Both the position numbers and the translations under genes were made by a program. Source: Pseudarthrobacter sp. W1I19 (lineage in GTDB: Bacteria > Actinomycetota > Actinomycetes > Actinomycetales > Micrococcaceae). Taken from it: 64,000 nt of DNA. Under the pieces are notes generated by a model that was not told where the DNA came from, did no database searches, and worked only from the letters and a program-made list of their open reading frames with translations. The stretch is from assembly GCF_030817835.1 (NCBI RefSeq), contig NZ_JAUSZR010000001.1:3100001-3164000 (forward strand), in the 5' to 3' direction. Shown piece by piece: positions 1 to 64,000 of the stretch; the stretch's first letter is position 1, and each line of letters begins with the position of its first letter.

Positions 1-139
1 AAATGGCAGGAATGTCGACCTTGCCTCCGGCTGACGACGTCTCGTTTGTGCTTGGTCCTGCTTGATTGGCGCAGGACGACAGCAGCAGGCTGAGTGCAGC
101 CGCTGTGGCAAACGAGGTGAAGACTTTCTTTCGGTACAT
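1..139 (-). CDS. Lipoprotein N-terminus, probably a solute-binding protein (partial)
   Basis: Only the first 46 codons are in the window; the rest lies beyond the left edge. The frame starts ATG at 139 with a GGAAGG ribosome site 7 nt upstream. It encodes a basic start (MYRKK), a hydrophobic stretch (AALSLLL) and a lipobox ending SSC at residue 23, then a Ser/Thr/Gly-rich linker. This is the layout of a lipid-anchored extracytoplasmic protein. A sugar ABC solute-binding protein is the commonest match in this genus, but no ligand-binding domain is visible, so the function is an inference. The lipoprotein call is firm. Confidence 0.7.
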   Translation of the reverse strand, partial: MYRKKVFTSFATAAALSLLLSSCANQAGPSTNETSSAGGKVDIPAI

Positions 140-312
140 AAACTTGCCTTCCGAAACAGGCCCTTGGATGACGGGGATGCGAACGTGCCGGCGCAGCTGC
201 GCCGAGGATCAGGTGTTCCTGAGTAAGCTTCAAGCTAATGCATATCGCAAGGGAAGATAAGTGACTGAGGTCACATCTATATAACAGTCGTTGCATATTC
301 GAAATTAAACGT

Positions 313-343
313 GGGAAGCCGCCCGTAACTTGGGCGGCTTCCC
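313..343 (-). terminator. Terminator after tRNA-Leu
   Basis: A perfect 12-bp stem (GGGAAGCCGCCC, loop of 7) is followed in the minus direction by a T-rich stretch (CACGTTTAATTT). It lies 32 nt past the 3' end of the tRNA and fits a Rho-independent terminator. Confidence 0.75.
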
Positions 344-374
344 TGTTTGCGGCCTCCACGGCCGGCAATCCAAG

Positions 375-448
375 TACCCCAGGTGGGACTCGAACCCACA
401 ACACGCGGATTTTAAGTCCGCTGCCTCTGCCAATTGGGCTACTGGGGC
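375..448 (-). tRNA. tRNA-Leu (anticodon UAA)
   Basis: The minus strand folds as a 74-nt cloverleaf: acceptor stem GCCCCAG pairing with CTGGGGT (one G-U at the first pair), anticodon stem GCGGA/TCCGC around loop CTTAAAA, T-arm GTGGG-TTCGAGT-CCCAC and discriminator A73. The anticodon at 34-36 is TAA, which reads the rare UUA codon. No CCA is encoded. The variable region is only 5 nt (GTGTT), short for a leucine tRNA, which normally has a long variable arm. The identity is therefore taken from the anticodon; the fold itself is clear. Confidence 0.9.
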
Positions 449-468
449 AACTGATCCATGGTATCCCG

Positions 469-1479
469 TCAGAGGCGGGTGAATGGGTCGGCATACCGGA
501 AGACACCGTGGATGCCGCCGCGCCAGAGCGCGAGCGGCAGAAGCTGGAAATTGTCGCCCCACACTTCCTCGGGCGGCAGGACTCCCAGCGAGGCCGCAGG
601 AACGAAGCCAAACCTGGGGTAGTACTCTGTGCTGCCCAGAAGGGCGATTCCGTTCTCCCCCGCCGCGTTGGCCCGGGCGATGGTCTCCTTCATCAGGGCG
701 GAGCCTATTCCCTGTCTCTGGAGCCGCGGCGTAACACTGATCGGGCCGAGTCCGAGGAGTTCCTGGGCGCCCACCCATCCGCGCGTGCTGATGACATGGC
801 CCACCACTTCGCCGTCCAGCTCCGCCACCACGCTGAAGCCGGGCAGGTATTCCTGGGAGTCAAACAGTTCACGGAGCACGTTGACTTCCACCGGTTCCCC
901 GTCCGCGGGAAGGCCGGTAGCCGGGGAGATGGCGAATGCTTCGGCTGTCAGCGCGAGGATGGCACCCCTGTCTGCCGGAGCTTCGTCGCGCAGCTGCAGC
1001 CCGGGCATGGGTTGCGATACCTCATCCAGCCCGCGCCCGTTGCCCGGCAGCTGGACAGGCTCCGGCACCCCGGCGGGGCTCTGCCTGCTCCGGGCGGAAA
1101 GTCCAGCAAGCACCTCAAGGGCCCGGGGTGCGTCAGCCACCGGCACCAGAAGGTGGTCGTGGTGGAAGCCTGCCAGGACGTTGCAGCTGATCCGGGCTTC
1201 CGTGAGGGCTTTGCTGACTGCGGCGGTCAGTCCCACGGCTTCCAGCGCGGAATGGATTTCCAGGGTGATCCAGGACGCCACAAAGTCATAGGACAGCCCT
1301 TCCCTGTCCGCTGCGGCCCGGGGCAGCACCACCGTCAGGCCTTCGGCTTCGCGGACCGCCGCCTCGATGCCGGGCGCCAGGGGCCGGCCATGCGGCCACA
1401 GGACGTAGACGTACTCGCCGCTGCGCTGTACCGGGTGCATCCCCGCGAGCAGGGCCTGCAGGTTCTTCTCGCCACTCAT
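469..1479 (-). CDS. ACT domain-GNAT acetyltransferase fusion
   Basis: 336 aa. Residues 1-130 resemble ACT-type small-ligand regulatory domains (a Y-x-Y-V-L-W strand near 23-28, then two repeats with HSALEAVGL near 76 and NVLAGFHHDHLLVP near 100-113). After a Pro/Gly linker, residues 160-336 form a GNAT fold with the acetyl-CoA loop RLQRQGIGSAL at 252-262 and the YYPRFGF signature at 276-282. It probably N-acetylates a small amine, gated by a ligand bound to the ACT part; substrate and ligand are unknown. ATG at 1479 follows the -10 box TAGACT by 6 nt with no Shine-Dalgarno, so the message is probably leaderless. Confidence 0.85.
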   Translation of the reverse strand: MSGEKNLQALLAGMHPVQRSGEYVYVLWPHGRPLAPGIEAAVREAEGLTVVLPRAAADREGLSYDFVASWITLEIHSALEAVGLTAAVSKALTEARISCNVLAGFHHDHLLVPVADAPRALEVLAGLSARSRQSPAGVPEPVQLPGNGRGLDEVSQPMPGLQLRDEAPADRGAILALTAEAFAISPATGLPADGEPVEVNVLRELFDSQEYLPGFSVVAELDGEVVGHVISTRGWVGAQELLGLGPISVTPRLQRQGIGSALMKETIARANAAGENGIALLGSTEYYPRFGFVPAASLGVLPPEEVWGDNFQLLPLALWRGGIHGVFRYADPFTRL

Positions 1480-1517
1480 GCTGCCAGTCTAGAAGGGGAA
1501 AAGTTGCACCGACGCAA

Positions 1518-1552
1518 ACGGCGGCCATCCCCCAAGAGGGGACAGCCGCCGT
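1518..1552 (-). terminator. Probable terminator after ndh
   Basis: An imperfect inverted repeat (ACGGCGGC...GCCGCCGT with inner CCCC/GGGG) lies 50 nt past the end of the NADH dehydrogenase gene. The run following it on the minus strand is only weakly T-rich. Confidence 0.5.
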
Positions 1553-1601
1553 CGTGTGTTAAGGCAGGGTGTTCAAGCCCGTGCCCCAGGCAGAACCGGT
1601 G

Positions 1602-3083
1602 TTACTTGGCGTTGGCCGTAACGGCTTCCTTGGGATCAACCTTCGTCTTTTCCGCTGATCCTGCAGCGCCTGCCGGCGGCGCGGCGTCGACAGCAGGTGC
1701 GGCCGCGGGCTTGGGAGCCGGGGTGGCTGCTGCCACGAAGGCGCCGCGGGGGTTGTCCAGGTCCAGCAGCTGCGTGGTGTCGCGGCCGGCGAAGAAGGCG
1801 AGGATCCAGTTGAAGATCACACGGAACTTGCGCTCGAACGTGGGCATGGCCAGGCCGTGGTAGCCACGGTGTGCCAGCCAGGCGAGCCCGCCCTTGAGGC
1901 CAATGCTGCCCACGAGGTTGATGTTGGCAACACCCTTCCACTCGCCGAAGCCGGCAACGGCTCCCAGGTTCTTGTGCTTGTAATCCTTGAGCGGCTTGTC
2001 CCAACGGGAGGCCCACAGGTTCTTGGCGAGGCGCTTGGCCTGGCGGAGTGCGTGCTGGGCGTTGGGGACGCAGGTGCCGTCAGGGAGGCCCTTGCCGGTG
2101 AGGTCCGGAACGGCGGCGATGTCGCCGGCAGCCCAGGCGTTGTCGATGATGCCTTCGTCACCGGCGATGCGCAGGTCCGGAAGGACACGCACGCGGCCGC
2201 GGGGCTCGAGCGGGAAGTCGGTGGAGCGGACCATGGGGTTGGCCTGCACGCCTGCGGTCCACACCAGGGTGTCCGCTTCGAATTCCTGCGCCGGGGACTT
2301 GTCCGGCAGGTTGATGAGCTTGAGGGTGCCTTCGGCGCTGTCCAGCGAGGTGTTCAGCAGCACCTCGATGCCGCGGCTGCGGAGGTGCTCCACAACCCAT
2401 TCTGCCTGCTTGGCGGTAACTTCCGGCATGATCCGGCCCATGGCTTCGACCAGCACGAAGCGGACTTCCTCCTGCTTGATGCGCGGGTTGTTGCGGACCG
2501 CGGCGCGGGCCAGGTCCTCCATCTCGGTGATGCACTCGATGCCGGCAAAACCGCCGCCCACCACCACGAAGGTGAGGGCCTTGGCGCGGGCAGCGGGGTC
2601 GGTCATGGTGGAGGCAAGTTCGATGCGCTCCAGGAGCTTGTTGCGCAGGGCAACGGCTTCCTCGATGGTCTTCAGGCCAATGCCCTTGTCAGCGAGGCCC
2701 TTGATGGGGAAGGTGCGGGTGATGGCGCCGGCGGCCAGGACGACGTCGAAATAGGGAACCTCGAAAGGTGCGCCGCCATCAGCGGGAGCCACTACCGCGG
2801 TGCGGTTTTCGTGGTCGATCGAGGTGACGCGGCCCTGGATCAGTTCGGTCTGCTGGAGGTGCTTGCGGTGGGAGACCACGGCATGGCGGGCCTCGATGTT
2901 GCCGCCGGCCACCTCGGGCAGGAACGGCTGGTAGGTCATGTAGGGCAGTGGATCCACGAGGGTGACGATGCCACCGGCATTCGCGATCTTCTTCTGCAGT
3001 TTGAGTGCTACGTACAGGCCGACGTACCCGCCGCCGACGACGAGTACCCGGGGACGGTCCTGGAGCTCTGGGGTGGTTGCCAT
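1602..3083 (-). CDS. ndh: Type II NADH:quinone dehydrogenase
   Basis: 493 aa flavoprotein of the NDH-2 family, a single-subunit, non-proton-pumping enzyme that passes electrons from NADH to menaquinone at the cytoplasmic membrane face. The FAD-binding motif GGGYVGLY is at residues 17-24, and the NADH-binding motif VVVGGGFAGIE is near 173-183. The last 40 residues are an Ala/Pro-rich tail. I start at ATG 3083 (MATTPELQ) rather than 36 nt upstream because a -10 box TATCCT (3091-3096) ends 7 nt before it, which suggests a leaderless mRNA; a GGAG lies too close to serve as a ribosome site. Confidence 0.9.
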   Translation of the reverse strand: MATTPELQDRPRVLVVGGGYVGLYVALKLQKKIANAGGIVTLVDPLPYMTYQPFLPEVAGGNIEARHAVVSHRKHLQQTELIQGRVTSIDHENRTAVVAPADGGAPFEVPYFDVVLAAGAITRTFPIKGLADKGIGLKTIEEAVALRNKLLERIELASTMTDPAARAKALTFVVVGGGFAGIECITEMEDLARAAVRNNPRIKQEEVRFVLVEAMGRIMPEVTAKQAEWVVEHLRSRGIEVLLNTSLDSAEGTLKLINLPDKSPAQEFEADTLVWTAGVQANPMVRSTDFPLEPRGRVRVLPDLRIAGDEGIIDNAWAAGDIAAVPDLTGKGLPDGTCVPNAQHALRQAKRLAKNLWASRWDKPLKDYKHKNLGAVAGFGEWKGVANINLVGSIGLKGGLAWLAHRGYHGLAMPTFERKFRVIFNWILAFFAGRDTTQLLDLDNPRGAFVAAATPAPKPAAAPAVDAAPPAGAAGSAEKTKVDPKEAVTANAK

Positions 3084-3143
3084 AGCTCCAAGGATACAGC
3101 AGTTTGTGAAAATCTTCACTAACTGCCAAAAAGGCTGGAGGCC

Positions 3144-4529
3144 CTAGGTTTGCCGGCCCGAATCCACCCTGTCCACCACCCCGGTATCGGGCTCCTCCCG
3201 CAGTTCGCCCGGGTTCCTGGCGGCCCGCCTCAGCTGGATGACCGCTGCCGCGATAATGGCCACAAACAGCAGGCCAAAACCGATCACGACGGCGGCGCCC
3301 AGGGCACTGTCCCGCTGGGAGGGAGCCTTCACTGCGGGCACGGTGGCCTCGGGCAGGGTGGGTACTGCGCTGGGGACCTCCGCGGTGGGCACGGGCGCGG
3401 GTGTGGCCAGGTTTCCGCGGCGGTGGACCCTGATCCATTCGGCGATGGAACCCAGCGGGTTGGCCGATACCTCGGGAACGTCGTCCTTGAGAGCTGCCTC
3501 GGCGTTCAGCACACCAAACCCGTAGAGCGGATCCTTGCCGGGGGCACCCGAGTCCTTGGCCGTGGCAACAATCCTGTTGATGACCTGCTTGGCGCTCATG
3601 TCCGGCCACTTGGACCGGATCAGTGCGGCAACGCCGGCAACTATGGGGGTGGAGCCGGAGGTTCCGGCCCATTCCGCGTAGCTGCCGCCGGGAACGCCGC
3701 CCAGCAGATTTTCGGCCGGCGCCGCAACGCCGATGCTGATGCCCTGCGAGGATGCGTCAACGGACGCGGTTCCCTTGCGGTCCAGTCCGGCGACGGTAAG
3801 GACGCCCGGAATAGTGGCAGGCGCGCCCACCTGGATGTTGCCGCCCACCCGGTTGCCGGCAGCGGCCACGATCACCACGTCTTTTTGTTCGGCGTAGAGG
3901 AAGGCGGCGTCCCAGCTCTGCGGCCACTGCGGAGTGGTGCTGCCAAGGGAGATGTTGATGACCTTGGCACCGTTGTCCACGGCCCAGCGGACGGCTTCGG
4001 GGATCTGGTCCTGGTCGCTCTTGCCGGAGGGGTTCGTTGAGCCCAGCCAGGTGGAGACAGACAGGATCTGCGCTTCCGGGGCCACGCCCACGATTCCGTC
4101 CGGCGGAAGTCCTGATGGTCCCGGTGACGGACTGGCCGTGGCGTTGGCAGGCTGGTGGCCGCGTCCGGCAAGCATGGTGGCCACCAGGGTGCCGTGTTCG
4201 GTCTTGGACCCCACCACTTTTTGGCCGTCGGGTTGCCCTGAGCCGGAAGCGTCGTAACCGCCCACCACTGCGCCCTTGAGGTCGGGGTGCTTGGCGTCCA
4301 CGCCGCTGTCGATCACGGCCACCTTGACGCCGGCGCCCCTGGAGACCTCCCAGGCCTTGGTGATTCCGGATTCAGCCAGCCAGTACTGCTTGTCGCGCCA
4401 CTCGTCCGCCTGGGCATCGGGTGCGGTGAAGAGTCCTGTTCCCAGGCAGCAGGCGGCCAGGAGCAGTGCGAGAAGGGCTGTGCCGGCCCGCCCGAGCAAT
4501 GGAGTTGTCCCGGTTTCGTGTTTCTGCAT
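3144..4529 (-). CDS. Mycosin-like S8 serine protease, membrane anchored
   Basis: 461 aa subtilisin-family protease. Signal peptide at residues 1-41; catalytic Asp74 (AVIDSG), His112 (EHGT), oxyanion Asn226 (AAAGN) and Ser291 (GTSGST). A Pro-rich linker (375-405) leads to a membrane helix at 409-432 and a basic cytoplasmic tail. This is the architecture of mycosins (MycP), the proteases of type VII secretion systems. No ESX genes (EccC, EccD, WXG100) lie nearby; it is the last gene of a minus-strand run starting at ppx/DUF501, 6 nt after ppx. The substrate is unknown. Confidence 0.88.
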   Translation of the reverse strand: MQKHETGTTPLLGRAGTALLALLLAACCLGTGLFTAPDAQADEWRDKQYWLAESGITKAWEVSRGAGVKVAVIDSGVDAKHPDLKGAVVGGYDASGSGQPDGQKVVGSKTEHGTLVATMLAGRGHQPANATASPSPGPSGLPPDGIVGVAPEAQILSVSTWLGSTNPSGKSDQDQIPEAVRWAVDNGAKVINISLGSTTPQWPQSWDAAFLYAEQKDVVIVAAAGNRVGGNIQVGAPATIPGVLTVAGLDRKGTASVDASSQGISIGVAAPAENLLGGVPGGSYAEWAGTSGSTPIVAGVAALIRSKWPDMSAKQVINRIVATAKDSGAPGKDPLYGFGVLNAEAALKDDVPEVSANPLGSIAEWIRVHRRGNLATPAPVPTAEVPSAVPTLPEATVPAVKAPSQRDSALGAAVVIGFGLLFVAIIAAAVIQLRRAARNPGELREEPDTGVVDRVDSGRQT

Positions 4530-4535
4530 GGGCGC

Positions 4536-5483
4536 TCAGCCGATGCTCAGGGCGATGCCGTCGAGAATGTCGTGTTCGCTGGCTGTCGCGCTGGTGATAC
4601 GGCCTCCGGTCAGCTCGCCGAGCCGTTCGAGGATCCGGCCCCACACCAGTCCGCCTGCACCGATGACGTCCACCCGGCCCGGGTGCATGTAGGGCAGGGC
4701 GGCGCGGTCCGCGCGGTCCATTGCCAGCAGGTCGTTGGCGGCGGCGCGGACAGTATCCAGGGGCAGTCCGGTGCCGTGGATCGCCTCCGGCGAATATTCG
4801 CGGAGCCGCATGGCGTGCGCGGTAATGGTGGTGATGGAGCCGGCAACGCCGACGACGGCGGTGGCGCGTTCCAGCGGAACGTCCTGCTGAGCGAGGGCGA
4901 TGGCGTTGTCCACGTCGGCCTGGGCGGCCGCGATCTGTTCCGCCGTGGGCGGGTCCTGGCGCAGGTGGCGTTCGGTGAGGCGGACACAGCCGATGTCCAC
5001 GGATTTGGCCGCCGTGACCCCGGCCGCGGTGCCGAGGACGAACTCGGTGCTTCCGCCGCCGAGGTCCACCACCAGCACTTCCTGGCCGTCCAGGATGGGC
5101 AGGACGCTGCTGGCGCCGGCAAAGGACAGCGCGGCTTCCTCATCTCCGGTGATGACCTCGGGTTCCACGCCGAGGAGGGTGCGGATGCCGTCCACGAAGA
5201 CGTCCCGGTTGCGGGCGTCGCGGCTGGCCGAGGTAGCGACGAAGCGTACTTTGACCGCAACATGTTCCTTGATGAGCCGGGCGTAATCGGCGGTGGCTGC
5301 GAAGGTGCGCTCCAGGGCCTCGGGGGCCAGTTCGCCGGTGGCGTCCACGCCCTGGCCCAGCCGGACCACACGCATTTCGCGCACAACGTCGGTGAGGGTG
5401 GTGGTGCCGTGGCTGTGCCCGATGTCTGCGATCAGGAGGCGGATGGAGTTGGTGCCGCAGTCGATGGCCGCGACGCGCGTCAC
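4536..5483 (-). CDS. ppx: Ppx/GppA family exopolyphosphatase
   Basis: 315 aa member of the ASKHA-fold Ppx/GppA family, which hydrolyses terminal phosphate from polyphosphate or pppGpp. The phosphate-1 motif is at the N-terminus (AAIDCGTNSIRLLI, 5-18) and the second Gly-rich loop (VVDLGGGSTEFVLG) is near 143-156. It is of the short class without the C-terminal HD extension. The start overlaps the end of the DUF501 gene by 4 nt. The neighbourhood eno-ftsB-DUF501-ppx is a conserved actinobacterial block. Confidence 0.92.
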   Translation of the reverse strand: MTRVAAIDCGTNSIRLLIADIGHSHGTTTLTDVVREMRVVRLGQGVDATGELAPEALERTFAATADYARLIKEHVAVKVRFVATSASRDARNRDVFVDGIRTLLGVEPEVITGDEEAALSFAGASSVLPILDGQEVLVVDLGGGSTEFVLGTAAGVTAAKSVDIGCVRLTERHLRQDPPTAEQIAAAQADVDNAIALAQQDVPLERATAVVGVAGSITTITAHAMRLREYSPEAIHGTGLPLDTVRAAANDLLAMDRADRAALPYMHPGRVDVIGAGGLVWGRILERLGELTGGRITSATASEHDILDGIALSIG

Positions 5484-6163
5484 TGGTCCACCCCTGAAGT
5501 GCCTGCTGTTGTGCCGGAGGCCTTCCGGACGGGAGCGGGCCGGCCCACGATGTCAGGCAGCCCCTGCGGGCCGTGGCGGCTCAAGTCCTTGGAGGGCGCC
5601 TCCCCGGAGGTGTCCCACGCCCCGCCGCAGTAGCACCTGTCCGCGGTCCACCACTCGCTGATGGCGGTGATGGCCTGGTCTCCGAGGGGGTTGACCCCGG
5701 GACCGGCGGCCAGCGAGTGGCCCACCAGGACGTGGAGGCATTTGACCCGGGTGGGCATGCCGCCGGCGGAGATACCGTCGATTTCAGGAACTGCACCGAT
5801 GCCTGAACGCTCGCCGATGGCAGCGCGGGCGGCCAGGTATGCCTCATGGGCGCTACGGTAGGCAGCGGCCAGTTCCTCGTCGCCGGCAAGCTGATCATTC
5901 ATCTCATTCATCACTCCTGCCGCTTCCAGCCTGGAGACGGCGGAGGTGATGACGGGGTGCGTGAGGTAAAACGTGGTGGGGAAGGGTGTTCCGTTGCCCA
6001 GCCGCGGAGCGGTGGCCGCCACCAGCGGGTTGCCGCAGACGCACCGTGCAGGAATTTCCACTACGTCACGGACCGGCCGTCCCAGTTGGCGGCTCAGTAC
6101 TTCCAGGTCCTGCGGTGATGGTTGGCGGGATTCGTCCCGGGCGGCTGCCGTGTAGGGTTCCAC
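5480..6163 (-). CDS. DUF501 family protein
   Basis: 227 aa protein of the DUF501 family, common in actinobacteria between ftsB/divIC and ppx; no biochemical role is established. Features are a conserved Cys pair near the N-terminus (RCVCGNPLV), a VKCLHVLVGH block, and a second Cys pair (DRCYCGG) near the C-terminus, which could together bind a metal (inference). I start at GTG 6163 (VEPYTAAARDE), with AGGAAGGA about 12 nt upstream and 28 nt after the ftsB stop; the frame stays open further upstream but would then run inside ftsB. Confidence 0.88.
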   Translation of the reverse strand: MEPYTAAARDESRQPSPQDLEVLSRQLGRPVRDVVEIPARCVCGNPLVAATAPRLGNGTPFPTTFYLTHPVITSAVSRLEAAGVMNEMNDQLAGDEELAAAYRSAHEAYLAARAAIGERSGIGAVPEIDGISAGGMPTRVKCLHVLVGHSLAAGPGVNPLGDQAITAISEWWTADRCYCGGAWDTSGEAPSKDLSRHGPQGLPDIVGRPAPVRKASGTTAGTSGVDQ

Positions 6164-6191
6164 TGTCGCTGGCCGTCCTTCCTGTTGCTGT

Positions 6192-6890
6192 TCAGTCTGT
6201 GGCCGCGCGCGTGATGGACTCCCACAGGGAATCCACCCACGGCAGATCGGCGGGGTCTTGTGCTGCTGCACCGGTCTGGCTACCGCTTTCTCCGGCCGGC
6301 AGATCGCTGCCGAAGACCCAGTAGCCGGTTTCACCCGGCATAACCATGTTAATGCGGTCGCGGGCCTGCTGTTTCACGTAGTTGGGGTCCTGCCAGCGGG
6401 AGACCTGCTGCCGCAGTCTGTTGCCTTCGGCCTCACGGGCAGCGATATCGGCGTTCAGGGCCGCTATTTCAGCCCTCTTGTCGAAGAAGATCTTCACCGT
6501 GGGCGCCAGCATGATGGTGATGGCAATCATCACCACGGCCAGTGCGAGCATACGTCCGGAGAACGCCTTGGCCGGTACGGGCTGCTGCTCCTCCGCCAGG
6601 TCTGTGCCGGCCGTCCGGGAAACGCCGTGGGCGCCGGTCCTCTTCCCGCCGCCGTCGGACCTTTTTGCAGACGCGTTTGCAGACGGTGGCCGCGGGGCGT
6701 TGTCCGCTCCCGCTGTTCGGTGGCCTGTCCTTGCGGTTCCCGGTGCTTCGCGGCCGGCTGCGGCGGTGCCCGGTTTTCCTTTGGCCGAACCAAAATCAGC
6801 GCGGATGACGTCGGCGGTCTCATGCGTTGCCTGTGTTGTGCCGGACCGGGATGAGGCAACCTTGGGAACTTTGGGACGGCGGGTAGCCAT
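6192..6890 (-). CDS. FtsB/DivIC-type septum formation initiator
   Basis: 232 aa. A long basic, Ala/Ser-rich cytoplasmic head (1-115) precedes one membrane helix (LALAVVMIAITIMLAP, about 116-131) and an extracellular coiled coil (residues about 135-170: EIAALNADIAAREAEGNRLR), then the family's conserved segment DPNYVKQQARDRINMVMPGE. It belongs to the FtsB/DivIC divisome family, which bridges FtsL and FtsQ/DivIB at the septum. The extended head is typical of actinobacterial members. It lies downstream of eno, separated by a terminator, and upstream of DUF501. Confidence 0.9.
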   Translation of the reverse strand: MATRRPKVPKVASSRSGTTQATHETADVIRADFGSAKGKPGTAAAGREAPGTARTGHRTAGADNAPRPPSANASAKRSDGGGKRTGAHGVSRTAGTDLAEEQQPVPAKAFSGRMLALAVVMIAITIMLAPTVKIFFDKRAEIAALNADIAAREAEGNRLRQQVSRWQDPNYVKQQARDRINMVMPGETGYWVFGSDLPAGESGSQTGAAAQDPADLPWVDSLWESITRAATD

Positions 6891-6961
6891 GACACTCCTG
6901 AAACGCGCAGCCTGCCTGGGGCCGCCACTTTTTTGGGCTGGAACAATGCCGGAAACAACAA

Positions 6962-6993
6962 CGGTGGCTATGGTCTTTCAACCATAGCCACCG
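6962..6993 (-). terminator. Terminator after eno
   Basis: A perfect 13-bp stem (CGGTGGCTATGGT, loop of 6) lies 20 nt past the eno stop; on the minus strand it is followed by TTGTTGTTT. It separates eno from ftsB. Confidence 0.8.
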
Positions 6994-7013
6994 GTTATTG
7001 GTTTACGCGGCTA

Positions 7014-8315
<1,302 letters not shown>

Positions 8316-8427
8316 TTAACGGGGGAAATACAGCAGAAAACTCGACGTACTCGTCAGGGACCAGCGTAGTCGAGAGTGGTCCGGGTTACGGAAACCTATC
8401 CAGCCCCCGGACGTCATGATGGTGCGG

Positions 8428-9123
8428 TTAACTTTGTTGATGCTGCCGGGGGACGTGCTGCTGGTAGTCCCGGACGGCGCCACGCAGGGCACGCTCGGCG
8501 TCGAATCCACTGGCATGCGCCGAACGTACGACGGCGAGCAGCAGCTCGCCGAGTTCTTCTTCCGTTCCCGGAATGGGAACCCCGGCAGGCAGTTCGACGC
8601 CGGCCCTTGCCGCGCGGTCGATGGACTTCTGCGCCCGCGCCAGTGCCGGCAGGGCCAGCGGGATTCCTTCGAACGGATCCGTGCGCTGTGGCCGCTCTGC
8701 GCGTTTCACGGCATCCCATTTCTGCACGATCTCATCGACCGTCGCGGGGAAGCTGTCCTGCAGGGAGCCGTCCGGGCGGAACACGTGGGGGTTGCGCCGG
8801 ACCATTTTGGCAGTCAGGCCGCGCGCCACGTCGTCGAACATAAAGGCGCCGCGTTCCTCGGCGAGGCGGGCATGCAGCACCAGCTGCAGCAGGACGTCGC
8901 CCAGCTCACCGAGCAGTTCGGCGTCGAAGTGCTGCTCCCCCGCGGTTCCGCCGGAAACTCCTGCCTCAATGGTTTCGGCCACCTCAAAAGCCTCCTCGAG
9001 GAGATACTCCACGAGCGACTCATGCGTCAGGGCGCCCATCCAGGGGCAGTGCTCGCGCAAGGAAGCAATCACCCACTGCAGCTCCGCCACCGGGGAGCTG
9101 CGGGCGTCCTGCCCGTTAGCCAA
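8428..9123 (-). CDS. mazG: MazG nucleoside triphosphate pyrophosphohydrolase
   Basis: 231 aa. MazG-type all-alpha NTP pyrophosphatase that hydrolyses (d)NTPs to monophosphates, a housecleaning role. The key segment is LVEYLLEEAFEVAETIE near 36-52 and ELLGELGDVLLQLVLHARLAEE near 69-90, giving the ExxE...ExxD magnesium-binding pattern. It overlaps the end of the adenosine deaminase gene by 8 nt and is the last gene of the nucleoside operon, which fits a nucleotide-pool function. Confidence 0.93.
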   Translation of the reverse strand: MANGQDARSSPVAELQWVIASLREHCPWMGALTHESLVEYLLEEAFEVAETIEAGVSGGTAGEQHFDAELLGELGDVLLQLVLHARLAEERGAFMFDDVARGLTAKMVRRNPHVFRPDGSLQDSFPATVDEIVQKWDAVKRAERPQRTDPFEGIPLALPALARAQKSIDRAARAGVELPAGVPIPGTEEELGELLLAVVRSAHASGFDAERALRGAVRDYQQHVPRQHQQS

Positions 9124-10252
9124 GGTTTGCGTAAGCGTCGTTGATGTACTCGACGAGCGCTTCCTTCTCCTCCAGCGGCAGGAACGATGCCTCGGCGGCG
9201 TTCAGCGTCAGCTCCAGGAGGTCGTCGAGGTCGTAGTCGAAGGTTTCCACCAGCAGTTCGAACTCGTCGGTCAGCGTCACGCCGCTCATCAGCCGGTTGT
9301 CGGTGTTGATGGTGACGTTGAAGCCCAACTGGTACAGCATGTCCAGCGGGTGGCTTTCGATGCCCTCCCCGAATCCGGCGATGGCGCCTGTCTGGAGGTT
9401 GGAGGACGGGCAGATTTCCAGGGCGATGCCGCGGTCGCGGACCCAGCTGGAGAGATCGCCCAGGGTCACCAGTCCGATGGTGTCCTCGGTGTCCTCGTCG
9501 TCGTCGAACTCCACCATGATGTCCTCGGCGATCCGGACGCCGTGGCCCAGCCGCAGCGCGCGGCCGTCAACCAAGGCGGACTGGATGCTTTCGAGCCCGG
9601 CTGCCTCGCCGGCGTGCACCGTGGCCGGGAAGTTGTGCTGGGCCAGGTAAGTGAACGCGTCCCGGAAGCGGGAGGGCAGGAAGCCGTCTTCGGCGCCGGC
9701 GATATCAAAACCCACCGCGCCCTTGTTCCGGTGCCGGACGGCCAGTTCGGCGATCTCCTGGCCGCGGTCGGCGTGGCGCATGGCGGTGATGAGCTGGCCC
9801 ACCTGGATTTCGCGTCCGGTCTCCCCCACTGCCTCGACGCCGGCCTCCAGGCCATCCTGCACGGCCTCCACTGCTTCGTCCAGGCTGAGTCCCTTCTGCA
9901 GGTGCTGCTCCGGAGCCCACCGCACTTCGCCGTACACCACACCGTCATCAGCGAGGTCCTCAACGAATTCCTTGGCAACCCGGAACAGGCCTTCGGTGGT
10001 CTGCATCACTGCAACCGTGTGGTCAAAGGTTTCAAGGTAGCGGACCAGCGAGCCGGAGTCAGCGGACTCACGGAACCACTGGCCCAGCGCCACAGGGTCG
10101 GTGGATGGAAGCGTGTGCCCAACGGCCTCGGCCAGTTCGATGATGGTTGCCGGACGGAGTCCTCCGTCCAGGTGGTCGTGAAGGGACACCTTGGGCAGGC
10201 TCTTCAGGTCAAAATCGATGGCAGGGGCAGCGTCAACAATAGGCTCAGTCAC
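9116..10252 (-). CDS. add: Adenosine deaminase
   Basis: 378 aa metal-dependent amidohydrolase converting adenosine (and deoxyadenosine) to inosine. The first zinc ligands are His25 and His27 (SLHDHLDGG); VHAGEAAG supplies the next His and the catalytic Glu; RLGHGVRI and NTDNRLMSG follow. The last reads TDN where many enzymes have TDDP, as in several actinobacterial members. It follows the second DedA gene by 27 nt and belongs to the nucleoside import and salvage operon. Confidence 0.95.
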   Translation of the reverse strand: MTEPIVDAAPAIDFDLKSLPKVSLHDHLDGGLRPATIIELAEAVGHTLPSTDPVALGQWFRESADSGSLVRYLETFDHTVAVMQTTEGLFRVAKEFVEDLADDGVVYGEVRWAPEQHLQKGLSLDEAVEAVQDGLEAGVEAVGETGREIQVGQLITAMRHADRGQEIAELAVRHRNKGAVGFDIAGAEDGFLPSRFRDAFTYLAQHNFPATVHAGEAAGLESIQSALVDGRALRLGHGVRIAEDIMVEFDDDEDTEDTIGLVTLGDLSSWVRDRGIALEICPSSNLQTGAIAGFGEGIESHPLDMLYQLGFNVTINTDNRLMSGVTLTDEFELLVETFDYDLDDLLELTLNAAEASFLPLEEKEALVEYINDAYANLG

Positions 10253-10279
10253 GTTCCCACCTTAGGGTGGGCAGGGATT

Positions 10280-11020
10280 CTATGCCAGCCGCTCTGTGGC
10301 GGCGTGCTCAGCGTCCCCGGCCGCTGGAGCAAGCAACTCCGCGGTCCCCGGATTCGGCTTCGTGGCACCGGAGCGGCCGCCGTCGAGCCACTCGTCCACT
10401 TCTTCGGCGTCGTTGCGGGCGAGGTGCTTATGCCACAACCTGAGCAGGTGGTCGAGGAGGACACCAAGCACGACGGCGAACACCACGGCGATGCCGGCAC
10501 TGAGCAGCGGGTTATTGTGCAGCCACGGGAAGGAACTGGCCAGCACGCCGATGCCAATGGAGTACCCCACCCAGGTGATGCAGGCGAAAGCGTCCAGCAG
10601 GAAGAAGCGGCGGTGGGAGAAGCCTGTGCTTCCGGCGACGTAGTTGACCGCCACCCGGCCCCAGGGAATGTAACGGGCAGTGAAGATCAGCACCGCGCCG
10701 CGCTTGTCCAGCTCGTAGCGCGCCCAGCCGAAAGCCTTCTGGACCTTGGGCCGGCGCATCCACTTCCACCGGTTCAGGCCAATCCGGCGTCCAAGCATAA
10801 AGGCCATGTTGTCGCCGGCGATAGCGCCCACCAGAGCAGTGAAACCGAGGATCCACAGGTTGGGTTCACCGCTGTGCCGCGAGAACGCCGCCAGGGCCAC
10901 GATAAGGGTCTCGCTGGGGACCACCATGGCGAAGCCGTCCACAAAGAAAAACACCAACAGGACCGGGTAAATCCACCACTGGCCCGCCGCATGGAGCACG
11001 GCCTCATTAATAAACTCCAC
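10280..11020 (-). CDS. DedA family membrane protein (copy 2)
   Basis: 246 aa DedA/SNARE-associated family membrane protein. Visible marks are a re-entrant segment with VPSE near 35, an ALVGAIAGDNMAFMLGRRIG block near 62-81, the family motif FTARYIPWGRVAVN near 114-127 and further helices to about 210, then a charged tail. DedA proteins act in membrane homeostasis; some flip undecaprenyl phosphate. GTG start at 11020 with TAGGAGC 9 nt upstream. It is a close paralogue of the neighbour at 11146; the role in a nucleoside operon is unexplained. Confidence 0.9.
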   Translation of the reverse strand: MEFINEAVLHAAGQWWIYPVLLVFFFVDGFAMVVPSETLIVALAAFSRHSGEPNLWILGFTALVGAIAGDNMAFMLGRRIGLNRWKWMRRPKVQKAFGWARYELDKRGAVLIFTARYIPWGRVAVNYVAGSTGFSHRRFFLLDAFACITWVGYSIGIGVLASSFPWLHNNPLLSAGIAVVFAVVLGVLLDHLLRLWHKHLARNDAEEVDEWLDGGRSGATKPNPGTAELLAPAAGDAEHAATERLA

Positions 11021-11145
11021 GCAGTCTTGCTCCTATGCAACCTGGCGCAGCCGAAAGTGACGCAGCCAAAGCGGAAATCGTTCCTAAGTGTCCCACGGCC
11101 AAGGCGCTGTCCGCTACGCCCCTGCCTGCCCGAACAACGCTTCAA

Positions 11146-11775
11146 CTACGCTTCTGGTTCCTTCATCCGCTCCATCATCGGAGCCCGGCGCCGCACCCGG
11201 TTGATCACAAGGTCCACCACCACGCCAAGAGCCACCGCGCACACGATGGCGATGGCGGCGCCCAGCAGGTGGTTGTCCTCGAACCATTGGCCGAAAAACA
11301 GGCCGATCCCCACTGAATAGCCTGCCCAGAGGGACGCCGAAAGGACGGTCAGGCCCACGAAGCGCAGGTGCGGATAGTGCGTGACGCCGGCCGTGAGGTT
11401 GACGGCCACCCGGCCGATGGGAACAAACCGTGCCACGAGGATGAGCGAGGCCGGGCGCTTGCGCAGTTCCCTGCCCGCCCACCGGAAGGCGCTCTGCATC
11501 CGGGGGCCCCGCATCCACCCCCAGCGCCTCGTGCCCACCCTCCGCCCGATCAGGTACGCGATGTTGTCGCCGGAGAAGGCCCCGAGCGCTGCCACCAGCA
11601 TCAGGAGCCACGGGTTGGGAACATCCGCTGTGGCCGCTACGGCCGAAAGGCCCACCACCACGGATTCGCTGGGGATGGGGGGAAAGAAGCCGTCAATGAT
11701 GCAGCAGGCCAAAACCAGGAACAGCACCCAGGGCTGACCGGCTGCCGCGAGGATGAAGTCATTGATGGCCTGCAT
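11146..11775 (-). CDS. DedA family membrane protein (copy 1)
   Basis: 209 aa DedA family membrane protein. It carries FPPIPSES near 31-38, AALGAFSGDNIAYLIGRR near 62-79, LVARFVPIGRVAVN near 112-125 and at least five hydrophobic segments, ending in a basic tail. It starts 6 nt after the thymidine phosphorylase stop, so it is almost certainly co-transcribed with it. Shorter than copy 2 and lacking that protein's acidic tail. The substrate is unknown; lipid-carrier recycling is only a family-based guess. Confidence 0.9.
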   Translation of the reverse strand: MQAINDFILAAAGQPWVLFLVLACCIIDGFFPPIPSESVVVGLSAVAATADVPNPWLLMLVAALGAFSGDNIAYLIGRRVGTRRWGWMRGPRMQSAFRWAGRELRKRPASLILVARFVPIGRVAVNLTAGVTHYPHLRFVGLTVLSASLWAGYSVGIGLFFGQWFEDNHLLGAAIAIVCAVALGVVVDLVINRVRRRAPMMERMKEPEA

Positions 11776-11781
11776 GGGACC

Positions 11782-13113
11782 CTATGCTATGCGGTCGATG
11801 ATCAGGCGCTGCGCCGGCCGTGATCCTTCGGGCGCTATCACCACAGCCTGCTCCAGTGCTTCCTTGGCGCGGGCGAAGCGTTCCGGGGTATCGGTCAGCA
11901 GGGTCATCAGTGGCTCGCCGGCCCGGACCACGGCGCCGGGCTTGGCGTGCATGCGCACCCCTGCACCCGCCTGCACTACGTCCTCCTTACGCGCCCGTCC
12001 AGCGCCGAGCCGCCATGCCGCCACCCCGACGGCCAAGGCGTCCAGCTCCACCAGCACGCCATCTGCCGGGGCGTACACCACCAACGATTCCCGGGCCACC
12101 GGCAGCTTGGCCCGCGGATCGCCGCCCTGGGCCTCGATCATGCGGTTCCAGACATCCATGGCGCGGCCGTCCCTCAGCGCTGCGGCGGGATCGGCGTCGT
12201 GCACTCCTGCGGCGGCGAGCATTTCCTCCGCGAGCCGGACAGTCAACTCCACCACATCATCAGGACCACCGCCGGCCAGCACCTCCACGGACTCCTCCAC
12301 CTCGATGGCGTTGCCGGCGGTGAGCCCAAGCGGCGTATTCATGTTGGTCAGGAGGGCCACGGTGTTGACCCCGGCGTCCTTGCCCAGGGCCACCATGGTC
12401 TCGGCGAGTTCGCGGGCCTTGGCCCCATCCTTCATAAAAGCACCGCTGCCCACCTTGACGTCCAGGACCAGCGAGCCGGTCCCCTCGGCGATCTTTTTGC
12501 TCATGATGGAGGATGCGATGAGCGGAATCGCCTCCACGGTGCCGGTGACATCGCGGAGTGCGTACAGCTTTTTGTCCGCGGGAGCCAGCCCGGCCCCGGC
12601 GGCGCAGATGACAGCGCCCACGTCCTGCAGCTGTGCCAGCATTTCCTCATTGCTGAGGCTGGCCCGCCAGCCGGGGATGGCCTCCAGCTTGTCCAGGGTG
12701 CCGCCGGTGTGCCCCAGTCCACGGCCGGAGAGCTGCGGAACGGCAACACCGAAGACGGCCACGAGCGGCGCGAGCGGCAGGGTGATCTTGTCCCCCACCC
12801 CGCCGGTGGAGTGCTTGTCCGAGGTGTATTTCAGGCCGCCGTCGGGCCGCCGCAGGCTGGAGAAGTCCATCCGCTCGCCGGAGGCGATCATTGCGGCCGT
12901 CCACCGGGCTATCTCGCTGTGGTTCATGCCGTTGAGCAGGATGGCCATGTTCAGGGCGGCCATCTGCTCGTCGGCGATGACACCCCTGGTGTAGGCATCG
13001 ATGGTCCAGTCGATCTGTTCGGGGCTGAGCGTGCCTTTGTCCCGCTTGACGCGGATGATGTCGACGGCGTCGAACGCTTCGGCGGTGTTGTTCTGTGCGC
13101 GGGGGCCTGTCAC
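11782..13113 (-). CDS. deoA: Thymidine/pyrimidine-nucleoside phosphorylase
   Basis: 443 aa. Phosphorolyses thymidine or deoxyuridine to the base and deoxyribose 1-phosphate. The signature KHSTGGVGDK lies at 100-109, followed by LSGRGLGHTGGTLDKLE, the phosphate and pyrimidine site of the family. The start is GTG 13113, with GGAGG 7 nt upstream and a GTGA overlap with the cdd stop; the frame remains open further upstream but inside cdd. It acts with cdd, converting imported cytidine-type nucleosides to usable sugar phosphate. Confidence 0.95.
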   Translation of the reverse strand: MTGPRAQNNTAEAFDAVDIIRVKRDKGTLSPEQIDWTIDAYTRGVIADEQMAALNMAILLNGMNHSEIARWTAAMIASGERMDFSSLRRPDGGLKYTSDKHSTGGVGDKITLPLAPLVAVFGVAVPQLSGRGLGHTGGTLDKLEAIPGWRASLSNEEMLAQLQDVGAVICAAGAGLAPADKKLYALRDVTGTVEAIPLIASSIMSKKIAEGTGSLVLDVKVGSGAFMKDGAKARELAETMVALGKDAGVNTVALLTNMNTPLGLTAGNAIEVEESVEVLAGGGPDDVVELTVRLAEEMLAAAGVHDADPAAALRDGRAMDVWNRMIEAQGGDPRAKLPVARESLVVYAPADGVLVELDALAVGVAAWRLGAGRARKEDVVQAGAGVRMHAKPGAVVRAGEPLMTLLTDTPERFARAKEALEQAVVIAPEGSRPAQRLIIDRIA

Positions 13114-13535
13114 CGGGTTTCCTCCAAGTGTTCGGGACCGAAGGCGTCGGGCAGCACCTGGTCCATGGTTTTGATGCCTTGGGTGGTCATGAGTTCCATG
13201 CCGGGCGCACGGAATTCGTACAGCAGCTGGCGGCAGCGGCCGCAGGGCATCAGGACCCTGCCGTTGCCGTCCACGCAGTAGAACGCCCGGAGCAGTCCGC
13301 CCCCGGTCATGTGCAGGTTGCCCACCAGCGCGCATTCAGCGCACAGGGTCAGCCCGTAACTGGCATTTTCGACGTTGCAGCCGCTGACAATCCGGCCGTC
13401 CTCGGTCACCGCCGCCGCCCCCACCGGGAACTTCGAATATGGCACGTACGCCTTCTGCATGGCCGCGACGGCGGCAGCCTCCAGGGCGGACCAGTCCGGT
13501 CCCTTCGCCCCGGCCACGGCGTCAACCCTTGACAT
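13110..13535 (-). CDS. cdd: Cytidine deaminase
   Basis: 141 aa zinc enzyme converting (deoxy)cytidine to (deoxy)uridine. Zinc site: LCAECAL (Cys and catalytic Glu) and PCGRCRQLLYEF (two Cys); the substrate loop is NVENASYG. ATG 13535 overlaps the end of the upstream permease by 14 nt; a GTG six codons downstream has AAGGG 8 nt before it and is a real alternative start. It is coupled translationally to deoA. Confidence 0.94.
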   Translation of the reverse strand: MSRVDAVAGAKGPDWSALEAAAVAAMQKAYVPYSKFPVGAAAVTEDGRIVSGCNVENASYGLTLCAECALVGNLHMTGGGLLRAFYCVDGNGRVLMPCGRCRQLLYEFRAPGMELMTTQGIKTMDQVLPDAFGPEHLEETR

Positions 13536-14847
13536 AGGGGATACCGCTGGCCGCCGGGCCCCGTGACCTGCCCACCAGCCCGGCCACAGCAAGGACAGTC
13601 ACCAGGTAGGGCAGCATGGCCATGAACTGGCTGGGTACCGGGGTTCCGATGATGGTCACGATGCTCTGCAGGTTGTCCGCGAAACCGAAGAGCAGCGCAG
13701 CGGAGAAGGCTCCGATCGGGTTCCACCGGCCGAAAATCAGGGCGGCCAACGCGATAAAGCCGCGCCCGCCTGAGATTTCCTTGGTGAAGCTGTCGATCGC
13801 CACCAGGGTGAAGAATGACCCGCCGATGCCGGCCACTGCCCCGCCCAGGGTGACGTTCCAGAACCGGGTGGCGTTGACGTTGATGCCCAGGGTGTCGGCG
13901 GCCTGCGGGTGCTCGCCCACGGCCCGGACCCGCAGGCCCCAGCGGGTTTTGAACAGACCTACCCAGACCACAAGGACCGCGATGTACATCAGGTATCCCA
14001 CCAGGGACTGGCGGAACAGGATGGGCCCGATGATCGGAATGCTGGACAAGACGGGAATCTCGATGATGTCCAGCCCGGGAGGGGAATTGAACCGGGCCTT
14101 GGTGGCCTGCATTACGGTGCTGAAGAGGAATCCCGTGACGCCGGAGACCAGGACGTTGAGCACCACGCCCACGATGATCTGGTTGACGAGGTATTTGATG
14201 CTGAACAGCGCCAGCACCATGGACACCACGGCGCCGGCAACGGCGGCGGCCGCCAGCCCGATGAACGGGTTCTGCGTCATGCTGGCCACGATGGCGGCGG
14301 TGAAGGCGCCGCCCAGGAGCTGGCCCTCGATGGCGATATTCACCACGCCCACGCGCTCACACAGGACGCCGGACAGCGAGCCGAACACCAGCGGGACCGC
14401 CAGGGTGACAGAGCCGGCAATAAGGCCGGCGAGGGAAATGTTCGGGGTCCGGGCGCCGCCCACCACCCAGATGAGGAACGCGGCCACGAACAGGACGATG
14501 AACGTCACGGTCAGCCAGCCCGGAGCGGGCCTGCCCTTGGTCTTGAGGTAGGCGGCATAGCCGGCGAGTCCCAACAGGAGGACGGAGAGGACGATGCCGC
14601 CGGCAAAGGCGTTGACCTGCAGTGCCGGCAGCTGGAAAAAGTCCTCGCCGGTGGAGATCCCGAAGCTGGCGGTCTGGTTGGGTGCCAGCAGGCCGAAGAA
14701 GACCAGGGCAATCAACCCGAAGATGGTGAGCAGGACCGGGGTCCGCCAGGTCACTGGTTTGGTGGAGATGGCGGCTGAGCCGGCATCCGGTGCTGTGCTG
14801 TCCGGCTGGGGCTTTCCGGGCCGGGGTGAGGAAACTGTTGTGCTCAT
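13522..14847 (-). CDS. Nucleoside ABC transporter permease (second)
   Basis: 441 aa integral membrane subunit of the BPD_transp_2 family found with BmpA-type binding proteins. A Pro/Ser/Thr-rich cytoplasmic head (1-45) is followed by about ten hydrophobic helices; the family segment LCERVGVVNIAIEGQLLGGAF lies mid-protein and EHPQAADTLGINVNATRF is in a cytoplasmic loop. ATG 14847 overlaps the upstream permease stop (ATGA). Together with the gene at 14844 it forms the membrane channel for nucleosides. Confidence 0.92.
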   Translation of the reverse strand: MSTTVSSPRPGKPQPDSTAPDAGSAAISTKPVTWRTPVLLTIFGLIALVFFGLLAPNQTASFGISTGEDFFQLPALQVNAFAGGIVLSVLLLGLAGYAAYLKTKGRPAPGWLTVTFIVLFVAAFLIWVVGGARTPNISLAGLIAGSVTLAVPLVFGSLSGVLCERVGVVNIAIEGQLLGGAFTAAIVASMTQNPFIGLAAAAVAGAVVSMVLALFSIKYLVNQIIVGVVLNVLVSGVTGFLFSTVMQATKARFNSPPGLDIIEIPVLSSIPIIGPILFRQSLVGYLMYIAVLVVWVGLFKTRWGLRVRAVGEHPQAADTLGINVNATRFWNVTLGGAVAGIGGSFFTLVAIDSFTKEISGGRGFIALAALIFGRWNPIGAFSAALLFGFADNLQSIVTIIGTPVPSQFMAMLPYLVTVLAVAGLVGRSRGPAASGIPYVKG

Positions 14848-16217
14848 GCTGCACCTCCGGTGGTTGCTGCCTTGCGGGACTTGGCGGTGCGGGCCTGCTT
14901 CTTGCGCCGCGGATTCAGGCCGAAGACGGCCCGGACCAGTGGCGGTGCCGCAATAAAGAGCACGATCAGGGACTGGACCACCAGGACGATGTCGATGGGG
15001 GTTCCGGTCTGGATCTGCATCTGGACGGCTCCGGCGCGGAAGGCGCCGAACAGGAGGCCGGCGGCGAAGGTGCCCCACGGCGTCGAACGTCCCAGGAGGG
15101 CAACGGTGATGGCGTCGAACCCGTAGGTGGCGGCCACGCCGTCGGTCAGGACTTTCTCGGTGCCCGCCACCTGGGCCACGCCGGACATGCCGGCCAGCGC
15201 GCCCGCGAGGGCCATCACCAGGACGGTGGACCGGGAGACGTTGATGCCGGCGGTCTGGGCCGCCTTGGGGTTGGCGCCGACAGCCCGGAACTCGAAGCCC
15301 ACGGTGGAGCGGTTCAGCAGCCACCACACCAGGACGGTGGCCGCGATGGCCAGCAGGAAACCGAGGTGCAGCCGGTACTGCGTGCCAAAAATCTGCGGGT
15401 AGACGGCGCTGGGGTCCAGGATGGGCGAGATGGGGTTGGTCTCCCCCGGCCGCTGGAACGCCGGCGTGTTCAGCAGGAAGCGCAGGAAGTACAGCGCGAT
15501 GTAATTGAACATGATGGTGAGGATGACCTCGTGGGCGCCGGTCCGTGCCTTGAGGACACCGACGAGTCCGCCCCAGAAGGCGCCGCCGACGATGCCCGCC
15601 AGCAGGACCAGCAGCAGGTGCAGTCCCACGGGCAGGTGGAGCGCGAAGCCCACCCAGGCGGCCAGGATGCCGGCCACGATGATCTGCCCCTGGGCACCGA
15701 TATTGAACAGGCCCGCGCGGAAGGCCAGTGCGACGCCGAGGCCGGCCGTGATGAGCGGCGTGGCGATGGTGAGTGTCTCCATGAACGGCGCGAACTGGGC
15801 CGCAACGCTGTTGCCCCGCGGGTTGAAGACCGAGCCTTGGAACAGCGCTATGTAGGAGCGGGTGGCGGCGTTCCAGACGGCCGTCAGGAAGTCGGTGGGA
15901 CGGGCGAAGAAGTACGTGGAGGTGGTGGCCACCTGCTTGTCGGTGCTGGCGATCAGGAGCCCGCCGATGATGAGCGCCAGCAGCACGGCCAGGACCGAGA
16001 CCATCCCGCTGCCGGTAAAGATCCTGCGCAGCACGTTGTCCGGGCCGCCCGGCAGCTGCCCGCTCTGGGCAGAGGCTGGAACGGCGGAGGGCTCCATGGC
16101 ACCGCCGGCCGTGTCAACGGAGACGACGGCGGCCGTCAGGTCTTCCGCAGGCGTGGCCTCCTGCGCCCCGGGGCCGGGTTCACCAGCCGCGTGCTTGGGT
16201 GGATGCTTGTCAGACAT
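14844..16217 (-). CDS. Nucleoside ABC transporter permease (first)
   Basis: 457 aa. BPD_transp_2 permease with a long disordered cytoplasmic head (1-75, Ala/Pro/Glu-rich) and about nine membrane helices. Conserved loops RAGLFNIGAQGQIIVAG and ANPKAAQTAGINVSRS match partners of BMP-family nucleoside transporters. The C-terminus is basic. It overlaps the ATPase gene by 8 nt and the second permease by 4 nt, showing translational coupling within the operon. Confidence 0.92.
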   Translation of the reverse strand: MSDKHPPKHAAGEPGPGAQEATPAEDLTAAVVSVDTAGGAMEPSAVPASAQSGQLPGGPDNVLRRIFTGSGMVSVLAVLLALIIGGLLIASTDKQVATTSTYFFARPTDFLTAVWNAATRSYIALFQGSVFNPRGNSVAAQFAPFMETLTIATPLITAGLGVALAFRAGLFNIGAQGQIIVAGILAAWVGFALHLPVGLHLLLVLLAGIVGGAFWGGLVGVLKARTGAHEVILTIMFNYIALYFLRFLLNTPAFQRPGETNPISPILDPSAVYPQIFGTQYRLHLGFLLAIAATVLVWWLLNRSTVGFEFRAVGANPKAAQTAGINVSRSTVLVMALAGALAGMSGVAQVAGTEKVLTDGVAATYGFDAITVALLGRSTPWGTFAAGLLFGAFRAGAVQMQIQTGTPIDIVLVVQSLIVLFIAAPPLVRAVFGLNPRRKKQARTAKSRKAATTGGAA

Positions 16218-17796
16218 GCTCGCCTCCTTCGGCGTCAGACGTGGAGGACGTGGATGCCCTGGACGCTGGCCCTGCTTGCGGCACAGGCGTATGCTCCTCC
16301 CGCGGAATTCCCGCCATCATGAGGCCCAGGACGTCGCGGCCCGTGCCGGCCGGAACGATGCCCACCAGTTTGCCTTTGTAAATCACGGCGATCCGGTCCG
16401 CCAGTTCCATGACCTCGTCCAGCTCAGTGGAAATGATCATCACCGGTGTGCCCTGATCCCGCTCGACCACGATCCGGCGGTGCAGGAACTCGATGGAACC
16501 CACATCCACGCCGCGGGTGGGCTGTGAGGCGATGAAGAGGCGCAGGGGCCGGGAAAGCTCGCGCGCCATCACCACTTTCTGCTGGTTGCCGCCGGAGAGT
16601 GTGCCGGCGGCGGCAACCGCCGACGGTGTGCGGACGTCGAACTCGCCGATGCGCGCCTTGGCGTTTTCCAGGATCTTCGCCGGGCTCATGCTGATGCCCT
16701 TCGCGAACGGGGGCTTGTCGTAGAGGTCCAGGACCAGGTTCTCCGCTACAGAGAACGTGCCCACCAGTCCGTCCACCTTGCGGTCCTCCGGAACGAAGCC
16801 GACGCCCGCTTTCAGGACTTCCTTGACCGACCGGCCCAGCAGCTCCTTGCCGTCCAGTTTGATGGAACCTGATACACGGTCCTGGAGGCCGAGGATGGCC
16901 TCGGTGAGTTCGGTCTGGCCGTTGCCCTGCACGCCGGCCACTGCCAGGATTTCGCCGCGGGCAATATCGAAGCTGAGGCCGTCCACCACGTGGTGGCCGC
17001 TGGGTGCGATGACGGTGAGGTCGCGGACCTCAAAGGTCTTTTCCTTCGGCTGGGCCGGTGCCTTGTCCAGGTTCAGGCTGACGGCGCGGCCCACCATCAT
17101 GGAGGCAAGCTCTGCGGTGGGGGCGGCGGGACTTGCCTCACCCACCACCTTTCCGCGCCTGATCACCGTGATGGTGTCCGAGACTTCCTTCACTTCCCGC
17201 AGTTTGTGGGAGATGAACACGATGGAGGTGCCGCCGGACTTGAGCTGCCGCATGATGTCCAGCAGTTCGTCCGTTTCCTGGGGCGTCAGCACCGCGGTAG
17301 GTTCATCGAGGATCAGGACCTTGGCGTTGCGCACCAGTGCCTTGATGATTTCCACGCGCTGCTGGACGCCGACCGGCAGGTCCTCCACCAGGGCGTCAGG
17401 ATCGACGTCGAAGCCGTACTGGTCCGAGATCTCCTTGATCCGGCGGCGGGTCTCATCCAGGTTCAAGAAGCCGGCGGCCTTGGTGGGTTCGGCACCGAGT
17501 GCCACATTCTCCGCAACCGTGAAGACCGGGACCAGCATAAAGTGCTGGTGCACCATGCCGATTCCGGCCGCCATGGCGTCGCCGGGGCCGCGGAAGGAAA
17601 CGGCCCTGCCGTCGATGAGGATCTCACCTTCCGAGGGCTCATACAGGCCGTACAGCACATTCATCAGGGTGGATTTTCCGGCCCCGTTCTCGCCCAGCAG
17701 GCAATGGATCTGCCCGGGTTCAACCACCACGTCGATGTGGTCGTTGGCAAGCAAAGTCCCGAAGCGTTTGGTGATCCCTCTGAGTTCAAGTTTCAA
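16210..17796 (-). CDS. Nucleoside ABC transporter ATP-binding protein
   Basis: 528 aa with two fused ABC domains, as in sugar and nucleoside CUT2-like importers. First domain: Walker [10 protein letters not shown] near 35-43, LGE loop and [14 protein letters not shown] Walker B. Second domain: a degenerate P-loop (GVQGNGQTELTEA) and signature [16 protein letters not shown]. The likely start is TTG 17796 (MKLELRGITK), without a convincing Shine-Dalgarno, so the N-terminus is uncertain by some residues. A terminator upstream separates it from the binding-protein gene. Confidence 0.9.
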   Translation of the reverse strand: MKLELRGITKRFGTLLANDHIDVVVEPGQIHCLLGENGAGKSTLMNVLYGLYEPSEGEILIDGRAVSFRGPGDAMAAGIGMVHQHFMLVPVFTVAENVALGAEPTKAAGFLNLDETRRRIKEISDQYGFDVDPDALVEDLPVGVQQRVEIIKALVRNAKVLILDEPTAVLTPQETDELLDIMRQLKSGGTSIVFISHKLREVKEVSDTITVIRRGKVVGEASPAAPTAELASMMVGRAVSLNLDKAPAQPKEKTFEVRDLTVIAPSGHHVVDGLSFDIARGEILAVAGVQGNGQTELTEAILGLQDRVSGSIKLDGKELLGRSVKEVLKAGVGFVPEDRKVDGLVGTFSVAENLVLDLYDKPPFAKGISMSPAKILENAKARIGEFDVRTPSAVAAAGTLSGGNQQKVVMARELSRPLRLFIASQPTRGVDVGSIEFLHRRIVVERDQGTPVMIISTELDEVMELADRIAVIYKGKLVGIVPAGTGRDVLGLMMAGIPREEHTPVPQAGPASRASTSSTSDAEGGEHV

Positions 17797-17918
17797 AACT
17801 GAAGACCAATCTCGAAGCGTCCAGTGATCGACCGGACGGGATATGTGGCTGCAGCACCAGCCTAGTGGTTGCAGTCCTGGGAAGGGCGGGCGGTAGCCCA
17901 AAAGCGGCAGGCCGCAGC

Positions 17919-17967
17919 AAAAAGCGCCGCCGCCCGGCCGGTCATCGACCAGCCGGGCGGCGGCGCT
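17919..17967 (-). terminator. Strong intra-operon terminator after the BmpA gene
   Basis: A 16-bp perfect stem (AGCGCCGCCGCCCGGC and its complement, loop of 13) followed on the minus strand by TTTTT. It sits 12 nt past the binding-protein stop and 120 nt before the ATPase gene. Partial read-through here would give more binding protein than membrane components. Confidence 0.88.
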
Positions 17968-17978
17968 CTATGCACGGG

Positions 17979-19088
17979 TCAGGACTTGGGGCTTTCCTTG
18001 GACTCAACCTTGAGCTTGCCGTCCACGATGTCCTTTTTGATCTGCTCCAGCTCGGACTTGAGCTCGGCGGGGACCTGCGAATCGAGATCGTGGAAAGGCG
18101 CTAATTGCACACCTTCGTTGGCCAGGGTGCCGACGTACGGCGTGTTGCTGAACTTGCCTTCCGTGTCATCCTTGACCACGGACTCTACGGCCTCGTCCAT
18201 CGTCTTTATGACGGAGGACAGCATGATGTCCTTGTAGTCAGGGGCGGTCAGGTAGCCGTCGGAGTCGACCCAGATCAGCTTGACGTCCTTGCCGGCGGCC
18301 TTGGCATCCTTCAGCGCCGCCCCCGCGCCCTTGCCTACCGGGCCTGCCACGGGCATCACGATATCGGCGCCCTGGTCCAGGAAGTTCTGGGTGACCTGCT
18401 TGCCCACGTCCTGCTTTTCGAAGTCGCCGGTGAACGTCCCGTCCTGGGCGTCCTTGTTCCAGCCAAGGAGCTGGACGTCCTTGCCCTTCTGCTCGTTGTA
18501 GTACTTCACGCCGTCAGCGAAGCCATCCATAAAGATGGTGACAGCGGGGATGTTCCTGCCACCGAAGGTGGCCACTTTCCCGGTTTTGGTGGTCCCCGCA
18601 GCCAGATAGCCGGCGAGGAACGCCGCCTGCGCGGTGTCGTAGATGATCGGCTTGACATTCGCGACCGGCGTGTCGTCTGCGAAGTCGATGATGGCGAAAT
18701 GCTTGTCGGGGTTGGCTTCTGCCTGCTGCTCCGTGGCGTCACCCAGCAGGAAGCCTACAGTGAGGGTGAGGTCGCAGCCGGCGGTGACCATGGCGCGCAG
18801 GTTCGGCTCGAAGTCGTTATTGGTCTTGGACTCGGCCTGGTTGACCTTGATCCCCAGGTCCTTCTCGGACTTTTTCAGGCCTTCGTAGGAGGACTGGTTG
18901 AAGGACTGGTCGTCGAATCCGCCCGAGTCGGAGACAATGCAGCCGGTGTAGTCGGTGGCACCGGCGGACGAAGTGCTTCCGGTTTCGGGGGCTGCGCCGC
19001 AGGCGGTCAACAGAAGGGCCGAGGCGCTGACGGTAGCCAGGCCGGCCATTGAACCGCGCTTGACGTGTGCACGCAGTGATGTCTTCAA
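17979..19088 (-). CDS. BMP-family nucleoside-binding lipoprotein
   Basis: 369 aa extracytoplasmic lipoprotein with lipobox LLTAC (Cys30). After a Ser/Thr-rich linker the Med/BMP fold begins: DSGGFDDQSFNQSSYEGL near 54-71, then VTAGCDLTLTVGF and PVAGPVGKGAGAA, typical of PnrA/BmpA purine-nucleoside receptors. Start is TTG 19088 with GGAGG 4 nt before it. It feeds nucleosides to the permeases and ATPase encoded downstream; cdd, deoA and add in the same run support nucleosides as ligand. Confidence 0.93.
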   Translation of the reverse strand: MKTSLRAHVKRGSMAGLATVSASALLLTACGAAPETGSTSSAGATDYTGCIVSDSGGFDDQSFNQSSYEGLKKSEKDLGIKVNQAESKTNNDFEPNLRAMVTAGCDLTLTVGFLLGDATEQQAEANPDKHFAIIDFADDTPVANVKPIIYDTAQAAFLAGYLAAGTTKTGKVATFGGRNIPAVTIFMDGFADGVKYYNEQKGKDVQLLGWNKDAQDGTFTGDFEKQDVGKQVTQNFLDQGADIVMPVAGPVGKGAGAALKDAKAAGKDVKLIWVDSDGYLTAPDYKDIMLSSVIKTMDEAVESVVKDDTEGKFSNTPYVGTLANEGVQLAPFHDLDSQVPAELKSELEQIKKDIVDGKLKVESKESPKS

Positions 19089-19289
19089 TTTTCCTCCAGG
19101 ATGAAGAGAGTGGCGCTACGGCTCGAATTCAATGAGTGTCCGTTTCTGCACTGAAATTCTGTTTTCACTGACGCCCGCAGCACTGCGCCGGAGCGCACTG
19201 ATGGCACCTACTTTAGTGGCCTGCGCCACGTCTCCGTAGCACACCCGGACCCCATCCCGGAGATTGTTTACAAGTTGTTACCAACCAGT

Positions 19290-19317
19290 AGGGGGCCGTA
19301 CCTCGGTGCGGCCCCCT
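19290..19317 (-). terminator. Probable terminator after the quinone reductase gene
   Basis: 9-bp stem (AGGGGGCCG with CGGCCCCCT, loop of 10) 27 nt past the stop; the following minus-strand run (ACTGGTTGG) is not strongly T-rich. Confidence 0.55.
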
Positions 19318-19343
19318 GCATCGTCCACCGGACCTGTAGAACG

Positions 19344-20360
19344 TCAGAGGCGGACCAGCATCTTGCCCGTGTTGGCGCCGTCCAGCAGGTCCATAAAGGC
19401 CCGGGGAGCGTTCTCGAGCCCGTCCACGATGGTCTCGTCGTAGCGGACAGTGCCGTCCGCGAGCCAGCCCTCCATCTTTTCGGCGAATTCCGCGGCGTGC
19501 TGCCGCTGGCCGCCCACCAGGAAGCCCTTAAGGGTGAGCTGCTTGCCGATGGCCAGCATCAAGTTGTGGGGTGCCGGCGTGGGTTCGGTGGAGTTGTACT
19601 GCGCAATGGCGCCGCACATCGCCACGCGTCCGCCAACGCTGAGCGTGGCCAGTGCCGCTTCCAGGTGCTCGCCACCCACATTGTCGAAGTAGACGTCGAT
19701 CCCGCCAGGGCCCGCGGCCTTCTGCAGCTGATCCAGGACAGGCCCGTCGTGGTAGTCGAAAGCGGCGTCAAAGCCCAGTTCCAGCAGCCGGGCCACCTTC
19801 GCGGGCGTGCCCGCGGAACCGATCACCCGGGATGCGCCCATGGCCTTGGCGATCTGGCCCACCAGCGAGCCCACGGCACCGGCGGCACCCGAGACGAAGA
19901 CGGCGTCACCCGGCGCAAACTCCGCAACCTTGAGCAGGCCGGCATAGGCCGTCAGCCCGGTCATGCCCAGCGCGCCCAGGAAAGCGGAGGCAGGTGCGAG
20001 GTCCGTGCGGGCAGGCGTCGCCGCGGCGGCATCCACCACTGCGTACTCCCGCCAGCCAAGGGTGTGCACCACCACGTCACCTTCCTGGTGGTGTTCTGAA
20101 CGGGACGCGGTCACCTCACCCACGGCGCCGCCGTCGAGCGCTTTGTCCAGCTTGAACGGCGCGGAGTAGGACTTGACGTCATTCATGCGCCCGCGCATGT
20201 AGGGATCCACCGACATAAAGAGGTTGCGGACCAGGACCTGGCCGTCCCGGAGTTCCGGCAGCGGCGACTCGGCAAGCCGGAAGTTCTCAGGAACCGGGCG
20301 GCCCGACGGTCGGGAGGCCAGCTGTATTTCGCGCGTGGCGACAGGAAGCGGCTGGCTCAT
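19344..20360 (-). CDS. NADP-dependent zinc-independent oxidoreductase (MDR superfamily)
   Basis: 338 aa medium-chain reductase of the leukotriene B4 12-hydroxydehydrogenase / curcumin reductase type, which reduce activated C=C bonds of enones with NADPH. Marks: MSVDPYMRGRM near 49-59, nucleotide-binding VSGAAGAVGSLVGQIAK near 156-172, and YFDNVGGEHLEA near 229-240. No catalytic zinc ligands. It overlaps the ohr stop by 4 nt, so it is part of the peroxide-response operon, which suggests detoxification of lipid peroxidation products (inference). Confidence 0.92.
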   Translation of the reverse strand: MSQPLPVATREIQLASRPSGRPVPENFRLAESPLPELRDGQVLVRNLFMSVDPYMRGRMNDVKSYSAPFKLDKALDGGAVGEVTASRSEHHQEGDVVVHTLGWREYAVVDAAAATPARTDLAPASAFLGALGMTGLTAYAGLLKVAEFAPGDAVFVSGAAGAVGSLVGQIAKAMGASRVIGSAGTPAKVARLLELGFDAAFDYHDGPVLDQLQKAAGPGGIDVYFDNVGGEHLEAALATLSVGGRVAMCGAIAQYNSTEPTPAPHNLMLAIGKQLTLKGFLVGGQRQHAAEFAEKMEGWLADGTVRYDETIVDGLENAPRAFMDLLDGANTGKMLVRL

Positions 20361-20785
20361 GCGGCGTACTCCAGGATCTTGATGTCCACTGTGATGTTTC
20401 CGCGGGTGGCATTGGAGTAAGGGCAGATCTCGTGGGCCTTTGCCACCAGTGCCTCAGCTGTGGCCAGGTCAAGCGCCGGAAGGGCGATCTCAAGTTCCGC
20501 GGCCAGCCCGAAACCCGCGGTGTCCAGCTGGCCAAGGTGGACCTTGGCCGCCACTGCGGAATCCGTCAGATCGGCACGTTCCTTGCGGCCCACCAGCCGC
20601 AGTGCGGAGTGGAAGCAGGCGGCATAGCCGGCAGCAAAAAGCTGTTCCGGGTTGGTGCCCTGCCCGGATCCGCCGAGCTCCACCGGGCTGGACAGCGTGA
20701 CGTCGAGTTTCCCGTCGTTGCTGCGTGCGGTGCCGTCGCGGCCTTCGCCCGAGGCAAGCGCCTCGGCAGTGTATAGGGGTTTCAC
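20357..20785 (-). CDS. ohr: Organic hydroperoxide resistance protein
   Basis: 142 aa OsmC/Ohr-family thiol peroxidase that reduces organic hydroperoxides. Both catalytic cysteines are present: YAACFHSAL near 55-63 and HEICPYSNATRGN near 117-129. Starts MKPLYTAEA, the standard Ohr N-terminus. It lies 37 nt after ohrR and overlaps the downstream reductase gene. Expression should rise when OhrR is oxidised at the operator upstream of ohrR. Confidence 0.96.
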   Translation of the reverse strand: MKPLYTAEALASGEGRDGTARSNDGKLDVTLSSPVELGGSGQGTNPEQLFAAGYAACFHSALRLVGRKERADLTDSAVAAKVHLGQLDTAGFGLAAELEIALPALDLATAEALVAKAHEICPYSNATRGNITVDIKILEYAA

Positions 20786-20822
20786 GGTGTGTCCGTCCTG
20801 TTGGGGGTTGAAATCTTCGGTG

Positions 20823-21257
20823 TCAGAGAGCGCTGTGCAGGGCAGCTGTCAGGCGGCCCAGGGTGTCGCGCAGCTGGTCAAGTTCTTCGGCTGTAAGCCC
20901 CGCGGCGTCCGCGAGCCGCTGCGGAATGGCGCCGGCGTTCCCGCTCAACTCCCGCCCGGCCGGTGTCAAGTGGATGGCCACACGCCGCTCGTCTTCTCCG
21001 GACCGGCGGCGTTCCACCAGCCCCAGGGACTCCAGGCGCTTCAGCAGCGGTGACAGGGTGCCCGAATCAAGGCCGAGCTCTTCGCCCAATTCCTTCACGC
21101 CCCGCGGCTCGCTTTCCCACAGCACCAGCATCACCAGGTATTGCGGATACGTCAGGCCCAGCTTTTCAAGGACAGGCCGGTAGACAGCGGTGGCGGCACG
21201 GGACGCCGAGTAAAGCGCAAAGCACACCTGGCGGTCCAGCCGTGGAGCATCAGTCAT
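20823..21257 (-). CDS. ohrR: MarR-family peroxide sensor OhrR
   Basis: 144 aa winged-helix repressor. The reactive cysteine of OhrR is at position 12 in RQVCFALYSASRA; the recognition region is LGLDSGTLSPLLKRLE near 71-86 and the wing has RRSGEDERRVAIHLT. I start at ATG 21257 because a -10 box TATGGT ends 6 nt upstream; the upstream in-frame ATG at 21290 would lie inside the operator. The mRNA is probably leaderless. OhrR is expected to repress itself, ohr and the reductase. Confidence 0.94.
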   Translation of the reverse strand: MTDAPRLDRQVCFALYSASRAATAVYRPVLEKLGLTYPQYLVMLVLWESEPRGVKELGEELGLDSGTLSPLLKRLESLGLVERRRSGEDERRVAIHLTPAGRELSGNAGAIPQRLADAAGLTAEELDQLRDTLGRLTAALHSAL

Positions 21258-21263
21258 GCAATA

Positions 21264-21298
21264 ACCATAGCGCGCAAGTAAGTTGTGCACAACTTACT
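21264..21298 (-). promoter_or_regulatory. ohrR promoter with 22-bp perfect palindromic operator
   Basis: A perfect 22-bp palindrome fills 21277-21298 (half-site AGTAAGTTGTG, then its exact complement). Reading the minus strand, TTGTGC (21292-21287) is the likely -35, 17 nt from the -10 TATGGT (21269-21264). The palindrome covers the -35, so repressor binding would block polymerase. OhrR sites in other bacteria are similar A/T-rich inverted repeats. Confidence 0.85.
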
Positions 21299-21358
21299 GC
21301 CTCCACCACGGGAAGGGATGGTCTTTATAGAGTGCGACGCCGGCGGGCGCGGCCGCTG

Positions 21359-22558
21359 CTACAGGTCCCGGATGGTGCGCAGCGCCGCAGCGGTGAGCAC
21401 CCGGATGCCAAGTCCCAGGGCGCGCTCGTCCAGGATGTAGTCGCCGCGGTGGAGATCGTACTCCTCGCCGCCGGGAGTTTTGGTGCCGAGCCGCATCATG
21501 GCGCCCGGAAGCTCCGCGAGGAACCAGGCGAAATCCTCCCCGCCCATGGACTGCGGGGTCAGCACCACGGCGCTTTCGCCGATTTCGGCACGCGCGGATG
21601 CCTCGATGATGGCTGTTTCGTGCTCCGAGTTCACCACAGGCGGCACTCCCCTGGTGTGCTCCAACCGCACGTCCACGCCGTACGGGGCAGCCACCTGGTG
21701 CACCACTTCGTCGAGCAGTTCACCCGCGGCGTGCCACGCCTCGCGGTCCAGGCAACGCATGGTCCCGGCCATGTAGCCGGTGCCGGGGATGGCGTTCGGA
21801 GCCGAACCGGCCGAGATCTGGCCCCACACCACTGAAACGCCGCTGCGGACATCCACCCGGCGGGACAGGACTGCCGGCACATTAACGGCGATCTGTGCCA
21901 GGGCGAACACCAGGTCCTCGGTCAGGTGCGGGCGCGAGGTGTGGCCGCCGCGGCCGGAGAGCTCGATCCGGATGGTGTCCGAGGCTGACGTGATGGCGCC
22001 GATGCGGGTACCAATCTTGCCTACCTCGATGCGCGGATCGCAGTGCAGGGCCAGGATGCGGGGAACCCCGTCCAGGACACCCTGCTCGATGCAGGAGTGC
22101 GCGCCGCCGGGCATGGTTTCTTCGGCAGGCTGGAAGATGATGCGGACGGTGGCGCCGAGCGGTTCGTCCTGGTGCATGCGGTGCAGCACCAGGGCGATGC
22201 CCAGCATGGTGGTGGTGTGGACGTCGTGGCCGCAGGCGTGCGTTACGCCATGGTTTTTCGAGGCGAAGGGCAGGCCCGTCTCCTCGATGATGGGCAGCGC
22301 ATCGATGTCTCCGCGCAGGGCAGTGGCGATGGGCCCCTCGCCCACATCTACGGTCAGTCCCGTGCCCTCCAGGCGGCGGGGGCGAAGGCCTGCGGCTTCG
22401 AGCCGCTCGGCCAGCTTGTCCGTGGTGCGGAATTCCTTGAACGACAGTTCCGGGTGCGCATGCAGGTCCCGGCGGAAATCGATCAGTTCCGGCAGGAGCG
22501 GCTCAAGCCAGGGTGCCACCAGCGCGGTGGGCTCGGCTTCCGTAGTGTAATTGCGCAC
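21359..22558 (-). CDS. M20-family amidohydrolase (hippurate hydrolase-like)
   Basis: 399 aa zinc peptidase-like amidohydrolase of family M20D, which cleaves N-acyl amino acids. Metal-binding motifs HACGHDVHTTTMLG near 107-120, QPAEETMPGGAH near 141-152 and SMGGEDFAWFL near 347-357 are intact. The start is GTG 22558; a -10 box TAGAGT ends 6 nt before it and there is no Shine-Dalgarno, so the mRNA is probably leaderless. Precise substrate not predictable. Confidence 0.93.
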   Translation of the reverse strand: MRNYTTEAEPTALVAPWLEPLLPELIDFRRDLHAHPELSFKEFRTTDKLAERLEAAGLRPRRLEGTGLTVDVGEGPIATALRGDIDALPIIEETGLPFASKNHGVTHACGHDVHTTTMLGIALVLHRMHQDEPLGATVRIIFQPAEETMPGGAHSCIEQGVLDGVPRILALHCDPRIEVGKIGTRIGAITSASDTIRIELSGRGGHTSRPHLTEDLVFALAQIAVNVPAVLSRRVDVRSGVSVVWGQISAGSAPNAIPGTGYMAGTMRCLDREAWHAAGELLDEVVHQVAAPYGVDVRLEHTRGVPPVVNSEHETAIIEASARAEIGESAVVLTPQSMGGEDFAWFLAELPGAMMRLGTKTPGGEEYDLHRGDYILDERALGLGIRVLTAAALRTIRDL

Positions 22559-22633
22559 TGCTTCACTCTAGCGAGGGTCACCGGATTACGGGCCATCGCG
22601 GTCCCCGCGTTACATCGCAGGGACCGCCACTGC

Positions 22634-23767
22634 CTAGAGAACGTCGGTGTCGCCGCTGGCTTTCAGGGCGTCGACGGCGGCCTTGACCCGCTGCGAGTTG
22701 GCCATGGTGGTCACCAGCAGGGCATCCGGGGTATCCACGATGACAACATCCTGGATACCGATCAGGGCGATGACACGCTTGGTGTCGGTCACCACCACGC
22801 CGCTGGAGTTCTCGGTGAACACGCGCGCGCCCTCACCAAGAACCGTAACGTCATCCACTTCCTTGGCACTGTTGAGCCGGCCCACGGAGGCGAAGTCGCC
22901 GACGTCGTCCCAGCGGAAGGAGCCGGGTACGACGGCGACGTCCCCGGCTTCGGCGGCAGGTTCGGCAACCGCATAGTCGATCGCGATCTTCGGCAGGGTG
23001 GGCCAGATCCGGGCAGTGACCTCGTCACGGGCAGGAGTGTCCCAGGCGCGGGCAATTTCCTGCAGGCCCTGGAACAGCTCGGGCTGGTTGGCCTCAAGGT
23101 GCTTGAGCAGGAGGGCAACGGGGGCTACGAACATGCCGGCGTTCCACACGTAGTTTCCGCTGTCCACGTACTGCTGGGCTACTTCCTCGTTCGGCTTTTC
23201 GACGAACTCCACCACGTCCTGGGCGCTGGGAGCGCCGTCAATGTGCAGGTCCTGGCCGGAACGGATGTACCCGAACCCCGTGGACGGGTGGGTGGGCTTG
23301 ATGCCGATGGTGACGATCTTGCCGGCGGCGGCGGTGTGGATCGCCTCACGGACTGCCTGCTGGAAGAGGTTGTCCGGGCTGATCACCTGGTCCGCGGCGA
23401 AGGAACCCATGATGGTGTCCGGATCCCGCTCGTGCAGGATGGCGGCGGCAAGCCCAATGGCGGCACCGGAATCCTTGGGTTCGGACTCAAGGACAAGGTC
23501 GCCGTCCTGGACTTCCGGAAGCTGGCGGCACACCGCGTCCCGGTGGGCCTGGCCGGTGACCACCAGCACCCGGGTTCCGGCCAGCGGGTGCAGCCGGTCA
23601 TAGGTGGCACGCAGCAATGTACTGCCCGAGCCGGTGAGATCGTGAAGGAACTTGGGAGCTGCGGCTCGCGACAGGGGCCAAAGGCGGGTCCCCACGCCGC
23701 CGGCCGGGATCACCGCAATGAAGCGGTCAAGGGGTGATACCGGGCTTGTCACTTTGTCTGTACTCAT
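22634..23767 (-). CDS. manC: Mannose-1-phosphate guanylyltransferase
   Basis: 377 aa GDP-mannose pyrophosphorylase joining mannose 1-phosphate and GTP, for wall and glycolipid mannosylation. The nucleotidyltransferase signature AGGVGTRLWPLSR is at 22-34, with Lys39 in AAPKF; FVEKPNEEVAQQY gives the sugar-phosphate loop. It is of the short ManC class without an isomerase domain. ATG 23767 is preceded by TTG at 23770; the ATG is preferred. It diverges from sdhC. Confidence 0.93.
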   Translation of the reverse strand: MSTDKVTSPVSPLDRFIAVIPAGGVGTRLWPLSRAAAPKFLHDLTGSGSTLLRATYDRLHPLAGTRVLVVTGQAHRDAVCRQLPEVQDGDLVLESEPKDSGAAIGLAAAILHERDPDTIMGSFAADQVISPDNLFQQAVREAIHTAAAGKIVTIGIKPTHPSTGFGYIRSGQDLHIDGAPSAQDVVEFVEKPNEEVAQQYVDSGNYVWNAGMFVAPVALLLKHLEANQPELFQGLQEIARAWDTPARDEVTARIWPTLPKIAIDYAVAEPAAEAGDVAVVPGSFRWDDVGDFASVGRLNSAKEVDDVTVLGEGARVFTENSSGVVVTDTKRVIALIGIQDVVIVDTPDALLVTTMANSQRVKAAVDALKASGDTDVL

Positions 23768-23914
23768 CAAGGCCTACTTTAGCCGACCGCCGGCCGGGGC
23801 CCCTTATGGGCCCTCGCGGCAGGCGCCCGGACTTCATCAGGACGCGCGATTGTGGTGTTTGTCTCATTAATCACGAAAATCCTTGCCGTTGTTGGGCACC
23901 AAGGAGTTCCTAAA

Positions 23915-23943
23915 TTGAATAAGCTGTGAGCGAAGCCTAGATT
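23915..23943 (+). promoter_or_regulatory. sdhCDAB promoter
   Basis: TTGAAT (23915-23920), a 17-nt spacer and TAGATT (23938-23943) form a good sigma-70-type promoter. It implies a 5' leader of about 80 nt before the sdhC GTG. Confidence 0.75.
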
Positions 23944-24031
23944 TAGGCCTGAGCTACGAGTGCTCTCGCAGCAGGCGTTCCCCCCGCGTGGATCTCATGC
24001 CAGCGCCGCTGTGTTGCAGGGAGGTTTATCA

Positions 24032-24412
24032 GTGCCGACAAAACCAGCTGGCACCTTGTACCGCGGCCGTGAAGGCATGTGGTCCTGGGTAGGACACCGT
24101 ATTACCGGTGTAGTGATCTTTTTCTTCTTGTTGGTCCACGTGTTGGACACCTCCTTGGTGCGAGTGTCTCCCGAGGCCTACACCGCGGTGATCGGTACCT
24201 ACAAGAACCCCCTCATGGCCCTGGGCGAGACCGGCCTTGTTGCGGCCATCGTCTTCCACGCCTTTAACGGCCTTCGCATCATTGCGGTGGACTTCTGGAA
24301 GAAGGGTGCCAAGTACCAGCGCCAGATGCTCTGGGCAGTGCTCGGACTCTGGGTGGTCACCATGGTCGCCTTCTCCATCCGCCACCTCTCCCTCGCGCTC
24401 GGAGGTCACTAA
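24032..24412 (+). CDS. sdhC: Succinate dehydrogenase cytochrome b556 subunit
   Basis: 126 aa membrane subunit of complex II, one of two anchoring the flavoprotein and iron-sulfur subunits. Three helices: WVGHRITGVVIFFFLLVHV (about 19-37) with the family SxxHRxTG-like segment, LVAAIVFHAFNGLRIIAVD (about 68-86) with a probable haem-ligand His, and AVLGLWVVTMVAFSI (about 102-116). The start is GTG 24032, 7 nt after AGGGAGG. Confidence 0.92.
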   Translation: MPTKPAGTLYRGREGMWSWVGHRITGVVIFFFLLVHVLDTSLVRVSPEAYTAVIGTYKNPLMALGETGLVAAIVFHAFNGLRIIAVDFWKKGAKYQRQMLWAVLGLWVVTMVAFSIRHLSLALGGH

Positions 24413-24415
24413 GCC

Positions 24416-24877
24416 ATGTCAGCAACGATTGAGAGCCCGCGCAGCGGGCGGATCGCACCCCAGTACCGCCGCACGGGCGGAAACCGTGGCAACTTCGAAA
24501 TGATCGCCTGGCTGTTCATGCGGCTCTCCGGCGTGGTGCTTGTGGTCCTGATCTTCGGCCACCTCTTTGTGAACCTCCTGGTGGGCGAAGGCGTCCACGC
24601 GATCGACTTCGGTTTTGTGGCCGGCAAGTGGGCCGATCCTTTCTGGCAGTTCTGGGACCTCGCCATGCTGTGGCTGGCCATGCTGCACGGCACCAACGGC
24701 GTGCGCACCATCATCAATGACTACGCCGAGAAGGACTCAACCCGCCGCTGGCTGAAGACGGTCCTCTACTCAGCCACTGTGGTCATCATTGTCCTGGGCA
24801 CCCTGGTGATCTTCACCTTCAACCCTTGCCCCGTCGTCGACGGCGTGCCCCTGCCTGGCGGCTTCTGCCCTGCCTAG
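24416..24877 (+). CDS. sdhD: Succinate dehydrogenase membrane anchor subunit
   Basis: 153 aa, second membrane anchor of complex II, with quinone and haem sites shared with SdhC. Three helices: WLFMRLSGVVLVVLIFGHL (about 30-48), FWDLAMLWLAMLHGTNGVR (about 79-97) with a conserved His-Gly, and a C-terminal helix (VLYSATVVIIVLGTLVIF, about 118-135). Starts 3 nt after sdhC. Confidence 0.92.
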   Translation: MSATIESPRSGRIAPQYRRTGGNRGNFEMIAWLFMRLSGVVLVVLIFGHLFVNLLVGEGVHAIDFGFVAGKWADPFWQFWDLAMLWLAMLHGTNGVRTIINDYAEKDSTRRWLKTVLYSATVVIIVLGTLVIFTFNPCPVVDGVPLPGGFCPA

Positions 24878-24892
24878 CACCGGCACCATCCC

Positions 24893-24917
24893 GGGCCCGC
24901 GGGTACAACCGCGGGCC
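24893..24917 (+). other. Hairpin between sdhD and sdhA
   Basis: A GC-rich 9-bp stem GGCCCGCGG with CCGCGGGCC around a short loop lies in the 108-nt gap between sdhD and sdhA, followed by TTGTGTTG. It could attenuate or stabilise one side of the operon transcript; the T run is too broken for a firm terminator call. Confidence 0.5.
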
Positions 24918-24985
24918 TTGTGTTGCGGAGCAGGCAACGCCCGCCCGTTGTTTTATTGCGAATTTTGAGAGAAAGAGCGTCTGGT

Positions 24986-26785
24986 ATGCAGGTCCATAAG
25001 TACGACGTCGTCATCGTCGGTGCCGGTGGCGCTGGCATGCGCGCCGCGATCGAATCCGGTCAACGCGCCCGCACAGCAGTACTGACCAAGCTCTACCCCA
25101 CCCGCTCGCACACAGGTGCGGCGCAGGGTGGCATGTGTGCTGCCCTGGCCAATGTCGAGGAAGACAACTGGGAGTGGCACACGTTCGACACCGTCAAGGG
25201 CGGTGACTACCTGGTGGACCAGGATGCCGCGGAGGTCATGGCCAAGGAAGCCATCGACGCCGTGCTCGACCTGGAAAAGATGGGCCTGCCGTTCAACCGC
25301 ACGCCCGAAGGACGGATTGACCAGCGCCGGTTCGGCGGCCACACCCGCGACCACGGCAAGGCCCCCGTCCGCCGCGCCTGCTACGCCGCAGACCGCACCG
25401 GCCACATGATCCTGCAGACGCTGTACCAAAACTGCGTCAAGCACAACGTTGAGTTCTACAACGAGTACTACGTCCTGGACCTGCTCACGGTCGAAGAGGA
25501 CGCCGTTCGCGAAGACGGCACGCCGTACAAGCAGAAGCGCGTTGCCGGCGTGGTCTCCTACGACCTCGCCTCGGGCGAACTGCACGTCTTCCAGGCCAAG
25601 TCCGTAGTGTTTGCCTCCGGCGGTGCCGGCAAGGTCTTCAAGACCACCTCCAACGCCCACACCCTCACCGGTGACGGCATGGGCATCGCCTTCCGCCGCG
25701 GTATCCCCCTGGAGGACATGGAGTTCTTCCAGTTCCACCCGACCGGCCTCGCCGGCCTGGGCATCCTCCTCTCCGAGGCCGCCCGCGGCGAAGGTGCCAT
25801 CCTCCGCAACTCGGAAGGTGAGCGCTTCATGGAGCGCTACGCCCCCACCATCAAGGACCTGGCCCCGCGCGACATTGTGGCCCGTTCCATGGCCAACGAG
25901 GTCCGTGAAGGCCGCGGCTGCGGCCCCAACAAGGACTACGTCCTCCTGGACCTCACGCACCTTGAGCCGGCCCACATCGATGCCAAGCTTCCGGACATCA
26001 CCGAGTTCGCCCGCACCTACCTGGGCGTGGAGCCCTACACGGAGCCCGTTCCCGTGTTCCCCACCGCGCACTACGCCATGGGCGGCATTCCCACGAACAT
26101 CACCACCGAGGTCCTGCAGGACAACGACACCGTAGTCCCCGGACTCTACGCGGCCGGCGAGGTTGCCTGCGTCTCCGTCCACGGCTCCAACCGCCTGGGC
26201 ACCAACTCGCTGCTGGACATCAACGTGTTCGGCAAGCGTGCCGGCATTGCCGCCGCCGAATACGCCAAGACGGCCGACTATGTGGAATTGCCGGAGAACC
26301 CGCTGGCGTACACCACCGAGCTGCTGGACATCGCCCGTAACGGCACCGGCGACGAAAAGGTGGCCCAGATCCGCAAGGAACTGCAGGACACCATGGACGC
26401 CAACATGCAGGTGTTCCGCACCGCGGACACCCTGAACCAGGTCCTGCGCGACATCGCCTCCTTCGAGGAGCGCTACAAACGCATCAACGTCCAGGACAAG
26501 GGGAAGCGCTTCAACCTTGACCTGCTCGAGGCCGTTGAACTCGGCTTCCTGCTGGAGCTGGCCAAGGTGATGACCGTGGCAGCCCTGCACCGTGAGGAAT
26601 CCCGCGGCGGACACTTCCGCGAGGATTTCCCGGAACGCGACGACGAGAAATTCATGAAGCACTCCATGGCGTACAAGGACGACCACGCCCCGGCAGACGG
26701 ATCGGCAGAAGCAATTGCCGGCATCCGCCTGGCCACCAAGCCGGTTGTCTTTACCCGCTACGAGCCGATGGTGAGGAAGTACTAA
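24986..26785 (+). CDS. sdhA: Succinate dehydrogenase flavoprotein subunit
   Basis: 599 aa catalytic subunit oxidising succinate to fumarate in the TCA cycle. FAD motif VVIVGAGGAGMRAA at 8-21; covalent FAD His42 in RSHTGAAQGG; active-site region HPTGLAGLGILLSEAARGEGA. The C-terminus R-E-S-R-G-G-H-F-R-E-D is typical. ATG 24986 (MQVHKYDV) follows GAGAGAAAGAG; an open frame upstream is not coding. Confidence 0.97.
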   Translation: MQVHKYDVVIVGAGGAGMRAAIESGQRARTAVLTKLYPTRSHTGAAQGGMCAALANVEEDNWEWHTFDTVKGGDYLVDQDAAEVMAKEAIDAVLDLEKMGLPFNRTPEGRIDQRRFGGHTRDHGKAPVRRACYAADRTGHMILQTLYQNCVKHNVEFYNEYYVLDLLTVEEDAVREDGTPYKQKRVAGVVSYDLASGELHVFQAKSVVFASGGAGKVFKTTSNAHTLTGDGMGIAFRRGIPLEDMEFFQFHPTGLAGLGILLSEAARGEGAILRNSEGERFMERYAPTIKDLAPRDIVARSMANEVREGRGCGPNKDYVLLDLTHLEPAHIDAKLPDITEFARTYLGVEPYTEPVPVFPTAHYAMGGIPTNITTEVLQDNDTVVPGLYAAGEVACVSVHGSNRLGTNSLLDINVFGKRAGIAAAEYAKTADYVELPENPLAYTTELLDIARNGTGDEKVAQIRKELQDTMDANMQVFRTADTLNQVLRDIASFEERYKRINVQDKGKRFNLDLLEAVELGFLLELAKVMTVAALHREESRGGHFREDFPERDDEKFMKHSMAYKDDHAPADGSAEAIAGIRLATKPVVFTRYEPMVRKY

Positions 26786-26786
26786 G

Positions 26787-27569
26787 ATGACCGCTGAAAT
26801 CGCTGAGCCAGCCTCAAAGATTGAACTGCCTGCCGGCGTCGGCGGTGGCGGCGAAATCCCCACGTTCGATGTGCACCTGCGCGTCCGCCGGTACAACCCG
26901 GAGGTTTCCGGCGAGGCCACCTGGGATGACTACAACCTGACTATGTACGGCACGGACCGTGTCCTGGATGCCCTGCACAAGGTCAAGTGGGAAATCGACG
27001 GCAGCCTCTCCTTCCGCCGCTCCTGCGCCCACGGCGTCTGCGGCTCCGATGCGATGCGCATCAACGGCCGCAACCGCCTCGCCTGCAAGACCCTCCTGAA
27101 GGACCTGGACACGTCCAAGCCCATCACGGTGGAACCCATCAAGGGCCTGCCGGTGGAGAAGGACCTCATCGTGGACATGGAACCGTTCTTCCAGTCCTAC
27201 CGCGAAGTGATGCCGTTCCTGATCAACAAGGGCCACGAGCCCACCCGGGAACGCCTGCAGTCCGCCGAGGACCGTGAGCGCTTTGACGACACCACCAAGT
27301 GCATCCTGTGCGCTGCCTGCACGTCCTCCTGCCCCGTCTTCTGGACCGACGGCCAGTACTTCGGCCCGGCGGCGATCGTCAACGCCCACCGCTTCATCTT
27401 CGACTCCCGTGATGATGCCGGCGACATGCGCCTGGAGATCCTCAACGACAAGGAAGGCGTGTGGCGCTGCCGCACCACCTTCAACTGCTCCGAAGCATGC
27501 CCCCGCGGCATCCAGGTGACCCAGGCCATCCAAGAGGTCAAGCAGGCCATCCTCTCCCGCAAGATCTGA
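26787..27569 (+). CDS. sdhB: Succinate dehydrogenase iron-sulfur subunit
   Basis: 260 aa electron-transfer subunit between SdhA and the membrane anchors. 2Fe-2S ligands SCAHGVCGSDAM near 74-85 plus Cys in RLACKT; 4Fe-4S and 3Fe-4S ligands in CILCAACTSSCPVF near 173-186 and NCSEACPRGI near 233-242. Starts immediately after sdhA (1 nt gap), so translation is coupled. Last gene of the operon, followed by a terminator. Confidence 0.97.
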   Translation: MTAEIAEPASKIELPAGVGGGGEIPTFDVHLRVRRYNPEVSGEATWDDYNLTMYGTDRVLDALHKVKWEIDGSLSFRRSCAHGVCGSDAMRINGRNRLACKTLLKDLDTSKPITVEPIKGLPVEKDLIVDMEPFFQSYREVMPFLINKGHEPTRERLQSAEDRERFDDTTKCILCAACTSSCPVFWTDGQYFGPAAIVNAHRFIFDSRDDAGDMRLEILNDKEGVWRCRTTFNCSEACPRGIQVTQAIQEVKQAILSRKI

Positions 27570-27585
27570 CACAAGGATTTAGCGA

Positions 27586-27632
27586 ACGACGGCGCCGTCC
27601 CCACTTTTGGGGATCGGCGCCGTCGTTGTTTC
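27586..27632 (+). terminator. Terminator after sdhCDAB
   Basis: A 13-bp stem AACGACGGCGCCG with CGGCGCCGTCGTT, plus an inner TCCCC/GGGGA stem, is followed by GTTTCT, 16 nt past the sdhB stop. Confidence 0.88.
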
Positions 27633-27722
27633 TCCCCACCCGCCCCCTGACCTCGCAAGCTCGGCCAGGGAACCCGGCGGGCGTGGGCCCACAGCCATTC
27701 GTACCAAACGAAAGGGGACAAC

Positions 27723-28493
27723 GTGTCCCGCTCCGAAAAAGTCTCGTTTGCCGGTTCCACCGGCGAAATGCTCTCCGGCATCATTGATATTCCGGAGGGC
27801 CCGGTCAAGGGCTGGGGGGTCTTCTCCCACGGGTTCACTCTGGGCAAGGATGCGCCGTCCGCGTCGAGGATGTGCAAGGCCCTGGCGGACAGCGGCGTGG
27901 GCATGCTGCGGTTCGACAACCTGGGCCTGGGCGGGTCCGCCGGCGAGTGGTCAGCAGGCTCCTTCAGCCACAAAGTGGCGGATACCGTAAAGGCTGCCGA
28001 GTTCATGCGCAGCGAAGGGAAAGTGATTTCCCTCCTGGTAGGCCACTCGTTCGGGGGCGCGGCCGTGCTCGCTGCAGCGCGCGAGATTCCCGAGCTCGAC
28101 GCCGTCGCTACCGTTGGCGCGCCGTTCTCACCCAAGCACGTGGCCCACGTGTTCGACGCCGCCCTGGACAAGATCCTCAGTGAAGGCAGCGCCGAGGTGG
28201 ACCTCGGCGGGAAGCGGGTGGAGATCCGCAAGCATTTTGTGGAGGACCTGGAAAACGCGGACCTGACGGACTGCATCAAGCAGCTGCACAAGCCGCTGAT
28301 GGTGCTCCACTCCCCCACGGACAACACTGTGGGGATCGAAAACGCCAGCACCATTTTCCAGACCGCCCGGCATCCACGGAACTTCGTATCCCTCGAAGGC
28401 AGCGACCACCTGCTCACCGGGAAGGGCCAGGCGGCACGGGCGGCAAGGATCATCGCTGCCTGGGCCGATCAATACCTCGACGCCGCCCAGTAG
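27723..28493 (+). CDS. Alpha/beta hydrolase
   Basis: 256 aa single-domain alpha/beta hydrolase. Oxyanion region FSHGFTLGKD near 36-45, nucleophile elbow GHSFGGAA with Ser103, acid in LHSPTDNTV near 199-207 and His in EGSDHLL near 225-231. Family members of this type are often fused to an OsmC domain; here that domain is absent. GTG start with GAAAGGGG 5 nt upstream. Substrate unknown. Confidence 0.88.
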   Translation: MSRSEKVSFAGSTGEMLSGIIDIPEGPVKGWGVFSHGFTLGKDAPSASRMCKALADSGVGMLRFDNLGLGGSAGEWSAGSFSHKVADTVKAAEFMRSEGKVISLLVGHSFGGAAVLAAAREIPELDAVATVGAPFSPKHVAHVFDAALDKILSEGSAEVDLGGKRVEIRKHFVEDLENADLTDCIKQLHKPLMVLHSPTDNTVGIENASTIFQTARHPRNFVSLEGSDHLLTGKGQAARAARIIAAWADQYLDAAQ

Positions 28494-28531
28494 CCTGCCC
28501 GCGGGGACAGGCCGCTGGGCAACCTGTGCGC

Positions 28532-29833
28532 CTATTTGCCGATGGCGGCCTTACTTTCGCTGATCCATTGTTCCGCCGCCTTTTCCGGCGTCAGCCGCTT
28601 GAACAGGACTTCAGTGTTGATGCGGGCCGTGATCTCGGAGACAGCAGTGGATCCCGTGGGTCCGATGAAGGTTGGGGCGAAGTCCATCTTCCCGATCGCA
28701 TCAATGTAGTCCGCCTCCACCTTGCCCTGCGGCGTCAGCAGGTCCTTGATGGCCGTGCGCATTTCAGGGTTGCTGGGGACTCCGCGGTCGCTCTGGATGA
28801 TTTTGGCGGCTGACTCGTTGTTCACCAGGAAGCTGACCAGTTTCGCGGCAGCGTCCGTATGCTTGCTCCGCGCGGAGATGGTGTAGAACTGCGACGACTG
28901 CAGCCAGATCCCCGGGGTGGGGTTTTCGCCGGGAAGCTTGAGCAGCTTCAAATCCGCGCCCGATGCCTTGCTCAGCGCAGTGAGCGAGTTGCTCCAGGTG
29001 AGCATCATGGCCGCTTTGCCCATGCCCATCAGGGTTTGCTCCGTACTCACGTTGAGCTTCTCCACTGTCTCTGATGCACTGGGCGCAGCGCCGGACTCGC
29101 TCAGCTTCAAGCTGTAGTTGAAATAGTCCTGGACCGTTCCCTGGTCCAGTCCGAGCCGGCCGTCCTGGGTGTACAGCGACTGGCCGTGCTGCCGAGCGAA
29201 GGCGTCCAGCGAATCGTGGGTGAGGACTGTTGCCGTTCCGTACGTGCCTTTGGGGCTCTTGGCAGTTACGTCCGAGGCGACCTTCGCGAAATCGTCCCAA
29301 CTCCATGTGCTGTCATCCGGAATGGCAACACCGGCGGCCTGGAAGACCGCAGGGTTGGCGACGATTGACAAGGCATTGGCGCCGGTGGATACACCGTACT
29401 GCTTCCCTTGGACCTGGCCGTTCTCCAGCGCGCCCTGGTCCATCTTTGTCAGGTCCAGGGAACCGCTGACCTTGCTGAGATCCAGGAGAGCCCCCCGGTT
29501 GGCATATTCGGCCGGATAAGCGCCGCCCATGGTGATCACGTCAGGGGCATCATTGGCCGCTACCTGTGTTGCCAGCTTGTCAAAGTACCCGCCGATGTCC
29601 CCGTATTCGGGCTTGACCTTGATGTTGGGGTTGGCGGCCTCGAATTCGGCGATGGCCTTGTTGGTCAGCTCCGCCCGCCCTGCGTTGCCCCACCAGGAGA
29701 ATCGGATTTCAACAGGGCCGTCCCCAGGCTGGTTCGACGAAGCGCTGGAGCATCCTGCCGTGACGCCCAGAAGGCCCAGTGCAGTGAGTATTGCGACTGA
29801 TTTACGGATTTTTCCAAAAACTCTACGCGTCAT
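28532..29833 (-). CDS. Carbohydrate ABC transporter solute-binding lipoprotein (orphan)
   Basis: 433 aa CUT1-type extracellular sugar-binding protein. Signal peptide with lipobox VTAGC near residue 28; then RFSWWGNAGRAE and DAPDVITMGG, standard for family 1 binding proteins of oligosaccharide importers. No permease or ATPase gene is adjacent. Its promoter carries a LacI-type element nearly identical to the one at the pectate lyase gene, which makes a pectin-derived oligosaccharide a likely ligand (inference). ATG 29833 with GGAAGAAG upstream. Confidence 0.9.
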   Translation of the reverse strand: MTRRVFGKIRKSVAILTALGLLGVTAGCSSASSNQPGDGPVEIRFSWWGNAGRAELTNKAIAEFEAANPNIKVKPEYGDIGGYFDKLATQVAANDAPDVITMGGAYPAEYANRGALLDLSKVSGSLDLTKMDQGALENGQVQGKQYGVSTGANALSIVANPAVFQAAGVAIPDDSTWSWDDFAKVASDVTAKSPKGTYGTATVLTHDSLDAFARQHGQSLYTQDGRLGLDQGTVQDYFNYSLKLSESGAAPSASETVEKLNVSTEQTLMGMGKAAMMLTWSNSLTALSKASGADLKLLKLPGENPTPGIWLQSSQFYTISARSKHTDAAAKLVSFLVNNESAAKIIQSDRGVPSNPEMRTAIKDLLTPQGKVEADYIDAIGKMDFAPTFIGPTGSTAVSEITARINTEVLFKRLTPEKAAEQWISESKAAIGK

Positions 29834-29847
29834 TGGGCAAGCTTCTT

Positions 29848-29866
29848 CCAGTCAGAAAGCGGTTTC
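29848..29866 (-). promoter_or_regulatory. LacI-type operator at the sugar-binding protein gene
   Basis: Minus strand GAAACCGCTTTCTGACTGG. It differs at one base from the element at 57150-57168 before the pectate lyase gene. It lies just downstream of the -10 box (29876-29871), overlapping the expected start of transcription, the usual place for repression. Confidence 0.75.
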
Positions 29867-29870
29867 GTGA

Positions 29871-29900
29871 AACGTATCAAGGACGCCTGCCGAGGGTCAA
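29871..29900 (-). promoter_or_regulatory. Promoter of the sugar-binding protein gene
   Basis: Minus strand TTGACC (29900-29895), 18-nt spacer, TACGTT (29876-29871). The LacI-type element begins 4 nt downstream. Confidence 0.7.
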
Positions 29901-29936
29901 GGGGTAGCGCACGGGCTTTAGGCCGGCGGGGTGGGG

Positions 29937-29966
29937 TTGACAGTATCCGGCGCAGCGAACAAGGAT
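29937..29966 (+). promoter_or_regulatory. Promoter of the glycosidase-like gene
   Basis: TTGACA (29937-29942), 18-nt spacer and AAGGAT (29961-29966). Transcription would begin near 29973, just before the palindrome at 29977. Confidence 0.6.
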
Positions 29967-29976
29967 TGGAACCTCG

Positions 29977-29988
29977 GAAACCGGTTTC
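29977..29988 (+). promoter_or_regulatory. LacI-type operator, perfect palindrome GAAACCGGTTTC
   Basis: A perfect 12-bp palindrome centred on CpG, the hallmark of LacI-family sites, located at about +5 to +16 of the predicted transcript. Same core as the elements at 29855-29866 and 57157-57168. Confidence 0.75.
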
Positions 29989-30044
29989 TAGGCGAAGCGC
30001 GTTTCCACTCCCAGTCCAGCACCAGCACCGGAAGGGCGTGCAGC

Positions 30045-32327
30045 GTGCACAGCCAAAGCACCACCAGCCTGCCAGGAATGTCTTCCACCGGTTCCGCCAA
30101 CAGCGCCGCCATCGACAGGCAAGCACTCGTCCGGCGCCACAACGTGTGCCAGCGGACCCTGGATCCCCGAAGCCCCGTCTCCGTGGGTAACGGCGAGTTC
30201 GCTTTCACCGTGGACCTCACCGGACTCCAGTCAATCCCCGACGCTTACCCGGTGGGTGCACGGGACGAGCTGCCGGCGGGAACCCTGCTGGGCACGCAGG
30301 CCCAGTGGGGCTGGCATTCGACACCCCCGGAGCAGCCGTACGGGCTCGCCGGTTCCACCGTCCTCTACGACTCCCCTCGAGGACCGGTTCCCTACGTGGA
30401 CATGGTGGGAAACATCGTTAATGACCGGGAAACGGATGCCTCCAGGGCGGAAACGTGGCTCAGGGCGAACCCCCACCGACTGGACCTGGGCCGCATAGGA
30501 TTCCGGCTGGTGGAGGACGGAACAGAACGGGCAATCATACGGGACGATGTAGCCCACACCCGGCAGACGCTCGATCTGTGGACCGGCGTGGTGAGCAGCA
30601 GCTTTACCCTGGCAGGCCACCCGGTCACTGTCACCACCGCCTGCCACCCGGACCGCGACGAAATCGGACTGCGCGTGGTGTCGCCGGCGCTCAGGCACGG
30701 TCTGGTGGTGGCCATGGATTTCCCATACGGTTCCGAGGCCTGGCACGATGCGGCGGACTGGAACCGCCCGGATGCCCACACCACCATGCTCGGGGAACCC
30801 GCGCCGTTCGGACTTCATGCCGGATCCAGCAGCTGGACCGCTATGCGCACGTTGGACGCTGCACGCTACGAGGTGGTGGTCACCGGCAACAACCTTAGGG
30901 TGGAACAAACCGGGCAGCATCGCCTTCGAATCGCTCCCAGCAGCGCCGCCCAGGGCCAGGACCACGCGGATGCCATGGACCTTGCCATTGCATTTATCCC
31001 AGACGGAACCGGCGGCTGCATCCCGCGGGGTGACAGCAGGCTGTCCCGGGTGGCGGCAAAGCCAGCCAAGGACGCAGGGGCCGGAACCGCCGTCGGCCTT
31101 TCACCGGGCAGCACCCTGTCCCCCGGCAGTGCCGTTGCCGATGCCTCCGCCGCCTACTGGCCCCGGTTCTGGTCCTCCGGCGGTGCCATTGAGCTGGAGG
31201 CGACAGACGATCCCCGGGCGAAGGAGCTGGAGCGCCGGATTGTTCTCTCCCAGTATTTGACCGCCATCAACTGCTCGGGCTCGCTGCCGCCGCAGGAAAC
31301 AGGGTTGGTCTGCAATTCCTGGCGCGGCCGCTTCCACCTCGAAATGCACTGGTGGCATGCCGCCCACTTTGCCCACTGGAACCGTCCCGAACTCCTGCTG
31401 CCCTCCTTGCGCTGGTACTCCACTGTGATGGAACCTTCACGCGCGACTGCAAGGGCGCAAGGCTTCGACGGCGTCCGTTGGCCCAAGCAGGTGGGCCCCG
31501 ACGGCAGGGAGAGCCCCAGCCCCATCGGGACGTTCCTCATCTGGCAGCAGCCGCACCCCATCCACCTGGCCGAACTCGTGTATCGCGCCCGCCCCGGCCG
31601 TGAGGTGCTGGAGGAATTCGGGGACATCGTGTTCGAAACGGCCGAGTTTATGGCCAGTTTCGCGCATCCAACCTCCCGGGGATTTGAACTGGGGCCTCCG
31701 TTGATACCTGCGCAGGAGAGCTACGGCAGCATCCGAGGCTCAGTCACCAACCCCACGTTCGAGCTCGCGTATTGGCAGTGGGCCCTTCGGGTCGCAGCTG
31801 CCTGGCGGGAAAGGCTGGGGCTGGAGCCCATCCCGGCCTGGCAGGAGGTGGCTGACGGGATGGTGCAGCCGCGGGTGATCGATGGCGTCTACGCTGCCAT
31901 TGAGGTGGAGCCGTTCACCATCCGGACGGATCATCCTTCGATGCTATGCGCACTCGGTGTACTGCCGGAGACTGACGTCATCGACAAGGACATCATGCGG
32001 GCAACACTGGCGGAGGTGCTTGCCGACTGGGACTGGGGCAGCACCTGGGGCTGGGACTATCCCGTCATGGCCATGACCGCGGCGCGCCTCGGCGACCCGG
32101 AGGCTGCCGTCAACGCACTCCTGATGGACGCGGGGAAGAACACCGTCCTGCCCAACGGACACAACCGCCAGACGGACTCACTGCCGCTGTACCTGCCGGG
32201 CAACGGCGGGCTCCTCGCCGCCGTCGCACTGATGGCCGCCGGCTGGGATAACGGACCGGACCTCCATGCCCCTGGTTTCCCGCCCGGCTGGACTGTGGCG
32301 TGGGAAGGCCTGGTGGCCGCACCATAG
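30045..32327 (+). CDS. Putative (alpha/alpha)6-barrel glycosidase-like protein
   Basis: About 760 aa, no signal peptide, so cytoplasmic. An N-terminal beta-rich part with SPVSVGNGEFAFTVDLTGLQ (near 55) and QWGWHS is followed by a helical part containing EMHWWHAAHFAHWNRPELL, WQQPHPIHLAELVYR and TWGWDYPVMAMTAARLG. This resembles six-hairpin glycoside hydrolases related to GH65-like proteins, but I cannot assign a family or catalytic residue. GTG 30045 is chosen because GGAAGGG lies 8 nt upstream and it is downstream of the operator; ATG 30078 is the alternative. Control by the pectin-type operator suggests action on imported oligosaccharides (inference). Confidence 0.75.
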   Translation: MHSQSTTSLPGMSSTGSANSAAIDRQALVRRHNVCQRTLDPRSPVSVGNGEFAFTVDLTGLQSIPDAYPVGARDELPAGTLLGTQAQWGWHSTPPEQPYGLAGSTVLYDSPRGPVPYVDMVGNIVNDRETDASRAETWLRANPHRLDLGRIGFRLVEDGTERAIIRDDVAHTRQTLDLWTGVVSSSFTLAGHPVTVTTACHPDRDEIGLRVVSPALRHGLVVAMDFPYGSEAWHDAADWNRPDAHTTMLGEPAPFGLHAGSSSWTAMRTLDAARYEVVVTGNNLRVEQTGQHRLRIAPSSAAQGQDHADAMDLAIAFIPDGTGGCIPRGDSRLSRVAAKPAKDAGAGTAVGLSPGSTLSPGSAVADASAAYWPRFWSSGGAIELEATDDPRAKELERRIVLSQYLTAINCSGSLPPQETGLVCNSWRGRFHLEMHWWHAAHFAHWNRPELLLPSLRWYSTVMEPSRATARAQGFDGVRWPKQVGPDGRESPSPIGTFLIWQQPHPIHLAELVYRARPGREVLEEFGDIVFETAEFMASFAHPTSRGFELGPPLIPAQESYGSIRGSVTNPTFELAYWQWALRVAAAWRERLGLEPIPAWQEVADGMVQPRVIDGVYAAIEVEPFTIRTDHPSMLCALGVLPETDVIDKDIMRATLAEVLADWDWGSTWGWDYPVMAMTAARLGDPEAAVNALLMDAGKNTVLPNGHNRQTDSLPLYLPGNGGLLAAVALMAAGWDNGPDLHAPGFPPGWTVAWEGLVAAP

Positions 32328-32338
32328 CCCTGCCGGGA

Positions 32339-33475
32339 TCAGCGCTGTTTTGCCGCGCCAGTACCCCGGCGCCGGACAGTAGCCGGGGTCCCATTGTCCG
32401 TGTGGACGGGCACCTTGCCCGGCTGGACCTGACGGGCTCCAAGGGTGCCTTTTTCATGTCCGTTCAACCCATTGTGCAGGTCGGCCTCACGGACCGCCGC
32501 CCAGCCCGCTGCGACGAGGTACACCTGGCTCACCAGGTTGAACCAGATCAGCAGGCCGATAATGATGGCGAAGGGCGCAAGGAGGGGATTTCGTCCGGCC
32601 CCGGCAAGCAGTTCGGTACTGAAGACCTGCAGCACGGTGGTACCCAACGCAGCGAGGACAGTGCCTTCCAGCAGTGCTCTGCGCGAAAGCTTCAGGCTCC
32701 CTCCCAGCCGGAACATGATGACGGCCGTAACCCAGCTCAAGACAAGCGGGACCGCAATCTTTACCGAGGTCGTCAGTGGCCCGGCAACGGCGTCGTCAAG
32801 CCGCAGGAAGTCTGCCACCCAGCCTGCGGCGGTGCCGAACAACAAGGAGGCGCCGGCGCTGATGACCAGGGCCAGGCCCAGCAGCAGCAACGTGCCGGCA
32901 TCGCGCAGCTTCAAAAGGACCGGGTTGACACGCAAAGGCGGGAACTGAAGGACTCCGCGGAGGCCATCCCGCAGGCCGGCGATCCAACCCAGCGACGTGA
33001 TTACCGTGACTATCGCTGCAATGAAGGCCGTCCAGCCCAACCCGTCAGGGTTCAACAGGTCCTTCGGATCGACCAGTCCTTCCCCGTTGCCAACCTTCAA
33101 GAGCCCGGGTGCGCTTTGGGCGACACTCTCGATGATGGTGTCCAGCAGTGCCTGCTGGCTCCGGAGCACCAGGCCGGCGATGGAAAAGCCGGTAGCGAGG
33201 AGGCCGGTAATCGAGAAGAACATCCTGAAGCCGATGCCGGCGCTCATCAACGGGCCGCGCTGGAGATTGTAGTGCTGGAAGGCCCGCAGGGGCCGGAGCG
33301 TGTTGAGCCGGGCAAGCAGCCATTGGACCATCGCCAGCAGGCTGGGCAGCGCGCCGCCGTCGGACCTCCGGACCTTGCCCCATTCCATCCGCTTTTGAAT
33401 GACAGCGAGCTTAAGTTGGGAGCGGTCAGTGGGAAGCGGAGGCTCCGCCGGCATCCGCGGACCAGGTCCCGGCAT
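32339..33475 (-). CDS. YihY/BrkB family membrane protein
   Basis: About 378 aa. Polytopic inner-membrane protein of the YihY (formerly RNase BN/BrkB) family, function unsettled. Marks are RGPLMSAGIGFRMFFSITGLL near 70-90 and about six hydrophobic helices, ending in a basic, Thr-rich tail. The start is uncertain: ATG 33475 (MPGPGPRM) is used, ATG 33454 is also possible; both overlap the end of the 2'-5' RNA ligase-like gene. It converges with the glycosidase-like gene, leaving 11 nt. Confidence 0.85.
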   Translation of the reverse strand: MPGPGPRMPAEPPLPTDRSQLKLAVIQKRMEWGKVRRSDGGALPSLLAMVQWLLARLNTLRPLRAFQHYNLQRGPLMSAGIGFRMFFSITGLLATGFSIAGLVLRSQQALLDTIIESVAQSAPGLLKVGNGEGLVDPKDLLNPDGLGWTAFIAAIVTVITSLGWIAGLRDGLRGVLQFPPLRVNPVLLKLRDAGTLLLLGLALVISAGASLLFGTAAGWVADFLRLDDAVAGPLTTSVKIAVPLVLSWVTAVIMFRLGGSLKLSRRALLEGTVLAALGTTVLQVFSTELLAGAGRNPLLAPFAIIIGLLIWFNLVSQVYLVAAGWAAVREADLHNGLNGHEKGTLGARQVQPGKVPVHTDNGTPATVRRRGTGAAKQR

Positions 33476-34121
33476 GGTTGTCAGTTTCGGTCCCAAAGTC
33501 CAGCTCTTCCCGTAGCTGCCAGATGCCGTCCGCATCGTGCTCGTAGAGTCCCATGCTAACCACGGGGAAGGTGGCTCTGTAGTTCTTCAATACCGTTTCG
33601 GCCTCATCGAGGCTTTCAGGGGCAACATCGTGGGCGATGGTGACGTGCGGGTGGTAGGCGAAGGGAAGATCCCGCTGGAGGGGGCCCTGCTGGAGCTTCT
33701 CGTGGAGGTCCACGCAGGCCTCGAAACCTTCCTCCACGTTGATGAACACCACCGGCGAAACGGGACGGAACGTTCCGGTACCGGCGATGGTGACCATAAA
33801 GGGGCTTTGGCGGCGGGCCACGTCCCGCACGTGCTCCCGGGTAGCCTCCCAGTCCCGGGTAGGCGTGGTGGTCACCAGCGTGATGTGGGCCGGGACCACT
33901 CCTGCGAGGGGATCCCCGAAGGAAGCCCGCCAGCGCTGCAGCTCCTCAGCCACCTCCGGCGGGAAGCCCAGAATGACGCCGACGCTGATATCTTCCGTCC
34001 GGGACGGCCCATGCCCGGCCGCGCCGGTGTCCTCCGCCGGGTCGCCTTGGGGGTCGCCTCGCCTGCCCGCTGCTCGGACGGAGCGGGAGCCTTCCCTTGC
34101 GGTGACTTTGCTGGACGGCAT
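33426..34121 (-). CDS. 2'-5' RNA ligase family (2H phosphoesterase) protein
   Basis: 231 aa. After a charged head of about 45 residues, the LigT/2H fold shows its two H-x-T motifs: PAHITLVTT near 78 and YHPHVTIAHD near 156. Such proteins ligate or open 2',3'-cyclic phosphates on RNA or nucleotides. It starts 4 nt after trpS, with AGGAG 12 nt upstream, so it is expressed with trpS. The substrate is not known. Confidence 0.88.
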   Translation of the reverse strand: MPSSKVTAREGSRSVRAAGRRGDPQGDPAEDTGAAGHGPSRTEDISVGVILGFPPEVAEELQRWRASFGDPLAGVVPAHITLVTTTPTRDWEATREHVRDVARRQSPFMVTIAGTGTFRPVSPVVFINVEEGFEACVDLHEKLQQGPLQRDLPFAYHPHVTIAHDVAPESLDEAETVLKNYRATFPVVSMGLYEHDADGIWQLREELDFGTETDNHAGTWSADAGGASASH

Positions 34122-34125
34122 GGCG

Positions 34126-35169
34126 CTAGCGGACTCCTGCGAGGGAGAAGGACGGCAGGAAGCCCATACGCTCATAGACCTGGCCGAGGGTAACCGACGC
34201 AATTTCACGGGCGCGCTCGGCGCCGTGGGCCAGCAGCCGGTCCAGTTCCGCCGGATCATCCATCAGCTCGTTGGTCCGGTCGCGCAGCGGCGTAATGAAT
34301 TCCACCACCACCTCGGCCAAGTCAACCTTGAGATGGCCGTACATCTTCCCCTGGTACTCCGCTTCGAGTTCGGCGACGGGCTTGCCGGTGAGGGAGGAGT
34401 AGATGGTCAGCAGGTTCGAGATCCCCGGCTTTTCCTCCTGGTCGAACCGGATATCGGTACCGGCATCGGTCACGGCGGACTTGATGCGCTTGGCCGCGAC
34501 CTTGGGGTCCTCAAGCAGCTGGATGGCCCCGTTGGGCGACTCCCCTGTCTTGGACATCTTGGCACTGGGGTTCTGGAGGTCATAGATCTTGGCGCGTTCC
34601 TTCACGATGGTGGCTTCCGGCACCGTGAAGGTTGCCCCGAATTTCGTGTTGAACCGCTGGGCCAGGTTCCGGGTCAGCTCCAGGTGCTGGCGCTGGTCCT
34701 CCCCCACCGGCACGAGGTCGGTCTGGTAGAGCAGGATGTCCGCGGCCATCAGGGTGGGGTAGGCAAACAGGCCCAGGGTGGCGGCGTCAGCACCGGACTT
34801 CTGGGTCTTGTCCTTGAACTGGGTCATCCGGGACGCTTCACCAAAGCCGGTGATGCAGTTCAGAGCCCAGGCCAACTGCGCGTGTTCGGGCACATGGGAC
34901 TGGACGAAGAAGATGCTTTTATCCGGGTCGATGCCGGCCGCGATGTATTGGGCGGCCACTATTCGGGTGCGCTTGGCCAGTTCTGCGGGATCGAAGTCCA
35001 CGGTGATGGCGTGCAGGTCCGGAATAAAGAAAACAGCATCGTACTCGGCCTGCATGTCCACCCAGTTGCGGACGGCGCCGATGTAGTTGCCCAGGTGAAG
35101 GGAGTCCGCGGTGGGCTTGGCTCCGGAGAGGATGCGCTTCTTGATGGCAGGGGAAGTCTGGCTAGTCAT
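34126..35169 (-). CDS. trpS: Tryptophan--tRNA ligase
   Basis: 347 aa class Ic aminoacyl-tRNA synthetase. The HIGH-equivalent is HLGNYIGA (near 25-32) after [10 protein letters not shown], and the KMSKS-equivalent is AKMSKTGES near 203-211, both needed for tryptophanyl-adenylate formation. Length is typical (330-350). It follows xth by 19 nt in the same direction. Confidence 0.97.
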
Positions 35170-35188
35170 GGGGAGGAAACCTTCGGGC

Positions 35189-36022
35189 TTAGAGCTGGTA
35201 GTCCACTACAAGCGGGGCATGGTCGGAGAAGCGGGTGTCCCACGAGGCTGCCCGGTCAACAACGGCGGAAATGGCACCGGCCGTCAGTTCCGGTGTGGCC
35301 AGGTGGTAGTCGATGCGCCAGCCGGTGTCGTTGTCGAATGCTTTCCCGCGCTGGGACCACCAGGTGTACGGCCCGTCAACGTCCCCGGCAAGGTTGCGGT
35401 GGACGTCCTGCCAGCCGATGTCCTCCCCGAAGAAACGGTCAAAATACGCCCGTTCCTCCGGCAGGTGGCCCGCCTTTTTCACGTTGGCCTTCGAGTTCCG
35501 GATGTCCCTGGGCGTGTGGGCCACGTTGAGGTCCCCTACCACGAGGGCATGGTCACTGTGCTTGGTAAGCTCCGGCAGGCGGGTGCTCATCGCGTCCAGG
35601 AAACGGAATTTGTCGTCCTGCTTGGGGGTCCCCACCTCGCCCGAGTGGACGTAGGCGCTGGCCACGGTGAGCTGGACAGGGCGTCCGGCTGCATCGGCGA
35701 AGCGGAAGTCCGCCTCCACCCAGCGGCCCGCCGTCGCGAAGTAGTCGTCGCCGATGCCGTTGCGGGTTTCCAGCGGCTCCTCGCGTGAAGCGATGGCGAC
35801 GCCGGCACGGCCTTTGGCTTCTGCCTCGGCGTGCAGGATGTGCCAGCCTTCGCCCAGCAGCTGGCCGACGATGGCGTCAGGCGCCCGGACTTCCTGGAGG
35901 CAGAGGATGTCCACTTCGCGCGGCTCCAGCCACGCCGCCATACCGTTCTTGTAGGCAGCCCGAAGGCCATTGACGTTGACGGATGCGATGCGAAGGTGGT
36001 CCTTCTTCAATGCCGAGCTCAC
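35189..36022 (-). CDS. xth: Exodeoxyribonuclease III
   Basis: 277 aa member of the EEP superfamily, an AP endonuclease and 3'-5' exonuclease in base excision repair. Motifs: [10 protein letters not shown] near 13-22, CLQEVRAPD (catalytic Glu) near 42-50, VVGDLNVAH near 154-162 and [11 protein letters not shown] at the C-terminus (catalytic Asp-His). GTG 36022 is the start; a -10 box TAGAGT (36035-36030) ends 7 nt before it, implying a leaderless mRNA. Confidence 0.94.
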
Positions 36023-36032
36023 CCGCTCCACT

Positions 36033-36590
36033 CTAGTCGATGATGGTTCCGGTGACCGGTTCCCCGCTGCCGGAGGACTTGATCATGTCCCGGGCGTTCG
36101 TGGCGGTGATCTCGATGGTTTCCAGGGCCCTGTTGATGGTGTCCTGGTTGGCGGCAGCGCCCTTGGCCCGCTCCTCCTCCACTACACGGATCTGCACCTG
36201 GACGATCTTGAAGGAGTGGTCCAGCTTGAGGTCGCGGACCTGGTCCGCCTGGCTGCGCTCCGCAACAACCCGGGTACCGCCCTGGTCCGCGCCGGCGTAG
36301 GGGCCGCGACCTGCCGCCGTCGTGAAGGCATTTTGGGCTTCGGTCAGCTTCGCGCCGGCCTTTTTGGCGGCCTTCTGGATGCTGAAGACCACGAAGGAGG
36401 CAAGGGCCAGCCAGAAGAAGGCGATGACGGCAACCACCCAGCCCACGACGTCGTTCTGGTTGGCTGCGAAGATCACTGCCACAACGAACGCGGTGACGAG
36501 GACCATCAGTCCCGGCCCGCTGATGCGGAACATCGAGAATCCGCCCCTGGCGGGTTTGGAGGATGACTTGGAGCTGCCCAGAGATTGCAT
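36033..36590 (-). CDS. Hypothetical membrane protein with coiled-coil tail
   Basis: 185 aa of unknown function. Short Ser/Lys-rich head, two adjacent hydrophobic helices (about 28-45 LMVLVTAFVVAVIFAANQ and 50-70 GWVVAVIAFFWLALASFVV), then a cytoplasmic helical region of mixed charge (75-175) with QVRDLKLDHSFKIVQVQIRVVEEE and a run of predicted coiled-coil heptads. I recognise no family. It ends 10 nt before the xth start, and the probable leaderless xth promoter lies inside its last codons. Confidence 0.75.
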   Translation of the reverse strand: MQSLGSSKSSSKPARGGFSMFRISGPGLMVLVTAFVVAVIFAANQNDVVGWVVAVIAFFWLALASFVVFSIQKAAKKAGAKLTEAQNAFTTAAGRGPYAGADQGGTRVVAERSQADQVRDLKLDHSFKIVQVQIRVVEEERAKGAAANQDTINRALETIEITATNARDMIKSSGSGEPVTGTIID

Positions 36591-36650
36591 GCACCCATTC
36601 TCTCAAACGCCCGGGCATGCTCCCGCCGCCTTCCACCCCCGGCGAACACC

Positions 36651-36711
36651 CAACTAACTCGCACTTAACGCCCCCAAATCGCGTTTTGAGTGCGTTACCT
36701 GCCAGCCAGTT
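36651..36711. repeat. Palindromic intergenic element (REP-like)
   Basis: A 61-bp imperfect inverted repeat beginning CAACTAACTCGCACTTAACG and ending GAGTGCGTTACC...CCAGTTG, with arms built from GCACT and AGTGC around a C-rich centre. It fills the gap between the hypothetical membrane gene and the exporter permease. Sequences of this style occur as dispersed repeats in Arthrobacter genomes (from memory, not searched). It could also act as a transcript end. Confidence 0.5.
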
Positions 36712-36719
36712 GAGCCGGG

Positions 36720-37553
36720 CTACTTCAGGAAGAGGTGCCGCAGCCGCATGGTGGTGAGCAGCATGCCGGCGGCGGTCATTACCAGGTAGTAGCCAATGTG
36801 GACGGGCGTGGCCGCCGTGAAGGTGCCCACACTGATCTGCCGCAGCAGCTCCACCCCGTGCCACAGCGGCATGGCCTGGATGAGCCACTGGATGGCCTGC
36901 GGGTAGACACTCAGCGGGTAGAACGTGGCGCTGAACAGGAACATGGGCAGCATGATGAAGTTGATCCAGTCCATCTGCTGGAAGGTCTTCAGGAAGCTCG
37001 TGATCCCCATCCCGATGCTCGCGAACCCGAACGCGATCAACACCGACGCCGGGACCATCAGCAGGGCCCACGGAGTGGTGATCAGGCCCATCGCGCCCAT
37101 CACTGCCGTGAAGCCCAGGGCGTAGAGGAGTCCGCGCAGCAGGGCCAGGAAGATCTCGCCCAGTGCAACATCCAGGGGTCCCAGCGAGGTGTACAGCATG
37201 CCCTGGTAGAGCTTGGCGAAGTTCATTTTGAAGAACACGTTCCAGGTGGAGTCGTACACGGCTCCGTTCATGGCCGAAACGGCAAGCAAGGCCGGGGCGA
37301 TGTACGCGGCATAGCTGATCTCCCCGCCGCCCGGCCCCTGCACCGCTCCCACGATCGCGCCGAGCCCCACTCCCATGGAGACCAGAAACAGGACGGGCTC
37401 GAAGAATCCGGAGAGCATCACCAGCCAGTTGGTGCTCTTGGTGGCCAGGAGCCCGCGCGAAATCACGGCCTTGGCGTTGCGCGAGTACAACGGCCCGAAC
37501 GTCCTGTTGCGGGCCGCCGCCGCGGCGCCCTTGACGGACACTCCGGCGCTCAT
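36720..37553 (-). CDS. ABC-2 type exporter permease (second)
   Basis: 277 aa, about six membrane helices, of the DrrB/NodJ ABC-2 family that exports drugs or lipo-oligosaccharides. Marks: FEPVLFLVSMGVGLGAIVG near 50-68, and the ABC-2 signature LPMFLFSATFYPLSVYPQ near 208-225. ATG 37553 (MSAGVSVK) overlaps the stop of the first permease (ATGA). The frame is open much further upstream but only inside its neighbour. Confidence 0.92.
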   Translation of the reverse strand: MSAGVSVKGAAAAARNRTFGPLYSRNAKAVISRGLLATKSTNWLVMLSGFFEPVLFLVSMGVGLGAIVGAVQGPGGGEISYAAYIAPALLAVSAMNGAVYDSTWNVFFKMNFAKLYQGMLYTSLGPLDVALGEIFLALLRGLLYALGFTAVMGAMGLITTPWALLMVPASVLIAFGFASIGMGITSFLKTFQQMDWINFIMLPMFLFSATFYPLSVYPQAIQWLIQAMPLWHGVELLRQISVGTFTAATPVHIGYYLVMTAAGMLLTTMRLRHLFLK

Positions 37554-38410
37554 CGCCCCATCCTCAACACGAACTGCCGCCTCGTCAGGAACCAACCCGC
37601 CACCGCAAGGCCCACCAGCACCAGCACGTGCACGGCGGTCAGCAGCGGCGGTTCCTGGTAGCCGTACGTAAAGACGCGTCCCAGCTCGGTCCCGTGCCAG
37701 ATCGGCGAGATCCAGCCGATCCACCGCACCGCCAGCGGCAGGGTGTCCAGCGGAAAGAAGGTCCCGGAGAACAGGAACAGCGGCATCACAATGAAGCGCA
37801 TCACCAGTGCGAACTGGCCTTTGTCCTCCGTTATCGACGCCGAATAAGCCATCAGCGGCAAACCAAAGGAGAGCGCAGCCAGCGTGGCTGCCAGGATGGC
37901 CACCCATCCCCATCCGCCCGGAGCGGCGCCGAACAGTGCAACCGCAGCAAAATAGATGGCAGACTGCAGCAGGAACCGCAGGGTCACCGCCATGATGTGG
38001 CCCGCCGCGATCTGTTGGGGCGCCAGCGGCGAAGCGTGCGGGCCGTAGTACGTTCGGCGCCACTTGAATCCGCCCATCACGGGGAACGTGAATTCGTTGG
38101 CTGCCGTCATCACCGCCGCGGAGACCAGCAGGGCCGGCGCCACAAACGTCACGTACCCCACTCCCCCGAAAGCTCCTGCACCCTGCGCGTCCACGAGGGT
38201 GGCGAGGCCCACGCCCATCGCGAACAGGTAAGCCACGGGGTGGCCCACGCTGTACATCAGCAGGGACCAGCTGTAGCCCTTCATCACCCGGAGCACATGC
38301 TCCATGTAGTAGAAAGCACCCCAGCGGCGCGCCTTCGCCGCCGCCACTCCAGGGCTGTGCGCCGCCGGAAGGGCACGGGCGGCCGCCCCCGTCAACGTCT
38401 CGTCAGTCAA
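37550..38410 (-). CDS. ABC-2 type exporter permease (first)
   Basis: 286 aa paralogue of the second permease. HPVAYLFAMGVGLATLVD near 56-73, PALLVSAAVMTAANEF near 91-106 and the signature MPLFLFSGTFFPLDTLP near 209-225 place it in the NodJ/DrrB family. Two different permeases with one ATPase suggests a heterodimeric channel. Overlaps the ATPase gene by 8 nt. Substrate unknown; a drug or lipid-linked glycan are the family options. Confidence 0.92.
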   Translation of the reverse strand: MTDETLTGAAARALPAAHSPGVAAAKARRWGAFYYMEHVLRVMKGYSWSLLMYSVGHPVAYLFAMGVGLATLVDAQGAGAFGGVGYVTFVAPALLVSAAVMTAANEFTFPVMGGFKWRRTYYGPHASPLAPQQIAAGHIMAVTLRFLLQSAIYFAAVALFGAAPGGWGWVAILAATLAALSFGLPLMAYSASITEDKGQFALVMRFIVMPLFLFSGTFFPLDTLPLAVRWIGWISPIWHGTELGRVFTYGYQEPPLLTAVHVLVLVGLAVAGWFLTRRQFVLRMGR

Positions 38411-39380
38411 CGAGGCTCCTGCCCGTCAGCCGCAGGAACACGTCCTCCAGCGAGGACCTGCGGACCAGCGATGTCAGCGGCCTCAGGCCGCGGGCCGCTA
38501 CCTGCTCAAGGGCGGACTCGCCGTCGTGCGCGTAAATGAGCACCCGGTCTGGCAGCACCTCAAGCCGCTCCCCAATGCCGTCCAGCTCGGCGGCGATGGT
38601 GGTGTTCCGTTCGGAGCCGAAGCGCAGCTCCACCACCTCACGGGTGGAGTGGTCGCGGATGAGCTGCGCCGGCGACCCCTCGGCCATGATGCGGCCCTTG
38701 TCCACCACGATCAGCCGGTCGCAGAGCTGCTCCGCCTCATCCATGTAGTGGGTGGTGAGAATCAGCGTGACGCCCTGCTCCTTGAGCCGGAACAGCCGGT
38801 CCCAGAGAATGTGCCGGGCCTGCGGATCCAGGCCGGTGGTGGGTTCGTCCAGCAGCAGGATCCGGGGTTCGTTAATCAGCGAGCGGGCGATTGTCAGGCG
38901 CCGCTTCATGCCGCCGGACAGCGCATCCACCTTGGACTTCGCTTTGTCGGTCAGCTGCGCGAACTCGAGCAGTTCGTCGGCCTTCGGTTTCAGGTAGCTC
39001 ATCGGCAGGCCAAAATACCGGCCGTAGACCAGGAGGTTGTCGCGGACCCGCAGTTCCTCGTCCAGGTTGTCCTGCTGCGGCACCACACCCAGGTGTGCGC
39101 GCACTTCAGGCCCGTGCGCGTCCGGGTCCAGGCCCATGATTTCAAGGCTGCCGGAGGTGCGGCCGGTGACACCGCCGATCATCTTCATGGTGGTGGACTT
39201 GCCGGCTCCATTGGGTCCCAGCAGGCCGAACGACTCGCCCGCCGGGACACTGAAGGAGATACCGTCCACGGCGGCCACGTCGCCGTACTTTTTGGTGAGG
39301 TTTTCGGCGGTGATGACCGTGCGGGGCGTCTTCCGGCCGCCGGCCCGGGTTGTGGAGGGCAGGATGGCTTCGTTGTGCAC
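38403..39380 (-). CDS. ABC exporter ATP-binding protein (DrrA/NodI type)
   Basis: 325 aa. Walker A GPNGAGKST at 55-63, signature LSGGMKRRLTIARSL near 150-164, Walker B ILLLDEPTTGLDPQ near 170-183 and H-loop TTHYMDEAE. The C-terminal 100 residues are the DrrA-type accessory domain. GTG 39380 has GGAGG only 2 nt upstream, so the start may lie a few codons away. First gene of the exporter operon. Confidence 0.92.
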   Translation of the reverse strand: MHNEAILPSTTRAGGRKTPRTVITAENLTKKYGDVAAVDGISFSVPAGESFGLLGPNGAGKSTTMKMIGGVTGRTSGSLEIMGLDPDAHGPEVRAHLGVVPQQDNLDEELRVRDNLLVYGRYFGLPMSYLKPKADELLEFAQLTDKAKSKVDALSGGMKRRLTIARSLINEPRILLLDEPTTGLDPQARHILWDRLFRLKEQGVTLILTTHYMDEAEQLCDRLIVVDKGRIMAEGSPAQLIRDHSTREVVELRFGSERNTTIAAELDGIGERLEVLPDRVLIYAHDGESALEQVAARGLRPLTSLVRRSSLEDVFLRLTGRSLVD

Positions 39381-39427
39381 CCTCCGCAGACTAGTTCAGC
39401 CACCCGCTAAACGGTAGTGCCGTCCTC

Positions 39428-39447
39428 CTTAACACAACCGTGTTAAG
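39428..39447. promoter_or_regulatory. Inverted repeat upstream of the exporter operon
   Basis: CTTAACAC-AACC-GTGTTAAG: a perfect 8-bp dyad with a 4-nt centre, 48 nt before the exporter GTG. The size fits a TetR-type operator, common for such exporters, but it also sits just past the folD terminator and could be part of that structure. Confidence 0.5.
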
Positions 39448-39450
39448 TGC

Positions 39451-39494
39451 GACGGCGGCAGGCGCCTTCGCTGGGGAAGGTGCCTGCCGCCGTC
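39451..39494 (-). terminator. Terminator after folD
   Basis: 18-bp stem (GACGGCGGCAGGCGCCTT, one G-U pair, 8-nt loop) 20 nt past the folD stop. There is no long T run, but the stem is very stable. Confidence 0.75.
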
Positions 39495-39514
39495 GTACTT
39501 GTCTGAGAGTGCCC

Positions 39515-40417
39515 TTAGGCGATGCCCGCCTTGCGCTCCGCGGCTTCCACCACGTTGGTCATCAACAGCGCCACGGTCATGGGACCGACGCCGCCAGGGT
39601 TCGGAGAGATCCAGCCGGCTACCTCGGCGGCAGCAGGATCGATGTCGCCGTGGACCTTGCTCTTGCCCGTCTCGGGGTCGGTCTCGCGCGTGACACCAAC
39701 GTCCAGTACGGCAGCACCGGGCTTCACGTCCGAGGCTTTGACGATGTGCTTGGCACCGGCCGCGCCCACGATGACGTCCGCCTGGCGCAGCAACTCGGAC
39801 ATGTTGGTGGTGCCGGTGTGGGTCAGCGTCACCGTAGCGTTGATTTCGCGCCGGGTCAGCAGCAGCCCGATGGACCGGCCGATCGTCACACCGCGGCCAA
39901 CCACCACCACGTGCTTGCCCTTGAGGTCGTAGTCGTTGCGCAGGAGCAACTCGATGACACCGCGGGGTGTGCACGGCAGCGGCGAGGTGATCTTGCCGTT
40001 GACGTTGAGCACCAGCCGGCCGAGGTTGGTGGGGTGCAGGCCGTCGGCGTCCTTGTCGGGGTCGATCCGTTCAAGGATGGCGTCGGTGTCCAGGTGCTTG
40101 GGAAGCGGCAGCTGAACGATGTAGCCGTGGCAGGTGGGGTCCGCATTGAGTTCGTCAATGAGGGCCTCAACCTGCTCCTGGGTGGCGTCGCCGGGAAGCT
40201 CGCGCTGGATGGAGTTCATCCCGATCTCCACCGACTGCTTGTGCTTCATGGAGACATACAGCTGGGAGGCGGGGTCCGCGCCCACCAGCACCGTGGCGAT
40301 GCCGGGGGTGATGCCGCTGGCCTTCAGGGCCGCCACACGCTCAGTCAGTTCGGCCTTGATGGCCGCTGCTGCTGCCCGTCCGTCGAGGATCCGGGCGGTC
40401 TTGGTTGCTTCAGTCAT
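39515..40417 (-). CDS. folD: Methylenetetrahydrofolate dehydrogenase/cyclohydrolase
   Basis: 300 aa bifunctional enzyme interconverting 5,10-methylene- and 10-formyl-tetrahydrofolate. Catalytic Lys in YVSMKHKQS near 54-62; QLPLPKHLD near 102-110; nucleotide-binding [12 protein letters not shown] near 170-181 and [10 protein letters not shown] near the C-terminus. Starts 3 nt after glyA in the same direction, giving a one-carbon pair. Confidence 0.97.
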
Positions 40418-40420
40418 GGG

Positions 40421-41719
40421 TCACCACTGCTCGTGCGTCGGGTACAGCGGGAAGTCGGCGGCTAGCTTGTCCACGCGGGCCTGCAGGGCCTCGACGTCGG
40501 CGCTGGTGCCGGCCTTCAGCGCGGTGGCGATGATCTCGGCCACCTCGGTGAACTCGGCGGCACCGAAGCCGCGGGTTGCCAGGGCCGGGGTGCCGATGCG
40601 CAGGCCGGAGGTAACCATCGGCGGGCGGGGGTCGAACGGAACAGCGTTGCGGTTAACGGTGATGCCCACGGAGTGCAGGAGGTCTTCCGCCTGCTGCCCG
40701 TCCAGCTGCGAGTTGCGCAGGTCAACCAGGACCAGGTGCACATCCGTTCCGCCGGTCAGGACCGAGACGCCGGCTTCGGCGACGTCAGCCTGGTTAAGGC
40801 GGTCAGCGATGATCTTGGCGCCTTCCAGCACGCGCTCCTGGCGCTCCTTGAATTCCTCGGTGCCGGCGATCTTGAAGGCCACGGCCTTGGCCGCAATAAC
40901 GTGCATGAGCGGGCCGCCCTGCTGGCCCGGGAACACGTTGGAGTTCAGCTTCTTGGCCCACTCCTGCTTGGCCAGGATCACACCGGAGCGCGGACCGGCG
41001 AGGGTCTTGTGCACGGTGGAGGTGACGACGTCGGAGTGCGGCACCGGGCTCGGGTGCAGGCCGGCGGCAACCAGGCCGGCGAAGTGTGCCATGTCGGTCC
41101 AGAGCAGTGCGCCCACCTCATCGGCGATGGAGCGGAAGGCAGCGAAGTCCAGGTGGCGCGGGTAGGCGGACCAGCCGGCGATGATGACCTGCGGCTTTTC
41201 GGCTATGGCCTGCTCACGCAGCTTGTCCATGTCGATGCGGAAGTTGTCTTCCTCCACCTGGTAGGCAGCCACGTTGTAGAGCTTGCCGGAGAAGTTGAGC
41301 TTCATGCCGTGCGTCAGGTGGCCGCCGTGGGCCAGGGACAGGCCCAGGATCTTGTCGCCCGGGGTGATCATGGCGGACAGTGCAGCGGCGTTGGCCTGGG
41401 CACCGGAGTGCGGCTGGACGTTGGCGTACTCGGCGCCAAAGAGTGCCTTGACCCTGTCGATGGCCAGCTGCTCGGCAACGTCAACATATTCGCAGCCACC
41501 GTAGTAGCGGCGGCCCGGGTAACCCTCAGCGTACTTGTTGGTGAGGACTGAGCCCTGGGCCTCCATCACGGCGCGGGGGGCGAAGTTTTCGGAGGCAATC
41601 ATTTCCAGGGTGCCGCGCTGGCGGCCGAGCTCCTGGTCCAGGACTGCTGCGATTTCGGGGTCAAGCTCAGCCAGCGGCTGATTGCTGACGGCGGTGGTTG
41701 AAGTGGCTGTAGTAGTCAC
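40421..41719 (-). CDS. glyA: Serine hydroxymethyltransferase
   Basis: 432 aa PLP enzyme converting serine and tetrahydrofolate to glycine and methylene-THF, feeding folD. Marks: MIASENFAP near 40-48, [16 protein letters not shown] near 65-80, HSGAQANAA near 104, the PLP lysine in [14 protein letters not shown] near 233-246. GTG 41719 with AGGAG 7 nt upstream. A -10-like TAGCCT lies about 40 nt further up. Confidence 0.97.
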
Positions 41720-41993
41720 GAAGAACTCCTGGCTAGGGATACGGGCACTGCTTAGGTCAGGCTACCGGCTGGCGCGCTTGCACACTGCCTTGTGACAGGC
41801 GTGAAAGCGCGGGTATGGCGCTGCAGTACTGACGCAGGTGCAGCCCCAATTCCGGCAAGACATGACCCTCGGCCCAGGCGTACGATCCGTGGTCTTCGTG
41901 ATTGCCGCTCCCTGGTGGTTAGCCACCCAACGCCAGTTGCGACCTCCCCAGCGTACCAAATCCGGCCCCTCGTGCGCGGGTAGGCTTGTACGC

Positions 41994-42854
41994 GTGACTG
42001 AAGAGCAGCTGAACCAAGCGTACGTAGTAACCCTGTCCTGCCCGGACCGCCCGGGAATCGTCCATGCGGTGGCCGGCGCCCTGCTGGCGGCGGGGTGCAA
42101 TATTACGGATTCGCAGCAGTACGGCAGCCCCGCCACGGGCAACTTCTTTATGCGCGTCGAAGTAACGACGGCGGCCCCCGCCGCCGAGCTTCGGGCCGCC
42201 CTGGAGCCCGTGACCGGCGCCTTTGGTATGCAGTGGAGCCTCAATGCGGCGGGCCAGAAGGTCCGCACCCTGGTGATGGCCAGCACCTCCGCACACTGCC
42301 TCAACGACCTGCTGTTCCAGCAGCGCTCCGGCACCCTTCCCATTGAGATCCCCGCCATTGTGTCTAACCACCAGGACCTTGCCGGGCTTGCCGAGTTCTA
42401 CGGCATCCCGTTCCACCACATCCCGGTCACCAAGGACACCAAGGTCCAGGCCGAGGACAAGCTCCGCGCCATCATCGCCGAGCACGACGTCGAACTGACC
42501 GTTTTGGCCCGGTACATGCAGATCCTTTCCGACGAGCTCTGCACCGACCTCACCGGCAAAGCCATCAACATCCACCACTCGTTCCTGCCGTCCTTCAAGG
42601 GCGCCAAGCCCTACCACCAGGCCCACGCGCGCGGCGTGAAGCTTATCGGCGCCACTGCCCACTACGTGACGGCGGCGTTGGATGAGGGCCCCATCATCGA
42701 GCAGGAAGTGATCCGCGTTGACCACGCCCGCACTCCGGAGCAGTTTGTCCAGATGGGCAGAGACGTGGAAGGCCGCACGCTGGTCCAGGCGGTGCAGTGG
42801 CATGCGGAGCACCGTGTGCTGCTGGATGGCAACCGGACAGTCGTCTTTAACTAG
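41994..42854 (+). CDS. purU: Formyltetrahydrofolate deformylase
   Basis: 286 aa. Hydrolyses 10-formyl-THF to formate and THF, balancing one-carbon pools with glyA and folD across the divergent promoter region. N-terminal ACT domain (LSCPDRPGIVHAVAGAL, 11-27) and C-terminal formyltransferase domain with NIHHSFLPSFKGAKPYHQA and GATAHYVTAALDEGPII (catalytic His and Asp). GTG 41994 is 7 nt after the -10 box TAGGCT (41981-41986) with no ribosome site, so the mRNA is probably leaderless. Confidence 0.96.
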   Translation: MTEEQLNQAYVVTLSCPDRPGIVHAVAGALLAAGCNITDSQQYGSPATGNFFMRVEVTTAAPAAELRAALEPVTGAFGMQWSLNAAGQKVRTLVMASTSAHCLNDLLFQQRSGTLPIEIPAIVSNHQDLAGLAEFYGIPFHHIPVTKDTKVQAEDKLRAIIAEHDVELTVLARYMQILSDELCTDLTGKAINIHHSFLPSFKGAKPYHQAHARGVKLIGATAHYVTAALDEGPIIEQEVIRVDHARTPEQFVQMGRDVEGRTLVQAVQWHAEHRVLLDGNRTVVFN

Positions 42855-42882
42855 GGTGTAGCCACCCTCCCCCGGAGGCGCA

Positions 42883-43542
42883 ATGGACGCGGAATCGGAC
42901 CACGGCGAGCGGCGCCTTGCCGATTTCTACAACGGCCGCGCCGCGTCCGGTGCCGACCACCCGCCGTCGCACCACCGGGTGGAACAGCGCGAACGCTTCA
43001 TTGCCCTCCTGAAGTACGAGGGGCGCCACGCGATCCTGGAGATAGGGGCGGGAACCGGCCTGGACGGGCTGCAATTTGTGCAGGCCGGGATCCATTACAC
43101 AGGCGTGGACATCGCCGAAGGCCAGGTCCGGTGGGCGCGTAGCCGTGGGCTCGATGTCTCGGTGGCCAGTGCGCGCCGGCTGCCCTTCCCGGACGGCTCG
43201 TTCCCGGCGATGTGGTCGATGAGCACGCTGCTGCACGTTCCCGCCCGTGATATCGATGCGGTACTGGCGGAGCTGACCCGCGTGGCCGCTCCCGGCGCGC
43301 CCATCGCCGTCGGGCTGTGGTCCGGGGACGATGAAGAGGTCCTTAACCCCGAGGACGACGTCGAACCTCGCTTCTTCAGCAGGCGCAGCGATGCCACGGT
43401 ACGCGAGGTCTTTGGCCGCCATGGCACCGTCGAGGAGTTTGTGACGTGGCCGGAGGGAACCGGTCCCGAGTCGGGGCCCGGTGCGGGGCTCTGGACCCAG
43501 CATTACCAGTTCCTCATCCTGCGCACCCCTGGCCCCAAGTAG
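42883..43542 (+). CDS. Class I SAM-dependent methyltransferase
   Basis: 219 aa Methyltransf_11-type enzyme. SAM-binding motif AILEIGAGTGLDGLQF near 46-61; acidic motif GVDIAEGQVRWARSRG near 73-88; LPFPDGSFPAMWSM near 102-115. It follows purU by 28 nt with GGAGG 4 nt before the ATG, so it is probably in the same transcript. The substrate is not predictable. Confidence 0.88.
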   Translation: MDAESDHGERRLADFYNGRAASGADHPPSHHRVEQRERFIALLKYEGRHAILEIGAGTGLDGLQFVQAGIHYTGVDIAEGQVRWARSRGLDVSVASARRLPFPDGSFPAMWSMSTLLHVPARDIDAVLAELTRVAAPGAPIAVGLWSGDDEEVLNPEDDVEPRFFSRRSDATVREVFGRHGTVEEFVTWPEGTGPESGPGAGLWTQHYQFLILRTPGPK

Positions 43543-43562
43543 GGATGTCCTAGGCTTGGGCC

Positions 43563-44081
43563 ATGGCTCCTCTTTACCCTTTCGCCGGGAATACCCCGGC
43601 CGTCCACCCCTCCGCTTTTGTTGCCCCCACAGCCTCGATCATCGGCAACGCCACCCTGGCCGCGGACGCCAGCGCGTTCTACGGTGTCTCGGTCCGTGCC
43701 GATACTGCCGCCATCTCGGTGGGCGCCGGCAGCAACCTGCAGGACAACGTGGTGCTGCACGCGGACCCCGGATTCCCCTGCACAGTGGGCGAGCGCGTCA
43801 GCGTGGGGCACGCCGCGGTCGTGCATGGCTGCACTGTGGAGGACGACTGCCTGATCGGCATGGGCGCGACAGTACTGAACGGCGCGGTGATTGGCGCCGG
43901 CTCGCTTGTTGCGGCCGGCGCCGTGGTGCTGGAAGGCACGGTGGTCCCGCCCCGCTCACTCGTGGCGGGCGTCCCCGGCAAGGTGCGCCGCGCACTCACC
44001 GATGAGGAGTACGACGGCGTCCGGGCCAACGCGGCGCGCTACGTCGAGTTGGCTGCAGCGCACCGGAACCTCCACGGCTGA
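43563..44081 (+). CDS. Gamma-carbonic anhydrase family protein
   Basis: 172 aa left-handed beta-helix built from hexapeptide repeats. Metal-ligand histidines appear in NVVLHADPG near 61-69 and VGHAAVVHGC near 81-90. The family includes carbonic anhydrases and PaaY-like hydrolases. ATG 43563 lies 6 nt after the -10 box TAGGCT (43551-43556) without a ribosome site: a probable leaderless mRNA, independent of the methyltransferase gene 20 nt upstream. Confidence 0.92.
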   Translation: MAPLYPFAGNTPAVHPSAFVAPTASIIGNATLAADASAFYGVSVRADTAAISVGAGSNLQDNVVLHADPGFPCTVGERVSVGHAAVVHGCTVEDDCLIGMGATVLNGAVIGAGSLVAAGAVVLEGTVVPPRSLVAGVPGKVRRALTDEEYDGVRANAARYVELAAAHRNLHG

Positions 44082-44117
44082 GATTTCGACAGGCTCAACC
44101 GCCGGGCCTAATCTCAG
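44078..44117. repeat. Inverted repeat carrying TTTCGACAGGCTCAACC
   Basis: CTGAGATT and AATCTCAG flank a loop containing TTTCGACAGGCTCAACCGCC. It spans the gap between two convergent genes and overlaps both stop regions. The core resembles a dispersed actinobacterial intergenic repeat known to me from other genomes; it may serve as a shared terminator. Confidence 0.5.
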
Positions 44118-45847
44118 TCCAACGAAATAGGCCCGATCTCGTCCAGCAGTTCGCCGGGCCCGGGATTGCCCGGGGCAGAGGCGCCGCCCAGGTGGTTCAG
44201 CACTCCCCACACGGCGTTCAGGCCCGTGGTCACGGCACCTTCCGCCCAGCCGGCCGTGAAGGAAACGTCGTCACCGGCCAGGAAGATGCCGCGCTGTGAT
44301 TCGGGCAGCTTGTCCTGCTTGAAGTGCGTGAACAGCCGCTGCTGGTACCGGTAGTGCCCGGGAAGGTTGGCCTTGAAGGCGCCCATGAAGTTGGGGTCGG
44401 CCTCCCAGGAGACGGTGATGGGCTGGCCCACGATGTGGCCCGCGATGTCCACGCCGGGGTAGATCTGCTCAAGTGAGTGCAGCATGAGTTCAACGCGCTC
44501 GTCCGCATCAAGCGCCAGCCACTTCAGCGCGTCGTCGTTCCAGGTGTAGGAGAGCAGGATGACGGCGGGCTGGTCCGGGCCGTTGTCCAGCAGGTACGTG
44601 GCCCGGTTGAGGCGGTCGGTAAGGGTCATCGACAGGACCTCGTTGCCGGTGTCAGGGTCGATGTCCTTCCAGAACGGCCGGTCCACCATCACAAACGTTT
44701 TGGAGGACTGCATGTAGTGCGAGCGCTCGATAGCCGTCCAGAGTTCTGCCGGGAAGAGGGCTTCCTCCGTGTGGATCCGGGTGGACAGGAGCCAGGACTG
44801 GCAGGTGGTCACCACCGCCGGGTAGCTGGCTTCACGGCCCCAGCGTTCGCGGATCCGCAGGTTTCCGTCCGGGTCGCGGCTAATCCTGCCCACGGCACCG
44901 CGGGGCGAGCCGGAGTGCAGTGAGGACAGGGAGGTTCCTTCCGGCCAGTGCGCCATGCCCGACGGCGCGTGCTGCCAGAGTGCCTCGGGAAGGCGTTGTG
45001 CTCCCCCGCTGATGAGCCGGTGCTGGTCATCGGCATCCGTGTACACCACGCGCAGGATTTCCAGGATGGAGTTGGGGAAATCGGTGTCCCAGCCGCCGGT
45101 GCCGAAGCCCACCTGGCCAAAGGCTTCCCGGTGCGCGAACCCAGCCTTCTTGAAAGAGTCGCTGGCGGCGATGAAGCCGTAGAAGGTCTGCTCGTCCATC
45201 AGCGGCAGCAGTTCGTTCCACAGTTCCTTGATCCGGCCGGTATCCCTGGCCCGGATGGCCTGTTGCATCTCGGCGAACTTGGCCCCGTCATTGACCGCCG
45301 CTTTCCAGGCATCCGCCACTTCGCGGAAGAACGGCGGCAGGTCGCTGGGTTTTTCTGCATAATGTTTCTGGCCCGCCAGCTCGATCACCGTGCTGGACGT
45401 TGCCTGGGAGAGCGGATTCGGAAACTCCTCGGTTTCCAGGCCGAGCAGGTCCACGTAGTGGTAGAACGCCTTGCCTGATTCCGGGAAGCGCATGCCGCCA
45501 AGGTCTGCCACCACGCCCGGTGCCGCAGGGAATGAGGCAGTGCGCAGGCGCCCGCCGATGCGGTCGGCTTCGTACACCACCGGCCGCAGCCCCAGCTTCA
45601 TTAGCTCATAGGCAGTGACCAGCCCGGAAAGTCCTGCCCCGATGACGGCGACCTCAGTGCCCAGCAGTTCGGCCGGGGCGGATCCCAAACCATCCTGGTG
45701 CGCCAGGTAGTGGTCGTAGCTGAACGGGAAGTCCGGGTTCAGCATGGTGATGGGACCCGCGGCGGTTCCCCCGGCAGCTGCAGCCGCGGCCGGGGCGGCT
45801 AAGGTGCTGGACGGGTCGGAGGCCGGCAGTTCGGTGGCGATGGTCAT
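44114..45847 (-). CDS. Flavin-containing amine oxidase family protein
   Basis: 577 aa. After a Ser/Ala-rich head, the FAD motif TEVAVIGAGLSGLVTAYEL is near 61-79 with EADRIGGRLRT near 90-100; the C-terminal FAD contact GIFLAGDDVSFTAGWAEGAV is near 530-549. Family members oxidise primary amines, polyamines or L-amino acids to aldehyde or keto acid, ammonia and peroxide. ATG 45847 overlaps the permease stop (ATGA), which links it to amine uptake. Confidence 0.92.
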   Translation of the reverse strand: MTIATELPASDPSSTLAAPAAAAAAGGTAAGPITMLNPDFPFSYDHYLAHQDGLGSAPAELLGTEVAVIGAGLSGLVTAYELMKLGLRPVVYEADRIGGRLRTASFPAAPGVVADLGGMRFPESGKAFYHYVDLLGLETEEFPNPLSQATSSTVIELAGQKHYAEKPSDLPPFFREVADAWKAAVNDGAKFAEMQQAIRARDTGRIKELWNELLPLMDEQTFYGFIAASDSFKKAGFAHREAFGQVGFGTGGWDTDFPNSILEILRVVYTDADDQHRLISGGAQRLPEALWQHAPSGMAHWPEGTSLSSLHSGSPRGAVGRISRDPDGNLRIRERWGREASYPAVVTTCQSWLLSTRIHTEEALFPAELWTAIERSHYMQSSKTFVMVDRPFWKDIDPDTGNEVLSMTLTDRLNRATYLLDNGPDQPAVILLSYTWNDDALKWLALDADERVELMLHSLEQIYPGVDIAGHIVGQPITVSWEADPNFMGAFKANLPGHYRYQQRLFTHFKQDKLPESQRGIFLAGDDVSFTAGWAEGAVTTGLNAVWGVLNHLGGASAPGNPGPGELLDEIGPISLD

Positions 45848-47382
45848 GGAAGTTCTGCCTTCGTCGGTTCGGGGTTTTGCTGGGTTGAAAGGTTCGGTCC
45901 GGACAGCTCGCGGTATTCTTCGTTGCTCAGTGCCGCCACCTTGGAGTTGCGGCGCCCGTAGCCAAAGTACGCCGCAACGCCCACCAGCATCCAGAGGGCG
46001 AAGACCACCCAGGTGTCCGCGCCGAGGTTGGCCATCAGGTAGGCGCACATCACGGCGCCCAGGATGGGTGTCAGCGGGAAGAACGGCACGCGGAAGGTGC
46101 GCTCCAGTTCCGGCCGGGTGCGGCGGAGGTAGATCACGGCGACGTTCACCAGGGCGAAAGCGAACAGGGTGCCAATGCTGGTAGCGTCCGCGAGGGCGCC
46201 CAGCGGTACCAGTCCGGCGGTGAGGGCGACGGCGGTTCCCACCAGGAGCGTGCCGGCCACGGGGGTGCCTGTGCGGCGGGAGACGCGGCCGAAGACCTGG
46301 GGAATAAGCCCGTCACGCGCCATGGAGAGCAGGATGCGGGTCTGCCCGTAGAGGACCGTGAGGACAATGCTGGCGATGGCCAGCACGGCTCCCACCGCGA
46401 AGACCAGGGCGATCCACGGCTGCCCGGTGGTTTCCTCAAGGATCTTCACGAGGGCCGCCTCTGTACCGTCGAACCAGCCCCAAGGCCGGGCACCGATGGC
46501 GGCGACGGCAACCAGGACGTAAATGGTGGTGACGATGAGCATGGACAGCATGATGGCCCGGGGCAGGTCCCGCTTGGGGTTGCGCGCTTCTTCACCTGCC
46601 GTGGAGGCGGCATCAAAGCCGATGTAGGAGAAGAACACACGGGACGCGGCGGCCGAAACGCCGGCGGCGCCCATGGGCAGCAGCGGTTCGAAGTTACCGG
46701 CGTCGAAGGCCGTGAAGGCCACCGCGCAAAAGAACAGCAGAATGCCCACCTTCACCACCACGATGGCGGTATTGATCCAGGCGCTCTCTTTGGCGCCCCG
46801 GACCAGGAGGATGGTGGCGAGCACCACGATGACCATGGCAGGAATGTTCACCACGCCGCCGTCGCCGGGTGGCTGGGACACGGCGTCGGGAAGGACGGCA
46901 CCGAACACCGCGAGGGCCTCATTGACATACTGCCCCGCGCCCACGGCAACTGCAGCCACGGACACCGCGTACTCCAGTACCAGGCACCAGCCGCAGATCC
47001 AGGCCATTCCTTCGCCCATGGTGGCGTAGGTGTAGGAGTAGCTGGAACCGGCCACAGGCACCAGTCCTGCCATCTCCGCATAGGACACCGCGGACAGGAG
47101 TGCGGCCAGGCCGGCAATCGCGAAGGAAATCCAGATGGCCGGTCCTGCCAACGGGACGGATTCACCCAGGATCACCAGGATGCCCGTGCCCAAAGTGGCG
47201 CCTACGGAGATCATGGTGAGCTGGAGGACCCCGAAGCTGCGGACCAGGCGCGGGCCACCGCCGGAGGTTTCAGCCTCGTTGACCATCTGCCCGATGGGCT
47301 TGCGGCGCAGGAGCTGGGCGCCCAGGGCGGGACGGGCGGCTTGCGCGGCCCCTGCCCGGCCGGAGAGTGTAGGCACAGTCAT
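45844..47382 (-). CDS. APC-family amino acid/amine permease
   Basis: 512 aa, about 12-14 membrane helices, of the APC superfamily. TM1 has the family GATLGTGILVILG segment near 60-72; VPVAGSSYSYTYATMGE follows near 103-119, and FFSYIGFDAASTAGEEARNPKRDLPRAI near mid-protein is the cytoplasmic signature of cationic amino acid transporters. ATG 47382 (MTVPTLSG) is preferred; an in-frame ATG at 47430 abuts a dyad and probable -10. Translationally coupled to the amine oxidase; divergent from the PucR regulator. Confidence 0.9.
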   Translation of the reverse strand: MTVPTLSGRAGAAQAARPALGAQLLRRKPIGQMVNEAETSGGGPRLVRSFGVLQLTMISVGATLGTGILVILGESVPLAGPAIWISFAIAGLAALLSAVSYAEMAGLVPVAGSSYSYTYATMGEGMAWICGWCLVLEYAVSVAAVAVGAGQYVNEALAVFGAVLPDAVSQPPGDGGVVNIPAMVIVVLATILLVRGAKESAWINTAIVVVKVGILLFFCAVAFTAFDAGNFEPLLPMGAAGVSAAASRVFFSYIGFDAASTAGEEARNPKRDLPRAIMLSMLIVTTIYVLVAVAAIGARPWGWFDGTEAALVKILEETTGQPWIALVFAVGAVLAIASIVLTVLYGQTRILLSMARDGLIPQVFGRVSRRTGTPVAGTLLVGTAVALTAGLVPLGALADATSIGTLFAFALVNVAVIYLRRTRPELERTFRVPFFPLTPILGAVMCAYLMANLGADTWVVFALWMLVGVAAYFGYGRRNSKVAALSNEEYRELSGPNLSTQQNPEPTKAELP

Positions 47383-47430
47383 CGTTGACGTCCGTTCTTT
47401 CGTTGGCTGCTTGAACTGGTTTCCCCTCAT

Positions 47431-47447
47431 TCACAGTAGGGCTGTGA
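47431..47447. promoter_or_regulatory. Dyad TCACAG-N5-CTGTGA between permease and PucR genes
   Basis: Perfect 6-bp inverted repeat with 5-nt spacer in the divergent promoter region. TACTGT on the minus strand inside it could be the permease -10. A plausible binding site for the adjacent PucR regulator. Confidence 0.5.
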
Positions 47448-47489
47448 GGCGCATCTCAGGCGGTGCAAAGTGCCCTATAGTGATCATCC

Positions 47490-49142
47490 ATGAGACGTAA
47501 TGCACCAGCAGTGGACGGCAGCCCGGATCAGCTGGACGCTGTCACGCTGGGCCAGTTCCTCCATGCGCTGCCACCGGAAGTGGCAGTGGTCCACGATGCC
47601 GGCAACCGCCACGTGCCGTTGCGCTGGGTGGAGCCGAGCGAGCTGGAGGATCCCACCCCGTACCTGCTCGACGGTGAATTTGTCCTCACCGCGGGCTTGC
47701 CGTTCCGCGGTGAGGGGGACGGGAAAGGCGGCGGAGGCAGGGACATCCGGAACGCCACGTCACGGGCACACGAGTATGTCCGCCGGCTCGTGGACGCCGG
47801 GGTGGGCGCGCTGGGCTTCGGCCTGCAACCGTATTACGACGGCGTTCCGGACCACGTGCTGGCCGCTTGCCGGCAGCACGGACTCACCCTGGTGGAGGTC
47901 CCGGCCAGCGTCCCGTTCGCCGCCCTGGGACTGGAGTTCTCCAAACTCCTGGAGTCCGGAAACGCCCAGGTTTTCCGGCAGCTCGCGGAGACCAACCGGC
48001 ACCTGATGCGCGCGGTCCTCTCCGCCCGGCCGGAGCATGAACTGCTGGCGGCACTGACCCAGCGCGTGCCCGTGTGGGCAGTCTTGTTTGGCGCGGACGG
48101 CCGGGTGCGTGCCCGGGCGGGTGCCGCCGTCGAGCCTTCCCAACTTCAGCCCCTTCTCAAGAAGCTCATGACCGGAAGCGGACCCCGGGTGGAAACAGAA
48201 GCGTTTGATGCCCCCGGTTCTGCGCTGGTGTTCGGCCATCCCCTCAGGAGCAGCAAGGACGCGACCCTGGGCAGCCTGGTCCTCGGTGCGGACAAACCGC
48301 TGACCCCGGCCCAGAACAGCGTGGTTTCGTCCGTCGTCGGGCTCCTGGAACTGCTGGTCCGCCAGCGCACCAGCGGGTCCCTGGCCCCGAGCCAGCTCGC
48401 CACCGCCCTGCTGCTCCACCCGGAGACACTGGCCGGAGGCAACACGCGGCAGCTGAACGGGCTGAAGGATCTGTTGGCGCAAAGCGTGGCCGGAACACGT
48501 TCCGGGCAGGTGCGGGTGGTGCAGGGAATGCGGGCGGCGGACGCCCCCGCAGCCGACGACGGGCCGGTCCGGGAACTGCTGCAGTGGCGGCGGCTGTTCG
48601 ACAGCAAGATGGTGGAACTGACCGACTACGGCTTCGCGGCGGTGACGCGGCTGAAGGTCGATGACCAGCTGGTTGCGGAGGTGGAACAGCTTGGATGGCG
48701 CCTGGTGGTGGGTGAGCCGGTGGAGCTGTCCGGCCTGTCGGCGGCCTACCGCCGCACCTCCTCATTGCGGCCCCGGGTGGCGGCTACCGGCACAAGCGCC
48801 CGCGTCGAGGAGGTGACCTGGTCCGTCACAGGGCTGCTCGGCCGGGAAGCCGGCAGCATGCTGGCAGCCAAGCTCCTGGCGCCGGTGCTGGAGCTGGAGC
48901 CAGAACGCCGCGACGGACAGCTCCGCGTCCTGAAGTCCTGGTTGGCTGCGAACGGAAGCTGGGACGCCACGGCGGAAGAGCTGGGCTTGCACCGAAACAG
49001 CGTTCGCCGCCAGGTCAATGCCATTGCCGAACTGCTGGATCTGGACTTAAGCCTGGCCCAGTCCCGTGCGGAGCTGTGGATTGCCCTGCAGTACGAAGAG
49101 GTCCTGCTGGCCCGGGACGCTCAGGAATCCCAGGACCGGTAG
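47490..49142 (+). CDS. PucR family transcriptional regulator
   Basis: 550 aa. N-terminal PucR ligand-sensing domain (1-125, with EDPTPYLLDGEFVLTAGLPF), a GGDEF-like middle region, and a C-terminal helix-turn-helix (NGSWDATAEELGLHRNSVRRQ, about 490-510). PucR regulators activate purine, GABA, polyamine or amino acid catabolic genes. ATG 47490 follows TATAGT (47476-47481) by 8 nt with no ribosome site, suggesting a leaderless mRNA. Likely controls the divergent permease-oxidase pair. Confidence 0.93.
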   Translation: MRRNAPAVDGSPDQLDAVTLGQFLHALPPEVAVVHDAGNRHVPLRWVEPSELEDPTPYLLDGEFVLTAGLPFRGEGDGKGGGGRDIRNATSRAHEYVRRLVDAGVGALGFGLQPYYDGVPDHVLAACRQHGLTLVEVPASVPFAALGLEFSKLLESGNAQVFRQLAETNRHLMRAVLSARPEHELLAALTQRVPVWAVLFGADGRVRARAGAAVEPSQLQPLLKKLMTGSGPRVETEAFDAPGSALVFGHPLRSSKDATLGSLVLGADKPLTPAQNSVVSSVVGLLELLVRQRTSGSLAPSQLATALLLHPETLAGGNTRQLNGLKDLLAQSVAGTRSGQVRVVQGMRAADAPAADDGPVRELLQWRRLFDSKMVELTDYGFAAVTRLKVDDQLVAEVEQLGWRLVVGEPVELSGLSAAYRRTSSLRPRVAATGTSARVEEVTWSVTGLLGREAGSMLAAKLLAPVLELEPERRDGQLRVLKSWLAANGSWDATAEELGLHRNSVRRQVNAIAELLDLDLSLAQSRAELWIALQYEEVLLARDAQESQDR

Positions 49143-49915
49143 AGGTCCGGCCGGCGTTCGGCCAGGTAGGGCACTTCGCTGCGCGCCCTGGCAGCAGCGT
49201 CTTGGTCCACCTCAGCGTAGAGGAGTTCAGGTTCTTCCCCGGCTGCTGCCAGCAGTGAGCCGTCGGGGCCGGCGATGACGCTGCCGCCCAGGAATCTGCA
49301 TCCCTCTTCGACGCCGGAATGGTTGGCGTAGGCGATGGTCAGCTGGCTTTCCAGCGCCCGGGCCCGCAGCAGTACCTGGGGGACCTCGTCGTACCCGTGG
49401 GCCAGGGCGGTAGGAACCAGGAGCAACTCGGCACCGGCCACGGCAGCGGCCCGGACCGCCTCCGGGAATTCGACGTCGTAGCAGATCACCATGGAGGTGG
49501 GGATGCCGTTAAAACTGACGACGGCGGGAGGCCGGGCGGCGGGACCGAAAGCAGCCCGTTCCTCGGGGCCGAAGAGGTGGATCTTGTCATACGTGAGCAG
49601 GTTGGTGCCCTTGGTATCAAGGAGGGTTGCGCTGATGTGCCACTCCCCCTGCGGGCTGACCCGCGGAAGGCTGTACACCAGGCCAATCCGGTGGCGCCGG
49701 GCGATGCCTGCCAGCCTGGTGCGCAGCTCCGGCAGGACAGCGGGGTCCAGTTCCGCCCGGACACGGCGGGGAGAGTAGCCGGTGGGAAAAAGTTCCGGCG
49801 TCAGCAGGACTTTCGCCCCGGCTGCAACTGCCGTTCCGGCCGCTTCGTCGATGGCGGCGCAATTGGCATCCAGGTCCATCACAACAGCATTCGCCTGCAG
49901 GAGTGCCAGCAACAC
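49121..49915 (-). CDS. Carbon-nitrogen hydrolase (nitrilase superfamily)
   Basis: About 264 aa. The Glu-Lys-Cys triad is visible: LLTPELFPTGY, YDKIHLFGPEE and SMVICYDVEFPE. Members hydrolyse amides or nitriles; with an amine oxidase and PucR regulator beside it, an omega-amidase role in amine catabolism is plausible (inference). GTG 49915 has GGAAGG 8 nt upstream; an open start further up would add a basic head not usual for the family. Its end overlaps the PucR gene end by 22 nt, convergently. Confidence 0.9.
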   Translation of the reverse strand: MLLALLQANAVVMDLDANCAAIDEAAGTAVAAGAKVLLTPELFPTGYSPRRVRAELDPAVLPELRTRLAGIARRHRIGLVYSLPRVSPQGEWHISATLLDTKGTNLLTYDKIHLFGPEERAAFGPAARPPAVVSFNGIPTSMVICYDVEFPEAVRAAAVAGAELLLVPTALAHGYDEVPQVLLRARALESQLTIAYANHSGVEEGCRFLGGSVIAGPDGSLLAAAGEEPELLYAEVDQDAAARARSEVPYLAERRPDLYRSWDS

Positions 49916-50059
49916 CGCGGCCACCTTCCGTCGTCGGAGCAGCCTACCCATTGAAGGCCTGACACCAGACTAACCAGCACGTTGGGCTCTCCCGGGGGGC
50001 CATTTGCACCGCTTCACCCCTTTCCCGGGACAGATCGTCCCGGTAGGTCCACTGCGGCG

Positions 50060-50069
50060 GAAGCGCTTC
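50060..50069. promoter_or_regulatory. Palindrome GAAGCGCTTC before the ROK gene
   Basis: A 10-bp perfect palindrome, LacI/CRE-like in form, sits 3 nt upstream of the ROK box and 15 nt before the -35. Confidence 0.45.
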
Positions 50070-50071
50070 AT

Positions 50072-50113
50072 TGCGTTAACTTCTTGACTACAAGAGCCCG
50101 AATGGGGCAATCT
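50072..50113 (+). promoter_or_regulatory. ROK regulator promoter with shared operator box
   Basis: TGCGTTAA-CTT-CTTGAC-T-ACAAGA (50072-50095) contains the -35 TTGACT (50084-50089); after an 18-nt spacer comes CAATCT (50108-50113), 7 nt before the ATG. The box recurs at 51333-51356 before the transporter operon. Confidence 0.7.
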
Positions 50114-50120
50114 TCTAAGC

Positions 50121-51311
50121 ATGCCCGCAACTACGCGCTCAACGAGGAGCAAGCCCAAAAACCCCGGCTCCCAGTCGGCCCTGAGGCAACTGAACCAGCA
50201 ACGCATCATCGAGACGCTGATGGCGGGCCCTTCCACGCAGGCAGAACTGGCGCGGCAGACGGGTTTGTCCACCGCAACGGTTTCCAACATCGTGAAAATC
50301 ATGCTCGATTCCGGCCTGGCTTCCACCGAACCCATCACCAGTTCGGGCCGGCGGGCGCTCAATGTCCGGCTCAACAGCAACGGTGCGGTGGCCGTGGGAA
50401 TCGACTTCGGCCGCAGGCATCTGCGGGTGGTCCTGGCTTCGCTGAGCTACCACGTCATCGCGGAGGAATCTGTCGCCCTGCCGCTTGGACACCAGGCCGA
50501 GGAAGGCATCCAGGCGGCAGTGGTCCTGCTCGAGAAACTCCTGCGGGAAAGCGGCATCGCACGCTCTGCGGTGGTGGGCGCCGGCGTCGGAATCCCCGGC
50601 CCCATAGACCGGCGCACCGGCACTGTGGCGCAAGGGGCCATCCTGCCCGAATGGGTGGGAATCAACATCCTCCAGCACCTGGAGGATCGGCTCAAAATCC
50701 CCGTGTTTATTGACAACGACGCCAATCTTGGAGCCTGGTCAGAGGTGACCTGGGGCCAGCACACCGGGGTAAGCAACTTGCTGTTTTTGAAGATTGGATC
50801 CGGTATTGGAGCCGGCCTCATCCTCAACGGGGCACCCTACTACGGCAACGTGGGAATCACTGGCGAAATTGGCCATGCCACCATCCACGAGCAGGGGCTG
50901 GTGTGCCGCTGCGGAAACCGCGGCTGCCTTGAAACGATCGCTTCCACCACAACCATGATCGAACTCTTAAGCAGGGGCGAAGACCGGCCACTGACGCCTG
51001 CCGACATTGTCCGGAAGGCCTTGGCACGTGACTCCGCGACACTCCGGGTGCTGGATGATGCCGGGCTTGCCGTCGGCCGTGCGCTGGGCAATGTTGCGAA
51101 CCTGATCAACCCGGAAGTAATCGTGGTTGGCGGGCCGCTGGCCGGCCTCGGCCACCTTCTCCTGGATCCCATCAAGAGGGGGCTGGTGCGGCATGCCGTC
51201 CCCGTTATCGGCGAGACCACCACCATCACCATGTCATCTCTCGGGGACCGGGCCGAGGCGCTGGGAGCGGCCGCATTGGTATTCCAGCACGCCGGAATCC
51301 GCAAAACCTAG
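50121..51311 (+). CDS. ROK family transcriptional repressor
   Basis: 396 aa. Winged-helix DNA-binding head (TQAELARQTGLSTATVSNIV near 37-56) joined to a sugar-kinase-like ROK domain: DFGRRHLRVVLA near 95, FIDNDANLGAW near 195, the zinc motif GLVCRCGNRGCLE near 258-270 and VVGGPLAGLG. NagC/XylR relatives release DNA on binding a sugar. No Shine-Dalgarno; ATG 50121 lies 7 nt after the -10, so probably leaderless. It likely controls itself and the transporter downstream. Confidence 0.93.
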   Translation: MPATTRSTRSKPKNPGSQSALRQLNQQRIIETLMAGPSTQAELARQTGLSTATVSNIVKIMLDSGLASTEPITSSGRRALNVRLNSNGAVAVGIDFGRRHLRVVLASLSYHVIAEESVALPLGHQAEEGIQAAVVLLEKLLRESGIARSAVVGAGVGIPGPIDRRTGTVAQGAILPEWVGINILQHLEDRLKIPVFIDNDANLGAWSEVTWGQHTGVSNLLFLKIGSGIGAGLILNGAPYYGNVGITGEIGHATIHEQGLVCRCGNRGCLETIASTTTMIELLSRGEDRPLTPADIVRKALARDSATLRVLDDAGLAVGRALGNVANLINPEVIVVGGPLAGLGHLLLDPIKRGLVRHAVPVIGETTTITMSSLGDRAEALGAAALVFQHAGIRKT

Positions 51312-51332
51312 ACCGTTTCGTTACCCCCGATA

Positions 51333-51356
51333 TGCGTTAAAGACTTGACGACAACA
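51333..51356 (+). promoter_or_regulatory. Shared ROK box at the monosaccharide transporter promoter
   Basis: TGCGTTAA-AGA-CTTGAC-G-ACAACA, with the -35 TTGACG at 51345-51350. It matches the ROK-gene box at 20 of 24 positions counted with gaps. The -10 (TTTACT or TACTTT) near 51369-51376 is less clear. Confidence 0.65.
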
Positions 51357-51443
51357 CGCGTGATCCAGTTTACTTTTTCATCAGACGGCCCTGCGCTTTG
51401 CCGGCCGGACAAAGAAGTCATTGCATTGGAGGGTTAGGGCAAT

Positions 51444-53006
51444 ATGACGTCCCAGACCACGCAGACAGACCCGATCATCCTCGAGATGCGGTCCATCACC
51501 AAGGAATTCCCCGGCGTTAAAGCGTTGGATAACGTGAGCCTGCGAGTAAAGGCCGGCGAGATCCACGCCATCTGCGGCGAGAACGGCGCCGGAAAGTCCA
51601 CCCTGATGAAGGTTCTCTCGGGTGTTTACCCCTACGGCAGTTACGACGGCGACATCGTCTACCAGGGGCAGGTCCAGCAATTCAGGGATATCCGGGCCAG
51701 TGAACACGCCGGCATTGTGATCATCCACCAGGAACTGGCGCTGATCCCGGAGCTCTCCATCATGGAGAACATCTTCCTGGGCAACGAGCCCACCAAACGC
51801 GGGGTCATTGACTGGGCCGAAGCCCGGCTGCGTTCCCTGGACCTGCTGGCCCGCGTGGGCCTGCGCGACGATCCGGACACACCCATCAAGGAAATCGGCG
51901 TGGGCAAGCAGCAGCTGGTGGAAATCGCCAAAGCACTGAACAAATCCGTGAAGATCCTCATCCTCGATGAACCCACGGCCGCCCTGAACGAATCCGATTC
52001 CCAGCACCTGCTGGACCTGATGCTCGGCCTGAAGGCCAAGGGCATCACGTCCATCATCATTTCGCACAAGCTCAACGAGATCGAGCAAATCGCAGATTCC
52101 ATCACCATCATCCGTGACGGCAAGTCCATTGAGACCCTTGACGTCAAGGCCGACGGCGTGGACGAGGACCGGATCATCAAGGGCATGGTGGGCCGCACGC
52201 TGGAATCCCGGTTCCCGGACCACACACCGAAGATCGGCGAAGTCTTCTTCGAGGTCAAGAACTGGACTGTGGGGCATCCGCAGGTCCAGGACCGGCTGGT
52301 GTGCAAGAACTCCAGCTTTTTTGTCCGCCGCGGAGAGATCGTGGGCTTCGCAGGGCTGATGGGCGCCGGACGCACCGAACTGGCCCGGTCCGTGTTCGGC
52401 CGGTCCTATGGCCGTTTCATCGACGGGCACATCTATAAGGACGGCAAGGAAGTTGTCCTTAAGAACGTCCGCCAGGCCATCGACGCCGGCTTGGGCTACG
52501 TCACCGAGGACCGCAAATCCCTGGGGTTGAACCTGCTGGACGACATCAAGACCACTACTGTGGCCGCAAACCTGCGGAAGATCAGCCGCAATTCGGTTGT
52601 GGATCCGAACCAGGAGTTCACGGTGGCGGAGCAGTACCGCAAGTCGCTGCGGACCAAGACTCCATCAGTGGAGGAGGGCGTGGCCAAACTCTCCGGCGGC
52701 AACCAGCAAAAGGTGGTCCTGGCCAAGTGGATGTTCACCGATCCTGACCTGCTGATCCTGGACGAACCCACCCGCGGCATCGATGTCGGTGCCAAGTACG
52801 AGATCTACGGCATCATCCAGCAGCTCGCCAACCAGGGCAAGGGAGTAATCGTCATCTCCTCGGAGCTCCCCGAACTCCTGGGCCTGTCCGACCGTATCTA
52901 CACCATCTTCGAAGGCGCCATTACCGGTGTCCTGAACAAAGACGAGGCCAGCCAGGAAAGCCTGATGAAACTGATGACCTCCGCCCGCAAAGCCGAAGCC
53001 GCCTGA
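51444..53006 (+). CDS. gguA: Multiple-monosaccharide ABC transporter ATPase
   Basis: 520 aa with two fused ABC domains (CUT2 type). First domain Walker [18 protein letters not shown] near 38-54 and [14 protein letters not shown]alker B; second has the degenerate loop [16 protein letters not shown] near 305-320 and signature [14 protein letters not shown] near 417-430. The gene order ATPase-permease-ChvE-like binding protein and the length match the MmsA/GguA group. Followed by gguB after 43 nt. Confidence 0.92.
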
Positions 53007-53049
53007 CCCTCAGGATCTCCCAGAACCTTCCGGACACAAGGACTGAACA

Positions 53050-54336
53050 ATGAACGCCCTCAAGAAGCTATTTGGCGGAAATACCCGCCAATTCGGCATG
53101 ATCTTTGCCCTGGTGGCCCTGATCGTCTTCTTCCAGATCGCCACCAGCGGCCGGACCCTCACCCCCGGCAACGTCATCAACCTCTTCAACGGCAACTCCT
53201 ACATCCTGATCCTGGCCATCGGGATGGTCCTGGTCATCATCGCCGGCCACATCGACCTCTCAGTCGGTTCTGTGGCAGCCTTCGTGGGCGTCACGGTAGC
53301 CCTGGCCATCCGCGACTGGGGAATCCCCTGGTATGCCGGCGTGCTCCTGGGCCTGGTGCTCGGTGCGGTGATCGGCGCTTGGCAAGGATGGTGGACAGCG
53401 TACGTGGGGATTCCAGCCTTCATTGTCACCCTGGCCGGCATGCTGCTGTTCCGCGGCTTCAACCAGTTCGTGGGCAAATCCAATACCATCCCGGTACCCA
53501 ATGACTTCCAGTACCTCGGCTCCGGCTACCTCCCTGAGATTGGGCCCAACACCGGCTTCAACAACCTCACCCTGCTGCTGGGCATCGCCGCCGCAGCGTT
53601 CGTGGTGTGGGGCGAACTCCGCTCCCGGGCCCGCGCCAAGGCCCTTGGTGCCGAGGTACCGGAAATGTGGGTCACCGCGCTCAAGCTGGTCCTGATCTGT
53701 GGTGCCATCCTCTACGCCACGTACCTCTTCGCCACCGGCAGGCCGGGCACCTCGTTCCCGATCCCCGGGCTCATCCTGGCCGTCCTGGTGTTGGTTTACG
53801 GCTTCATCGCCTCCCGCACCATCCTCGGCCGGCACGTCTACGCAGTCGGCGGCAACCGCCACGCGGCCGAACTCTCCGGTGTCCAGTCCAAGAAGGTCAA
53901 CTTCCTGGTCATGATGAACATGTCCATCCTGGCCGGCCTGGCCGGCATGATCTTCGTTGGCCGTTCCACAGCATCGGGCCCCTTCGACGGCGTGGGCTGG
54001 GAACTCGATGCGATCGCAGCAGTATTTATCGGCGGCGCTGCGGTCACAGGCGGCGTGGGTACCGTCGTCGGGTCCATCATTGGTGGCCTGGTGATGGCTG
54101 TGTTGAACAACGGCCTTCAACTTCTCGGCATTGGCGCCGACCTCACCCAGATCATCAAGGGCCTCGTCCTCCTGATCGCCGTCGCCTTCGACGTCTACAA
54201 CAAGAGCCAGGGAAAGAGGTCCATCATCGGCCTGCTGACCCGGAACTTCAACCGCCCCGCCTCAGGCGGTCCCAGCAACCCGCTCCAGCCCGACGAGACC
54301 ACCTCCACCAAGGAAGCGATCGCCAGGGAAGCCTGA
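53050..54336 (+). CDS. gguB: Multiple-monosaccharide ABC transporter permease
   Basis: 428 aa, about ten membrane helices of the BPD_transp_2 family. Marks: AIGMVLVIIAGHIDLSVGSVAAFVG-type segment near 57-80, VYAVGGNRHAAELSGV near 262-277 and FIGGAAVTGGVGTVVGSIIGG near 323-343. A large loop at 185-225 is typical of the GguB/MmsB group. The C-terminus is cytoplasmic and Ser/Pro/Glu-rich. Confidence 0.92.
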   Translation: MNALKKLFGGNTRQFGMIFALVALIVFFQIATSGRTLTPGNVINLFNGNSYILILAIGMVLVIIAGHIDLSVGSVAAFVGVTVALAIRDWGIPWYAGVLLGLVLGAVIGAWQGWWTAYVGIPAFIVTLAGMLLFRGFNQFVGKSNTIPVPNDFQYLGSGYLPEIGPNTGFNNLTLLLGIAAAAFVVWGELRSRARAKALGAEVPEMWVTALKLVLICGAILYATYLFATGRPGTSFPIPGLILAVLVLVYGFIASRTILGRHVYAVGGNRHAAELSGVQSKKVNFLVMMNMSILAGLAGMIFVGRSTASGPFDGVGWELDAIAAVFIGGAAVTGGVGTVVGSIIGGLVMAVLNNGLQLLGIGADLTQIIKGLVLLIAVAFDVYNKSQGKRSIIGLLTRNFNRPASGGPSNPLQPDETTSTKEAIAREA

Positions 54337-54386
54337 GCCTTGCAGCCTGAATAGCGGTACACCACCACAAAGAAAGAGAACCAACA

Positions 54387-55484
54387 ATGAGAATGTTTGG
54401 TAAAGCAGGAAAGGCCGCAGCGGTTGCTGCCATCGCAGCGCTGACGCTGACGGGCTGCGGCCGCTCCGAGCCCAGCACGGGCGGCGGGACAGAAGGCGCC
54501 GGTGGCTTCGAGAAGGACGCCTCCATCGCCGTTGCACTCCCGCAGAAGACCAGTGAGAACTGGGTCCTCTCCGAAAAGCTGTTCAATGACGGCCTCAAAG
54601 ATGCCGGATTCAAGGCTGATGTCCAGTTTGCCAATGCCGGCGTTTCCGAACAGCAGAACCAGATCAGCGCCATGATCACCAAGAACCCCAAGGTCCTCAT
54701 CGTGGGCGCTGTCGACGGCACCCAGCTCGGCACCCAGCTGAAGCAGGCCAAGGATGCAGGCGCCACCATCATCGCCTACGACCGCCTGCTGCTGAACACC
54801 GAGAACGTGGACTACTACGTGGCCTACGACAACTTCAAGGTGGGCGTCCTTCAGGGCCAGGCGCTGCTGGAAGGCATGAAGGCCAAGAAGCCGTCCGGCC
54901 CGTACAACATCGAACTGTTCGCCGGCTCCCCCGACGATGCCAACGCCAAGGTCTTCTTCGACGGCGCCATGAGCGTCCTGAAGCCGAAGATCGACGACGG
55001 CACCCTCAAGGTCCTGTCCGGCCAGACCAGCTTCGAGCAGGCCGTAACCCAGGCTTGGAAGGGCGAAAATGCCCAGCGCCGCGCTGACACCCTGCTCAGT
55101 GGCAGCTACACCAGCGAAAACCTGGACGGTGTCCTGTCACCCAATGATCTCCTGGCCCGCGCGGTGTTGACATCCGTCAAGGCGGCAGGCAAGCCGATCC
55201 CGGTGATCACCGGCCAGGACTCCGAGGTAGCGTCTGTCAAGTCGATCCTGGCTGGCGAGCAGTACTCCACCATCAACAAGGACACCCGCAAGCTCGTTGA
55301 GCACGCCATCACCATGGTGAAGGACCTCCAGGCCGGCAAGACGCCTGAAATCAACGACAAGGACTCCTACAAGAACGGCGTCAAGACAGTTCCGGCCTAC
55401 CTGCTGGAGCCGGTCATCGTCACCTCCGCCAACGTGAAGACTGCCTACACCGACGACCCGATACTCGGCCCGATCACCAAGTAA
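54387..55484 (+). CDS. chvE: ChvE-like sugar-binding lipoprotein
   Basis: 365 aa periplasmic-type binding protein 4 fold. Lipoprotein signal with LTLTGC (Cys about 24). The segments SIAVALPQKTSENWV, VDGTQLGTQLKQAKDAG, AYDRLLLNTENVDYYV and GQDSEVASVKSILAG match ChvE and multiple-sugar-binding proteins, which take xylose, arabinose, galactose or galacturonate-like sugars. Third gene of the ROK-controlled operon, 50 nt after the permease. Confidence 0.93.
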   Translation: MRMFGKAGKAAAVAAIAALTLTGCGRSEPSTGGGTEGAGGFEKDASIAVALPQKTSENWVLSEKLFNDGLKDAGFKADVQFANAGVSEQQNQISAMITKNPKVLIVGAVDGTQLGTQLKQAKDAGATIIAYDRLLLNTENVDYYVAYDNFKVGVLQGQALLEGMKAKKPSGPYNIELFAGSPDDANAKVFFDGAMSVLKPKIDDGTLKVLSGQTSFEQAVTQAWKGENAQRRADTLLSGSYTSENLDGVLSPNDLLARAVLTSVKAAGKPIPVITGQDSEVASVKSILAGEQYSTINKDTRKLVEHAITMVKDLQAGKTPEINDKDSYKNGVKTVPAYLLEPVIVTSANVKTAYTDDPILGPITK

Positions 55485-55514
55485 GCAATCCTGTTCTCAC
55501 AGGAAACGGCTAGG

Positions 55515-55550
55515 AAAAGCCCGGTCCCCCACCGCGGGGACCGGGCTTTT
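55515..55550. terminator. Bidirectional terminator between chvE and the pectate lyase gene
   Basis: A perfect 15-bp stem AAAAGCCCGGTCCCC with GGGGACCGGGCTTTT (6-nt loop), giving T runs in both directions between the converging genes. Confidence 0.92.
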
Positions 55551-55571
55551 CCGTGCCTGGTTACTGCAGCC

Positions 55572-57068
55572 CTACTGCTTGACGGTCAATACGCCCGGTC
55601 CGGTGAACTGGAGCGCGTGGTTCTTCACCGCCTGTGCAGTGGTGAACGCCTTGTAGTTGTAGGCATCGGCAGGGTTCCAGCCGACGTCGGTGGTGAAGTC
55701 CCAGCCGGTCCAGTCCGGGGCGGGTTCCCCACCGAGCTCGGCCTCGATGATCGCCTCCGCCCGGTTCTGTTCAAACGACGTCCGGGCCACCTGGTCCAGG
55801 TCCGCTTCGGCTCCGTTGTACCAGGACCCGACGTCATTGAAACGGTGGCCGTTATAGCTGCTCACCATGATGGACGGGTCCGCGCCCGGGCCGGTGTATT
55901 CAAAGGCATTGCGCTCAGAGAAGATCCGGGACTCATAGCCGGCGCCGAGGAAGTAGCTGCTGCCGCCTTGGGCTTCACTGATCATGGGATACTGCGGGTG
56001 GTCTGTGCTTCCCACAAAGTAGTTGTTCAACACATGGACCTGGCCGAACCGCACCCGCGGTCCCCGCTGCTGAATGTTCTCGAAGTAGTTCCCGATGAAG
56101 CTGACCCGCAGTTTGCCACCATCCTTGTCCACGTGTTCGTCGCCTGATCCCAGCAGCATTGTCTTGTCGTGGTTGGAGAGCCTGCTGTTTGAAATGGTCA
56201 CGAAGTCGGTGCCGTCCTTGAGGTCCAGCAGGCCGTCATGCCGGTTCGCCCGCTTCCCGCGGAAACCCGCAGGGGCCTCACTGTCCGGGAACCTGCCGTC
56301 GGTGAGACGGACATGGTCTATCCACAGGTGATCCGAGGTCACCGAGGAGACGGCGTCAAAGCGCGCATTCCAGGCACCCTCCCCATCATCCGGTGACCAG
56401 GTGGTGAAGAAGTCCACCGGGGCCTCCACGCTGAGATTGCGCACCACTACGTTGGTGGCGCTGAGGATCACGATATTCGTACCCACGAATCCCGAATCTG
56501 CGCCGACCCCAATCAGGGTGGTGTTGCTCGGCAGGCTCACCTCGATCTGCCGTTTCATGTTGTTGCTGCCGGTCTGCCGCAACTGTCGCTGCTGCTTGCA
56601 GTAGTCAAACGTTTGGTCGCTCCATGCCTTCCCTTCCGGGCCGAAGCAGGACATGTACTTATTGATGTCGTACCCTGGGGCGTAGTCCTGCTTCCCCAGG
56701 ATGCGGCCATCAGGGGTCTGGTTGCCGTCGATCGTTCCGTTGATGTAGACGATTTTCGGCGCCGTGGGCTCGCCATGGTTTGCAAGCGCGGCCTTAAGCC
56801 CGGCCAGCGTGCTGACCTCATAGCGGTTTTCGGCAGGCGCCCCCGCCCCACCGTTTGTACCGCTTCCGACGGCGGCCCAGCCGGTTGGTGCCGAGTCATC
56901 CGCTTTGATGACACCTCCCCCGGCGGGACCCGGGTTGGCCACCCCGGGCGCTGCCAGAGCCAGCCCCGCCGCGAGGGCAAACGCTGAAGCAGAGGCAGCA
57001 ACTCCGGCCCCGCGGCGGAGATTGCCGAGGCAGGATGCAAAGGTTCGAGTTGTTGTTTTGGACGTCAT
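55572..57068 (-). CDS. Secreted pectate lyase (polysaccharide lyase family 1)
   Basis: About 498 aa. Signal peptide (1-45, Ala-rich, cleavage near VANPGP). The parallel beta-helix carries the PL1 marks: HLWIDHVRLTDGRF (the vWiDH motif), NRHDGLLDLKDGTDFVTISNSRL with the calcium-binding Asp cluster, SNHDKTMLLGS and RGPRVRFGQVHVLNNYF with the catalytic Arg. It cleaves polygalacturonate by beta-elimination outside the cell. ATG 57068 is preferred over ATG 57086. Its promoter has the LacI-type element shared with the sugar-binding protein at 28532. Confidence 0.93.
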   Translation of the reverse strand: MTSKTTTRTFASCLGNLRRGAGVAASASAFALAAGLALAAPGVANPGPAGGGVIKADDSAPTGWAAVGSGTNGGAGAPAENRYEVSTLAGLKAALANHGEPTAPKIVYINGTIDGNQTPDGRILGKQDYAPGYDINKYMSCFGPEGKAWSDQTFDYCKQQRQLRQTGSNNMKRQIEVSLPSNTTLIGVGADSGFVGTNIVILSATNVVVRNLSVEAPVDFFTTWSPDDGEGAWNARFDAVSSVTSDHLWIDHVRLTDGRFPDSEAPAGFRGKRANRHDGLLDLKDGTDFVTISNSRLSNHDKTMLLGSGDEHVDKDGGKLRVSFIGNYFENIQQRGPRVRFGQVHVLNNYFVGSTDHPQYPMISEAQGGSSYFLGAGYESRIFSERNAFEYTGPGADPSIMVSSYNGHRFNDVGSWYNGAEADLDQVARTSFEQNRAEAIIEAELGGEPAPDWTGWDFTTDVGWNPADAYNYKAFTTAQAVKNHALQFTGPGVLTVKQ

Positions 57069-57149
57069 TGGCCTTGTTTCCGGCATGCCAAACAGACCAC
57101 ATGCCTTAGTGGGTGCGGATCGGATGAAAAAGGATTGCCAGAGGGAAGA

Positions 57150-57168
57150 CCAGTCAGAAAACGGTTTC
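57150..57168 (-). promoter_or_regulatory. LacI-type operator at the pectate lyase gene
   Basis: Minus strand GAAACCGTTTTCTGACTGG, one mismatch from the element at 29848-29866 over 19 bp. It lies 15 nt downstream of the -10 box, over the start of the transcript. Confidence 0.75.
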
Positions 57169-57182
57169 CCGCTCGGTCTTCT

Positions 57183-57213
57183 ATTCTTACTTCTCCCGTG
57201 ACAAAGCTGTCAA
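57183..57213 (-). promoter_or_regulatory. Pectate lyase promoter
   Basis: Minus strand TTGACA (57213-57208), 18-nt spacer, TAAGAAT (57189-57183). The best consensus promoter in the window. Confidence 0.75.
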
Positions 57214-57291
57214 GAGGTCTTCACAGCTCCACCACCGCTGTCCACCGCTGCCTTCCCCAACGCTCCAGCCGGCCTGTGACAGGATTGCTCC

Positions 57292-58362
57292 ATGAGCGCG
57301 CCCATCGCCACGCCGTGGTTGTCCAGCCAATCCGACCAGGACCCCCGCTCCGCAACGGGAACTTCCCTGCGCTGGGGAATCATTGCGACCGGCGGGATAG
57401 CTCGTTCGGTATCGCAAGATCTTGCCTTGCTGAATGACGCTGAGCTCTATGCCGTCAGCTCCCGCGGCCAAGACACAGCAGACGCCTTCGCCGTGGCCTA
57501 TGACTTCAGGAAGGCTTATGGGGACGACGGCGGTGTCCCCGGCTACCAGCGGCTGCTTGCCGATGAAGCGGTGGACGTTGTCTACGTTGCCACGCCCCAC
57601 GCACAGCATTACGAAATCGTCCTGGCGGCGCTCAACGCGGGCAAACACGTTCTCTGCGAGAAGGCCTTCACCATCAACGCCCGGGAAGCGGCCGAACTGA
57701 TCAAGGTCGCCAGGAGCCGCAAGCTCTTCCTGATGGAGGCCGTCTGGAGCCGCTTCCTGCCCAGTATGCAGAGGGCTTTCGAGATCGCAGCTTCCGGAGA
57801 ACTCGGTGACATCCACTGGGTCACCGCCGATCTCGGGTTCCCCGCTCCATACTCACCGACCGCGAGGCTGTGGGCGAGGCAGGACGGCGGCGGCGCTCTC
57901 TTGGACCTTTCGGTCTATCCGCTGCTCTGGGCACTGGGCACCCTTGGCTTTCCGCAGACGGTCAGCGCTACGGGATTTCTCAATGACGACGGCGTCGATG
58001 CCCAGAACGCCATGACGCTCGGATACAACCACGGCGCGCAGGCGCAGCTGACCTCCTCCTTGCTCGCCCATGGTCCGCGCACGGCCAGTGTCGCCGGAAG
58101 CAAAGGCTTCCTGCAGAGCATCGGGTCGATTAATAATCCGCGTGAACTGGTTGTCGGATCCGGATGGGAAGAACGTCGCGTCGAGTCCTTTGATGTCGTC
58201 GGCCGCGGATACACCTACGAGCTGCGCGAAGTCACCCGTTGTATCCAGCAGGGCCTGACAGAAAGCCCGGTGATGCCGCTCGAGGACTCTTTGAACACGA
58301 TGCGGCTTTTTGACGGGGTGCGGGCCCAACTTGGGGTCAGCTACCCCAATGACAGCCACTAG
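57292..58362 (+). CDS. Gfo/Idh/MocA family oxidoreductase
   Basis: 356 aa NAD(P)-dependent dehydrogenase. Rossmann motif WGIIATGGIARSV near 28-40; the family EKP motif reads CEKAF near 122-126, a known variant; RFLPSMQRAF and GGGALLDLSVYPLL follow. Members oxidise sugars, inositols or uronates. Divergent from the pectate lyase gene, hinting at uronate catabolism (inference). ATG 57292 has only AGGA 8 nt upstream. Confidence 0.9.
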   Translation: MSAPIATPWLSSQSDQDPRSATGTSLRWGIIATGGIARSVSQDLALLNDAELYAVSSRGQDTADAFAVAYDFRKAYGDDGGVPGYQRLLADEAVDVVYVATPHAQHYEIVLAALNAGKHVLCEKAFTINAREAAELIKVARSRKLFLMEAVWSRFLPSMQRAFEIAASGELGDIHWVTADLGFPAPYSPTARLWARQDGGGALLDLSVYPLLWALGTLGFPQTVSATGFLNDDGVDAQNAMTLGYNHGAQAQLTSSLLAHGPRTASVAGSKGFLQSIGSINNPRELVVGSGWEERRVESFDVVGRGYTYELREVTRCIQQGLTESPVMPLEDSLNTMRLFDGVRAQLGVSYPNDSH

Positions 58363-58422
58363 GAGCTTCCGCCAATCCGTCATAACAATGACCGACAGAG
58401 GGCGTGTTGTCATTGGCGTGAT

Positions 58423-58442
58423 ACAAAAGTTTCCGCTTTTGT
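58423..58442. other. AT-rich hairpin ACAAAAG-N6-CTTTTGT
   Basis: 7-bp perfect stem 60 nt after the oxidoreductase gene, in the leader region of the next gene. It could be a weak terminator or an operator. Confidence 0.4.
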
Positions 58443-58533
58443 CGAATTGTTTTAGCAGGCCCTAGACTTCCCGCAACATCCAGTCTTAGGCTGTAGGCAT
58501 CGTCGAATGCACCGGGTACTGGGGGTGGTACGC

Positions 58534-59487
58534 ATGGCTAGCGCTGTTTCTCCATGGCGTGCCCTTCGGCCTGTACTCCTCGCGGGGGCTGCGACCCTTA
58601 GCTGGTTAACGTTTTCATCCCCGGCAGCTTCCGCCGATGCACTTTCGGACACATCGCCGTTGCTTGGCGGTGTCACCAGCTCAGTGTCTTCGGTTACGGA
58701 CAAGCTGGCCGGCCCTGCACCAAACGTTCCTGCCCAGGCTGCTCCTGCCCCATCTCCTGCGGCTGCGACCCCTGTCGGGCTGCTGCAGCCGGTGGTCGGC
58801 CAGGTTTCGGGTCTCGCGGAGAACATCGTTTCGCCAGTCCCGGTGGTGAACCAAGTGGTTCCCGCCGGTACCGTTACGTCTGTCGCTGTTCCAATCGCCC
58901 AAGTTGCGGACGGAGCAACCGCAGCAGTCGTGGACGCTGTTGTTCCACCCGTGGCTGGGACTCTTCCCGTGCTCGAACCCGTCCTGGAGCCTGTTTCCGA
59001 TCTGGTGACCGGCCCGGCGCCGCTGCCAGTTGAGCTTCCCGAGCCGCCTATCGCGGCGGTTGAGGAGGAAGTTCCAGCGACTGCCGCCATTGTCCTTACT
59101 GAAGCCTCCACCGCAGAACAGTCGACGGCGGAGACGGCGGCAGCTGCGGAATCCTCCGTTGCTGCTGCTCCGGATACCGCCGCAAACCCTGATGGTGCCG
59201 TATCCCTGGCAGGAGCCTCTGCGCCCCTTCGGGCAACGATCGGCGCATCTGACTCCAGCCATGACCTGCACAGTACGGTCGACCCTTCGCCCGCGCCTGC
59301 CCACGCTCCTGCGGCCCCTGGTTCCGGCACAGGAAGCGGATCGGCATCAGCCGGTTCCCCCGGTGCGACTGCATTCCTGAACCCCTTCACCTTTGATCTT
59401 TCCCTTCCCGGTGCCATCTGCGCCGATGAAACCCCTGAGCATGCCCCTGCACCGGTGTCCTTCGACCCCGGTTCTTCCCCTGACTAG
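58534..59487 (+). CDS. Secreted Ala/Pro/Val-rich low-complexity protein
   Basis: About 317 aa, unknown family. Signal peptide (LRPVLLAGAATLSWL, cleavage after SPAASA near 38). The mature part is of low complexity, with repeated V-x-P, PVV and LEPVLEP units (80-160), then an acidic and Ala-rich half. No wall-anchor motif or membrane helix at the C-terminus, so probably released or loosely wall-bound. ATG 58534 has GGGGGTGG upstream; ATG 58507 is an alternative. It precedes the LAxTG repeat protein by 87 nt and shares its taste for valine/alanine helices. Confidence 0.75.
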   Translation: MASAVSPWRALRPVLLAGAATLSWLTFSSPAASADALSDTSPLLGGVTSSVSSVTDKLAGPAPNVPAQAAPAPSPAAATPVGLLQPVVGQVSGLAENIVSPVPVVNQVVPAGTVTSVAVPIAQVADGATAAVVDAVVPPVAGTLPVLEPVLEPVSDLVTGPAPLPVELPEPPIAAVEEEVPATAAIVLTEASTAEQSTAETAAAAESSVAAAPDTAANPDGAVSLAGASAPLRATIGASDSSHDLHSTVDPSPAPAHAPAAPGSGTGSGSASAGSPGATAFLNPFTFDLSLPGAICADETPEHAPAPVSFDPGSSPD

Positions 59488-59574
59488 TTGAGGCACGCCT
59501 GCCCATTGCGGCAGAAACGTGACCAATCGGGTTGCTAAAAGCACCCTTACTCAACTTTCTCAGGAGACATCACC

Positions 59575-61371
59575 ATGAGTTCCAACCTTCGCAGGGGGAT
59601 GCTTGGCACCCTCTTTGCCGGCGGGCTTTTAGCCCTCGGCTGCACCGCGGCAAACGCCGCGGACACCACCAGCGGTTCGGATCTATCCGCATCCGCCCTC
59701 ATCTCGGCGGCGGCGTCCGCTGACTCGACGTCGTTGGGCCTGCTGGGTGGTCCAACGCCGTCCGATTCATCGGCCGTCGCCGCCGTAGTGGATGCCGCAG
59801 TTACTCTGGGCACCGGCACAGGGACCGGAGGTACCACCAGCCCCGACCTTGCTGCGGCAGCGGTCGTTGACCTCGGGCTCGGCAACAGCGGAACCGAAGC
59901 AGCAGCAGCCGACCTGGCCGCCGCAGCAGACGTAGCCGTAGACCTCGGCACAGGGACCGGTAATACCACGAGCCCCGACCTCGCTGCGGCAGCCGTAGTT
60001 GACCTCGGCCTCGGCAACACCGGAACCGAAGCAGCAGCAGCGGACCTGGCCGCCGCAGCAGACGTAGCCGTAGACCTCGGCACAGGGACCGGTAGTACCA
60101 TGAGCCCCGACCTTGCTGCAGCAGCCGTCGTTGACCTCGGCCTCGGCACCAACGGAACAGAAGCAGCAGCAGCCGACGTGGCCGCCGCAGCAGACGTAGC
60201 CGTAGGCCTCGGAGGCACCGGCACCTCAGACGGCCTCAACACCGCCGTGGATGCAGCAGCCGATCTCAGCCTCGACACCAACGGAACAGAAGCAGCAGCA
60301 GCCGACCTGGCCGCCGCAGCACACGTAGCCGTAGGCCTCGGAGGCACCGGCACCTCAGACGGCCTCAACACCGCCGTGGATGCAGCAGCCGATCTCAGCC
60401 TCGGCACCAACGGAACCGAAGCAGCAGCAGCCGACCTGGCCGCCGCAGCAGACATAGCCGTGAACCTCGGAGGCACCGGCACCTCAGACGGCCTCAACAC
60501 CGCCGTGGATGCAGCAGCCGATCTCAGCCTCGGCACCAACGGAACCGAAGCAGCAGCAGCCGACCTGGCCGCCGCAGCAGACATAGCCGTGAACCTCGGA
60601 GGCACCGGCACCACCGGCGGCCTCGGCACCGTCGTAGACGCAGTGGTTGATCTCGACGCGGGCAACACCGGCGGCCTCGGCGCCGTCGTAGACGCAGCCG
60701 CCGACCTCAACCTCGGCAACACCGGAACCGGCACCACTGACGGACTCACCTCCGGCGGCCTCGGCGCCGTCGTAGACGCAGTGGTTGATCTCGACGCGGG
60801 CAACACCGGCGGCCTCAGCGCCGTCGTAGACGCAGTGGTTGATCTCGGCGCGGGCAACACCGGCAGTACCGGTGGACTCGGCGCCGCAGTCGACCTGGGC
60901 ATTGACCTCGGCATCGGGCTAGGCGGCGACAACAACGGCACGGAGAACCCGGGCACCGGCACTCCGGGAACAGAGAACCCAGGCACTGAGGTCCCCGGCG
61001 ATGGCAGCACGGGAGGCACCGGCACCGTTGACCCCGGTACCAACGCTCCGGGTACAAACGCCCCCGGCACCGGCGGCAACACCGGAAACACCGGAACCAC
61101 CGGAACCACCGGAACCACCGGAAGCACCGGAGGGGACAACGGGACTGACGCAGGTACCGGTGGCTTCACGGCAGCACCGGCAGGGTCCACCGCAGTGAGC
61201 GGCACCATCGGCGTCGACACCAGTGCCCGCGGCACTGCGACCCAGAGCGGGACTGCAAAGGGCAGCACAGGCCTGGCCAACACGGGAATGGATGCTTCGC
61301 TCGTCCCGCTGGCCCTGCTGCTGCTGGTGGCTGGCCTCCTGGTCCTCCTCCGCAAGCGCAAGGTGTCCTAG
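59575..61371 (+). CDS. LAxTG wall-anchored repeat protein
   Basis: 598 aa. Signal peptide with cleavage at AANA-AD near 28. The body is a tandem array: three 44-aa units (DLGTGTG...SPDLAAAAVVDLGLG) then three 43-aa units (GLGGTGTSDGLNTAVDAAADLSL...NGTEAAAADLAAAA), followed by 18-aa GGLGAVVDAVVDLDAGNT units and a Gly/Thr/Pro-rich stalk. The C-terminus has LANTG at 567-571, a hydrophobic helix and a basic tail (RKRKVS), the signal for class E sortase attachment in actinobacteria. Function unknown; a surface adhesin or spacer is a guess. No sortase gene is in the window. Confidence 0.9.
   Translation: MSSNLRRGMLGTLFAGGLLALGCTAANAADTTSGSDLSASALISAAASADSTSLGLLGGPTPSDSSAVAAVVDAAVTLGTGTGTGGTTSPDLAAAAVVDLGLGNSGTEAAAADLAAAADVAVDLGTGTGNTTSPDLAAAAVVDLGLGNTGTEAAAADLAAAADVAVDLGTGTGSTMSPDLAAAAVVDLGLGTNGTEAAAADVAAAADVAVGLGGTGTSDGLNTAVDAAADLSLDTNGTEAAAADLAAAAHVAVGLGGTGTSDGLNTAVDAAADLSLGTNGTEAAAADLAAAADIAVNLGGTGTSDGLNTAVDAAADLSLGTNGTEAAAADLAAAADIAVNLGGTGTTGGLGTVVDAVVDLDAGNTGGLGAVVDAAADLNLGNTGTGTTDGLTSGGLGAVVDAVVDLDAGNTGGLSAVVDAVVDLGAGNTGSTGGLGAAVDLGIDLGIGLGGDNNGTENPGTGTPGTENPGTEVPGDGSTGGTGTVDPGTNAPGTNAPGTGGNTGNTGTTGTTGTTGSTGGDNGTDAGTGGFTAAPAGSTAVSGTIGVDTSARGTATQSGTAKGSTGLANTGMDASLVPLALLLLVAGLLVLLRKRKVS
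59809..60204 (+). repeat. Tandem coding repeats, 132-bp period
   Basis: Near-identical units begin at about 59809, 59941 and 60073 (GACCTCGGCACAGGGACCGG at the last two), with period 132 bp. They code for the 44-aa units of the wall protein. Confidence 0.9.
60211..60608 (+). repeat. Tandem coding repeats, 129-bp period
   Basis: Units starting GGAGGCACCGGC at 60211, 60340, 60469 and 60598 (the last one diverging after 14 bp). Units differ at only a few bases, so they are recent or kept alike by gene conversion. Confidence 0.92.
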
Positions 61372-61518
61372 GCGCCCGACGCTTCGTTGACCGTGCCTGC
61401 ACCATGCGCCTGAAGCGGCAGCAACAAGCAGGCTGAGGGAAGGGAGGACCCCGCAAAAGCACACGACTCAAATACTCACATTCACGCAAACATGTCATCA
61501 GCACACATGTCCTTGTGG

Positions 61519-61565
61519 CCGATGGTCCGGCGGCGGAAGCTAGAGGTTCGCCGCCGGGCCGTCGG
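61519..61565. terminator. GC-rich hairpin between the wall-protein and kinase genes
   Basis: A 17-nt arm CCGATGGTCCGGCGGCG pairs with CGCCGCCGGGCCGTCGG around a 13-nt loop. It could end the wall-protein transcript although no T run follows. The rest of the 290-bp gap shows only the kinase promoter. Confidence 0.5.
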
Positions 61566-61617
61566 CATGTCGCAGAACAGATGTGCGGGGCCAATCTTCC
61601 GTTTACTCCACCGCCCG

Positions 61618-61623
61618 TATAAT
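61618..61623 (+). promoter_or_regulatory. -10 box TATAAT of the kinase gene
   Basis: A consensus TATAAT 40 nt before the kinase ATG; no good -35 at 17-18 nt (TTCCGTTT is near). Confidence 0.55.
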
Positions 61624-61663
61624 TTGAGGTAGGACAGTGCCGCAGCGCACCGGGAGGAACGGT

Positions 61664-62887
61664 ATGGTGGCGGAATCGCCTAGCTCCATCAAGAATGAAG
61701 TGGTCGGCGGACGTTATCGGTTGGGTGAGGTCATTGGCCGCGGCGGGATGTCATCGGTCTACTGCGCCCGGGACGAGAACCTAGGCCGCGACGTTGCCCT
61801 CAAACTCTTCGCCCCGCAGGCGCCGGACGCCGACGAGCTGAAACGCCAGGAAGCGGAAATCCAGCTTCTCGCGACGCTCAACCATCCCGGCCTGGTGACA
61901 CTCTTTGACGCCGGCATCGACGACCGCATACCCGACGAGCCCAGGCCCTTCCTCACCATGGAACTGGTGGAGGGCCAGGACCTGCGGACCCGGATCCGGC
62001 ACAGCCGCGTCCCCCTCGAGGAACTCTCGGTCATCGGGGCCGGCATCGCCGACGCCCTGGCCTACGTTCACGGCCTGGGAATCATCCACCGTGACATCAA
62101 GCCCGCCAACATCCTGCTGGTACAGATCCGCCCCGGCGAGCCGCTGCGGCCCAAGCTCACGGACTTCGGCATCGCCAGGATCGCGGATGCCACCCGCCTG
62201 ACCGCTACGGGAACCATGGTGGGCACGGCCGCTTACCTCAGCCCGGAGCAGGCCCTTGGCCAGCCCCTCTCCCCAGCCTCGGACATCTATTCCCTGGGAC
62301 TGGTGCTGCTTGAGTGCGTCAAGGGCACCGTTGAATACCCGGGCGGTGCGGTGGAGTCGGCGGTGGCCCGCCTGCACCGCGCACCGGAAATACCCGAGGA
62401 TTTGCCCACAGAATGGGCTGATTTGATCCGCTCCATGACAGCCATCGAGCCGCTGGAACGCCCCGCCGCGGCGGACATTGAAACTGCCCTCCGGCAGGCT
62501 CTGGTTTCCCCCGCCTCCACGCCCGGGGAGCTCGTTCCGGAAACCACCCGGGTCCTGCCGGCCATGCCGTTCCACCCTCCGTCCATCACCGCGGAAGAGT
62601 CGCTGGACGAACTGCGGGAAGCAGCGGAACCTGCAAACGAAGCCTCTCTGGAGGCACCGGAAGCAGGAACCAAGGGCAAACGCCCCGGAAAGAAACCGTC
62701 CGGCGCGTCCCGTGGCAGGAGGGTCTGGGTGGCCGTGGTTCTGGGGGTCCTGGTGCTGGCAGCAGCTGCAGCGGCCGTGCTGGTGAGCCTGAACGCCCAG
62801 TCCACGCCCGACGTCGTGCCTTACCCAACAGTGACCGGTGTCCTGGGCGACCACCTGGAGGAGCTCCAGAAGAGCGTGGAACCGTGA
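61664..62887 (+). CDS. Membrane-anchored Ser/Thr protein kinase
   Basis: 407 aa eukaryotic-type kinase. Gly loop GRGGMSSVY near 25-33, ATP Lys47 (VALKLF), catalytic HRDIKPAN at 142-149 and DFG at 167-169, SPEQA activation-segment end near 193. A cytoplasmic juxtamembrane stretch rich in Glu, Lys and Pro leads to one helix (354-376) and a short outside tail of 30 residues without PASTA domains. ATG 61664 has GGGAGG 6 nt upstream. Overlaps the lipoprotein gene by 4 nt. Confidence 0.93.
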   Translation: MVAESPSSIKNEVVGGRYRLGEVIGRGGMSSVYCARDENLGRDVALKLFAPQAPDADELKRQEAEIQLLATLNHPGLVTLFDAGIDDRIPDEPRPFLTMELVEGQDLRTRIRHSRVPLEELSVIGAGIADALAYVHGLGIIHRDIKPANILLVQIRPGEPLRPKLTDFGIARIADATRLTATGTMVGTAAYLSPEQALGQPLSPASDIYSLGLVLLECVKGTVEYPGGAVESAVARLHRAPEIPEDLPTEWADLIRSMTAIEPLERPAAADIETALRQALVSPASTPGELVPETTRVLPAMPFHPPSITAEESLDELREAAEPANEASLEAPEAGTKGKRPGKKPSGASRGRRVWVAVVLGVLVLAAAAAAVLVSLNAQSTPDVVPYPTVTGVLGDHLEELQKSVEP

Positions 62888-63393
62888 GGCTGATGAACGC
62901 CGAATGGCGGCCATCGCTGGCCATGGCGGTAACGGCGGCTGTACTGGCCGCCGGCCTGTTGGCCGGCTGCGGCACCACAGACGCAAGCCTGCAGCCGAGC
63001 GCCGCGCGGCAACTCCAGGCGCGGGTCCTGGAAGTGAGCGAGGCCTCCTCCCGGAACGATCCCGCTGCGGCGCTGAAGGCCTTGGAAAACCTTGAGTCTG
63101 ACCTGGCCGCCGCGCAAAGCAAGGGGCAGGTTTCAAAGGAACGGCAGCAGACCATTACTACCATCGCCGCGGCCGTCCGCGCCGACCTCAATGACGCGGT
63201 TGCCGCGGCAGCAGCCAAGGCAGCGGATGAGGCGCGCGTCGCTGAGGAGGCGGCTGCCGCCCAGGCCTCCCGGGAAGCCGCACAAAAGGAGGCAGCCGCC
63301 CAGACGCCTGCTCCGGCACCAGCTCCGGCCACCGGTAAAGATGACGGTGACGGCGACGACAAGAAGGGCAACGGGGGCAAGGGCAAGGACTAG
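62884..63393 (+). CDS. Alanine-rich lipoprotein, kinase partner candidate
   Basis: 169 aa. Lipobox GLLAGC (Cys about 29). Residues 35-140 are Ala/Glu/Lys-rich heptads, a probable coiled coil (for example RADLNDAVAAAAAKAADEAR). The tail is Pro/Ala then Asp/Lys/Gly-rich. GTG 62884 overlaps the kinase stop (GTGA), so translation is coupled. Unknown family. It may be an extracytoplasmic sensor for the kinase whose own outside domain is minimal (inference). Confidence 0.8.
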   Translation: MRLMNAEWRPSLAMAVTAAVLAAGLLAGCGTTDASLQPSAARQLQARVLEVSEASSRNDPAAALKALENLESDLAAAQSKGQVSKERQQTITTIAAAVRADLNDAVAAAAAKAADEARVAEEAAAAQASREAAQKEAAAQTPAPAPAPATGKDDGDGDDKKGNGGKGKD

Positions 63394-63484
63394 GGCGGTC
63401 TCTTAATCAAAAGCGCACGACGACGGTCCGCCGGCTGCTGCGCCACGCGAAAGCCCAGCCGCACGACAAACCAGCCACAGACAA

Positions 63485-63520
63485 AGAGGCGGTGTCCCGG
63501 ATATCCGGGACACCGCCTCT
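63485..63520 (-). terminator. Terminator after isocitrate dehydrogenase
   Basis: A 36-bp perfect palindrome (AGAGGCGGTGTCCCGGAT plus its complement) 35 nt past the stop; on the minus strand it is followed by TTGTCTG. Confidence 0.8.
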
Positions 63521-63555
63521 TGGCGTTGCCTGTTCAGAGCTTGGGCAGCCCTGCC

Positions 63556-64000
63556 CTAGCTCAGGGTGGCGAGGACCTTGTTCAGCGTGGCTGACGGACG
63601 CATCACGGAGGAAGCCTTCGCGTCGTCCGGGCGGTAGTAGCCTCCGATGTCCACGGGTGAGCCCTGGACCTCGGCCAGCTCGCCCACAATCGTCTCCTCC
63701 TTGGAGGAAAGCTCGCCTGCGATGGAGCTGAACGAGGCGGCCAGCTCGGCGTCGTCCGTCTGCTTGGCCAGCTCTTCCGCCCAGAAGCGAGCCAGGTAGT
63801 AGTGGCTGCCCCGGTTGTCCAGTTCACCGGCACGGCGGCTCGGGGACTTGTTCTCCAGCAGGAAGGTGCCGGTGGCGCGATCCAGGGTGTCAGCCAGGAC
63901 CTGGGCGCGGGCGTTGCCCGTAGTGGTGGCCAGGTGCTCGAAGCTGACGGCCAGGGCCAGGAACTCGCCCAGGCTGTCCCAGCGCAGGTGGTTTTCCTTG
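63556..64000 (-). CDS. icd: Monomeric NADP isocitrate dehydrogenase (C-terminal part)
   Basis: The last 147 codons are present; the gene continues beyond the right edge. The frame reads [20 protein letters not shown], then [20 protein letters not shown] and ends [17 protein letters not shown] before TAG. These segments are characteristic of the 80-kDa monomeric enzyme, which converts isocitrate to 2-oxoglutarate with NADP and is usual in Arthrobacter and Corynebacterium. Confidence 0.93.

What the first reader, a model, noticed from the sequence alone, without database searches (positions are those of the whole stretch)
29848..29988. Dispersed pectin-type regulon: three matching LacI-type operators
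On the minus strand, 29866-29848 reads GAAACCGCTTTCTGACTGG and 57168-57150 reads GAAACCGTTTTCTGACTGG, 18 of 19 identical though 27 kb apart. A third site, GAAACCGGTTTC, is a perfect palindrome at 29977. All three lie just downstream of a good promoter, at the expected transcript start, of the orphan sugar-binding lipoprotein, the pectate lyase and the glycosidase-like gene. One LacI-family repressor, encoded elsewhere, would therefore switch a secreted lyase, a binding protein and an intracellular glycosidase together.
Basis: partly seen in the sequence, partly recalled or inferred. Interest (0 to 1): 0.75.

Follow-up and report, generated by a model that had tools for sequence, protein, structure and literature searches.

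The report
Pectin-use regulon with one repressor
Three matching DNA switches seen in this stretch of an Arthrobacter-type soil bacterium belong to a set of fourteen in its genome that sit mostly in front of genes for breaking down and taking up pectin, so one repressor protein probably controls the whole pectin programme, including an enzyme of unknown function.

Summary
The sites lie at 29855-29866, 29977-29988 and 57157-57168. The fuller motif, GAAANCGNTTTC, has 14 sites in the 4.81-Mb genome against 1 for the reversed control. They adjoin two pectate lyases, a PL11 rhamnogalacturonan lyase, four related sugar-binding proteins, a permease pair, a hexuronide-type symporter, an aldo-keto reductase, the window's glycosidase, and a uronate-oxidation operon with a divergent LacI gene. 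That LacI is the likely repressor: it alone of 30 LacI promoters examined (37 genes) has the motif, and all 48 orthologues found in 61 genus genomes have it upstream (40 exact, 8 with one mismatch). Before pectate lyase genes the site is kept in 28 of 29 loci counted. The neighbouring rhamnose LacI has a different operator. The 19-base match is chance beyond the 12-base core. The binding protein's nearest solved relative is YesO. The glycosidase has a GH65-like fold but no Pfam or NCBIfam match; the genome shows no PF07470 (GH88/105) protein. Binding and expression were not tested. A new regulon of a known kind, with one interesting uncharacterised enzyme.

The parts
29855..29866 (.). Operator (minus-strand reading GAAACCGCTTTC) in front of the sugar-binding lipoprotein gene, 22-33 bases before its ATG
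   Evidence: before the orthologous lipoprotein gene exact in 9, one mismatch in 3 and absent in 7 of the 19 loci where it lies near the glycosidase
29871..29900 (-). Promoter-like elements of the lipoprotein gene: TTGACC at 29895-29900, weak -10 TACGTT at 29871-29876, 18-base spacer
   Evidence: read by eye; strict scan found none
28532..29833 (-). Sugar-binding lipoprotein (SBP_bac_1/8), 433 aa; closest solved relative YesO of B. subtilis; neighbours scanned are succinate dehydrogenase subunits, an alpha/beta hydrolase, the glycosidase and a BrkB protein, no permease
   Evidence: 45-49% identical to the two binding proteins beside the regulon's permease pair
29937..29966 (+). Promoter-like elements of the glycosidase gene: TTGACA at 29937-29942, weak -10 AAGGAT at 29961-29966, 18-base spacer
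   Evidence: read by eye; similar in relatives printed; strict scan found none
29977..29988 (.). Operator, perfect palindrome GAAACCGGTTTC, in front of the glycosidase gene (101-90 bases before ATG 30078)
   Evidence: exact site within 400 bp upstream in 16 of 24 loci
30078..32327 (+). GH65-fold glycosidase/phosphorylase-like protein, 749 aa from the likely ATG; no Pfam or NCBIfam match
57157..57168 (.). Operator (minus-strand reading GAAACCGTTTTC) in front of the pectate lyase gene; it also lies 124 bases before a divergent Gfo/Idh-type oxidoreductase gene (57292-58362 +)
   Evidence: exact site before 28 of 29 pectate lyase loci counted
57184..57213 (-). Promoter-like elements of the pectate lyase gene: TTGACA at 57208-57213, weak -10 TAAGAA at 57184-57189, 18-base spacer
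   Evidence: read by eye; -35 similar in relatives printed; strict scan found none
55572..57086 (-). Secreted pectate lyase, PL1 (PF00544), 504 aa
   Evidence: signal-like N-terminus by eye

Best explanation
GAAANCGNTTTC is the operator of one LacI-family repressor, encoded about 2.5 Mb away (genome 644737-645768, minus strand) and divergent from a uronate-oxidation operon. A dimer binds each palindrome at or just past the -10 and blocks transcription. When pectin breakdown delivers an inducer (probably galacturonate or an early product of it), the repressor leaves. The cell then makes, together, secreted lyases and a pectinesterase, binding proteins that feed a shared ABC permease pair, a hexuronide-type symporter, the intracellular GH65-fold enzyme and the oxidative uronate pathway. 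Three operators in the repressor's own intergenic region imply autoregulation. Shown here: site distribution, gene content, conservation, and linkage to this LacI gene. Inferred: binding, repression, inducer identity, permease sharing, pathway activities.
For: 14 sites against 1 control site in the genome (Poisson tail about 5e-12 for expectation 1). Genes at the sites: PL11 rhamnogalacturonan lyase; PL1 pectate lyases, one followed by a pectinesterase; four sugar-binding proteins; GPH symporter; aldo-keto reductase; an operon with KdgD-type dehydratase, galactarate-dehydratase-type enolase, epimerase-family protein and aldehyde dehydrogenase. LacI link: exact operator upstream of the LacI gene in 40 of 48 orthologues in the genus sample, one mismatch in the other 8; GVSHATVSRV identical in all 48; exact in 79 of 80 named loci (the two sets overlap); only this one of 30 LacI promoters has the motif. 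Site number follows the orthologue: median 14 at 87% identity or more (28 genomes), 7 at 74-81% (12), 1.5 at 66-73% (8), 2 where absent (13). Pectate lyase: exact site in 28 of 29 loci. In a gapped alignment of the 13 orthologous upstream regions with a site, the operator is the best-kept 12-base window (1.0 at the ten defined columns, 0.46 at the two N columns; 60 bases upstream 0.71, downstream 0.62); these 13 were chosen for having the site, but they are 13 of 14 orthologue loci. Two operators flank the -10 of the second pectate lyase type, 22 bases apart in 6 of 7 loci and 23 in 1. The window binding protein is nearest to YesO (E 3.6e-60).
Against: No binding, expression or growth data. 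Site count correlates almost as well with the neighbouring rhamnose LacI (Spearman 0.83 against 0.85), because both follow phylogeny. The 13 genomes without the orthologue still have 30 sites against 5 in the control, so some sites exist without this LacI; the 8 genomes at 66-73% identity have 12 sites against 21 in the control; and the control itself differs between groups. In six genomes the glycosidase and binding protein occur without an exact site. One pectate lyase orthologue (L214, G038) has no site within two mismatches in 1,500 bp; its match starts at residue 56. The epimerase-family protein has no strong solved uronate dehydrogenase relative.
Confidence: 0.82

Rival explanations
1. 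The sites belong to the rhamnose-cluster LacI (genome 677173-678192, RhaR-like), about 5.5 kb from one of them.
For: Present in largely the same genomes; site count correlates at Spearman 0.83. One site (683744) lies behind the rhamnose operon.
Against: Its own promoter region carries a different palindrome, TGAATCGTTTCA, in 18 of 18 relatives fetched and in this genome, and GAAANCGNTTTC in none of the 18. G030, G041 and G051 have the other LacI but no close relative of this one, though with only 4, 2 and 1 sites.
Confidence: 0.05
2. A global CcpA-like catabolite repressor uses these sites (the motif resembles the core of a cre box; that resemblance is recalled).
For: The LacI's closest solved relatives by sequence are CcpA proteins (E 7e-50).
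Against: Only 14 sites, at genes that fit pectin, oligosaccharide or uronate use; a global regulator should reach other sugars. NCBIfam's ccpA model scores 178 bits against a cut-off of 442.
Confidence: 0.04
3. Two or more paralogous LacI proteins share the motif and split the targets.
For: 37 LacI genes in the genome; genomes without the orthologue still have 30 sites against 5 in the control; one promoter (2505520) has AGAAAACCGGTTTTCT, similar with a different spacing.
Against: Only one LacI promoter of 30 examined carries the motif, and none of the other seven LacI genes lies within 30 kb of any of the 14 sites.
Confidence: 0.085
4. Chance or compositional artefact.
For: LacI-type palindromes are short.
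Against: 14 against 1 in the genome, 3 against 0.06 in the window, and conservation at lyase promoters.
Confidence: 0.005

Closest known systems
LacI-family sugar regulons, including UxaR, UxuR and KdgR for uronates in Bacteroides (PMC4052901, passages seen)
   Same: LacI-type regulator, palindromic operator, catabolic target genes
   Different: Different lineage; here secreted lyases, importers and an oxidative uronate path share one operator set. The word stem 'micrococc' does not occur in that main text; its supplements were not seen
RhaR of Actinomycetales, LacI type (PMC3870299, passages seen)
   Same: LacI-type regulator of a pectin sugar; a RhaR-like gene lies in the same genome
   Different: Different gene and operator; concerns rhamnose, not galacturonate or pectate lyase
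B. subtilis YesOPQ importer with PL11 lyases (PMC5730181, passages seen; the PL11 and GH105 roles are recalled)
   Same: YesO-like binding protein, a permease pair and a PL11 lyase among the targets
   Different: Dispersed over the chromosome under a LacI operator; no PF07470 protein in this genome. In B. subtilis the YesOPQ deletion had only a marginal effect
GH65 family (alpha-1,2-glucosidase 7fe3, kojibiose phosphorylase 3wiq)
   Different: 15% identity, no Pfam match; substrate unknown
Pectin degradation in Paenarthrobacter sp. FR1 (PMC12844168, abstract and passages seen)
   Same: Related genus with PL1 and PL11; a relative of the glycosidase is listed under the name FR1 (P0069)
   Different: That paper leaves regulation to future transcriptomics; GH105 and GH88 occur 0 times in its main text

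Membership tests
LacI-family transcription factor (candidate repressor) | PF00356 helix-turn-helix plus sugar-binding domain | tested here: met
   PF00356 57.9 bits, cut-off 27; full-length matches to LacI-family models and solved CcpA/PurR chains
LacI-family transcription factor (candidate repressor) | CG-centred palindromic operator upstream of its own gene | tested here: met
   40 of 48 exact, 8 of 48 one mismatch; 79 of 80 named loci exact
LacI-family transcription factor (candidate repressor) | Sugar-relieved binding to the operator | not testable with these tools
   needs purified protein
RhaR (Actinomycetales LacI type) | Operator of the rhamnose LacI equals the sites studied | tested here: not met
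   TGAATCGTTTCA upstream of it in 18 of 18 fetched, GAAANCGNTTTC in 0 of 18
CcpA | NCBIfam equivalog cut-off | tested here: not met
   178.4 bits against 442.35
Bacteroides UxaR/UxuR/KdgR orthologue | Orthology by tree | not tested
   no tree built
GH65 | Match to a Pfam GH65 model | tested here: not met
   no Pfam family at E 1e-3 (on the longer reading 29931-32324)
GH65 | Beta-sandwich plus helical (alpha/alpha)6 fold | tested here: met
GH88/GH105 | Match to PF07470 | tested here: not met
   no Pfam match of the protein; no PF07470 match in the whole genome
YesO-like binding protein | Sequence relationship | tested here: met
   5z6b E 3.6e-60 over residues 14-423
YesO-like binding protein | Binds rhamnogalacturonan oligosaccharides | not testable with these tools
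   needs a binding assay
PL1 pectate lyase | PF00544 and similarity to solved pectate lyases | tested here: met
   148.5 bits; 1bn8 E 2e-69

The most novel reading that the evidence does not exclude
The 749-aa GH65-fold enzyme under this operator is an unrecognised glycosidase (or phosphorylase) family that does the intracellular job of GH88/GH105 here: it opens unsaturated or rhamnogalacturonan-derived oligosaccharides made by the PL1 and PL11 lyases, in a genome with no PF07470 protein and whose only PF04962 protein is IolB rather than KduI. Against it: G026 has this LacI and a pectate lyase orthologue with the site but no such enzyme, and fusions to GH43 domains may point to side chains instead.
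Probability: 0.15. Interest if true: 0.7.

Novelty: new member of a known kind. Interest (0 to 1): 0.5.

Why it matters
It links dispersed pectin genes of Arthrobacter-type soil bacteria into one testable programme with a named candidate repressor and operator. It gives a functional context to a large set of unnamed GH65-fold proteins. It also exposes a gap: lyases that make unsaturated products in a genome where two of the usual enzyme families for using them were not found.

Tried and rejected
Rejected: the 19-base match as an extended operator (TGACTGG kept in 1 of 12 orthologues); the rhamnose LacI as owner; a global CcpA role; chance. Co-occurrence alone could not tell the two LacI genes apart. 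The first structure prediction from 19 close relatives was poor (pLDDT 55) and was not searched; a second from 87 sequences was good. A phylum-wide sample found the glycosidase in 2 of 198 genomes, one of them this genome and the other a weak partial match (E 7.8e-5) to a protein that looks like GH65 by eye.

Counts and dropped rows. One search did not orient minus-strand loci and was replaced. Glycosidase: 28 rows; 24 loci counted, L200-L203 dropped (pieces of a more distant homologue in G045 and G025). Pectate lyase: 52 rows, 30 loci fetched, 29 counted; L223 dropped (weak partial match; the unoriented scan saw no site in it). The ungapped column figures were replaced by the gapped alignment. 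LacI promoters: 30 of 37 genes had loci and were scanned. Genus figures come from 61 genomes drawn evenly from a larger group, this one included. Groups and numbers were copied by hand.

Not tested: other routes for unsaturated products (PL22, RpiB-type isomerase, GH28); GH88/105 in the relatives. The genes called in fetched stretches were found with a simple codon-position script, so some starts are uncertain.

Print: the listings of searches showed no paper on this regulon. The library lacks most subscription journals.

Full report
WHAT IS THERE. The window is bases 3100001-3164000 of a single 4,812,144-base contig. Relatives named in the searches are Arthrobacter, Pseudarthrobacter and Paenarthrobacter; Arthrobacter sp. 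OV608 is the nearest listed for the LacI (99%) and the glycosidase (93%). The three sites are real and exact, and three copies of GAAANCGNTTTC in 64 kb compare with a shuffled mean of 0.06.

GENOME-WIDE. The stricter reading GAAACCGNTTTC has 5 distinct sites with control 0. Allowing one mismatch brought in symmetric variants such as GAAAACGCTTTC, which suggested the palindrome GAAANCGNTTTC. That has 14 sites against 1 for the reversed pattern. Genes were called from codon-position GC and identified by profile searches. The sites are as follows. 291637: PL11 rhamnogalacturonan lyase. 645896, 645976 and 646052: between the LacI gene and an operon of a Gfo/Idh oxidoreductase, an epimerase-family protein, a KdgD-type dehydratase (401 bits to the subfamily model, cut-off 278), a galactarate-dehydratase-type enolase and an aldehyde dehydrogenase. 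658451: between a sugar-binding protein and a divergent ABC permease pair. 660779: a sugar-binding protein. 683744: a GPH symporter closest to glucuronide transporters (above the GPH cut-off, below the glucuronide equivalog cut-off). 3129855, 3129977 and 3157157: the window genes. 3588622: a sugar-binding protein; its one scanned neighbour on the far side is a Cpn60 chaperonin. 4031802: between an aldo-keto reductase and a divergent MLTR-type regulator; pectinesterase/pectate lyase genes lie about 2-5 kb before it and a second PL11 lyase 3 kb after it. 4699487 and 4699509: a second PL1 pectate lyase followed by a pectinesterase. Reading the uronate operon as the oxidative galacturonate route to 2-oxoglutarate rests on established knowledge of Udh-KdgD pathways; the enzyme activities are inferred, and the epimerase-family protein has no close solved uronate dehydrogenase relative.

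WHICH REGULATOR. The genome has 37 LacI genes. Of 30 promoters examined, only that of the LacI at 644737-645768 has the motif; none of the other seven LacI genes lies within 30 kb of a site. In the sample of 61 genus genomes an orthologue at 66% identity or more exists in 48. Its upstream region has an exact site in 40 and a one-mismatch site in 8, and GVSHATVSRV is identical in all 48. Among named genomes 79 of 80 loci have an exact site within 600 bp; these overlap with the unnamed set. Site counts fall with orthologue identity: medians 14, 7, 1.5 and, without orthologue, 2. Two facts weaken this. The rhamnose LacI gives nearly the same correlation (0.83 against 0.85). And the 13 genomes without the orthologue still hold 30 sites against 5 in the control, while the 8 genomes at 66-73% identity hold 12 against 21. 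What separates the two regulators is the operator upstream of each: TGAATCGTTTCA for the rhamnose LacI in 18 of 18 relatives fetched and in this genome.

CONSERVATION AT THE TARGETS. In front of pectate lyase genes (orthologues and paralogues of the window gene) the exact site occurs in 28 of 29 loci counted. The miss, L214, starts its match at residue 56 and has nothing within two mismatches in 1,500 bp upstream. Among the 13 of 14 orthologue loci with the site, a gapped alignment puts the operator as the best-kept 12-base window: 1.0 at the ten defined columns, which these rows were selected for, and 0.46 at both N columns, against 0.71 in the 60 bases upstream and 0.62 downstream; a block just before the start codon reaches 0.95. 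Free drift at the N positions inside a fixed palindrome is what a selected LacI operator should show. In seven of the fifteen paralogue loci two operators flank the -10, 22 bases apart in six and 23 in one, about two helical turns; the other eight show one site. Cooperative clamping is an inference. The glycosidase has an exact site within 400 bp in 16 of 24 loci; in two more (G021, G037) the site lies about 1,080 bp upstream, just before the binding-protein gene. The binding-protein orthologue lies within 1.5 kb of the glycosidase in 19 of 24 loci; before it the site is exact in 9, one mismatch in 3 and not seen in 7. Six relatives (G023, G048, G033, G034, G039, G008) keep both genes without an exact site, so this pair is not a universal member.

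A GAP WORTH TESTING. Lyases leave unsaturated ends. The genome has no PF07470 (GH88/105) match, while the control search rang in 3 of 14 known genomes. Its only PF04962 match is IolB (275 bits, cut-off 205) and not KduI (28 bits, cut-off 250). Other routes were not tested. The GH65-fold enzyme beside a YesO-like binding protein is one candidate. But G026 has the lyase and the LacI without the enzyme, so side-chain or other oligosaccharides are at least as likely.

VERDICT. An ordinary kind of regulon, not found in print by my searches, predicted with strong comparative evidence; the interest lies in its completeness and in the uncharacterised enzyme.

Noticed in passing
window 30078-32327; P0022, P0024, P0165, P0172: Relatives of the 749-aa glycosidase are fused to a GH43 domain (PF04616), and relatives of its more distant homologue to short-chain dehydrogenase domains, yet no Pfam entry matches it.
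   Followed up: partly
L271 (genome 3536134-3536901): The only PF04962 protein in the genome is IolB; no KduI by that model and no GH88/105 by PF07470, despite several pectate and rhamnogalacturonan lyases.
   Followed up: partly
L059:2150-2330 (genome about 678150-678330): The rhamnose-cluster LacI has a distinct conserved palindrome, TGAATCGTTTCA, upstream of it (18 of 18 relatives fetched).
   Followed up: yes
L060:4473-8019 and 12866-15418: Pectinesterase/pectate-lyase genes and a second PL11 lyase with a FIMAH domain lie near the aldo-keto reductase site but have no exact site directly before them.
   Followed up: no
G045, G043, G012, G022, G054, G051, G005, G041: LacI orthologues at 66-73% identity keep the same recognition region but have a one-mismatch operator upstream and only 1-2 exact sites in the genome: the regulon looks contracted or its motif has shifted.
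   Followed up: partly
G002, G010, G014, G018, G019, G024, G031, G032, G044, G046, G047, G050, G053: Genomes without the LacI orthologue still have 30 exact sites in all against 5 in the reversed control; what uses them is unknown.
   Followed up: no
L035 (genome 2505520): Another LacI gene has a perfect 16-base palindrome AGAAAACCGGTTTTCT upstream, similar to this operator but spaced differently.
   Followed up: no
window 32342-33535: A BrkB-family membrane protein gene follows the glycosidase in 19 of 24 loci, for no obvious reason.
   Followed up: no
window 57060-57105: A conserved block with GGCATGTG and GGCATGCC lies just before and at the pectate lyase start in the orthologues, possibly a leader element or a sign that the true start is the later ATG at 57068.
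   Followed up: no
window 57292-58362 and 53050-55484: A Gfo/Idh-type oxidoreductase diverges from the pectate lyase across the operator, and a sugar ABC permease and Peripla_BP_4 binding protein lie on its other side; they may also belong to pectin-sugar use.
   Followed up: no
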